Below are positions 1 to 37,150 of a DNA stretch of 37,150 bases, one piece after another; position 1 is the stretch's first letter; each line of letters starts with the position of its first letter. Location: the IMG/VR virus record IMGVR_UViG_3300024346_006454, positions 1 through 37,150 of that record. One strand, written 5' to 3'. Origin of the DNA: a virus. The notes under the pieces were generated by a model. The model did not search any database. It saw only the letters and a list, made by a program, of their open reading frames with translations, and had not been told where the DNA came from. Made by a program: the position numbers and the translations under genes.

Positions 1-2
1 GA

Positions 3-1613
3 TCACAAATTTTAGTAGACGATGATACGTTTATTCAAGACATTGACTTTAGTGCAGGTGGTACAGCTACAGCACTAACACTAATTGATCATTCAGACTT
101 TGGAGGAGAAATTAGAAGTATTGCAAGTGCAAGTGTTTACGGTAACTACGGAATACATGGCACAGGTAGCGGAAGTATTGTATATGCAATTGGCATGAAT
201 CTTGCTTACATTGGCACAGGTAAAGATGTAACTAACGATAATACAGCAGTAATACAAGCAAACGAAGTAGTTGCTAATAGTGATGCAAACGTTTACTTTA
301 GTACAGTTGATCACAAAGGTGACTTTAGAGTTGGAGACTTGTTTAGAATTAATCAAGAAACAGGCGAAGTAACATTTACTAATGCAGAATTCTTATTCAA
401 TAACAATCAAGGTATTACATTTACTGACGGAACAAGCACAACAATAATTGACGGAACAAAGGTTGAAAGTGGAAATATTAGAATAAGCGGAAATACTATT
501 AGTAGTACAAGCGGCGATATTAATATTAATAGTTCTACTAGCACAATTAATTTACAAGATAATGTTAATATTACAGGTAATTTAGATGTTACCGGAAACG
601 TAACTGTTGGTGGTAACATTACACTAGGTGACGAAGATACAGACACAATTAATATTAATGCAAGAATTGATAGTGACATTGTACCTAATATTGATGACAC
701 TTATAAATTAGGTACAGAATTATTAAATTGGTCTGAAGCAAACATTGGTAAAGTATATGTTGATGATATTATTATTGACAATGATACAATTACTACAACT
801 GCTAGTAACGGTGATATTAATATTACAACTAACGGTGTTGGTCAAGTTATTATTGACAACATTGAACTTAGTGGAAATACTGTTGCTAACCCAGGCGGAG
901 ATATTATATTAGATCCAAGTAGTCAAACTGTAACAATTAATGGTACAGGAGCGTTAACATTACCTAAAGGTACTACAGCACAGAGACCTGGATCACCAAC
1001 AGCAGGTATGATACGTTATAATACAACTGCAAGCGTATTTGAAGCATATACTACGGAGTGGAATACACTAGGTGGTGTATACGATCTTGATAGAGATACG
1101 TATATTACACCAGAACTAACACCAGGTGCGGACGACGATACATTACGTTTTTATGCAGGCGGATCACTAGTAGCTGATGTTACTAGTCAAAGATTTGACG
1201 CAAAACGCTTAGAAGTTGATGATATTGCTGTACACGGTAACGTATTAGAAACAATTACAACCAATCAAAACTTACTTTTACGTGCAAATGGCGGCGGTTA
1301 TGTTGCTGTTGAAAACTTTAGTTTTAACGGAAATCAGATAACTAATACTATAGACGGTGCTGTTACTTCTTTAAAACAACAAGGTACAGGATACTTTAAA
1401 GTTGATGGCACAGGCGGTTTTGTTATTCCGGTCGGTAATAACGCAAATAGACACCCTAGTCCAGAACTTGGTATGATGCGTTATAATACAGTGGAAGACA
1501 GAGTTGAAATATATGATGTAGGTAATAACTGGGTTTCAGTTGCAGGTGCTACTGGTGCTGTTACATTTAACGATGCAGAGGAAATTGCAATTAAACTTGC
1601 ATTAACAATTTAG
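3..1613 (+). CDS. Tail fibre / virion structural protein, 5'-truncated by window edge
   Basis: The frame is open from base 3, so the gene enters from the left and the first internal Met (195) is not its start. About 536 residues are visible. Near residues 75-120 is the module IGTG...ANEVV...VYFSTVDHKGDFRVGDLF, which also occurs near the C-termini of the two giant fibres downstream, so the missing part may be a similar giant. Then come beta-rich stretches (NITGNLDVTGNVTVGGNI, SNGDINITTNGVGQVIIDN) typical of trimeric phage fibres. Two copies of a TTAQRPGSPTAGMIRYNT-type module follow (near residue 325 and close to the C-terminus). No catalytic motif was seen. Structural role is confident; the exact position on the virion is not. 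Confidence 0.8.
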   Translation, partial: SQILVDDDTFIQDIDFSAGGTATALTLIDHSDFGGEIRSIASASVYGNYGIHGTGSGSIVYAIGMNLAYIGTGKDVTNDNTAVIQANEVVANSDANVYFSTVDHKGDFRVGDLFRINQETGEVTFTNAEFLFNNNQGITFTDGTSTTIIDGTKVESGNIRISGNTISSTSGDININSSTSTINLQDNVNITGNLDVTGNVTVGGNITLGDEDTDTININARIDSDIVPNIDDTYKLGTELLNWSEANIGKVYVDDIIIDNDTITTTASNGDINITTNGVGQVIIDNIELSGNTVANPGGDIILDPSSQTVTINGTGALTLPKGTTAQRPGSPTAGMIRYNTTASVFEAYTTEWNTLGGVYDLDRDTYITPELTPGADDDTLRFYAGGSLVADVTSQRFDAKRLEVDDIAVHGNVLETITTNQNLLLRANGGGYVAVENFSFNGNQITNTIDGAVTSLKQQGTGYFKVDGTGGFVIPVGNNANRHPSPELGMMRYNTVEDRVEIYDVGNNWVSVAGATGAVTFNDAEEIAIKLALTI

Positions 1614-1622
1614 GAAAAATAA

Positions 1623-1952
1623 ATGGCAACTAATTTTAAAAATATTATAGGCAAAGAAATTGGTACTCAACGGGTAGCAGTTTATACAACACCGGCCGCA
1701 ACAAGTACAACTGTTATTGGTATGAACATTGCTAACTTAACAGGTAGTATGGTAAGCGTTGATATCGAAATTGGCGATGAAGCAAGTTCCATTGGATACA
1801 TGATTAAAGGAATGCCTATTCCTCCAAGTACTGCAATGAAGCCAATTGGTAAAGGTGAAAAAATTGTCCTTGATGCAAGCAATACGTTATATGTTACATC
1901 GGACACAACCGAGTCACTTGATGTGATTCTTAGCTTAGTGGAGATAGTATAA
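1623..1952 (+). CDS. Small structural protein (109 aa), function unknown
   Basis: A 109-residue protein starting at ATG 1623 after a GGAAA Shine-Dalgarno-like tract. It is beta-rich with no signal peptide or membrane segment. It resembles in size and pattern the 108-residue product at 12832-13158: both open with a short Ala/Ser/Thr-rich segment, have a YTTPA/YTVPA-type strand, and end with a hydrophobic strand. It lies 9 bases after the fibre gene and its stop overlaps the next start (TAATG), so it is translated with virion genes. A fibre connector or decoration protein is possible, but no family was recognised. Confidence 0.7.
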   Translation: MATNFKNIIGKEIGTQRVAVYTTPAATSTTVIGMNIANLTGSMVSVDIEIGDEASSIGYMIKGMPIPPSTAMKPIGKGEKIVLDASNTLYVTSDTTESLDVILSLVEIV

Positions 1953-2311
1953 TGAGTGATGGTAGTTTAGGACAAAGTCTTTCAGATATGGTCAACCAAG
2001 TTGACGCAAGATATTTTTATGGATTACGTAGAACATCTGAAGGTGAACTATACATTGGTAAAGTTGATCAGTTAAGAAGTCACGATAGTATACAAATTAA
2101 TAAAGAAGGCGATCCTACAGAAAACTACGAAGATTTTCAACAAGGTGAAGACTTTCTTGAAGGTAGAGATGTAAATCACAAAAGGGTTTACCTAAATTTA
2201 AACTACGAGCAGTTTAGATGGGATAATAGAAACATTAGTTATTATATTGACGATAGCGGAAATTTAGTAGCACGAATTAATGAGGATTATACATACCCGG
2301 CAGGAGTATGA
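1952..2311 (+). CDS. Hypothetical virion-region protein (119 aa)
   Basis: A 119-residue acidic protein whose ATG overlaps the previous stop by one base (TAATG), implying translational coupling. It is Tyr/Asp/Glu rich and has no recognisable motif: it opens MSDGSLGQSLSDMVNQVDAR and ends NLVARINEDYTYPAGV. Its position just before the giant fibre gene and its small size suggest a virion component or an assembly factor. A late-promoter octamer begins at its last stop base, so the following giant can be transcribed separately. Function not assigned. Confidence 0.7.
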   Translation: MSDGSLGQSLSDMVNQVDARYFYGLRRTSEGELYIGKVDQLRSHDSIQINKEGDPTENYEDFQQGEDFLEGRDVNHKRVYLNLNYEQFRWDNRNISYYIDDSGNLVARINEDYTYPAGV

Positions 2312-2318
2312 ATAAATA
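2311..2318 (+). promoter_or_regulatory. T4-type late promoter octamer AATAAATA
   Basis: AATAAATA matches the NATAAATA form of the T4-like late promoter (T4 consensus TATAAATA). It starts on the last base of the upstream stop codon and lies 17 bases before the ATG of the 1862-residue fibre gene. Confidence 0.5.
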
Positions 2319-2335
2319 CGTAAAAGGTAAAGAAA

Positions 2336-5300
2336 ATGGCAGAATTTAAACTTAGTAGAATTAGATTTAACTGGAAAGGCGAATGGGCCGGTGGTAGTGA
2401 TTATATCGTTGATGATATGATACAATACCAAGGTTTTACGTATGTAGCATTAAAAACACATACAGCAGGAACTTTTTATAATGACGTAGCAGGTACAGAC
2501 GTTACACCAGCTGAACCAAAATGGACTAAACAGTCAGAAGGTAAAGTTTGGAAAAATGTTTGGGCTGTAAGTACACATTATTCAATTGGTAACTTAGTAA
2601 AATACGGTGCTAGTATTTACGAATGTACTGAATCACATACATCTGCCGCTACATTTGTTTCAGGTTCAGACGGTCTAGTTGCTGACATTGGAAAATGGAC
2701 ATTAGTTGCTGTTTCGTCCGCTGACTGGAAATACAACTGGACTATTAATACACTATATAGAACAAACGACCTTGTACGTTATAATGGTAAAGTTTACAAA
2801 GCTGTTAATCAGCATGTGTCTGCCGCAACTACACTATTAGGACTTGAAGCTAACCAAGGTGACTGGACTGTATTATCAGACAGTGATACATGGAGAGCTA
2901 CATGGTCAATTGGTACACGTTATCGTGTTAATGATATTGTTAAGTACGGTGGTATTGTTTACCAATGTGTTCAAGGACACACATCAGCAGATTCGATTGC
3001 ACTTGGACTAGAAGAAGACCAAGCTAAATGGGCAGTACAACTTGATGGTATTGAGTATGTATCAAAAGTTTATACAGATCCAGAATCATTAGAAGAAACA
3101 ATTGAAGGTATTTGGCAAGCAGATTATAGATATAAGAAAAACGATATTGTAAAACGTGGCGCTAACTTAATGAAGTGTCTAGTTGGACATACTTCAACAA
3201 CAGGTGCAAGTGGATTTAATACAGACTATGCCGGAAGTAAATGGTCATTGTACTTGCCTGGTAGCGAATATGAAAATGTTTGGGGAGATAATGTTTATTA
3301 TCAACCAGGTGATACTGTACTTTACGGTGGTTACATTTATAAAGCAGTTACATTTAATGTAGGACTAAAACCAAGCCAATATGGAACTGATTGGAACGTA
3401 TCATTTGAAGGTTATAAGTTTAGAGGTGATTGGAACGGCGAAGGCGGCGACAGTTCATTTGTAGATTACAAAACAGGTGACCTAGTACGTCTTTCAGGTA
3501 ACCTATATATGGCTATCCAAGACAGTACAAACTTACAGCCTGATGCATGGCCAGCATACTGGGAATTAGTTATTGATGGCAGACAGTGGCGTGACTATTG
3601 GGAAGACAATATTGAGTACTTTAAAGGTGATATAGTTAACTGGGAAGGATCTTCCTATACTTGTTTACAATACCATCGTTCAAGTGAATCAGCATCAAGA
3701 CCAGATTTAGATGTAGAACAACCAGATCAAAACTATTGGAAAGTTGCAATACTTGGTACACTAACTAACAAGTTAGCAAGAAAAGGTGACTTAAAAACAT
3801 TCCAAGATCAAGATTCTACAGCAATTGACACATTACGTTTACCAATTGGTGCAACGGGTCAAACATTAAGATCAACTAGTGGTATGCCAGCATGGGATAC
3901 ATTAGATTTACAAGATAATTTATATTATGTTTCACTTAATGGCGTTGATGATGCAACACAAGGTGGATCATTAAACTCACCATTTAGAACTATTAGATTT
4001 GCAATGAGTTACTTATTAGCAGATGAACCTAACAGAGTTGGTGAACACGCAACGGTTAGATGTATGGCCGGAGAATTTGCAGAAATACTTCCAATTAGTA
4101 TTCCAAGTAAAGTTGCACTAGTAGGTGCAGAACTTAGAACAACTACAATTAGACCAGCTATGACTGATCAAGGCGATGTTGTACTAGGCGAAAAAACTTA
4201 TATACACGGTGTACCACAACCACAAGAAGCATTAATTATTCCATCAGCTAATAACATATCAAATATGTTTTATGTTAGAAATGGTTGCGGACTTAGAAAC
4301 TGTACACTAAAAGGATTAACAGGAGTATTGGTAGGACCAAACGATTACGGAACAAGTCGCCCAACAGGCGGAGCATTTGTTTCATTAGATCCAGGTACTG
4401 GACCAGACGATACAAGTGTTTGGATTGCAAACGTAAACAACATGCAGTATACACCAACAGCTGGTACTTATGCCCCAGCAACAGGTGTAATGACATTAAC
4501 TCTTCCAACAGCACAGTATACACCTACAACAGGAACAACTTATGATCCAGCAACAGGACAAATGACATTAGCATTTGACGCAGTACACGGATTAGCTGTA
4601 GGAGAAGAAATTAGCTTTGCAAATAATAGTTTAACATTTAAATGTGCAAAAGATAATTATGCAACAGATCATACTTATCCAAGAGTTACAGATCCAGCAT
4701 ATGGAGAAAAACGTAAAATTGTTGCTAGAACAGATAAAACAATTACTGTAAATGTTGGAGTTAATCCAGATGGGATTTACGACCACAGATTTGTAAGTTC
4801 TACTGCTAACTCTATAACTTGGGCTCATAATATTAAAATTGGAAACACAATTACTATTGATGCAAATAGTTTAGCATGGACCTGTGCTAGTGATGGTAAT
4901 GCAACACAACTGTTACACCCAAGATCAACAGATCCGTACTACAATAAGAATATTTTAATTACAAATGTAAGTGGTAATGTTATTACAATGAATGTCGGTA
5001 TTAGTTCAGAATTATCTGCACACACATTTGTAAGTGCAACAGCAGGCGCTGTTAACTTAAAAAGAATTGCAGGCGGTAGATCAACATATGTACAAGGTGT
5101 TACAACAATCGGTGACAACTGTGTAGGACTAAAAATTGATGGTGCATTACACAACGGTGGTAATAGATCGATTGTTGCTAATGACTTTACACAAGTACTA
5201 AGTGACGGTATTGGTTACTGGGCTACAAACAGAGGACGTTCAGAGCTAGTTAGTGTGTTTACATATTATGCACATATTGGTTATCTAGCAGAAGCTGGCG

Positions 5301-7924
5301 GAATTTTACGTGCTACTAATGGTAACAACTCTTACGGAACGTTTGGTAGTGTATCAGAAGGATTTGATTCAACAGAAACTCCGCAAAATGCTACAGTTAA
5401 TAACCAAAGCGGAGAAGCAACAGTTGACGAAGTTTGGTCAACAGGTACTTCTATACTTGCACTAGCATACAAAAACACAGGACAAACATATACACAAGCA
5501 ACAGCATCAACTACACAAGCATCAGGTGTTGGATTAGATATGCAATTTGATGAGTTTAGACAAGGTGCTATTTCAAAAATTGATTTACAATTACCAGATG
5601 ACAGTACAAACGTTGGTGGTAGAGGATTTAAATCTTTTGGTAACTCAGCACAAGGCGGAGATTTATCAAGCATTATCTTAGCGGCTTCAGAAGTAAGAAC
5701 TAAAGCACAGCTAGTAGGAATGCGTATTGTTATTACTGAAGGTATTGGAGCTGGTCAGTATGGATGGATTCAAAATTATAATCCGGCAACATTTACTGCA
5801 ACAGTATATACAGAATCAACTAACTCACCAGGTTGGGATAATATTGTTCCAGGTAAATTAAACGTAACAGCATTAACAGCAACCACAGTTTACTTTTACG
5901 AGCCAAGAGTTAGTGTTACAAGTCCAACGTTTAGTAAGTCTAATAATAGTGTACAAACAGGTGCACTTGATATGGGCTATAGTCCAAGCATTGGTATGTG
6001 GTATTATGCACCAAGTGGAACAAATGACTTTTATGTTTCAACAGATGGAGCAGTTTGGACACTTAGAGATTTACCAGACTATAGTTTAAGTTGGTCAGGT
6101 TTTGCAAAAAATGGTCCAGTTATAGCGGCAGTAGCAGATGGTAGTAACAAATTAGTTTATTCAAATGATGGTATTAACTTTGATCATTCAACACTTCCAG
6201 CAAGTACAACATGGAAGCATGTAGAAGTTGGCGGACCTAATAACGATACTATTATGGCACTAGCAACAGGTAGTGCAAACATTTATAAAAACACACTTGA
6301 AACTGGCGGAGACTCAACACAAGTTCCTTCAGGAAGTTGGACTACAGTAGCAACTGGCGGAAGTGCAACTACATGGGTAGGACTAGCATACGGTGCAGGC
6401 AAATGGATTGCAATCGCTGAAGACGGTACTACGGTTATTTCAACAAACAACGGTGTAAGTTGGACAACAGGAGCGGCAGTAACACCTGCGGCACCAGAAG
6501 TATATAGCGATTTAGTTTTTGGTAACAACTGTTGGATTGCAACGATGGCACAGTCAGATAGAGTTATCTACAGTGACACTGGTACTGCTTGGTCAGACGC
6601 ACAATTAGTTGGAGACTCGGGTAGAGAAAATTGGAAAATTGGTTATACACAAGGTACATTCTTAGCAGTAAGTAGTACTGGTACAACAGTAAGTTCAGAT
6701 AATGGATACGGTTGGACAGTAAGAGAAGCTACAGGAAACTTAACAGCAATAGCAGGCGGACTTAGAAATAACTTGCCAACATGGGTTGGCTTATCAAATG
6801 CAGGATCAGTTGGTAATATTATTACTGGTGGTGCAACAGCATTTGCAAGAGTTGAAGTAAAAGATGGAAAATTAAATCAGTTTAATATTTACAATCCAGG
6901 CAGTGGATATATTACTCCACCAACAGTAACAGTTACAGATCCTGAAGAGTATGGCGAGCCGTACTACATTGTTGATATTAACAACGGTGTGCTACCACAA
7001 CCAACTTTTGTTAATAGAGGTACAGGATATCAAAGTGCGATTGTAACAATAGCTGGTAACGGTTTTGGAGAAGAATTACAAATTGGTAACACTATGAAAA
7101 TTAGTGGACTAAGTTTAATTCCAGGTCCTGGTGCAAACGTAAGATTTACAGGAAGTGATGTAATTTATAGATTAGTTAAAGTTACACAATCAACCGGCGT
7201 AGCACCAAATATTGAAATTACATTCCAAATTAGTCCAGTTCTAGGTCGTGCATTAGCACCAATACATGGAACAGGAGTTACTATACGTGAACGTTATAGT
7301 AGCTGTAGACTTACAGGACATGACTTCCTAGACATTGGTACAGGTAACTTTGCTAATACAAATTACCCAGGACTTTATGTATTTGGACAAAGCGCCTCAA
7401 ATGAAACAAGACAAGCAAATGAAGTTGTTGAATCAAATGGCGGACGAGTATTCTACACAAGTACAGACCAAGATGGTAACTACAGAGTTGGTGAACTATT
7501 TAGAGTTTCACAAGCACAAGGTGGAGTTACATTAAGTGCAGACTTCTTTGACTTAGAAGGACTAGACGAGTTAAGACTTGGTGGAATTAGAGTTGGCGGA
7601 ACACAGGCTGTTATTAGAGAATTTAGTACTGATAACACTTTTGTTGCTAACTCAGACAATATTATTCCAACACAAAGAGCGTTGAAACTATATATAGAAA
7701 ATAGATTTAATGGTGGTGGATCTAATTTGTTTACAAACAAACTAACAGCAGGTCAGTTAGTATTCGAAGACACTACATGGTCAAACACAGCTGGGGTAAA
7801 TATTCCAGACTCACAGGCTAGTGTATTAGTTGATATGACTATTAACGGGCCATTAGGCGGTGGATTAGCCGCAATGAATATGTTTATGTCGGGCAGAACT
7901 GAACGAGATGACTTTAACGGATAA
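2336..7924 (+). CDS. Giant tail-fibre-like protein with CBM-like repeats, beta-helix and beta-propeller (1862 aa)
   Basis: Domains seen in order: residues ~10-470, eight repeats of W..(W)....Y..(G/N)D.V.Y.G..Y.C...H(T/V)S, resembling chitin-binding CBM5/12 modules; ~528-700, start of a right-handed beta-helix (YYVSLNGVDD..., IPSKVALVGAELRTTTIRP); ~698-916, an insert with duplicated segments; ~917-1010, the beta-helix resumes (CVGLKIDGALHNGGN); ~1205-1500, a BNR/sialidase-like beta-propeller with recurring S.DG..W blades; ~1680-1862, conserved C-terminal modules HDFLDIGTGNF, FYTSTDQDGNYRVGELF and DNIIPTQRAL. Both inserts are absent from the paralog at 7961-12802. No enzyme active site is evident. 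It probably forms an elongated host- or glycan-contacting fibre, though a baseplate-attached spike is also possible. It follows a late octamer. Confidence 0.85.
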   Translation: MAEFKLSRIRFNWKGEWAGGSDYIVDDMIQYQGFTYVALKTHTAGTFYNDVAGTDVTPAEPKWTKQSEGKVWKNVWAVSTHYSIGNLVKYGASIYECTESHTSAATFVSGSDGLVADIGKWTLVAVSSADWKYNWTINTLYRTNDLVRYNGKVYKAVNQHVSAATTLLGLEANQGDWTVLSDSDTWRATWSIGTRYRVNDIVKYGGIVYQCVQGHTSADSIALGLEEDQAKWAVQLDGIEYVSKVYTDPESLEETIEGIWQADYRYKKNDIVKRGANLMKCLVGHTSTTGASGFNTDYAGSKWSLYLPGSEYENVWGDNVYYQPGDTVLYGGYIYKAVTFNVGLKPSQYGTDWNVSFEGYKFRGDWNGEGGDSSFVDYKTGDLVRLSGNLYMAIQDSTNLQPDAWPAYWELVIDGRQWRDYWEDNIEYFKGDIVNWEGSSYTCLQYHRSSESASRPDLDVEQPDQNYWKVAILGTLTNKLARKGDLKTFQDQDSTAIDTLRLPIGATGQTLRSTSGMPAWDTLDLQDNLYYVSLNGVDDATQGGSLNSPFRTIRFAMSYLLADEPNRVGEHATVRCMAGEFAEILPISIPSKVALVGAELRTTTIRPAMTDQGDVVLGEKTYIHGVPQPQEALIIPSANNISNMFYVRNGCGLRNCTLKGLTGVLVGPNDYGTSRPTGGAFVSLDPGTGPDDTSVWIANVNNMQYTPTAGTYAPATGVMTLTLPTAQYTPTTGTTYDPATGQMTLAFDAVHGLAVGEEISFANNSLTFKCAKDNYATDHTYPRVTDPAYGEKRKIVARTDKTITVNVGVNPDGIYDHRFVSSTANSITWAHNIKIGNTITIDANSLAWTCASDGNATQLLHPRSTDPYYNKNILITNVSGNVITMNVGISSELSAHTFVSATAGAVNLKRIAGGRSTYVQGVTTIGDNCVGLKIDGALHNGGNRSIVANDFTQVLSDGIGYWATNRGRSELVSVFTYYAHIGYLAEAGGILRATNGNNSYGTFGSVSEGFDSTETPQNATVNNQSGEATVDEVWSTGTSILALAYKNTGQTYTQATASTTQASGVGLDMQFDEFRQGAISKIDLQLPDDSTNVGGRGFKSFGNSAQGGDLSSIILAASEVRTKAQLVGMRIVITEGIGAGQYGWIQNYNPATFTATVYTESTNSPGWDNIVPGKLNVTALTATTVYFYEPRVSVTSPTFSKSNNSVQTGALDMGYSPSIGMWYYAPSGTNDFYVSTDGAVWTLRDLPDYSLSWSGFAKNGPVIAAVADGSNKLVYSNDGINFDHSTLPASTTWKHVEVGGPNNDTIMALATGSANIYKNTLETGGDSTQVPSGSWTTVATGGSATTWVGLAYGAGKWIAIAEDGTTVISTNNGVSWTTGAAVTPAAPEVYSDLVFGNNCWIATMAQSDRVIYSDTGTAWSDAQLVGDSGRENWKIGYTQGTFLAVSSTGTTVSSDNGYGWTVREATGNLTAIAGGLRNNLPTWVGLSNAGSVGNIITGGATAFARVEVKDGKLNQFNIYNPGSGYITPPTVTVTDPEEYGEPYYIVDINNGVLPQPTFVNRGTGYQSAIVTIAGNGFGEELQIGNTMKISGLSLIPGPGANVRFTGSDVIYRLVKVTQSTGVAPNIEITFQISPVLGRALAPIHGTGVTIRERYSSCRLTGHDFLDIGTGNFANTNYPGLYVFGQSASNETRQANEVVESNGGRVFYTSTDQDGNYRVGELFRVSQAQGGVTLSADFFDLEGLDELRLGGIRVGGTQAVIREFSTDNTFVANSDNIIPTQRALKLYIENRFNGGGSNLFTNKLTAGQLVFEDTTWSNTAGVNIPDSQASVLVDMTINGPLGGGLAAMNMFMSGRTERDDFNG
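2360..3755 (+). repeat. Eight tandem CBM5/12-like protein repeats in the first giant fibre
   Basis: Eight coding repeats of roughly 45-60 residues. Each has an opening Trp pair (WKNVW, WKYNW, WRATW, WRDYW), a GD/ND-(I/L/T)V turn, a YGG/YNG hairpin, a Y.C or Y.A strand and often HTS. This is the pattern of the small aromatic-rich chitin-binding fold, but Cys pairs and exact ligands are not conserved, so binding specificity is unknown. Confidence 0.7.
4428..5082 (+). repeat. Insertion with internal duplications in the giant fibre
   Basis: This coding segment has no counterpart in the paralogous fibre, which runs directly from SLDPGWGPDDDRVWI to YVQGV. It opens with two copies of YTPT.GT(Y).PATG.MTL and continues with two copies of a module holding NSL(T/A)(F/W)(K/T)CA.D..AT, a PR(V/S)TDP turn and (V/M)NVG. 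It looks like an inserted, internally duplicated domain. Confidence 0.65.
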
Positions 7925-7925
7925 T

Positions 7926-7933
7926 GATAAATA
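7926..7933 (+). promoter_or_regulatory. T4-type late promoter octamer GATAAATA
   Basis: GATAAATA lies just after the stop of the first giant fibre, 27 bases before the ATG at 7961. A GGAG Shine-Dalgarno (7951-7954) sits between them. Confidence 0.55.
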
Positions 7934-7960
7934 TGTATAATATCAAGAACGGAGCAAAAA

Positions 7961-10900
7961 ATGGCAGAATTTAAGCTAGGTAGAATTAGATTTATTTGGA
8001 AGGACTCGTGGACAACAGGAACGAGTTACCTAAAAGATGACGTAATTAGGTACGGTGGACGTACTTACGTTGCGGTGAAAGGGCATACTTCAAGTGCTGA
8101 TTTCTACACAGACGCATCACATTGGAACTTATTCAGTGATGGTACAAAATGGCAAAGTGATTGGTCAACATCAACATTTTATAAAATTAATGACATCGTA
8201 AGATATGGTGGTATTATTTACATTTGTAACACTGGTCACACAGCACAATCAACACTAGAAGCTGATCAATCAAAATGGGATCAGTTTGCTACATCCATTG
8301 ACTGGAAAGACAACTGGGTAGCTGGAACAATTTATAAAGCAAATGACTTGGTAAAATATGGTGGTAACATTTACTTGTGTAACACTGGTCACACTGCCGC
8401 GGCTAGTAATGCACTTGGACTTGAACAAGATATTTTAAAATGGGATTTGTTCTCAGAAGGTCAAGACTGGAAACAGAATTGGACTATTTCAACTCGTTAC
8501 AAAATTAACGATATTATTAGATATGGTGGAACACTTTATGTTTGTAATACTGGGCACACTTCAAATGCTACAGCCGCAGGCGGACTCGAAGGAGATCAAG
8601 CCAAGTGGGATTATTTAAACAAAGGTTTTGAATATTTAGGCGAATGGGTTAACGCTTATAGATATAAAGTTAACGACATTGTACTATTTGGTGCAACACT
8701 TTATATTTGTACTACTCATCACACATCGGTTGTTACTAATAATGATTCACAGTTAGGTACACTACAAGCAGATATTGCGAATTGGGAAAAATTTGTACCT
8801 GGATTAGAATTTGAAAATTCATGGCAACCAGATGAAAGATATCAACCAGGTGACTTTGTAACTTATGGTGGTAACCAATATGTTGCTAATGATAATGTTT
8901 TCGCAGAAAATCCTGCATCAAGTTCTAAATTTGATCTAGTAACTTCAGGCTTTAATAATAGAGGTGACTGGGGAGACGACTCTACTAACCAAGATTACAG
9001 AATTGGTGATGTTGTTAGACTAGGTGGTTATACTTATCTAGCTACTGCTGACAACCAAGCACAACGTCCACCAAACACTACTTATTGGTCAAGACTAAAC
9101 CAAGGTATTGAATGGAAAAACGGTTGGACAACTGCTACATTATATGATGCAGGTGATTCGGTACGTGAAGGCTTAATAAGTTATATTTGTATTCTTGCAC
9201 ACACATCAAGTGGTACTAATAAACCATCTGCAGATGATGGCACATATTGGAACACACTAGCAAGTGGTGCTGAAGAATCAGCAATTACTACTCAAGGTGA
9301 TTTACTTTATCGTTCAGGATCAGGTCCTGCAAGATTACCAATTGGTGGTGAAGGCCAAGTATTAAGTGTTAGTGCAAGTGGAATACCTGAATGGAGGGAC
9401 TTTGGTTTAACTCCTGATGTTTACTATGTTGCAACTAACGGTGCAAATAAAGTATTCCCAACAGGCGGAGCAACACTTGATCGTCCTTGGAAATCAATTC
9501 GTTACGCATGTGAAGAAATTGAAAAAGGACCTAAGAATCCAAATGCGGCATCACTGTTAGAAGAAAACAGAATGTTTATAGCATTTGAAACTGCTAAATG
9601 GGCTAAGAGACAAATCATTACACAAACATCACCATTCTTTATTGGTTTTGCTTTTGATGAAGCTAAGTTCCAAAGACTAGCAGGTTTTGCTTTAGACGGT
9701 ATTGTATTAGATCTTAAAAAAGGTGGAAACATACATACTGTTAGAGTTGCACAAGCAATGAAAGACAATGTAAGTCCAGACTTCTTTACAACAGGTGGAG
9801 AAACACAAAACGTTGCGGCACTTAACTTTGTAATTGATCTAGTAGAAGATGTACTAGACAGTGCTACACCTCCAGCAGACTATCAAGATTTAGATAGTGT
9901 TGCATCAGGTGATAGATACTTACAAATTAAAGATGCTACAAGAGTTGAAGAAGCAGGTGCATTAGCAGAGTTAACAGCAAGTATGGCTATTATTACTTCA
10001 GCAGTTTCACTAGGTGCAGGTTATACAGTTCCAACAGCAAAGAAAACACACAAAGTTATCTATGTTAAAACAGGAACATACAAAGAAGTACTACCTATTA
10101 GAGTTCCAGAACTAACAGCTATTGTTGGTGACGAACTACGTAGTACAAGGGTTGAACCAGCAGGTCAGCAAACACAAGCAAGTGATACAACTTATTCACT
10201 AGCTGGTATTTTGCACATGAAATCAATTATTGATGACGTTATTGAAGGTACAGCTATTACAAGACAAACTGGTAACACACTTACACAGAATGTTAGTAAG
10301 CCTTGGAGTACTAGTGGTGTATCAACTTATGTTGAAAACTTATGTACAGAACTTTATGATCAAATTGATTATTTAGTTAACGGCGCATCAGGCGATAGTA
10401 CAGCACCATTATATAGAGGTGCGAATGAAAGAGTTGATGATCAAACTAAGTTTGCGGCGGCAAGAATACTGCATTTGAATAAAGCGTTTATTGGCGAAGA
10501 TGTAACAAAATATATTAATGTTAACTATCCGTCATATACGTTTAACGAAACAACTTGTAAATCAGACGTTGCACATTATATTGATGCATTCATATATGAC
10601 TTAATTAATGCAACAGGCGAAGGTAGTAACTATGCTACACTAACAGCAGGATTAATGTACGGTAACAGTGTAAACGGTTCTGCATTAGAAAATATGTACC
10701 TACTAAGAGATGGTACAGGTATTAGAAACCAAACACTAGGCGGATTAACAGGTGTACTAGGATCAGCAAACGCATACGGAACTAAACGTCCAACAGCAGG
10801 AGCATACTGTTCATTGGATCCAGGATGGGGTCCAGATGATGATCGAGTATGGATTACAACACGTTCTCCATATGTACAAGGTGTAACAAACTTTGGTACT

Positions 10901-12802
10901 GGTTGTGTTGGATTAAAAATTGATGGTTCATTACACAACGGTGGTAACGATTCTATTGTTGCTAACGACTTTACGCAGATTTTAAGTGATGGTATTGGTG
11001 CATGGGTTACTAACTTAGGTAGAGCAGAACTTGTTTCAGTGTTCTCATACTATGGACATATTGGTTACCTAGCTGAAAACGGCGGTAAGATACGTGGTAC
11101 TAATGGTAACTGTTCATACGGTGACAGAGGTGCAGTATCAGAATACATTGATGTTACTGAGATTCCAACAACAGGTGGTGTGAACAATAGAAAACTTGAA
11201 GCACAAATTGGTAGAGCATTAACAGACGGTAATCAAATTATACATTTTGAATATACTAACGCTGGTAATAACTACTCAAGTTCAACTTACACAATTAGTG
11301 GAGATGGATATGGTGCAGTAGTAGCTAACGGTAACTATGTAAACAATGGATTGTTCGAAGTTAGATTACGTAACCCAGATGACGGATCCAGTTACAATGA
11401 AAAAGATACTAATAGCGATGGACTGTTTAACGATTCAGACTCAATTGGTGGTAGAGGTTACTCTAGCAGTGAAAACACTGCACAGGCAGGTAATGCTACG
11501 ACTATTACATTGTCAAACACTGAAACAGCTAACAGTACAAAATACGTTGGTATGAGAGTTGTAATTACAGCAGGTACAGGCGCAGGGCAGTATGGATTTA
11601 TTGCTTCATACAATCCAGGTACTAAAGTTGCTAATATTGCAAAAGAAAGTGATAATGCGGCAGGATGGGAAACATGGCATCCAACAAACGGTATCCAGGC
11701 AACACTAGACGCTACAACAGCATATAGTATTGAACCAAGAATCCAAGTAGTTGGTGGCGGTGGTAGTGGTGCTCAAGTTAGAGCAGGTGTTACAACTGGC
11801 AGAATTACACAGTTCTACATTATTAATCCAGGTAGCGGTTATACAAGTACTCCGACACTAACAATTACAGATCCAAGTGAAACTACTGAAGTTCCATGGC
11901 AATGTAGAGTTGGTAATGGTGTACTAGCACAGCCTACATGGACTGCAAGAGGTACAGACTTTGAAACAGCTGGCGGTACTGTAACAGGTGATGGTTATGC
12001 TGACATTTATCAATCAGCACAATTTATGAACGTTTACGGAATGAGTGATGTTCCAGTTGAAGGTGCAAACTTACAACTTGATGGCGATAGTAGATTCTTT
12101 AAAATTGTGTTTGTTAGAGAATTGTTAGGCAGTGCAGGAAACTATACTGCTAACTTACAAGTGTCACCAGACTTAGGAGTTGAAACTGCTCCAGAGCATG
12201 GCACTAACATTACAATAAGAAAACGATTTAGTCAAGTTAGATTAACAGGACATGACTTCCTAGATATTGGTACAGGTAATTTTGCAAGTACAAACTATCC
12301 AGGAACACCATCTGTTGCTAACGATCCAAATGACGAAGTTCACGAAGCTGGCGGAGGTAGAATATTCTACACAAGTACTGACCAAGATGGTAACTTTAGA
12401 GTAGGTAGATTGTTCAACGTTGAACAGTCAACAGGATCTGCGAGCTTGAATACAAGTGCATTTAGTTTAGCAGGACTACAAGAATTGTCACTAGGTGCAG
12501 TTGGCTTAGGACAAGGCGGCGCTGTTATTAATGAATTTAGTACAGATGGTACATTTAGTGGTAATTCAGATAACGTTGTTCCGACACAAAGAGCAATTAT
12601 TACATACATCAATTCACAGATTGGTGGAGGTAGTAGCTCTCTGAACGTTAACGCAGTTACAGCAGGTAAAATAAATATTACTGGTAATACAATAGGTACA
12701 ACCGATAATAGTCCAATTACTGTAACTACGGGAATGAACTTTAACGGCGGTGTAAGTGGAAGTCCAGTTGCATTTGCGTACTTTTTAACAAGTAAAACAT
12801 AA
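7961..12802 (+). CDS. Giant tail-fibre-like protein, paralog of the upstream giant (1613 aa)
   Basis: It shares its start (MAEFKLGRIRF) and overall plan with the gene at 2336. Residues ~10-436 hold eight CBM5/12-like repeats in the same register. Residue ~487 onward starts a beta-helix (YYVATNGANKV...RPWKSIRYA). It differs in carrying helical inserts at ~516-690 and ~746-895, where the second contains CKSDVAHYIDAFIYDL, a pattern I associate with marine phage structural proteins. The beta-helix resumes at ~908-1057 (CVGLKIDGSLHNGGN). The C-terminal modules HDFLDIGTGNF, FYTSTDQDGNFRVGRLF and DNVVPTQRAI are conserved. It lacks the beta-propeller of its paralog. A GGAG Shine-Dalgarno and late octamer precede it. 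Probable fibre or baseplate spike. Confidence 0.85.
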   Translation: MAEFKLGRIRFIWKDSWTTGTSYLKDDVIRYGGRTYVAVKGHTSSADFYTDASHWNLFSDGTKWQSDWSTSTFYKINDIVRYGGIIYICNTGHTAQSTLEADQSKWDQFATSIDWKDNWVAGTIYKANDLVKYGGNIYLCNTGHTAAASNALGLEQDILKWDLFSEGQDWKQNWTISTRYKINDIIRYGGTLYVCNTGHTSNATAAGGLEGDQAKWDYLNKGFEYLGEWVNAYRYKVNDIVLFGATLYICTTHHTSVVTNNDSQLGTLQADIANWEKFVPGLEFENSWQPDERYQPGDFVTYGGNQYVANDNVFAENPASSSKFDLVTSGFNNRGDWGDDSTNQDYRIGDVVRLGGYTYLATADNQAQRPPNTTYWSRLNQGIEWKNGWTTATLYDAGDSVREGLISYICILAHTSSGTNKPSADDGTYWNTLASGAEESAITTQGDLLYRSGSGPARLPIGGEGQVLSVSASGIPEWRDFGLTPDVYYVATNGANKVFPTGGATLDRPWKSIRYACEEIEKGPKNPNAASLLEENRMFIAFETAKWAKRQIITQTSPFFIGFAFDEAKFQRLAGFALDGIVLDLKKGGNIHTVRVAQAMKDNVSPDFFTTGGETQNVAALNFVIDLVEDVLDSATPPADYQDLDSVASGDRYLQIKDATRVEEAGALAELTASMAIITSAVSLGAGYTVPTAKKTHKVIYVKTGTYKEVLPIRVPELTAIVGDELRSTRVEPAGQQTQASDTTYSLAGILHMKSIIDDVIEGTAITRQTGNTLTQNVSKPWSTSGVSTYVENLCTELYDQIDYLVNGASGDSTAPLYRGANERVDDQTKFAAARILHLNKAFIGEDVTKYINVNYPSYTFNETTCKSDVAHYIDAFIYDLINATGEGSNYATLTAGLMYGNSVNGSALENMYLLRDGTGIRNQTLGGLTGVLGSANAYGTKRPTAGAYCSLDPGWGPDDDRVWITTRSPYVQGVTNFGTGCVGLKIDGSLHNGGNDSIVANDFTQILSDGIGAWVTNLGRAELVSVFSYYGHIGYLAENGGKIRGTNGNCSYGDRGAVSEYIDVTEIPTTGGVNNRKLEAQIGRALTDGNQIIHFEYTNAGNNYSSSTYTISGDGYGAVVANGNYVNNGLFEVRLRNPDDGSSYNEKDTNSDGLFNDSDSIGGRGYSSSENTAQAGNATTITLSNTETANSTKYVGMRVVITAGTGAGQYGFIASYNPGTKVANIAKESDNAAGWETWHPTNGIQATLDATTAYSIEPRIQVVGGGGSGAQVRAGVTTGRITQFYIINPGSGYTSTPTLTITDPSETTEVPWQCRVGNGVLAQPTWTARGTDFETAGGTVTGDGYADIYQSAQFMNVYGMSDVPVEGANLQLDGDSRFFKIVFVRELLGSAGNYTANLQVSPDLGVETAPEHGTNITIRKRFSQVRLTGHDFLDIGTGNFASTNYPGTPSVANDPNDEVHEAGGGRIFYTSTDQDGNFRVGRLFNVEQSTGSASLNTSAFSLAGLQELSLGAVGLGQGGAVINEFSTDGTFSGNSDNVVPTQRAIITYINSQIGGGSSSLNVNAVTAGKINITGNTIGTTDNSPITVTTGMNFNGGVSGSPVAFAYFLTSKT
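7985..9270 (+). repeat. Eight tandem CBM5/12-like protein repeats in the second giant fibre
   Basis: Eight coding repeats (WQSDW, WKDNW, WKQNW, WKNGW and others) align one-to-one with those of the first giant. Repeats 2-4 are the most alike, sharing DIVRYGG..Y.CNTGHT, which suggests recent internal homogenisation. Confidence 0.7.
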
Positions 12803-12804
12803 TG

Positions 12805-12812
12805 GCTAAATA
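12805..12812 (+). promoter_or_regulatory. Possible late promoter octamer GCTAAATA
   Basis: GCTAAATA is one mismatch from the NATAAATA form. It lies just after the stop of the second giant and 19 bases before the next ATG, with GGAG at 12821-12824. Its placement mirrors the better octamers in this window. Confidence 0.35.
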
Positions 12813-12831
12813 CTAACATAGGAGTAATAAA

Positions 12832-13158
12832 ATGGCATCAGGAATATTAGGATCAAGCGATCTTTCAGCAAATACAAATACTACGATCTATACAGTACCA
12901 GCTGATACATATAGTGTTGTTACTATCAACTTTTGTAACAGAGGTTCGAATACAACAAACATTAGATTATCAACAAGTACTGGAGATACACCAGGAGCGG
13001 CAGAATACTTAGAGTATGATGTATCCGTTGGTCCAAATGGCGTACTAGAGAGAACTGGTATTGTAATTGACGCAACTAAAAAAGTTGTGGTAAGATCAAG
13101 TCAAGCATCTGTAACCTCAATGGTTATGGGTATTGAAACAGCCGTACCGGCGGCATAA
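12832..13158 (+). CDS. Small structural protein (108 aa)
   Basis: A 108-residue beta-rich protein (MASGILGSSDLSANTNTTIY start; TTNIRLSTSTG; VVVRSSQASV) that resembles the 109-residue product at 1623-1952. It has no signal peptide or catalytic motif. A GGAG Shine-Dalgarno lies 7 bases before the ATG. It sits between a giant fibre and the adhesin cluster, so a connector, capping or decoration role on the fibre is plausible. The family was not recognised. Confidence 0.7.
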   Translation: MASGILGSSDLSANTNTTIYTVPADTYSVVTINFCNRGSNTTNIRLSTSTGDTPGAAEYLEYDVSVGPNGVLERTGIVIDATKKVVVRSSQASVTSMVMGIETAVPAA

Positions 13159-13178
13159 CATAAGGATAGGATAAAGCA

Positions 13179-13628
13179 ATGGGAAGAAGATTATCAGTAG
13201 GTTCACCAGGTTTAACTGTCCCTTTTGGAACTACGGCACAAAGAACAGCAGACGCTGGAGCAGGCGCACTAAGGTTTAATACTGAGTTAACAAACTTAGA
13301 ATTATACAATGGTACAGCTTGGTTACCAGTTGGTGTTTTAAATGGCGTGACAGTGACAACAACATATTCGGCACAATCAGGACAACAGTTGTTCTGTGAC
13401 ACTAATGGTGGCGGCTTTACAGTTACTTTACCAGGTAGTCCAGCAGTGGGTGATATCGTAAGATTCTTCGACTTAAGAAAAACTTTTGATTCCAATGCTT
13501 TAACACTAGGTAGAAACAGTAAACTAATACAAGGTGATAGTGCAGACTTAACTGTCAATTCAGAAGGCGCGGCTTTTGATATTGTTTATTCGGGCGATAG
13601 CTACGGATGGCGTATCTTTACTGTATAA
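13179..13628 (+). CDS. Short fibre-tip-like structural protein (149 aa)
   Basis: The N-terminal half (FGTTAQRTADAGAGALRFNT...LELYNGTAWLPVG) is the same module seen twice in the truncated fibre gene at the left edge. The C-terminal half (GGGFTVTLPGSPAVGDIVRF...LIQGDSADLTV...YGWRIFTV) resembles a beta-sandwich common in phage fibre tips. It starts 20 bases after the previous stop and is followed 21 bases later by the first adhesin. This suggests a short fibre or adapter carrying the adhesins. No enzyme motif. Confidence 0.7.
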   Translation: MGRRLSVGSPGLTVPFGTTAQRTADAGAGALRFNTELTNLELYNGTAWLPVGVLNGVTVTTTYSAQSGQQLFCDTNGGGFTVTLPGSPAVGDIVRFFDLRKTFDSNALTLGRNSKLIQGDSADLTVNSEGAAFDIVYSGDSYGWRIFTV

Positions 13629-13649
13629 AGAATTATTAAGGAAACGTAG

Positions 13650-14489
13650 ATGGCGACATACAGCAGTTATAAGAAGATTACTTCGGAAGGAATACCAGAT
13701 GGATCTATTACTAGATCTAAGCTGACTCCTGGAGCAGGCGCTTGTCGTAGAACGCAATGGGTGTTTAACGAGCGTGGTATGCAATGCCATATGTGTGCTA
13801 GAAATAGTGGCTGTTGTCAACAGGCAAATGGTAGATGTTGTTACTGGTGTGCACCAGACAATGTTTATAAAGTAACATTTGAAATCTGGGGCGGTGGCGG
13901 CGGTGGTCCAGGACACACATGTTGTAACTGTTGTTCTTTTGCTATTGGCGGAGCAGGTGGTAACTATGCAATACAAACGGTAGATACTAATCCAGGATGT
14001 CAATATAGTGTTTGTGCTGGCGGAAGTTGGCCATGTGGTAAATCACATACATGTTCAGCGGGCATGGGTTGTAAATCCTATGTTAACGGTCACAACCTAA
14101 GTAACTTTTGTGTTACTGGTGCATGTGGCGGTTGGATGTGTAATGGAGACGCATGGGGTCAAAGACATGCTGTATCAAACTGTGCTAACTGTTTAATTTG
14201 TGGAATATTTGGTGCTGACTTCGGAATGATGGGCGGCATGGGTATGAAAGCAGGTACAACAACTTGTAGATGTCACGGACAAACAGGTTGGACAGGAGCG
14301 GCCGCAGGTATGGGTGTATACGCTGGTACAACTACCAACGAAGCATGGTGTGCTTGTGGATGTCATATTGTTTGGCCATCAGGCGGCGGCGTACCAGGAA
14401 CATCTAGTTACTGTAACAACTGGGCAAAATGTTGTTCAGGTGGTTCAGGTCAAGGCGGATCTGGCATAGTAAAGATAACATTTGTATAA
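13650..14489 (+). CDS. Cys/Gly-rich adhesin-like protein, copy 1 (279 aa)
   Basis: First of three tandem paralogs. N-terminal leader MATYSSYKKITSEGI...SITRSKL, then (V/F)NERGMQC, a Cys-studded segment and VTFEIWGGGGGGPGHTCCNC. The last resembles the glycine-rich tail-fibre-tip domain in which a strand ending in (I/V)W leads into a Gly run. I count about 31 Cys in 279 residues, many as CC, CxC or CxxC, which is very unusual for a phage virion protein. The C-terminus ends GGSGQGGSGIVKITFV. Gly-rich loops recall polyglycine-II adhesins such as T-even-type gp38, but homology is not demonstrated. The region at ~195-250 varies between copies, as expected for receptor-contacting loops. Whether the Cys form disulfides or bind metal is unknown. 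Confidence 0.75.
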   Translation: MATYSSYKKITSEGIPDGSITRSKLTPGAGACRRTQWVFNERGMQCHMCARNSGCCQQANGRCCYWCAPDNVYKVTFEIWGGGGGGPGHTCCNCCSFAIGGAGGNYAIQTVDTNPGCQYSVCAGGSWPCGKSHTCSAGMGCKSYVNGHNLSNFCVTGACGGWMCNGDAWGQRHAVSNCANCLICGIFGADFGMMGGMGMKAGTTTCRCHGQTGWTGAAAGMGVYAGTTTNEAWCACGCHIVWPSGGGVPGTSSYCNNWAKCCSGGSGQGGSGIVKITFV

Positions 14490-14501
14490 GGAAAGAAAAT
14501 A

Positions 14502-15338
14502 ATGGCAACATACGCAAGTTATAAAACATTAACAGCAGACAATTTCCAAGACAATAGTATTACGGCGTCTAAACTAGGTGCAGGCGCTGGTAACAAATAT
14601 TGTGTATTTTGGGTTTATAATGAACGTGGCATGTATTGTCAAGCATGTTCAGATGCTGGCGATTGTTGTGAACAAGCAAATGGTAAGTGTTGTTACTGGA
14701 CAGTTCCAGCTAACACTTCAAAAGTAGTATTTGAAATTTGGTCAGGTGGAGGCGGTGGCGCAGGCGCTACTTGCTGTAACAACTGTACACACTCTGCAGG
14801 TGGATCAGGCGGTAACTACGGTGTAAAAACTATTAATACATGTCCAGGTTGTACATATTCAATTTGTGCAGGTGGAACATGGCGTTGTAGTAAATCACAT
14901 ACTTGTGTAGCAGGTATGGGTTGTAAGAGTTATGTTAATGGGGCAAATTTAAGTAATTTTTGTACAGTAGGTGGATGTCCAGGTTGGATGTGTAACGGTG
15001 GTGCATGGGGACCAAACCATACACAAACATGTGCAAACTGTTTAATTTGCGGAATTTTTGGAGCAGACTTTGGAATCATGGGATCAACCGGAGTAACAGG
15101 CGGACACGGTGGATGTCAATGTAAATCAGCAGACTGGGGAATGTCAGGTGCGGCACCTTTTGTAGGCAGACATAGTGCAGGTGCAAACGCAGAAGCGTGG
15201 TGTAACTGTGCATGTTATGTTAACTGGCCAGCAGGCGGCGGACAAACAGGACAGAGTTCATATTGTGGTAACTGGGCAAAATGTTGTGCAGGTGGTAATA
15301 TGGGCGGATCAGGCATGGTAAGAATAACATTCGCATAG
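14502..15338 (+). CDS. Cys/Gly-rich adhesin-like protein, copy 2 (278 aa)
   Basis: Second tandem paralog, starting 12 bases after copy 1 with a GGAAAG Shine-Dalgarno-like tract. It has the same architecture: leader MATYASYKTLTADNF...SITASKL, (V/Y)NERGMYC, VVFEIWSGGGGGAGATCC, and the conserved core CKSYVNGANLSNFC and CGIFGADFG. About 30 Cys. It differs most after CGIFGADFG (VTGGHGGCQCKSADWGMSG) and in losing one Cys of the YWC motif (YWT here). It ends MGGSGMVRITFA. The duplicated and diverged tip region suggests alternative receptor or antigen variants. Confidence 0.75.
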   Translation: MATYASYKTLTADNFQDNSITASKLGAGAGNKYCVFWVYNERGMYCQACSDAGDCCEQANGKCCYWTVPANTSKVVFEIWSGGGGGAGATCCNNCTHSAGGSGGNYGVKTINTCPGCTYSICAGGTWRCSKSHTCVAGMGCKSYVNGANLSNFCTVGGCPGWMCNGGAWGPNHTQTCANCLICGIFGADFGIMGSTGVTGGHGGCQCKSADWGMSGAAPFVGRHSAGANAEAWCNCACYVNWPAGGGQTGQSSYCGNWAKCCAGGNMGGSGMVRITFA

Positions 15339-15350
15339 TAAGGATAAGAA

Positions 15351-16190
15351 ATGGCAACATACGCAAGTTATAAAAAAGTAGCAAATGACAGCATAACAGA
15401 CGCATCGATTACCTCAGCAGATATTGCTCATGGTAATGGTAACAACATGGGTGTGCAATGGATCTACAACGAACGTGGCATGCAATGTCATCAGTGTGCT
15501 AGACAATCAGGTTGTTGTCAGCAAGCAAACGGTAAATGCTGTTACTGGTGTGTACCAGATGGTGCAAGTACAGTAACTTTTGAAATTTGGTCAGGCGGAG
15601 GCGGTGGCCCAGGCCACACTTGTTGTAACTGTTGTTCATTTTCAATTGGCGGCGCTGGAGGCAATTATGGGTCTAAGACTATTGCAACATCTCCAGGATG
15701 TCAGTACAGTGTATGTGCTGGTGGTGCTTGGCCGTGTGGTAAAGCACATACTTGTGGTGCAAGTATGGGTTGTAAGAGTTATGTAAACGGACATAACTTA
15801 TCGAATTTTTGTACAGTAGGCGGCTGTGGTGGCTGGATGTGTAACGGAGACGCATGGGGTCCAAGACACACTCACTTTGGTTGTGAAAACTGTAATATAT
15901 GCGGAATTTTTGGAGCAGATTTTGGAATGATGGGATCTACAGGATGGGAGCCAGGACATGGTTACTGTCACTGTGTGTATCAGTATTCAGGATCAGGACA
16001 ACCTCCATTAATTGGTAAAATGACAGTATCAGTAACTAGCGAAGGATGGTGTAACTGCGGTTGCCATATTGAGTGGCCAGCAGGTGGCGGAATGCCAGGC
16101 GTTAGTTCATATTGTGGTAACTGGGCTAAGTGCTGTGCAGGTGGATCTGGACAAGGCGGCTCAGGCGTTGTTCGAATAACATTCATGTAA
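15351..16190 (+). CDS. Cys/Gly-rich adhesin-like protein, copy 3 (279 aa)
   Basis: Third tandem paralog, 12 bases after copy 2. Copies 2 and 3 share an identical coding start (MATYASYK) at DNA level, and copy 3 is otherwise closest to copy 1 in the first half (QCARQSGCC, YWC, GPGHTCCNCCSF). About 30 Cys. The variable region (STGWEPGHGYCHCVYQYSGSG) is unlike both other copies, while the C-terminus GGSGQGGSGVVRITFM is conserved. This mosaic pattern is what recombination among tandem adhesin genes would produce. A late octamer follows the stop codon. Confidence 0.75.
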   Translation: MATYASYKKVANDSITDASITSADIAHGNGNNMGVQWIYNERGMQCHQCARQSGCCQQANGKCCYWCVPDGASTVTFEIWSGGGGGPGHTCCNCCSFSIGGAGGNYGSKTIATSPGCQYSVCAGGAWPCGKAHTCGASMGCKSYVNGHNLSNFCTVGGCGGWMCNGDAWGPRHTHFGCENCNICGIFGADFGMMGSTGWEPGHGYCHCVYQYSGSGQPPLIGKMTVSVTSEGWCNCGCHIEWPAGGGMPGVSSYCGNWAKCCAGGSGQGGSGVVRITFM

Positions 16191-16192
16191 AT

Positions 16193-16200
16193 GATAAATA
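16193..16200 (+). promoter_or_regulatory. T4-type late promoter octamer GATAAATA
   Basis: GATAAATA is three bases after the stop of adhesin copy 3 and 19 bases before the ATG at 16220, with AGGAG at 16206-16210. Confidence 0.55.
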
Positions 16201-16219
16201 GTTTTAGGAGCTGAATAAC

Positions 16220-17011
16220 ATGAGAAAAATTGAAAAAACATTTACTTACCCAATTTGGGACGAGTGGAGAAAAAATAGTTTTGAAAACGGAAGAACCGGC
16301 ACCTTTACTTATAAAGGTCCTGAATTTTTAACGTTTGAAGTAGGTAATGACCCTGCAGATACAGACAACTACCAAAAAGAATCTGGTTGGTGTTTATGGG
16401 AAAAAGCGGATCTTGAAAGACCAACTGCCGCAGATATTACAAGAGTTACTGTTGACTGTAAAGAAAATCCTTTACTATGTGAAATTGGTAATGATGATGG
16501 TAAAGAAGAAGGTGTACAATTAAGACGTCAAAGAGAATGGAAAGTTCTTTGGGACGCTCCAGACGGTTATATGGACGTTGAATACACAGACGAATTAGAG
16601 CCAAGAGACGTATATGACGATCAAAACATCACATATGATTTTGCTACAGAAACATTTAATATTGGTATTCATGATTGGGCCGCTACAGGTACAAAAATGG
16701 ATCTAACATGGCAAGATCTTAGAGATGTTAGAGATTCACAATTACATGACACAGACGCTAAAGTTGGACAGACAGATGCTCCTGAATCTATTCAACAGAC
16801 TTGGAAAGATTACAGACAAAGACTAAGAGATTTGCCAGCTTGGGCACAAGCAAACGGCTACGAGCCATGGCAAGCAGTTATGATGTTTCCTACAGTACCA
16901 AAAGATATGCGTGATCCAGACGCATCAGCAGATCCAGAAGATCCGTACAGAGATGGTGCATTTGCTATTGACGTAGCAGTTGCCGCTCAAAAGGTTGCAG
17001 GTAAAAAATAG
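16220..17011 (+). CDS. Protein with tail-assembly-chaperone-like C-terminal domain (263 aa)
   Basis: Residues ~164-226 contain TWQDLRDVRDSQLHDTDA, then DAPESIQQTWKDYRQRLRDLPAWA. This matches the pattern of the phage tail assembly chaperone domain (Phage_tail_APC type: R..RD..L..TD, W..YR..LRDLP). The N-terminal ~160 residues are acidic with two Trp-containing strands and no recognised family. It directly follows the three adhesins and ends at a strong terminator, as expected for a fibre/adhesin folding or attachment factor (compare the placement of T4 gp38 or lambda Tfa, by analogy only). It has its own late octamer and AGGAG site. Confidence 0.7.
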   Translation: MRKIEKTFTYPIWDEWRKNSFENGRTGTFTYKGPEFLTFEVGNDPADTDNYQKESGWCLWEKADLERPTAADITRVTVDCKENPLLCEIGNDDGKEEGVQLRRQREWKVLWDAPDGYMDVEYTDELEPRDVYDDQNITYDFATETFNIGIHDWAATGTKMDLTWQDLRDVRDSQLHDTDAKVGQTDAPESIQQTWKDYRQRLRDLPAWAQANGYEPWQAVMMFPTVPKDMRDPDASADPEDPYRDGAFAIDVAVAAQKVAGKK

Positions 17012-17036
17012 ATTTAGCATTATAAATTAATAAATT

Positions 17037-17059
17037 AAGGGCCACTAGGCCCTTTTTTT
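17037..17059 (+). terminator. Rho-independent terminator after the fibre/adhesin block
   Basis: Stem AAGGGCC (17037-17043), loop ACTA, stem GGCCCTT (17048-17054), running into a seven-T tract (17053-17059). It lies 25 bases after the stop of the chaperone-like gene and separates the structural block from the enzyme operon. Confidence 0.85.
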
Positions 17060-17096
17060 ATGACTACCAGATCAGCCTCCTATAAAGTATCCTACC

Positions 17097-17104
17097 AATA
17101 AATA
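17097..17104 (+). promoter_or_regulatory. T4-type late promoter octamer AATAAATA before the enzyme operon
   Basis: AATAAATA lies 23 bases before the TTG start at 17128 and downstream of the terminator. It is the only promoter candidate I see for the enzyme block and suggests late expression together with virion genes. Confidence 0.5.
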
Positions 17105-17116
17105 TTTGTACTATAC

Positions 17117-17121
17117 AGGAG
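17117..17121 (+). promoter_or_regulatory. Shine-Dalgarno AGGAG fixing a TTG start
   Basis: AGGAG six bases before the TTG at 17128. No in-frame ATG exists close by, so the ribosome site supports the non-ATG start. Confidence 0.6.
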
Positions 17122-17127
17122 AAAACA

Positions 17128-18189
17128 TTGGAACGCAAAAAAGCATATTTTATCAACGGTGGAGCAGGCAGAGTTGTCGCAAGTATTCCAGCGTTTGAAA
17201 AACTCTACAAAACAGATCAAGACTTTATTATTGTTTGTGAAGGAGGAATGGACTTTTATAAAGGTCATCCGCAACTACATGAACTAGCATACGACAACTG
17301 GCATAAAAACTTGTTTAAAGATTATATTAAAGACAGAGATTGTTACTCACCAGAACCATACAGAGTTTGGGAATATTATAATCAAAAGTGTAGTTTAGCA
17401 CAAGCATTTGATATTGCAATTAATAACGAAGGCGTTAGAGATTTACCTGACCCAACAATACATATGAACAAGCATGAACTTGTACAAGGTTATAAAGTTG
17501 TTGAAGAAATTAAAGCAGTAACAGGTAAAGACAAAGTAGTAGTGTTTCAACCATTTGGTCGTACAGCCGAAAACATGGGCGACTTTGTAATTGACGGTAC
17601 AAGCAGAAGCTTTCATCTAAATGATGTTATACGTATTTGTAAAGATTTACGTGATGACTATGCTGTAATTATAATGAGCGAATTTCCTGTTGTAGTTGAA
17701 GAAAATACTAAAGTTCCGGTAGCAGTTCCACAAATACCCGATGTAAGAGTATGGTCAAGTGTAATTCAAATTGCTGATCATTTTATTGGATGTGATAGTT
17801 TAGGACAACATATGGCAAAAGCATTAGGGACAACATGTACTAGTGTTATTGGAAGTACATATCCAATTAATATTTCTTATCCTAATTCTCCTGACTTTGA
17901 TATTATTGATCTAGGAGAAGGTAGACGTAAGTTTAGTCCTATTAGACTTACAATGGAAGATTCAATTGAAAGATTTAATGACGAAGTTATGGAGTTAACC
18001 GATGAAAGTTTTAAAAAGATTATTACAAGTGCTCGCAAGCGTTTGGGGAAACCAAGAAGTTACACAGGAAACTACAAACCGCAACAAGAGCAAGGGGAGG
18101 TCTGCCCAACTCATGGAGTAGTACATGCAGATGGGGCATCACATGGTAATAAACAACAAGCAAAAATCTTAGGTCATACAGGTCAGTAA
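17128..18189 (+). CDS. GT9 (ADP-heptose transferase-like) glycosyltransferase (353 aa)
   Basis: The N-terminal INGGAGRVVASIPAFEKLYK matches the glycine-rich first loop of heptosyltransferases (G.GD......PA...L). The C-terminal half has VVVFQPFGRTAENMG (~residues 132-148) and ADHFIGCDSLGQHMAKALG (~210-228), which corresponds to the GT9 nucleotide-sugar signature D-S-G..H. GT9 enzymes move ADP-heptose onto lipid A-core sugars, and related ones modify proteins. Three ADP-heptose biosynthesis homologs are encoded in the same window (25536-26099, 35093-35923, 35953-37101), which supports a heptose donor. The start is TTG with a good AGGAG site. The ~30-residue tail (CPTHGVVHADGASHGNK) is His-rich and unlike GT9. 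First gene of the enzyme operon; acceptor unknown. Confidence 0.7.
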   Translation: MERKKAYFINGGAGRVVASIPAFEKLYKTDQDFIIVCEGGMDFYKGHPQLHELAYDNWHKNLFKDYIKDRDCYSPEPYRVWEYYNQKCSLAQAFDIAINNEGVRDLPDPTIHMNKHELVQGYKVVEEIKAVTGKDKVVVFQPFGRTAENMGDFVIDGTSRSFHLNDVIRICKDLRDDYAVIIMSEFPVVVEENTKVPVAVPQIPDVRVWSSVIQIADHFIGCDSLGQHMAKALGTTCTSVIGSTYPINISYPNSPDFDIIDLGEGRRKFSPIRLTMEDSIERFNDEVMELTDESFKKIITSARKRLGKPRSYTGNYKPQQEQGEVCPTHGVVHADGASHGNKQQAKILGHTGQ

Positions 18190-18190
18190 A

Positions 18191-18790
18191 ATGAGCGATC
18201 CGATAGAATCACCAGATCAGTTTCTAGGAGGCATTTCAACAATGTTTGATCCTAGTTCAGAAAGGTTACAGGCACTTGATACATGGGTAGTAGATGATTT
18301 ATACTATGCGGGTTATAAAAAGTTTTTAAAGTTGTTTGATAATTCTAACGATCGACATGTTGACTATGGTAACGGAACTTTATATTATAAAAAAGATATG
18401 CAATATCCTACAGACATTGATCCTAGAGAAGAGTACTTGTCCTTTATTAAGTTTCAATTACAAAATTTGCCTATTAGAATAAAAGATTTTAAAAAAGCAT
18501 GGGGCGTAAAATATCCACCAGGTGCATACAGCGGATTACATTCACATCAACCTGGAAAACAACTAACAAGTGTGTTATTTTTAGACACACCAAACCCAAG
18601 TGTAGAATATCCTTTAGCAGGTTGTTTAACTACACTACAGCCAACAAACAGTGAAATCACTTACTTAACACATAAGCCTATTGAAGGCAAAATGGTAATC
18701 TTAGATGGTAAAGTATGGCACGGATCTTATCCTACACTAGAAGATAGACATGTATTTGTTGTAGACTTTGAATATGAAGGTGTAATATAG
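18191..18790 (+). CDS. 2OG-Fe(II) oxygenase-like protein (199 aa)
   Basis: The C-terminal half has YPPGAYSGLHSHQPGK (His117, His119), a LTSVLFLDT strand, and GKMVILDGKVWHGSYP (His177) followed by Arg186 in a VFVVDFEY strand. This is the double-stranded beta-helix pattern of short phage 2OG-Fe(II) oxygenases. The acidic ligand of the usual HxD/E is not evident after His119 (HQP), so iron binding may be atypical or lost. The gene begins one base after the GT9 stop, and its stop overlaps the next start (TAGTG). It is a tandem paralog of the next gene. Likely substrate: a protein, peptide or sugar made by neighbours; unknown. Confidence 0.65.
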   Translation: MSDPIESPDQFLGGISTMFDPSSERLQALDTWVVDDLYYAGYKKFLKLFDNSNDRHVDYGNGTLYYKKDMQYPTDIDPREEYLSFIKFQLQNLPIRIKDFKKAWGVKYPPGAYSGLHSHQPGKQLTSVLFLDTPNPSVEYPLAGCLTTLQPTNSEITYLTHKPIEGKMVILDGKVWHGSYPTLEDRHVFVVDFEYEGVI

Positions 18791-19395
18791 TGGATATAGA
18801 AACTTTAGATACTACATATCAAGGCGACAAAGACTTTTTTTGGCTATGTTATAACGGACGTATACCTGACTATTGGATTAGTAAAGACAAATATACAGAC
18901 TATAGTAAATTTTTAGAACTATTTGATAATCCACCAAAGTCGCATGTAGATTACGGCGGCGCAGTAATACAATATAAAGACGATGACTTTACATATCCTT
19001 ATAATATAGATCAACAAGGTCTATATCTAGAGTGGATTAAAAAATCTATAGAAAAGTTTCAGTTTAAAAATGTAAAATTTAAAAAGTGTTGGTGGCTAAC
19101 ATATCCAAAGAATACTTTTTCAGGATTACATACACATGAAGATAGAGGACAACGCACAATGACCTGTGTTATGTTCTTAAACACAATATCAGTAAGCACA
19201 AAAACACCATTAAATGGTAAATTAAAAGCAATTACTATGAATCCTGTAACAGGTGAACTAGTAAGTGATATGATAAAATGTATAGCAGGCGATGTAGTGG
19301 TTATGGATGGTAAAGTTTACCATGGTGTATATCCTACATTAGAAGAAAGAAAAGTATTTGTAGTTGACTTTACGTATGATGTAGAGATCGACTAA
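18790..19395 (+). CDS. 2OG-Fe(II) oxygenase-like protein, paralog (201 aa)
   Basis: It starts at GTG 18790, overlapping the previous stop by one base. It shares with its neighbour KFLELFDNP....HVDYGG, SGLHTHED and GDVVVMDGKVYHGVYPTLEERKVFVVDF. Candidate ligands are His114, His116 with Asp118 (HED) and His178, with Arg187 as a possible 2-oxoglutarate contact. Unlike the preceding paralog it keeps an HxD. It probably hydroxylates a substrate shared within this operon. A 79-base gap follows, the longest inside the enzyme block, with no clear promoter. Confidence 0.65.
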   Translation: MDIETLDTTYQGDKDFFWLCYNGRIPDYWISKDKYTDYSKFLELFDNPPKSHVDYGGAVIQYKDDDFTYPYNIDQQGLYLEWIKKSIEKFQFKNVKFKKCWWLTYPKNTFSGLHTHEDRGQRTMTCVMFLNTISVSTKTPLNGKLKAITMNPVTGELVSDMIKCIAGDVVVMDGKVYHGVYPTLEERKVFVVDFTYDVEID

Positions 19396-19474
19396 TGATA
19401 AGGTTCAGTTCTTGTCAGCAATCACCAGGATTGCAAATACATATAGTATATAAAGAAACATAAAAGGAAACAAT

Positions 19475-21304
19475 ATGACACAGTGGATTGGAGCAATCAC
19501 AAGAGGACATAACGGCGGCGCCGTATTATTAAAAGATGGTGAAATTGTATTTTCAATCGAAGAAGAACGTCTAACTCGAAAGAAATACGACGGTGGACCA
19601 CTTGCCGCAATGATTAAATTCCTTGATTACACAGATAAATTAGATTATCTTGTAGTAGCACATACACAACCATTAGCAGAATCAAGTAGAATTGACTTTA
19701 GTGGAGGTGATATGTATACAGGACTAGCAAGGAAACTAGGACTAATTGATAGAAACGATAATGCTTACACAGCAGATGGCCAACACAACCATAGACAAGT
19801 AATTGACCTAAGTCATATACATCATAAACTACATGCGGCATGTGCATTTTATCGTTCGGGATTTGAATCAGCAGTAAGTGTTATTGTTGATGGAGCAGGT
19901 ACATTTATACCAATGAACATTAACATGGGTGTGTTTAACGAAGAATATATGTCATGGGAATGTGAAAGTATCTTTAATTGTGCATACCCTGATAACTTTA
20001 AAACTTTATATAAGCACCAAGGTGGTAATGGACCTTTTCCTGGAACACGTATTCCGTACATTCCATCAGATCGTGAAGGCGAAGAAGGATTCCATGAACT
20101 TGTATTAGATGATAGTGCAGGTATTGTTAAAGCATACGAAGCAGTAACACAATATTGTGGATTTCAACCTATTGAAGCAGGTAAAACTATGGGACTTGCT
20201 CCATATGGTAAGAAAAATTCAAATATTCCACCAATTTATACCGACGGCAATGGAGGCAAGTGGCGTACAAGTGATAGAAATGTTGTTATTCCTACATATC
20301 CAAACGCGGCCTTAGTAAATGAAGCAAAATATGAGTATTTAGAAACATCACAAGATATAATTGATAGTAAAACTGACCTAACTACCCAAGAAAATCGTAG
20401 AGACTTAGCATTTGCAGTACAAGAAGGATCACAACAGGAAGTATTAAACCTTATTTTTAAAGCAGTTGAAATGTCTGGTAATAAAAACGTAGTACTAAGT
20501 GGCGGCTATGCACTTAACTGTGTTGCAAACTACTGGTACCTTGATAAATTGAACAAAGAAGGTATTAAGTTATATGTTGAACCTGTTAGTAACGATGCAG
20601 GTACAGCAATGGGTGCGGCTATGTTAGTATATCATCAAACTACCAAAGACAAAACTGTAAGACATTATGCAGAAACAATCTACGAAGGTTTTGAGTATAC
20701 ATATACTAATGAGCAAATTGAAGACACTGCAAACAAGTATGGTGCTACAATTATTGACGCTGATAAAGAATTAGTTGTAGAAATGATTAGAAATAAGAAC
20801 ATTGTTACTATGTTTCAAGGTAAAAGCGAAAACGGACCACGTGCATTAGGTAATAGAAGCATATTATTTGATCCAACATTTGAAGACGGCAAGGATTACG
20901 TAAACAAAGTAAAGCGTAGAGAGTATTTTAGACCCTTTGCTGGAACAATTATGTTAGAGTATGCACACGAATGGTTTGATATGCGTGGACTAGAGCAAAC
21001 ACCGCATATGATGTATGCAATGGATTGCCAAGAAGGCATTGCAGAAAAGATTCCAAGCATCATTCATGTTGATGGTACTTGTAGAATTCAAACTGTAACC
21101 AGAGAACAGAACAAACACTACTACGAGCTTATAGAACAATTCCATAAAGCAACAGGAGTTCCAATTATTTTCAATACTAGTTTTAACTTAGGTGGCGAAC
21201 CACTAGTTGAAACTCTAGATGATGCTGTACGTACACTTTATAATAGTGAGATGGAGTATTGTTACCTACCCGAGTATGGCAAACTAATTGAAATGAAGAA
21301 CTAA
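19475..21304 (+). CDS. Carbamoyltransferase, NodU/CmcH family (609 aa)
   Basis: Full-length for the family. N-terminal Kae1-like domain: MTQWIGAITRGHNGGAVLL, IEEERLTRKK, the metal/ligand motif HIHHKLHAACAFYRSGF, SVIVDGAGTF, KTMGLAPYGK and NVVLSGGYALNCVAN. C-terminal domain: GKSENGPRALGNRSILFDP, REYFRPFAG and GVPIIFNTSFNLGGEPLVET. These enzymes transfer carbamoyl from carbamoyl phosphate via a carbamoyl-adenylate to hydroxyl or sugar groups (nodulation factors, cephamycins, O-antigens). In this operon of hydroxylases and a glycosyltransferase it probably carbamoylates a hydroxyl on a glycan or modified residue. AAAGGAAA precedes the ATG. Its stop overlaps the next ATG by one base (TAATG). Family assignment is secure; the acceptor is unknown. 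Confidence 0.9.
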   Translation: MTQWIGAITRGHNGGAVLLKDGEIVFSIEEERLTRKKYDGGPLAAMIKFLDYTDKLDYLVVAHTQPLAESSRIDFSGGDMYTGLARKLGLIDRNDNAYTADGQHNHRQVIDLSHIHHKLHAACAFYRSGFESAVSVIVDGAGTFIPMNINMGVFNEEYMSWECESIFNCAYPDNFKTLYKHQGGNGPFPGTRIPYIPSDREGEEGFHELVLDDSAGIVKAYEAVTQYCGFQPIEAGKTMGLAPYGKKNSNIPPIYTDGNGGKWRTSDRNVVIPTYPNAALVNEAKYEYLETSQDIIDSKTDLTTQENRRDLAFAVQEGSQQEVLNLIFKAVEMSGNKNVVLSGGYALNCVANYWYLDKLNKEGIKLYVEPVSNDAGTAMGAAMLVYHQTTKDKTVRHYAETIYEGFEYTYTNEQIEDTANKYGATIIDADKELVVEMIRNKNIVTMFQGKSENGPRALGNRSILFDPTFEDGKDYVNKVKRREYFRPFAGTIMLEYAHEWFDMRGLEQTPHMMYAMDCQEGIAEKIPSIIHVDGTCRIQTVTREQNKHYYELIEQFHKATGVPIIFNTSFNLGGEPLVETLDDAVRTLYNSEMEYCYLPEYGKLIEMKN

Positions 21305-21903
21305 TGCTGGTAAACTTATATTCGATTCCAGTATATAAGATAAAACTACCGGAGCATGAACAAGTACAACAAGACTTTGCTGATATACTTGATAAAGATG
21401 AGTATTTTAGTAAAATTCCTTCTTGGTACAGTCCTGTGGATACTACATATGGTAACCCTGATGCTTCAAACTTACCATTTAAGACATTTATTAGATCAGC
21501 AATTACCGGACTAAACGAATATCTTGAAAACTTTAGTATAGACTTAACATTAGACTATAGGATTGAATGTTGGCTCAATAAGTATAATCCGGGCTCATAT
21601 CAAGAAGTACACAACCATGTAGGAGTATCACAAATTAGTTGTGCATACATGATGCATACTCCTAAAGACAGTGGTAACTTTGTATTCTACAACAAAGCAT
21701 ATGATTTTTTGCATCAGTCAGGTCTTCCATCATTAACTACACAACCATTTAGATACAATAATAGAGTAACACCTCCTTTAGAAGAAGGTGATATTGTATT
21801 TTTTCCTAGTAACCTAGAACATTACGTATCTAATAATACTAGCGACCAAGTAAGGTCAACAATTAGTGCTAATTTTGTACTATCGGAGAAACAAGATGAT
21901 TAA
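21304..21903 (+). CDS. 2OG-Fe(II) oxygenase-like protein (199 aa)
   Basis: NLYSIPVYKIKLP at the start and YNPGSYQEVHNHVGVSQISCAYMMHTP...GDIVFFPSNLEHYVSNNTSDQVRSTISANF match the short TIGR02466-like oxygenases common in marine myoviruses. Visible ligand candidates are His103 and His105 (HNH) and His173, with Arg184 for 2-oxoglutarate. As in the 18191 gene, the acidic ligand is not obvious. The ATG overlaps the carbamoyltransferase stop by one base, and the end overlaps the next gene by eight bases, indicating coupled translation. Confidence 0.75.
   Translation: MLVNLYSIPVYKIKLPEHEQVQQDFADILDKDEYFSKIPSWYSPVDTTYGNPDASNLPFKTFIRSAITGLNEYLENFSIDLTLDYRIECWLNKYNPGSYQEVHNHVGVSQISCAYMMHTPKDSGNFVFYNKAYDFLHQSGLPSLTTQPFRYNNRVTPPLEEGDIVFFPSNLEHYVSNNTSDQVRSTISANFVLSEKQDD
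21885..21888 (+). promoter_or_regulatory. Shine-Dalgarno GGAG choosing the start at 21896
   Basis: GGAG seven bases before ATG 21896 favours that start over the earlier in-frame ATG at 21866, which would add ten residues without a comparable site. Confidence 0.6.
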
Positions 21904-22615
21904 AAATACAATTAACGAAGAAGAAACATTTGCTGTCAACGAAGACTACGACACAAGATTATACAAGTTTGGAAAAGCAGGTGTACATGTATTAGTAGTG
22001 GATAACTTTTATAAAAATCCACACTTAGTAAGACAACTTGCTTTAGATATTCCAGCATCTGTTAATAGACGTATTAGAGGCGGCAACCCTGCACTACGAA
22101 TTAATGCATTTTATGAGCTATCAAGTCTAGCTCAACCATTTCACCACTTAGCATCAGAGTTTTTTCCAGAGATAATGTATCAGTACGAACCAGGATACAT
22201 GGATAGAAGTTTTATGAACGCAACATTTATGATTAATGTTATGCAATCAGAAGGATTGCCTCCACTTGCACCACATCAAGACAATCGATCAGGCATGAAT
22301 CTTGCTAGTACAATCTATCTAAACAACGAAAACGAATCTGCTGGCGGAACAAGTTTTTACGAGTTTGGTGGCAAACACTTTTATACTGACAGTGTAGTAG
22401 AGAATGATTTTCACGTTACTATGGATGTAGAAGGTAAGATTCCAGTAACACAATACATTACTGATAGTTCACATGACTGGAAAATGATTGGAATGATACC
22501 AATGGTGTTTAATAGAATGGTATTATACAATCAGGCAGTATTACATACTGCATATGTTAAGCCAGGTATGTTTGTAAATGATAACTACAGAATGAATCAG
22601 CAGTTTTTTATATAG
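21896..22615 (+). CDS. DUF6445-like protein, 2OG-oxygenase-type fold (239 aa)
   Basis: Start ATG 21896 is chosen for its GGAG site. The sequence holds VLVVDNFYKNPHLVRQLAL, APHQDNRSGMNLASTIYLN (His127-Gln-Asp129), GGTSFYEF, NRMVLYNQAVLHTAY (His217) and NYRMNQQFFI. This matches the DUF6445 pattern, a double-stranded beta-helix protein often found near tryptophan halogenase genes in bacteria. Here the halogenase is two genes downstream. The HxD...H triad is complete, so iron-dependent oxidation is plausible but not proven. Overlaps the preceding gene by eight bases. Confidence 0.7.
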   Translation: MIKNTINEEETFAVNEDYDTRLYKFGKAGVHVLVVDNFYKNPHLVRQLALDIPASVNRRIRGGNPALRINAFYELSSLAQPFHHLASEFFPEIMYQYEPGYMDRSFMNATFMINVMQSEGLPPLAPHQDNRSGMNLASTIYLNNENESAGGTSFYEFGGKHFYTDSVVENDFHVTMDVEGKIPVTQYITDSSHDWKMIGMIPMVFNRMVLYNQAVLHTAYVKPGMFVNDNYRMNQQFFI

Positions 22616-22624
22616 GAGAATAGC

Positions 22625-23206
22625 ATGGATGATAACTTTGATGGAGTAGAAGTATATGATAATGTATATCCGATTGACTTTTGCAAACAAGTAATTAAAA
22701 GATTTGAAGAGCTGTCTTCAATGCAGATGACTGCAATACAACAGCAAGGTATTGATAGAAATCAAGACGAACGTATATACATGGACTGGGCAAATCACAA
22801 CAGTCATTACCATGCTGACGAAGATTTATGTAAATTTTTCTTTGAAACCCTAAACAAAACGTATTTAGAAAAGTATAAAACAAAATACGAGAGCTTAGGA
22901 TTATTATTTCAACATACAGCAAAAGGTATGAGTGTCCAAAAAACAAAACCACACCAAGGATACCACGCATGGCATTGTGAAAATGCAGATGTACCAACAA
23001 GTACTCGAGTATTAGCATACACATTATATTTGAATGGTGTTGAAGAAGGCGGCGAAACAGAGTTCTTGTATCAAGGACATAAAATCAAACCTGCACCTGG
23101 AAGATTAGCTATCTTTCCTACATCATTTACGCATCCACATCGGGGCAATCCTATCTACAAAGGCGTTAAGTACATTATAAGCGGATGGTATACATTAGAC
23201 CACTAG
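22625..23206 (+). CDS. Prolyl-4-hydroxylase-like 2OG-Fe(II) oxygenase (193 aa)
   Basis: HAWHCENA (His117-x-Glu119), RVLAYTLYLNGVEEGGETEF, GHKIKPAPGRLAIFPTSFTHPHRG (His170/His172) and VKYIISGWY (Lys182) follow the P4H-type layout: HxD/E, eGGeTeF, PxxGrLaiFP, distal His, then a basic 2-oxoglutarate contact. This is the most canonical oxygenase of the block. AGGAG precedes the ATG. It may hydroxylate Pro or another residue on a virion or host protein. The substrate cannot be told from sequence. Confidence 0.85.
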   Translation: MDDNFDGVEVYDNVYPIDFCKQVIKRFEELSSMQMTAIQQQGIDRNQDERIYMDWANHNSHYHADEDLCKFFFETLNKTYLEKYKTKYESLGLLFQHTAKGMSVQKTKPHQGYHAWHCENADVPTSTRVLAYTLYLNGVEEGGETEFLYQGHKIKPAPGRLAIFPTSFTHPHRGNPIYKGVKYIISGWYTLDH

Positions 23207-23213
23207 GAACAAA

Positions 23214-24671
23214 ATGAAAATAGCAGTAGTAGGTGGCGGCACAGCAGGCTTTGTGTCAGCGTTAATATTAAAAACAAGTTTTCCAAACTTTGAAATTGAT
23301 GTAATTCGATCTACCAAGATTGGAACTATCGGTGTAGGTGAAGGTAGCACAGAACATTGGTCTGCCTTTATGGATTTCGTTGGTATTCAAACAGGTGAAC
23401 TTATTAATGAATGTGATGCTAGTTTTAAATCTGGTATTATGTTTGAAGACTGGAGTGAGAAACCATACTTACAAAGTGTTCATGAGCCATACGTTGCCGA
23501 ACAACTAGGTGCACCAATTGCATATGCTAAATTAATTGGTGAAAAGGTAGATGCTAGAGAGTTAACAGGTGAATACCTTTGGAATAATGAAACACCATTT
23601 AATAAATTTATGGACGAGCGTCCTAATGACACTGGAGTAGCACAATATCATTTTAATACTGCAAAGTTAAATGACTTTTTAACTAAGTTTGCAATAGACA
23701 AAGGTATTAACGTTATTGATGATGAGATTACTAGTGTAAATGTTAGTGAATGGAACAAAGTACAAACAATACAAGGCGAAAAAGAATTATATGATTACGA
23801 TTTTTATATAGACTGTACAGGATTTAGTCGTTTACTAATTAGTGCAGTTGGTTCTGAGTGGCAAAGCTACAGTAAGTATCTTAAAATGAAAGAAGCTATT
23901 GTGTTTCCCACACCAGAAGGAGATGAAATACCAATATGGACACTTGCAAAAGCAATGGATGCTGGTTGGATGTTTCGTATACCTGTTCAAGGACGCACCG
24001 GCAATGGTTATATATTTGATAGTGATTTTATTACAGCTGAACAAGCACATACTGAAGTTGAAAAATATTTAGGACACGGTGTTGAAGTAGCAAAACATAT
24101 TAAATTTGATCCAGGCACACTTGACAAAGCATGGATTAGTAATGTATGTGCTATTGGACTAAGTCAAAGTTTTGTAGAACCATTAGAAGCAAGTAGTATT
24201 GGTAGTAGCATTAATCAAACATTCTTATTAGCACAACGTCTTGTAAATTATAATGAAGAAACAATTAATAGATATAATCTTGAAGTTACTGCTATTATGG
24301 ATAATATTAGAGACTTTATTGTACTACATTATATTACTGAAAGAAGAGACACACCGTTTTGGAAGGCAGTATCAGAAGTAACTTTACCAGATAGTTTAGA
24401 TAAAAACTTACGTATGTGGAAAGTCAGAATGCCAATTGCTGACGACATGACTACACATACTAAAAAAGTTTTGTTTAACGAATATAACTATGCATTAGTG
24501 ATGCATGGACTAGGATTATTTGATAACGAAAGTATTTTAAAACAATATGAAACAGTTCCGCAAGGAGCAAAGGATCATGTTGAACAGTCAATACAACACA
24601 AATTAGAATTTGATAAAACAAAAACTATTCCTCACAAATTAATGCTTCAATTGTTGCGGAGACTAACGTGA
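23214..24671 (+). CDS. Flavin-dependent tryptophan-halogenase-family enzyme (485 aa)
   Basis: FAD motif VVGGGTAGFVSALILK (residues 5-20) and GVGEGSTEHW (40-49). FKSGIMFEDW has Lys72 in the place of the catalytic Lys of PrnA-type halogenases. DCTGFSRLL (~200-208) is a further FAD contact. GWMFRIPVQGRTGNGY (251-266) corresponds to the WxWxIP halogenase motif with Phe254 in place of the second Trp. GLSQSFVEPLEASSIG (315-330) holds the conserved FVEPLE. A related viral enzyme, VirX1 of cyanophage Syn10, is known to halogenate (notably iodinate) diverse substrates. No flavin reductase is seen in the window, so the host would have to supply reduced FAD. Its stop overlaps the next start by four bases. 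Substrate unknown; peptidyl Trp or a small molecule are both possible. Confidence 0.85.
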   Translation: MKIAVVGGGTAGFVSALILKTSFPNFEIDVIRSTKIGTIGVGEGSTEHWSAFMDFVGIQTGELINECDASFKSGIMFEDWSEKPYLQSVHEPYVAEQLGAPIAYAKLIGEKVDARELTGEYLWNNETPFNKFMDERPNDTGVAQYHFNTAKLNDFLTKFAIDKGINVIDDEITSVNVSEWNKVQTIQGEKELYDYDFYIDCTGFSRLLISAVGSEWQSYSKYLKMKEAIVFPTPEGDEIPIWTLAKAMDAGWMFRIPVQGRTGNGYIFDSDFITAEQAHTEVEKYLGHGVEVAKHIKFDPGTLDKAWISNVCAIGLSQSFVEPLEASSIGSSINQTFLLAQRLVNYNEETINRYNLEVTAIMDNIRDFIVLHYITERRDTPFWKAVSEVTLPDSLDKNLRMWKVRMPIADDMTTHTKKVLFNEYNYALVMHGLGLFDNESILKQYETVPQGAKDHVEQSIQHKLEFDKTKTIPHKLMLQLLRRLT

Positions 24672-25534
24672 GAACATTTGCCTTTGGATGTAGTTTAACA
24701 CAATATTTTTATCCTACATGGGCTGACATCTTAATACATCATTATAAACAAGAAGGTGCCACTGTTGGAGAGAACTGGGGACGTAGTGGTGCAGGTAATC
24801 AATATATTTCAACTCGGCTATGGGAAGCACATACTGAACATAAGTTTAATAAAGATGATATTATCTTATTGCAATGGTCTAGTTTTTTTAGAGAAGATAG
24901 ATTTCATATGGGCAAAGGCTGGCACACTCCAGGTAACTTTAGTAAATCAACAGTAGGACAAGACATTCCGTTTGTACTTAACAGTTGGCGGTACGAGTCT
25001 ATGTGGCAATGGGCTGACATGGCCTGGGCTACAATGCGTGATTGTGCATTAATAAGCAGTACACATAAAGCATTAGAAAGTTTAGGATGTAGAGTTATAT
25101 CCACAGGATTTAGACAACCTACTGAAGGTTGGGACGAACTTAGTAAAGAATTTAATACTAAAAATAAATATTTAGAATTAGAAGATGTAAGAGCTATATT
25201 AGAAAAATATAAAGACGATATTAAAACTACATGTCCACCAATACTTAATGCACTAGGATTTGGAGTTGACGACGAGTTTTTTAAAACAAGACCAACTAGT
25301 ATACCTGATCCAAATCCAGAACTTTTACACTTACATCAGCCCGAAGTACACCCACTTACACACGAAGCGGCAGACTTTGTACAAGAACATATATGTAAAT
25401 TAAATAACAAAACATTAGCCTTTGTTGACAAATGGAAGCAAACATTGACAGCTGAAGGATCAATAAAACTTTACGAATTAGACTGGTTCAACTCAGAAGT
25501 ACATGGCTGGTCAGACGATAGATGGAGACCTTAG
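24668..25534 (+). CDS. SGNH-hydrolase-like protein (288 aa)
   Basis: It starts at GTG 24668, overlapping the halogenase stop by four bases. Block I is FAFGCSLT with the candidate nucleophile Ser9. Block II is ENWGRSGAGNQYI (Gly38, Asn44), and LLQWSSFFRE fits block III. Near residue 226, PEVHPLTHEAADFV fits block V with the catalytic His, and Glu stands where Asp is usual (DxH). SGNH proteins of marine phages are usually annotated as putative esterases or acyltransferases. Here it could add or remove acyl groups on a glycan. Its end abuts the next gene. The catalytic Ser-His pair is visible; the assignment is moderate. Confidence 0.65.
   Translation: MRTFAFGCSLTQYFYPTWADILIHHYKQEGATVGENWGRSGAGNQYISTRLWEAHTEHKFNKDDIILLQWSSFFREDRFHMGKGWHTPGNFSKSTVGQDIPFVLNSWRYESMWQWADMAWATMRDCALISSTHKALESLGCRVISTGFRQPTEGWDELSKEFNTKNKYLELEDVRAILEKYKDDIKTTCPPILNALGFGVDDEFFKTRPTSIPDPNPELLHLHQPEVHPLTHEAADFVQEHICKLNNKTLAFVDKWKQTLTAEGSIKLYELDWFNSEVHGWSDDRWRP
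25524..25527 (+). promoter_or_regulatory. Shine-Dalgarno GGAG choosing the start at 25536
   Basis: GGAG eight bases before ATG 25536. An in-frame ATG at 25503 would add eleven residues that are not part of the HAD fold and lie inside the previous gene. Confidence 0.6.
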
Positions 25535-25535
25535 A

Positions 25536-26099
25536 ATGAGTACCCCCGTAATAGGACTAGACAGAGACGGAACAATAAATGTAGACATAGGCACATACGT
25601 AACAAAGCCCGAGCAGTTTACACCTATTGAAGGCAGTCTAGAAGCAGTTAAGATGATACGTAACAAGGGTTATGATGTAGTTATTTTAACTAATCAAGCA
25701 GGCATAACAAAGGGTATAATGGATCCGGTAGACGTTGACATTGTTAATAATTATATGTTAGAATTACTTTGGAATATAGGTTGTAGGAGCATCAACGGAT
25801 TGTATTATAGCACATCTAACTTAAAAGAAGACGTATATGCTAAACCTAATACAGGCATGTTTAAGCGTGCCGCGGCAGAAATCGGAGTTGATTGGAAGAA
25901 TGGTGTGTATGTAGGAGATAAAATTAGTGATTTAAAAGCCGCTGTAAAGGCTAAAGCAAAGCCTATACTAGTACGCACAGGACATGGCGCTGAAACAGCT
26001 AAGAAGTTAAATACATTTGCTAACAAAGACCTTAAAAAACAAACAGAAACATTTGATAATCTAAATCAGTTTGCTCATAGCCTAGTAGATTTAACTTAA
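25536..26099 (+). CDS. gmhB: GmhB-like HAD-IIIA phosphatase (D-glycero-D-manno-heptose 1,7-bisphosphate phosphatase) (187 aa)
   Basis: HAD motifs are complete: GLDRDGTIN (Asp9, Asp11), VILTNQAGITKG (Thr52, Asn53), KPNTGMFKRAA (Lys103) and YVGDKISDLKAA (Asp128, Asp132). NQAGI.KG and KP..GM are typical of GmhB and its histidinol-phosphatase relatives. GmhB removes the 7-phosphate in the ADP-heptose route between the two HldE steps. The zinc-binding Cys loop of E. coli GmhB (C...CDCRKP) is absent here (YSTSNLKEDVYAKP). hldE and hldD homologs in the window favour the heptose role. Last gene of the enzyme operon; start two bases after the previous stop. Confidence 0.8.
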   Translation: MSTPVIGLDRDGTINVDIGTYVTKPEQFTPIEGSLEAVKMIRNKGYDVVILTNQAGITKGIMDPVDVDIVNNYMLELLWNIGCRSINGLYYSTSNLKEDVYAKPNTGMFKRAAAEIGVDWKNGVYVGDKISDLKAAVKAKAKPILVRTGHGAETAKKLNTFANKDLKKQTETFDNLNQFAHSLVDLT

Positions 26100-26127
26100 A
26101 TTGTACTGTTACATATCTTTGTAAAAC

Positions 26128-26135
26128 GATAAATA
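26128..26135 (+). promoter_or_regulatory. T4-type late promoter octamer GATAAATA
   Basis: GATAAATA in the 54-base gap between the enzyme operon and the second structural block, 18 bases before ATG 26154, with GGAG at 26142-26145. Confidence 0.55.
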
Positions 26136-26153
26136 CAATATGGAGCATGAACA

Positions 26154-26666
26154 ATGAATAAACTTCTGACAAATCTTTTCAGTAAAGGTGCAAATAACAC
26201 CATTCATCTGCCAGACAGATCGAGTTTTAGTTATAAAGGTAGCTGGATTGGGGTGCAATATAATACAGTTGTAGACTCATTTCATTTAGGTGAATACAGC
26301 AGTGCAGTGTATCAAATTACAGTAGAATTTGATTCAAATGAAAAAGAGATTATGCAATTATCAGTAGTTGCTAGACCAGATAGAGCTGTTGCAAATATAT
26401 TTGGACGTTCAAGTATTAACCAAGAATTAGTAAATTTATCTGTCACAGTTGATGCAAGTACGGTAAAGATTAACGCTAGTCCAACGTCAAATATTTACGC
26501 TGGTGCTAAGTTAATTTTCCATGCTACGTATGCAAAAACTATTCATCAGCTTACTCCTCCTGCGATAGTCGCAGATGTATCCACTGTAGAGGAGTCTGGG
26601 GTAAATACTTTTGATGCAACAACTACGTATTTCGATAATACAAACATAACATTTGATAAGGTGTAA
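26154..26666 (+). CDS. Virion structural protein (170 aa)
   Basis: A 170-residue protein with a beta-rich core (FSYKGSWIGVQYNTVVDSFH, YQITVEFDSNEKE, NLSVTVDASTVKI, KLIFHATYAKTIH). The pattern is like small structural proteins next to tail-fibre genes in T4-like cyanophages, though I cannot name the family. First gene after a late octamer with a GGAG site. It is followed after three bases by the cupredoxin-tipped fibre protein, so the two are probably co-translated. Confidence 0.65.
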   Translation: MNKLLTNLFSKGANNTIHLPDRSSFSYKGSWIGVQYNTVVDSFHLGEYSSAVYQITVEFDSNEKEIMQLSVVARPDRAVANIFGRSSINQELVNLSVTVDASTVKINASPTSNIYAGAKLIFHATYAKTIHQLTPPAIVADVSTVEESGVNTFDATTTYFDNTNITFDKV

Positions 26667-26669
26667 GGA

Positions 26670-28148
26670 ATGGCAAAATCAACAATTAACTTAGGTACAG
26701 CCGCAAACGACGGTACTGGCGATAATCTTAGAGCAGGTGCTACTAAGGTTAATGCTAACACGGACGAGCTGTATAACGCTTTAGGCGACGGAACAAATAT
26801 TAAAGATATCGTCAATTCAAGTATGGAACTTGATGTACAAAATGACGATTCAAAGATTAACAAAGTAGCATTCCATGCCGCAACGTTAAACCAAATGAAC
26901 GCAATTAGTACAAGCACATATCATGGTGCAATGCTACACGTACATGAAGGTGGAACAGTTTATGTTGCACACGCGAGTGCATGGCGTAAATTACTTTTAG
27001 ATGCAAGTGCAGGAGCAATTCCTAATTATACTGACCCACTTAAACCTATTGCATACATAGGAAATATTAATTCATTATCAGATGTTGATACTGTATCACA
27101 AGCACCACAAGCTGGCAACGTTCTTAAATGGGACGGAGGCAAATGGGCACCTGGAGTTGACGTATCATCAGGCGGAGCGGCAGTTGATGCTGGCACCCTT
27201 GATGGCTTTGACAGCTCGTACTTTACAAACTACAATAACTTAAACAACAAGCCAACCATTCCAACATCGCTTGTTAATTTAAGTATTACAGACGGCTCAA
27301 GTGGACAAGTTTTATCTGCAAACGGTAATGGAACATTTACATTTATTACACCAGCGGCAGGCGGATTACAAAATATTTTCCAAACAGTTGAAGGTGATAC
27401 AGGTACTACTACAGCAAATTCACAAACAGATACATTAACAGTTGCAGGTGGTACAAACATTACAACTAGTATTGTTGGCGATACACTAACTATTAATTAT
27501 AGTGGTGATGCACTAAGTGGTGAAGCTAACCAAAACGCATTTAGTAATGTACAATCAGACGCAGGATTAGCGGCGGCTGATAGTAAAACTGATACACTAA
27601 CTATTGCAGGTGGTACAAATATTACTACAGCAGTATCAGGTGACACAGTTACTATTAACGGAACAGTTCCAACGTTTGCAAGTTTATCAGATACAGATTT
27701 AACAGGAGCAACAGCAGGTAACGTACTTGTGTATAACGGAACTAATTGGATAGATAGTCCAAATACATACGATATGATTGCATATCCTGCAATGACAATG
27801 TTAATTGTAACAGCTGATAGTAATAATGGATATAAGTTTAGTCAATACGGCAACACAGAAGATCCAACAATTTATGCTTTGGCAGGAGCAACTATTGCAT
27901 TTAAAATTAACAGTGGAGCAAATCATCCATTCCAAATTGAAACAAGTGGAGGATCAGCATACGATAATGGACTTGTTCATGTTGCATTAGACGGAACAGA
28001 AACAACAGGGTCAGATGCACAGGCTAAAACATCAGGAACATTATATTGGCAAGTCCCAGCTAACATTAGCGGCAACTATCAATATCAATGTACAGTACAC
28101 GGTTCAATGCAAGGTACTATTGTAGTTAAAGCATTGAGTGCAATCTAA
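26670..28148 (+). CDS. Tail-fibre-like protein with C-terminal cupredoxin domain (492 aa)
   Basis: The N-terminus STINLGTAANDGTGDNLRAG...KVNANTDELYNAL is a module known from T4-like cyanophage structural proteins. The middle has two repeats of (S/D)SKTDTLT(I/V)AGGTNITT...GDT(L/V)TIN and two (V/L).(K/Y)(W/N)(D/G)G..W adaptor-like hairpins. The last ~110 residues form a cupredoxin: GATIAFKINSGANHPFQI (His419), LYWQVPANISGNYQYQCTVHGSMQG (Cys474, His477, Met480). His, Cys, His, Met is the full type-1 copper ligand set. Plastocyanin-like domains normally carry electrons; on a virion the domain may bind copper or act only as a binding fold. No signal peptide. Three bases after the preceding gene. 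Confidence 0.8.
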   Translation: MAKSTINLGTAANDGTGDNLRAGATKVNANTDELYNALGDGTNIKDIVNSSMELDVQNDDSKINKVAFHAATLNQMNAISTSTYHGAMLHVHEGGTVYVAHASAWRKLLLDASAGAIPNYTDPLKPIAYIGNINSLSDVDTVSQAPQAGNVLKWDGGKWAPGVDVSSGGAAVDAGTLDGFDSSYFTNYNNLNNKPTIPTSLVNLSITDGSSGQVLSANGNGTFTFITPAAGGLQNIFQTVEGDTGTTTANSQTDTLTVAGGTNITTSIVGDTLTINYSGDALSGEANQNAFSNVQSDAGLAAADSKTDTLTIAGGTNITTAVSGDTVTINGTVPTFASLSDTDLTGATAGNVLVYNGTNWIDSPNTYDMIAYPAMTMLIVTADSNNGYKFSQYGNTEDPTIYALAGATIAFKINSGANHPFQIETSGGSAYDNGLVHVALDGTETTGSDAQAKTSGTLYWQVPANISGNYQYQCTVHGSMQGTIVVKALSAI

Positions 28149-28162
28149 GGAAATAGGAATAA

Positions 28163-28720
28163 ATGGCAACAGTAATTAACGATAAATTCCAAGCACAGAA
28201 CGGATTTGAAAGTCCTAACTTTACAGTTGATACAACTGGTAAGTTAACTACTCCAATCATTGACGTTCAAAGTATTTTGCTTAATGGAACACCGTTTGTG
28301 GCATATGTTCCGCCAGCAGATGATACAGGTGATGACACAGGTACACAAGTATCAAACAGTTTTGAAAGCCTTGCTGTAACAGGTGGTGTTTTCAAAGTTA
28401 ATTACTTAGGTAGTACATCATTATCCGTAGTTAATGGTAGATTAACAATTAACAGTGTTGGTGCTATACCAGGTAGTATTGACAACGTAGAAATTGGATA
28501 CAATACTCCTTCACAGATTAGAGTACATACAATTGATATGGCGCCTAACCCGGATAGTACAGCATCGACTATAAATATGAATGGTGCATCGGTTAAAGGT
28601 GATGTTAATATCGCAAATAACGTGGTTTTGGTTAACCAGCCTACTGTAGGCACCCACGCAACAAGTAAAGGTTATGTAGACGCAACGGCAACTGCCCTTG
28701 CTGTAGCATTTGGAGCATAA
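28163..28720 (+). CDS. Virion structural protein (185 aa)
   Basis: A 185-residue protein with an N-terminal MATVINDKFQAQNGFESPNF, a beta-rich body (FKVNYLGSTSLSVVNGRLTI) and a C-terminal AT.KGYVDATATALA segment like the KxYVDxx endings of phage fibre proteins. An acidic linker DDTGDDTGTQ lies near residues 52-63. It sits between the cupredoxin fibre and the 1979-residue giant, and its stop is 3 bases before the next ATG. Probably a fibre component; family not identified. Confidence 0.65.
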   Translation: MATVINDKFQAQNGFESPNFTVDTTGKLTTPIIDVQSILLNGTPFVAYVPPADDTGDDTGTQVSNSFESLAVTGGVFKVNYLGSTSLSVVNGRLTINSVGAIPGSIDNVEIGYNTPSQIRVHTIDMAPNPDSTASTINMNGASVKGDVNIANNVVLVNQPTVGTHATSKGYVDATATALAVAFGA

Positions 28721-28723
28721 AGA

Positions 28724-31700
28724 ATGGCTAAGAAAAAGATTTATAATTACAAGTTTTACCCAGGACTAGGATTAAATGATAACTCATATCCGAATGCATG
28801 GGCATTACTTACAACTAACAAAGATTTTATTAAGAAAGAAGTTGCGGCATGGATTTTACAACAAGTAAACGATAATGCAACTGGCTTTGTTGGTTATACA
28901 TATGATTCAGCAAGATGCGAAAGAGATACAGGTTTTAATATTGATGCTTGGGCACACGACTTACGCTACACAGGTAACGAAGAAACAACAAGAATTTCAC
29001 ATACATATTGGGAACAAGATGTTGCACAAGTTGATGGCGATAGAGTAGCAGAAATTAGAGCAAAAGAATTTACACGTGACTTAATTGTTAACCATGTGTT
29101 CAACAACAGTCCACAGTCAACACCATACCAAGGTAACGTAGCACAAGTTACTAACGGTGTAAATGGTGAAGGTGCGGCTGGCACACGTATTCAAACACTT
29201 TCAGGAATTGTTATTAGTGTACTAACTACTGGAACAAGTGCATTACCAACATTTGAGCGTAAAGGCTTAGGACATGTAAGATTCCAAGGTAACTACGATG
29301 CTAGTGACTTATTAATTGTAACTAATACAACTAAAACTGAAGTTATCTATAACTTTACTGATGTACTTAAAGGCGGTAAAGTAACAAGAATTGACGATGT
29401 TACACCAAGAGATTCAAGTGGATATGTACCAAAATATGATAGTACATCATCTAACGAAAATGCAGATGCAGACTTTCCAAAATACTTGCAAGTTACTGAC
29501 GCTGTTACAATTTTAGATCTTACACATAATACTGAAGGACAATCAGAAACAGACGAATTACAAATCTTTATTGACTCACCAGAGCAGATTACAAGACCAT
29601 ATGACTTTGGATCAGACGCTATTGAACGTATGCGTATTGCTCCACCGTTAAGTATGCTTGATGCTGACTTTGAGTACGGACTACAGCCTACTAAATGGTC
29701 AGCTATTGGTATGATGCGTGGTTATCCAAGTGTTTACGAACTTCCAGGTACTGATACACAAGTACTGAGTGTTGTTACAGATGCTTCATCAGGTACAGCA
29801 GGAATTGGTGCTTCAAAAATTACAGTTACAACAGTTGGTGCACACGGCTTTGAACCAGGTACTCCAATTACAATTAAAGCACTTGAAGATAGTGTAGGTG
29901 GAGCGGCAAGGTCAGAAGGTTCTTTTATTATTGACGATGTCCCAACAACTACAACATTCGTATATTACGCTAAAGCAAAAGTTGGTACAACATCCGGCGA
30001 AGTACTTTCAACAACTTATACACAGTTACGTAAAGGTGCGTTCTATACTGGTGCAAGTGTTGGACAGCCGTTGTTTACAGTATTGAGTAATGGTACAAAT
30101 GGTACTATGACACTAAGTTTAGCGGCACAACAAAGTGAAAACAGATTAGCGTTTACAGGTGATGTACCAGAAGTTGGTGCACCAATTGCTAACGTGGCAT
30201 TCCCAACAGGAACACAGGTTACTGCTATTGCAAGTACTCCAGACGGTAATGCATTACCACTAAATTTAGTAAATGATGTTAATATTGGTAATACTGATAT
30301 TGAAGTTTCAAGTACAACAGGTATTGTTGTAGGACTAGCGGCTGATAACGGTAGTGGAGATGCTATCTTTGTTAACAATATTGCTGGAACTACACTTAGT
30401 ATGAGTGGTTCATTTACAAGTGCAATTACAAGAAACACAGAAACTTATACAGGTGTAACAGGAACAATTACAGCACCTACAGGTACAAATGCACAGTTTA
30501 CAATTTCAAGAACTGGCACAGCATATGCAGTAGATACAATTTCACAAGCAGGATCAGGATACAAAGCAGGTGACAGATTATTAGTCACAGGTGATAACTT
30601 AGGTGGTAACACACCTGCACATGATGCAACAATATTAGTTACAACAGTTAGTGGAACAGGAGCAGTTACAGCCGCAACAGTTAGCGGAACTGCACTAAGT
30701 GGAACTATTGCATACACAGGACCAACAGCAGTATTAACACAAGACGGCGGTACAATAGGAAGCACACAATTTGATATTAACTATTCCAGCGGAAGTTATA
30801 CAACAGTAGATGCTAACTCACCAAACGATTCATCAGGGTATGCACTTGGTGATAGATTAAGAATTACAGGTAGCTCAGTATTAGGTGGTACAGGTCAAGA
30901 CGGTAATCAAAATGCTAGTGGTAATGACTTTGTTGCTAGAGTTACAAGTGTTGGCGCCGGCGGATCAATTACTGCATTAGTACCAGACAATGGTGGATGG
31001 AGTATAGGTACACCTCCAAGTCAAACAAGAAGTTATAGCTTTGGCGGATCAGACTTAGCGTTTACAGGTGGTACAGGATCAGGAATACAGTTTGCTATTA
31101 ATGTTAATAGCGGTGCGTATTCATATCAATCTTTTGGACAAGACGGTACAGGTTACACAACAGCAGATACACTTGTTTGTAGTGGTGCTTTAATGGGCGG
31201 ATCAAGTCCGGCTAACGATGTATATTTAAGAGTTGTTTCAGTTAACGGCGTTGGTGCAATCACTGATGTACGTGTAGAAGGATCAGACGAATCAACTGTG
31301 CCAACAGCCGCAGATGCTGGTGTATTTGAAAGTAAAACTTTAGTAAATTTAACTGGTTCTGGTGCAACATTTGATATATCAAATGATGGATCAAACTACA
31401 GTGTAACAGTTACAGCAAATGGTACAAACTATCACACTGGTCAAACTTATGTAATCGCAGGTAATTTAATTGGAGGATCTACTCCGGCTAATGATGCAAC
31501 TATTACAATTGATAGTGTTGGCGGAACAGACGGTGCTATTGCAACAGCAAGTGTTGCAGGTAGTGCACCAGCATTACCAACAGTGTTTACAGGACAAGCA
31601 GGAGCAAACCAAGCACACGCAGGTACAAGCGGAACATTTAATATTACTAGAACTTCAGGTACATATAGTCTTGCTATTAACGCAAGTGGTAGCGGATACG

Positions 31701-34663
31701 AAATTGGTAACGTAATTACTATTCTAGGTAATACACTAGGTGGTGCAACTCCAGCACAAGATGCAACAGTTATTGTTACAGGCAAAGATGGTAGTGGCGG
31801 ATTAAGCACAGCAAGTATTACAGGTTCAGCAGTTGCAGGCGGTGGACTAAACTTAGTAAACGGTGTTACACTAACAGACTTTACAACAACTACAATTGAT
31901 GCGGCAACAAGTGTTAACTTTGAAGCGTTATCAACTATTGAAATTACATGGCCTTATGCACACGGAATTGTGCCAGGTGATACATTTGTTGTTGATGTTA
32001 ACTCAGATGCCGGCAGTAATAATCACAAACTAGCGGCTGGATCATTTATTGCAATTAGTGTTCCTACAAGTAAAAAGATTAGATATAACACAAGAGCTCC
32101 AGGAGCAGTACAAGAATTTGATGGCAGTTCTACAGAAGATAGAATCCAAGGTAACGTGTACTTACGTCCAGATAGTTTCTTTATTCACAGACCATATGAT
32201 GGTGGTGTACAATTAGGAACAGGCGGACCGCAACACGGTGCTCAAGCAATTAGACAGAGTAAAAAATATATTAGATATCAGTCAGGTAAAGGTATTATGT
32301 ATACAACTGGTGCGTTATTTGCACCAAGTTATGACGTAAGAACCGTTACAGCAGATGGTACAGGTATTGGAGCAATCCTTACTATTGTAACAGATGATAA
32401 CGATCACGGCGCACAAGTTGGCGGTAAGGTTAGACTTATTGGTGTTGAATCAGCAGGTTATAATGGTGAATATACTGTTACACAAATTATTGATGAAAGA
32501 ACATTAAAATGTTTATCAACACGTAGACTAGCTACAACAAATGCTGTACTAGGTTTTGCGGCACAGTTGACAGTTGTTGGTTGGCATGGAGCAACAGTAC
32601 GCTCAGGTATCTTTGATGATCAAAACGGAATTTATTGGGAGTTTGATGGCTCTAACATTAGTGTTGCACAACGTACAAGTACAAAGCAGATTGCAGGTAC
32701 CGCACAAGTTACAGTTGACTCAAACTTAATGATAGGTAATAACACAAGATTTAGAGATCAGTTAAAAGCTGGTGATAGAATTGTTATTAAAGGAATGACA
32801 CATGTTGTTGCAAACGTTGATTCACAAACACAAATAACAGTAACACCAGACTACAGAGGTGTTAACAATGTTGCATCATGTAAAGTAAATTTAATTACAG
32901 ATAAGAAAGTTTTACAAGAAGAATTTAACTTAGATAGAATGGACGGCACTGGCAAGAGTGGATACAATATGGATGTTAGATACATGCAGATGATTGGTAT
33001 TCAATACAGTTGGTATGGTGCTGGTTTTATTGACTGGATGGCACGTGGTGCTGATGGTAACTTTGTATTCTGTCACAGAATGCGTAACTCAAACGTAAAC
33101 ACAGAAGCGTTTATGCGTTCAGGTAACTTACCTGTGCGTTATGAAGTTACAAACGAAGGCGCAAATAGTCAACTTGTTGGAGACATTGATGCTACACAAA
33201 CATTTATACCAGTTGTAGAATCTAAGTTCTTCCCAGATAACGGAACAGTATATATTGATAACGAAATTATTAGTTACACAACTATTGATCATACACTAAA
33301 AAGATTAACAAACTGTACAAGAGGAACTACACTACAAAACTTCCAAGCTGGTGCAACTAGACAATACACTGCAGGTCCAGCAAGTGGACACGCAGAGCGT
33401 ACTGGTGTTATTTTAATTAGTAACAGTATTACACCACTTATATCACACTGGGGTTCAGCGTTTATTACAGACGGTGGCTTTGATGATGATAGAGGTTACA
33501 TCTTCTCATACACAGAAACAGGTCTAAGCATTAGTACAACAAGACAAACAGCGTTTTTATTAAGACTAGCACCAAGTGTTAGTAATGCTATTGTTGGTGA
33601 CTTAGGCGATAGAGAACTATTAAACAGAGCTCAGTTGCTTATGCAGGGTTTAGAGATTACATCAGATGGACTTGATCCTACAGACAGTAATAATCCAATT
33701 TTTGGCGGTATTGTTGTTGAAGGTATTTTGAACCCACAGAACTATCCACTTAACCCAGGAGACATTGGTTGGACTGGATTATCAGGACTAGCACAAGGTG
33801 GACAGCCAAGTTTTGCACAGGTGGCATCAGGTGGTTCTGTTAACTGGAACAGTGGTGATACAGCGACATATAGTACAGCGGCAGTTATGGCTCAAGTTAC
33901 AACAACAGCACAATTAATGCCATGGTGGTCATTTAGAACAAACAGAAGTTACGCATATTTTGATGCAACCAGTTGGGAAGATTCTAACTTATCAGTTGGT
34001 GACCAGGTTAACGCAGATGGCGGAGGAAATGAATACTTTCCACAAGGTACTACAATTCAACAGATTGTTGACCAAAGTATTTACGGAAGATATCTAGTTT
34101 ACTTCTCAGGTAATTCAAATTCAAACTCAAGTAACGGTGCTACGCAAACATTCCAAAAAGGCGGCAATGAATCTAATTCAAACTTTGCATTCTTCCTTAA
34201 AACTGTTTGGGACTCAGCAGGTGCAAGATCAGGTACTGAAATTGGTGATTCAAGCGGCAATCCAACTAACCAAAGTGATATTAGTATGCCATCATCAAGT
34301 TATGTGTCAAATATTGAAGGACCATTACTATTTGGTAACCAAGGTTCAGGTGGTATTGAATTTTATAGAGTTAGCTTTAACAACAGTTACAACGGTACAC
34401 TTAGCCCAGGCGACTTGTACAACTTTAAATTCCAACAACCTCCATACGCACAGCCAGGAGAAACAGTGTTCTCATTCATTGCTCAACCTGGAGAAAGATC
34501 TACATTGGATCTAGGACAATTGAAAGAACTTACAAATACTACACTAGGTGGTAGAGGTACTTTCCCAAATGGTCCAGACGTGCTTGCACTGAATGTTTAT
34601 AAAACATCAGGAGCAACAGTAGATGCGAATATTATTATTAAATGGGGTGAAGCTCAGGCTTAA
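28724..34663 (+). CDS. Giant virion structural protein with internal repeats (1979 aa)
   Basis: Largest gene of the window. Residues ~1-130 are helical (TTNKDFIKKEVAAWILQQV; YDSARCERDTGFNIDAWAHDL). Beta-rich domains follow to ~585. Residues ~586-1040 hold five repeats of ~80-95 residues (see the repeat entry). A third region near 1380-1480 contains FNLDRMDGTGKSGYN, IGIQYSWYGAGFIDWM and HRMRNSNVNTEAFMRSGNLP, which I associate with large structural proteins of T4-like marine myoviruses. Residues ~1480-1540 have a VYIDNEIISYTTID...RGTTLQNF fold often seen in such proteins. It could be a baseplate wedge, long fibre or whisker component. It meets the minus-strand cupin gene with 5 bp between stops. 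Confidence 0.85.
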   Translation: MAKKKIYNYKFYPGLGLNDNSYPNAWALLTTNKDFIKKEVAAWILQQVNDNATGFVGYTYDSARCERDTGFNIDAWAHDLRYTGNEETTRISHTYWEQDVAQVDGDRVAEIRAKEFTRDLIVNHVFNNSPQSTPYQGNVAQVTNGVNGEGAAGTRIQTLSGIVISVLTTGTSALPTFERKGLGHVRFQGNYDASDLLIVTNTTKTEVIYNFTDVLKGGKVTRIDDVTPRDSSGYVPKYDSTSSNENADADFPKYLQVTDAVTILDLTHNTEGQSETDELQIFIDSPEQITRPYDFGSDAIERMRIAPPLSMLDADFEYGLQPTKWSAIGMMRGYPSVYELPGTDTQVLSVVTDASSGTAGIGASKITVTTVGAHGFEPGTPITIKALEDSVGGAARSEGSFIIDDVPTTTTFVYYAKAKVGTTSGEVLSTTYTQLRKGAFYTGASVGQPLFTVLSNGTNGTMTLSLAAQQSENRLAFTGDVPEVGAPIANVAFPTGTQVTAIASTPDGNALPLNLVNDVNIGNTDIEVSSTTGIVVGLAADNGSGDAIFVNNIAGTTLSMSGSFTSAITRNTETYTGVTGTITAPTGTNAQFTISRTGTAYAVDTISQAGSGYKAGDRLLVTGDNLGGNTPAHDATILVTTVSGTGAVTAATVSGTALSGTIAYTGPTAVLTQDGGTIGSTQFDINYSSGSYTTVDANSPNDSSGYALGDRLRITGSSVLGGTGQDGNQNASGNDFVARVTSVGAGGSITALVPDNGGWSIGTPPSQTRSYSFGGSDLAFTGGTGSGIQFAINVNSGAYSYQSFGQDGTGYTTADTLVCSGALMGGSSPANDVYLRVVSVNGVGAITDVRVEGSDESTVPTAADAGVFESKTLVNLTGSGATFDISNDGSNYSVTVTANGTNYHTGQTYVIAGNLIGGSTPANDATITIDSVGGTDGAIATASVAGSAPALPTVFTGQAGANQAHAGTSGTFNITRTSGTYSLAINASGSGYEIGNVITILGNTLGGATPAQDATVIVTGKDGSGGLSTASITGSAVAGGGLNLVNGVTLTDFTTTTIDAATSVNFEALSTIEITWPYAHGIVPGDTFVVDVNSDAGSNNHKLAAGSFIAISVPTSKKIRYNTRAPGAVQEFDGSSTEDRIQGNVYLRPDSFFIHRPYDGGVQLGTGGPQHGAQAIRQSKKYIRYQSGKGIMYTTGALFAPSYDVRTVTADGTGIGAILTIVTDDNDHGAQVGGKVRLIGVESAGYNGEYTVTQIIDERTLKCLSTRRLATTNAVLGFAAQLTVVGWHGATVRSGIFDDQNGIYWEFDGSNISVAQRTSTKQIAGTAQVTVDSNLMIGNNTRFRDQLKAGDRIVIKGMTHVVANVDSQTQITVTPDYRGVNNVASCKVNLITDKKVLQEEFNLDRMDGTGKSGYNMDVRYMQMIGIQYSWYGAGFIDWMARGADGNFVFCHRMRNSNVNTEAFMRSGNLPVRYEVTNEGANSQLVGDIDATQTFIPVVESKFFPDNGTVYIDNEIISYTTIDHTLKRLTNCTRGTTLQNFQAGATRQYTAGPASGHAERTGVILISNSITPLISHWGSAFITDGGFDDDRGYIFSYTETGLSISTTRQTAFLLRLAPSVSNAIVGDLGDRELLNRAQLLMQGLEITSDGLDPTDSNNPIFGGIVVEGILNPQNYPLNPGDIGWTGLSGLAQGGQPSFAQVASGGSVNWNSGDTATYSTAAVMAQVTTTAQLMPWWSFRTNRSYAYFDATSWEDSNLSVGDQVNADGGGNEYFPQGTTIQQIVDQSIYGRYLVYFSGNSNSNSSNGATQTFQKGGNESNSNFAFFLKTVWDSAGARSGTEIGDSSGNPTNQSDISMPSSSYVSNIEGPLLFGNQGSGGIEFYRVSFNNSYNGTLSPGDLYNFKFQQPPYAQPGETVFSFIAQPGERSTLDLGQLKELTNTTLGGRGTFPNGPDVLALNVYKTSGATVDANIIIKWGEAQA
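30480..31845 (+). repeat. Five tandem protein repeats inside the 1979-residue giant
   Basis: Units begin near 30481, 30750, 31070, 31350 and 31620. Each follows G(S/T)..F.I....G.Y......G(S/T)GY..GD.L.I.G..(L/M)GG.(T/S)PA.D..(I/V).V..V.G.GAI..A.V.G.A. Unit 2 is the most divergent and carries an insertion (GTGQDGNQNASGNDF). This is consistent with repeated beta-domains lengthening a fibre. Confidence 0.75.
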
Positions 34664-34668
34664 TCTTT

Positions 34669-35106
34669 TTAAGGGGTAGTAGTTACAGAACCATCAGCAT
34701 CATCTTCGGATGGTGCTGTTTCCATTTGTGGCTTATGCTTTTGACTATCACCAGGTGCAATACGATAATTGTCTTCAACACTATCAGGTGTACTTACTTC
34801 AGTAACACTACTTCCAGGTTCCATACAAACTAGTTGATGCGGCATTAGTGGAGGATTACGCCATGTCATACCTTCTGTAAGTTCTTGTGATTTATATTCA
34901 GCAGTAGTTGTATCAATATAGTTTAATAAAAATCTTCCGTTATTAACAAACCATGTTTCATCTTTTTCTTTATGAAAGTGCATACTAAACTTAGAACCAA
35001 CTTTTTCAAATACCATAATTTTACCACAGTATAATTCATTAGTTGCCCAAATTACTTCGTAACCCCAGCCTTTATCTACTTTACCTTCTAGTCTAGTTGG
35101 TTGCAT
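34669..35106 (-). CDS. Cupin-domain protein, sugar-isomerase-like (145 aa)
   Basis: Residues ~10-120 form a cupin: KGWGYEVIWATNELYCGKI, SMHFHKEKDETWFVNNGRFLL (His43, His45, Glu50) and MTWRNPPLMPHQLVCMEPGSS (His90), giving the HxH...E...H metal set. The closest pattern I know is the C-terminal cupin of type II mannose-6-phosphate isomerases and other small phage/LPS-cluster cupins. The last ~25 residues (KPQMETAPSEDDADGSVTTTP) are acidic and look unstructured. The start overlaps the hldD end by 14 bases, with AGGAG before it. Its position behind hldE-hldD suggests a role in nucleotide-sugar chemistry, but the substrate is unknown. Confidence 0.75.
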   Translation of the reverse strand: MQPTRLEGKVDKGWGYEVIWATNELYCGKIMVFEKVGSKFSMHFHKEKDETWFVNNGRFLLNYIDTTTAEYKSQELTEGMTWRNPPLMPHQLVCMEPGSSVTEVSTPDSVEDNYRIAPGDSQKHKPQMETAPSEDDADGSVTTTP

Positions 35107-35923
35107 TAATATACTCCTCGATTGTATGCCAGTGTCTTATTGCTATAGCATTATGTAGTTTTGTATTATCTGCACAAGTGTATTCTTGATACTGACTTTT
35201 TAAATGATCTGGCATTGGAATGTATTCAATTTTTGCATCATATCTTTTAGCAATTGATTTAGCAACTTCTTCGACATTAACTGCTTTACCTGTTCCTAGA
35301 TTAAATACACCACAGGTATCAGTTTCATGCATCATTTTTTCATGTACAACAGCAACGTCATGCACACTTACAAGGTCTCTTTTAAATTTGTCGCTACCTT
35401 CAAATAGTTTAATTACTCCGTCTTGACTTGCTTGTTTTTGAAACTTACTAACTAGACTCATTTGATCGCCTTTGTGTCCTTCTCCAGGACCATATACATT
35501 GAAGTATCTAAAGTTTTGTACAAGCATACCAAAGTTTTCGTAGCCGTTTTCTTTTAAAAACTTATCAATTAGATACTTACTCCATGCATAAGGTGTTTGT
35601 GGATAAACAGGATCTGACTCTTTAAAACTAGTGTTGTTACCATAAACAGCAGAAGTACTTACAAGTTGAATATTAGTATTATAATTTTCGCAAACTTGTA
35701 ATAGACGTAATGTAAATTCATAATTATGAGCCCAGACTTTGTCTACATCTCTTTCAGTAGTATCTGATATTGCACCACAATGTATTACCCAATCGTATGC
35801 TGATACGTCTGGAACCACGTGTTCAACCCATTCAAAGCCTTCAACTTCGTGGTCTTTTGATTGTAGATAATTGGCAATATAGCTACCAACAAATCCTTTA
35901 TGTCCTGTTACTAATACTTTCAT
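35093..35923 (-). CDS. hldD: ADP-L-glycero-D-manno-heptose 6-epimerase-like (276 aa)
   Basis: NAD-binding VTGHKGFVGSYI (Gly7, Gly10, Gly13), STSAVYG (Ser91) and the catalytic Y-x-x-x-K (Tyr112, Lys116). The block FRYFNVYGPGEGHKG (138-152), then KLFEGSDKFKRDLVSVHDVA, FNLGTGKAVN and IEYIPMPDHLKSQYQ follow E. coli HldD almost motif for motif. HldD converts ADP-D-glycero-D-manno-heptose to the L,D form. At 276 residues it is shorter than E. coli HldD (310). It lies between hldE and the cupin on the minus strand and is directly preceded by a perfect sigma70-type promoter and an AGAGG site. Confidence 0.9.
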   Translation of the reverse strand: MKVLVTGHKGFVGSYIANYLQSKDHEVEGFEWVEHVVPDVSAYDWVIHCGAISDTTERDVDKVWAHNYEFTLRLLQVCENYNTNIQLVSTSAVYGNNTSFKESDPVYPQTPYAWSKYLIDKFLKENGYENFGMLVQNFRYFNVYGPGEGHKGDQMSLVSKFQKQASQDGVIKLFEGSDKFKRDLVSVHDVAVVHEKMMHETDTCGVFNLGTGKAVNVEEVAKSIAKRYDAKIEYIPMPDHLKSQYQEYTCADNTKLHNAIAIRHWHTIEEYINATN

Positions 35924-35940
35924 TTGTACCTCTTTTTACT

Positions 35941-35969
35941 ATTATACTATCTTTAATTACTATTGTCAA
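35941..35969 (-). promoter_or_regulatory. Perfect sigma70-type promoter upstream of hldD
   Basis: On the minus strand, TTGACA (35964-35969) is followed by a 17-base spacer and TATAAT (35941-35946). Both boxes match the consensus exactly at the optimal spacing. Transcription would start near 35934, about ten bases before the hldD ATG at 35923. The -35 box overlaps the last codons of hldE. Confidence 0.75.
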
Positions 35970-37101
35970 TCTTTTTAATTATGCTTGTTGTGCTATGTCC
36001 TTCAACAGTAGGGAATATAACAACATCAGCTAGATGATTTCCCACTACAGTATCAAACGTATAGTCGCCACCTTTTACTATAATATCTGGCTCTAATTTG
36101 GTCATTGCTTCCAACGGAGTATCTTGATCAAAAATAATTACATCATCTACAAAACCAAGCTCTAAGAGCAATTCCTTGCGGGTGTTCTGATCGTTAATGG
36201 GTCTTAAATCGCCTTTTAAACGCTTTACACTTGCATCGCTGTTAATGCCCACTATAAGCCTATTTCCTAGGCTGTATGCGTGTCTAAGTAGCTTTAAATG
36301 GCCAATATGCAGTATATCAAACACTCCATTAGTCCATACAACTACGTCTTCTAAGTCAGCTTTTTTAAGAATATATGTACCAGCATGTTTAACACTTTCT
36401 GTTGAACCACGAACAGCAACCTTTATTGCTTTTTCACAATCATATCCTTTAGTAAGTGCATATACAAAACTTGCTAAAAAACAATCACCAGCACCTGTAA
36501 CATCTGCTACTTCTAAATTATCAACAGGTACTTCATATCTTTTACCATCAATAGTAGCAATAACTTCTTCACCAGCATTAGTAGTAATAATATTACCCTG
36601 CCAATTATCAAATTCTAACGATTCGAATTCACTGTAGTTAGGTTTTACTAACCAAGCACCTTCGTAGAACCACTGGTTTTCTTTTGGATCTACAATTATC
36701 TTACAATTAAATGTATTAATATGTTTAATAATTTCTCTTGCTTCATCTAATACACCTTTGTTGTAGTCACTTAGTAAAACATAGTCGTATTGAGAAAAAT
36801 TAGTTTCTTGTACTTGTTTTAAAACTTCCGTTCCGTTTGCTTGTGCATCATCATCAATACGTGTGACATAATGTCCGTCACAAATTATTCTAGTTTTAAC
36901 ACTAACTTGACCTTGTGTTTCAAACAGATCAACATCAACACCTAAACTTTTTAAGTTTTCGTATACAAGTCCTGCACCGCCTCTTGTTTCTTTTTCTTCA
37001 ATATAAGTTATTACAGGAACAGGTGCTTCTGGGCTGATACGTGTAGATGTACCGTAAATATATTTGTCGATAATTACATCGCCGAGTACTAAAACTTTCA
37101 T
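35953..37101 (-). CDS. hldE: HldE-like bifunctional heptose-7-phosphate kinase / heptose-1-phosphate adenylyltransferase (382 aa)
   Basis: Kinase part (~1-250): VLGDVIIDKYIYG, RISPEAPVPV, GGAG, DYNKGVL, IVDPK and DVTGAGDCF (200-208), the PfkB/RfaE signature with catalytic Asp206. Transferase part (~253-382): VVWTNGVFDILHIGH (HIGH at 265-268), GINSDASVKRLKG, RPIN, IVKGGDY and STTSIIKKI. HldE phosphorylates D-glycero-D-manno-heptose-7-phosphate at C1 and, after GmhB acts, adenylylates heptose-1-phosphate. At 382 residues it is clearly shorter than E. coli HldE (477), with losses in the kinase lid region (after LFETQGQ) and between TTNAG and VPVDN. The active-site motifs remain. First visible gene of the minus-strand operon; AAGGAC precedes the ATG. 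Confidence 0.9.
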   Translation of the reverse strand: MKVLVLGDVIIDKYIYGTSTRISPEAPVPVITYIEEKETRGGAGLVYENLKSLGVDVDLFETQGQVSVKTRIICDGHYVTRIDDDAQANGTEVLKQVQETNFSQYDYVLLSDYNKGVLDEAREIIKHINTFNCKIIVDPKENQWFYEGAWLVKPNYSEFESLEFDNWQGNIITTNAGEEVIATIDGKRYEVPVDNLEVADVTGAGDCFLASFVYALTKGYDCEKAIKVAVRGSTESVKHAGTYILKKADLEDVVVWTNGVFDILHIGHLKLLRHAYSLGNRLIVGINSDASVKRLKGDLRPINDQNTRKELLLELGFVDDVIIFDQDTPLEAMTKLEPDIIVKGGDYTFDTVVGNHLADVVIFPTVEGHSTTSIIKKIDNSN

Positions 37102-37150
37102 TACATGTCCTTTATGTATTGTGTATTGTCTGGTAAATTTTGAATACGTT
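37102..37150. other. Short right-edge non-coding stretch
   Basis: Forty-nine bases upstream of hldE up to the window edge. On the minus strand they hold the hldE ribosome site (AAGGAC) and no convincing promoter. The operon may continue upstream outside the window. Confidence 0.4.

Follow-up and report, generated by a model that had tools for sequence, protein, structure and literature searches.

A glycosyltransferase-carbamoyltransferase-heptose gene unit coupled to Cys/Gly-rich adhesin-like genes in a marine virus: a candidate system for decorating tail-tip proteins

Why would a virus of bacteria keep a run of tailoring enzymes between two blocks of virion genes, and what might they decorate? 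The window analysed here (37,150 nucleotides, IMG/VR record IMGVR_UViG_3300024346_006454) comes from a large, uncultured marine bacteriophage. The genome is that of a marine jumbo-myovirus relative, not of an ordinary T4-like phage. The gene psbA, sought as a marker of a cyanobacterial host, was absent from nine related contigs. The ten-gene tailoring block with overlapping junctions reported by an initial annotation did hold up, as 17128-26099 is filled by ten intact ORFs of named families, all on the + strand; four junctions overlap (by 1, 1, 8 and 4 bases) and five have gaps (of 1, 79, 9, 7 and 1 bases). Starts better than those of the longest ORF were found at 21896 (DUF6445 protein) and 25536 (HAD protein). 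The spacing suggests one ten-gene operon. The block and its edges are as follows:

17037..17054, + strand: intrinsic terminator before the block (7-bp stem, then a T run)
17097..17104, + strand: late-octamer-like AATAAATA, 31 bp before the glycosyltransferase start
17128..18189, + strand: GT9-fold glycosyltransferase (GT), predicted ADP-heptose transferase (T4-GC 302; phrog_8954; AlphaFold model, Foldseek)
18191..18790, + strand: 2OG-oxygenase-like protein a, OGa (phrog_81 E 1.6e-9)
18790..19395, + strand: 2OG-oxygenase-like protein b, OGb (phrog_81 E 8e-9)
19475..21304, + strand: O-carbamoyltransferase, NodU/TobZ type (T4-GC 303; PF16861 E 2e-57, PF02543 E 2e-25)
21304..21903, + strand: 2OG-FeII_Oxy_5 protein c, OGc (PF13759 E 1.6e-15)
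21896..22615, + strand: DUF6445 protein, 2OG-like, HxD motif (PF20043 E 5e-20; HQD at residue 127)
22625..23206, + strand: prolyl-4-hydroxylase-like 2OG oxygenase d, OGd (PF13640 E 3e-13; P4H structures E 2e-5)
23214..24671, + strand: flavin-dependent (tryptophan-type) halogenase (PF04820, Trp_halogenase, E 1e-97)
24668..25534, + strand: SGNH-fold hydrolase (model pLDDT 86.8; Foldseek TesA/GDSL esterases E 2e-4, prob 1.0)
25536..26099, + strand: GmhB-like D,D-heptose-1,7-bisphosphate 7-phosphatase, HAD family (PDB 4pnh E 4e-21; NF006506 E 7e-39)
26128..26135, + strand: late-octamer-like GATAAATA, 26 bp before the next gene (virion genes)

The proposed terminator and late octamers are thus present at the block edges and suitably placed, with the qualification that AATAAATA and GATAAATA carry the T4 late octamer core ATAAATA and differ from the octamer at its first base. 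Since the core is not over-represented in the window (8 found, 16.7 expected), the argument for late expression comes from placement: all eight cores lie on the + strand and five of them 25-35 bp before an ORF start.

The GT starts at a TTG codon preceded by AGGAG. With phmmer, neither the GT nor the SGNH protein drew more than chance matches from PDB, and we therefore turned to fold prediction. The AlphaFold model of the GT (pLDDT 78.5) matched almost only GT9 / ADP-heptose transferases, the best Foldseek matches being GT9 3tov (E 6e-11), WaaF (E 5e-8) and WaaC (E 1e-7), and TibC also appearing; TM-scores to GT9 structures of about 0.46-0.63 place it in the GT9 fold, and a profile search added a weak match to TIGR02201 (heptosyltransferase III). 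What had been annotated simply as a glycosyltransferase is hence refined to a predicted ADP-heptose transferase, with ADP-heptose as its predicted donor. LPS heptosyltransferases are expected to have an N-terminal catalytic Asp (GD motif); here Arg replaces it in an invariant GGAGR (26 sequences). A four-Cys iron finger of the TibC type, or any other conserved Cys cluster, was not seen in the GT, which has one near-invariant C-terminal Cys, C326.

The remaining family assignments were confirmed. The carbamoyltransferase has both PF02543 and PF16861 above cut-off, as in the NodU/TobZ type, and its PDB relatives include 7xb6 (E 5e-52) and TobZ (E 2e-40); WapO, a related carbamoyltransferase, has been assigned to position 7 of LPS heptose (PMC8005017). 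The halogenase can be aligned with 5lv9, a Trp halogenase, at GGGTAG, FKSG and VEPLEAS, across the FAD motif and the catalytic Lys and Glu regions. Its WxWxIP motif reads WMFRIP. Five 2OG-type proteins were recognised (PF13759, PF13640, phrog_81, phrog_61), the DUF6445 member having a weak PF13640 match, and OGa, OGb and OGc show HxH at the aligned position instead of a clear HxD/E motif. Because the SGNH protein had no Pfam match and tblastn against phage records found nothing, its assignment follows from the fold, at a modest E, and from invariant GCS and ExHP blocks.

The annotated HAD phosphatase proved to be GmhB-like, matching GmhB structures at E 4e-21 to 1e-18 and NF006506 below its curated cut-off. 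It lacks the Cys residues of the zinc loop in E. coli GmhB. Further candidate heptose genes lie near the end of the window:

34669..35106, - strand: cupin (T4-GC 307), neighbour of the heptose genes, with which it travels
35093..35923, - strand: HldD-like ADP-heptose 6-epimerase (T4-GC 308; TIGR02197 E 5e-65; PDB 1eq2 E 2e-42)
35953..37101, - strand: HldE-like heptose-7-phosphate kinase / heptose-1-phosphate adenylyltransferase (NF008454 E 1e-81, TIGR02198 E 5e-52, TIGR02199 E 3e-45)

The HldD-like protein contains YAWSK and NVYGPGEGHKG, its TIGR02197 match being below cut-off, and the HldE-like protein covers both kinase and adenylyltransferase, its three profile matches also falling below curated cut-offs. 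By homology, GmhB, HldE and HldD would make up most of the ADP-heptose pathway. A GmhA isomerase (SIS domain, PF13580) had no match in nine related contigs of up to 261 kb, which are possibly incomplete, and this step may be supplied by the host; the label 'phosphoheptose isomerase' carried by T4-GC 306 has no Pfam match behind it. To the annotation, the block looked like a pathway for one product. Its genes do form a unit, but the pathway extends beyond it to hldE and hldD at 35093-37101, on the opposite strand and with no late octamer.

The block is real, under purifying selection and not a chance assembly, because 26 distinct contigs spanning the region have identical gene order, differing only by loss of OGa, OGb or OGd, and because dN is far below dS in nearly all block genes. 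Block order is kept in relatives at 60-100% identity. The halogenase, OGa/OGb and SGNH genes vary among lineages. The core of GT, carbamoyltransferase and heptose genes is met again in lineages from the sea and from fresh water. The GT and carbamoyltransferase pair is common to cyanophages and this virus: the S-SSM7 proteins are 61% and 68% identical to this lineage versus 48% and 52% to S-CAM3, the reverse of TerL (36% versus 72%). Adhesin type follows the GT across phages. On these similarities the pair has evidently moved between phage lineages, its similarity tracking adhesin type.

The adhesin-like genes lie directly before the block:

13650..14489, + strand: Cys/Gly-rich adhesin-like protein A, candidate substrate (phrog_4205; 11.1% Cys, 19.4% Gly)
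14502..15338, + strand: Cys/Gly-rich adhesin-like protein B (phrog_4205; 10.8% Cys, 18.7% Gly)
15351..16190, + strand: Cys/Gly-rich adhesin-like protein C (10.8% Cys, 19.7% Gly)
16220..17011, + strand: tail-fibre assembly chaperone-like protein (Phage_tail_APC, PF16778, E 2.5e-7)

The S-SSM7 counterpart of protein A matches the PF21722 glycine-rich domain, and a tblastn search of 50,697 phage records with protein C matched only S-SSM7, S-SSM6a and Sf-FS3. Long fibres are encoded at 2336-12802 of the window. A suggested co-occurrence with Cys-rich adhesins across phages was strongly supported: 64/65 distinct GT loci have two to three tandem Cys/Gly-rich adhesin-like ORFs directly upstream, against 0/32 loci without GT (330 kb). 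Whole genomes agree, with three such ORFs each in S-SSM7, S-CAM3 and a 261-kb relative and none in seven GT-negative phage genomes. The carbamoyltransferase follows the GT in 81/82 distinct GT loci, and the halogenase and 2OG genes show no tight tie to it. The proposal of a single decoration system is partly supported: the genes form one unit beside the adhesins and look like such a system, with halogenase, oxygenases and SGNH as variable cargo around a predicted heptose/carbamoyl core. Adhesin Trp content was discarded as a halogenase signature, the Sf-FS3 adhesins being Trp-rich in a genome with no halogenase.

Late-expressed decoration of the phage's own tail-tip adhesins or fibres is, in our judgement, the best explanation, at about an even chance of being correct. 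Given the GmhB-like HAD, the HldE/HldD genes and a GT folding like ADP-heptose transferases, the reading that suits the unit best is a supply of heptose, its transfer and its carbamoylation, with halogenases, oxygenases and the SGNH hydrolase as variable cargo. HldE, GmhB and HldD would convert host heptose-7-phosphate to ADP-heptose; the GT9-fold enzyme would most likely transfer heptose to tail-tip adhesins or fibres, meaning the three Cys/Gly-rich proteins (13650-16190) and/or the long fibres (2336-12802); the carbamoyltransferase would add a carbamoyl group to the heptose; and halogenase(s), 2OG oxygenases and SGNH hydrolase could attach additional groups to these proteins or to the sugar, or trim them. 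What the analysis shows directly is gene content, families, folds, synteny, co-occurrence, horizontal transfer and purifying selection; the activities, the sugar, the order of steps, late expression and, most of all, the acceptor are inferred. More tentatively, and with somewhat less than an even chance, this could be a widespread, horizontally moving system placing carbamoyl-heptose, together with halogenation and hydroxylation, on the phage's own Cys/Gly-rich tail-tip adhesins.

The adhesin link can also be read the other way. While the phage infects, the enzymes might modify a host surface glycan (the receptor) and so keep progeny or competitors from attaching to the infected cell or to its remains, each adhesin type binding the receptor altered by its partner enzymes; we regard this, the main rival, as rather unlikely, while taking it seriously. 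Characterised structures closest to the GT include those of LPS-core heptosyltransferases, LPS is a known site of heptose carbamoylation (PMC8005017), and both the glycosyltransferases and rfaE of the pelagimyophage host recognition cluster (PMC7029224) and the cyanophage 'LPS genes' (PMC3037559) have been interpreted in this way. Against this, cyanobacterial LPS has neither heptose nor KDO (PMC4390846) although cyanophages have the heptose module, which we counted for virion decoration; the block has a late-type octamer; none of its ten proteins has a membrane segment; prolyl-hydroxylase-like and halogenase activities are unusual for glycans; and a lone distant GT homologue lies between tail genes, in tail-fibre operons, of Vibrio phages, with no heptose genes beside it (a search with this homologue gave just two loci). 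That placement and TibC among the fold matches were both counted for virion decoration, as was the position of halogenases and oxygenases in Syn9/Syn10 directly after glycine-rich (PF21722) tail proteins. Counted against it were adhesin proximity, equally expected if the enzymes alter the adhesin-bound receptor, and the Arg for Asp in the GT, the missing GmhA, the hldE/hldD strand, the loose halogenase/2OG tie and the HxH motifs.

Other products are improbable to varying degrees. Antibiotic pathways employ both Trp halogenases and relatives of the carbamoyltransferase (GdmN, NovN, TobZ), so a small diffusible or packaged natural-product-like metabolite, built on heptose or an aromatic amino acid, could be imagined; it is quite unlikely, given that no scaffold-forming enzyme (NRPS, PKS, ligase) was found in the block and that the GT/carbamoyltransferase pair is strictly coupled to adhesin genes. 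We assign a similarly low probability to the view that the genes are loosely connected passengers in a hypervariable tail-fibre island, there as 'stuffer' or for independent functions, and have no product in common. Lineage differences in halogenase, OGa/OGb and SGNH would fit, as would the 'stuffer DNA' idea raised when asking whether cyanophage 'LPS' heptose genes are functional (PMC3037559), but the gene order kept over large divergence, dN far below dS and the recurrent marine and freshwater core argue otherwise. In phages, hypermodification of DNA also draws on oxygenases together with glycosyltransferases and carbamoyltransferases. That the block places glycosyl, carbamoyl or hydroxyl groups on DNA bases is nonetheless highly improbable: a base-modifying nucleotide enzyme was not found in the block, the GT is GT9-like rather than DNA glucosyltransferase-like, and the block sits between late virion genes.

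The individual parts and the cyanophage heptose 'LPS genes' are already known; in the papers searched we found neither the unit as a whole nor its association with adhesins described. That a GT9-fold transferase and a carbamoyltransferase are almost perfectly coupled to tandem Cys/Gly-rich adhesins, also among cultured cyanophages, gives a concrete substrate hypothesis. If true, it would mean heptosylation and halogenation of a virus receptor-binding protein, and phages that chemically decorate their receptor-binding tips, with a bearing on host range and adhesin evolution. It would also offer a native substrate for viral halogenases such as VirX1, for which the available portion of one review gives none (PMC8407142).

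VirX1 (cyanophage Syn10; PDB 6qgm) belongs to the same flavin-dependent halogenase family as the window's enzyme, at a distant 26% identity or so; its gene adjoins glycine-rich tail proteins and 2OG oxygenases and has neither GT302 nor heptose genes as neighbours. Mycobacteriophages, too, are described as glycosylating virion proteins by means of their own genes (Freeman et al. 2023, cited through PMC12619734), there on capsid and tail tube. The autotransporter heptosyltransferases TibC and AAH share the GT9-like fold and, by prediction, the ADP-heptose donor, and they act on bacterial adhesins, TibC by heptosylation (PMC4358343); adhesins are the hypothesised acceptor here. They differ in their four-Cys iron finger and in TibC's adjacent autotransporter, in whose place the GT has phage fibre and glycine-rich adhesin-like proteins. 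The pelagimyophage cluster, a variable island that lies between baseplate and neck genes, likewise brings tail fibres together with glycosyltransferases and rfaE, and is read as O-chain modification of the host with no mention of a halogenase or carbamoyltransferase (PMC7029224). A further close counterpart is the fibre-GT302-CarbT303-heptose cluster of cyanophages S-SSM7, P-SSM2, S-CAM1, S-CAM3 and Sf-FS3, annotated as LPS or hypothetical genes, the 'LPS genes' including T4-GC 304, 305, 307 and 308 (Sullivan et al. 2010, PMC3037559). Core virion genes differ, as does the cargo, the window having GmhB, DUF6445, SGNH and several 2OG genes, but both share one gene order, which runs from the fibre through the Cys/Gly-rich proteins and the GT to the carbamoyltransferase and the heptose genes.

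The tailoring-enzyme block lies within an entire virus contig of 37,150 bases, which we place in a marine jumbo-myovirus lineage because the tail-sheath stabiliser of a near relative is closest to those of the jumbo phages Atu_ph07, PA5oct and Phosso and a related record reaches 261,806 bases; psbA occurs in none of the related contigs. The features concerned are:

Left of the block: long tail fibres (phrog_9851)
Left of the block: three Cys/Gly-rich paralogues (phrog_4205)
Left of the block: fibre-assembly chaperone-like gene
17037-17054: terminator before the block
17097: octamer AATAAATA before the block
17128-26099, plus strand: the block, in the order glycosyltransferase (GT), two 2OG-oxygenase-like proteins, carbamoyltransferase, 2OG, DUF6445, 2OG, halogenase, SGNH, HAD
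26128: octamer GATAAATA at the opening of the next virion genes
Right of the block: connector and giant virion protein
Beyond these, minus strand: cupin, epimerase, PfkB+nucleotidyltransferase gene

Ten intact, tightly packed ORFs on one strand, overlapping by 1, 1, 8 and 4 bases at four junctions and separated by 79 bases at one, bear out the ten-gene block with 1-8 base overlaps at several junctions described in the initial annotation, and the borders it named, a terminator and octamer on the left and an octamer on the right, were all located. Most starts have a ribosome site in front. The octamer core is not over-represented across the window, where five of its eight copies lie 25-35 bp before ORF starts.

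Cassette order is constant across IMG/VR relatives. All ten genes are present in 11 of the 26 distinct contigs that cover the interval end to end, the others lacking only the 2OG-like proteins OGa, OGb or OGd, and in these 26 dN is well under dS for nearly all block genes. Among more distant relatives the heptose genes are merged into the block (locus L140), and others carry extra halogenases upstream of hldE. The cyanophages S-SSM7, P-SSM2, S-CAM3 and Sf-FS3 share one order, fibre, Cys/Gly-rich proteins, GT, carbamoyltransferase, heptose genes and epimerase, located with fibre genes on one side and more tail or neck genes on the other, and found again in most of 44 further loci; the one stretch of S-CAM1 examined has GT, carbamoyltransferase and heptose genes. 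Similarity of S-SSM7 to this lineage is 61% for GT, 68% for carbamoyltransferase and 36% for TerL, and to S-CAM3 48%, 52% and 72%; GT and carbamoyltransferase contradict TerL, so this pair has moved from one lineage to another.

GT matches no Pfam family and shows a mere trace of heptosyltransferase III; its predicted structure first matches the GT9 enzymes 3tov, WaaF, WaaC and the adhesin heptosyltransferase TibC, so that a GT9 fold is predicted, and from context its donor is probably ADP-heptose. Judged by sequence, the HAD protein is GmhB-like, the PfkB+nucleotidyltransferase protein HldE-like and the epimerase HldD-like, at scores under the NCBIfam curated cut-offs, as often happens with divergent phage versions; no GmhA was detected in related contigs. 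The zinc-loop cysteines of E. coli GmhB are missing from the GmhB-like protein (25536-26099), whose substrate may therefore be shifted. P-SSM2 T4-GC 306 (L151:18024-18368), labelled 'phosphoheptose isomerase', is a 114-aa protein that matches no Pfam family, contains no SIS domain and is likely misannotated; the same seems true where 2OG and DUF6445 proteins are labelled 'DNA endonuclease V' or 'minor coat protein'. A distant GT homologue in Vibrio phages is flanked by tail genes and has no heptose genes adjoining, and their gammaproteobacterial hosts normally make ADP-heptose. In freshwater-type relatives (L226-L235) two tandem GT copies flank the carbamoyltransferase, with no halogenase or HAD genes in the covered part. 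The carbamoyltransferase itself has both NodU/TobZ domains, and carbamoyl-heptose is a natural prediction since heptose position 7 is the assigned site of the related Pseudomonas enzyme WapO (PMC8005017).

As to the remaining cargo, the halogenase keeps its catalytic Lys and Glu regions and the SGNH protein has a predicted TesA-like fold. At the aligned position three 2OG-like proteins (18191-19395, 21304-21903) read HxH, with no clear HxD/E metal motif, so hydroxylase activity is not assured. Close relatives carry two extra flavin-dependent halogenase genes directly upstream of hldE (L166:11885-14880, minus; L170:2298-5284), a position just past the window's right end, giving three halogenases in this lineage. 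In the related cassette L174:5155-8269 the stretch separating carbamoyltransferase from halogenase encodes further variable cargo, one radical-SAM protein plus two proteins without assignment. As recorded, the S-PM2 halogenase gene (W06, 121319-122608) contains a single in-frame TAA and probably represents a pseudogene. In Syn9 and Syn10, the latter the source of VirX1, two halogenases and several 2OG oxygenases come immediately after glycine-rich (PF21722) tail proteins, with no GT, a hint that tail-tip proteins are accompanied by halogenase cargo as well.

The co-occurrence of these enzymes with Cys-rich adhesins, the check proposed at the outset, held across phages: two to three ORFs in tandem, their Cys content about 7-12% and their Gly content about 12-21%, lie directly upstream of GT in 64 of 65 distinct loci with enough upstream DNA, as against 0 of 32 loci (330 kb) without GT, the GT loci not being independent draws because they were collected mainly via two GT queries and some GT-less loci being later parts of the same cassette only. 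These ORFs are present even where similarity to the window's adhesins is undetected, and PF21722, a glycine-rich domain, is recognised in two of their products. Adhesins resembling those of the window occur in exactly those cultured phages with the closest GTs. Within the whole genomes of S-SSM7, S-CAM3 and the 261-kb relative such ORFs stand solely next to GT, and seven GT-negative phages (S-PM2, HTVC008M, syn9, P-TIM40, S-RIM44, P-TIM68, Sf-CH8) have none. Downstream of GT, the carbamoyltransferase follows in 81 of 82 distinct loci.

The best reading, to which we give an even chance, is that the cassette would act late, adding (carbamoyl-)heptose and other groups to adhesins at the tail tip or to fibres. 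Its strongest rival, modification of a receptor glycan, is the view taken for pelagimyophages (PMC7029224) and predicts the adhesin linkage too; we consider it rather unlikely. Cyanobacterial LPS lacks heptose and KDO (PMC4390846), so routine construction of the LPS core is an improbable use for an ADP-heptose pathway in a cyanophage. Synthesis of a small molecule by the enzymes and a collection of unrelated cargo are each improbable, and modification of DNA is highly improbable.

Viral halogenases are already known (PMC8407142), and the cyanophage heptose 'LPS genes' and their co-occurrence have been published with function left open (PMC3037559). No paper that brings halogenase, carbamoyltransferase, heptose and phage together turned up in full-text search. 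Judging by the open-access papers searched, three points seem not to have been described before: the fold assigned to the GT, the connection with GmhB and the association with Cys/Gly-rich adhesins. Among characterised enzymes, LPS heptosyltransferases have Asp in the N-terminal motif where the window's GT has Arg (GGAGR), and TibC has iron-finger cysteines that this GT lacks, so we assign it to neither group.
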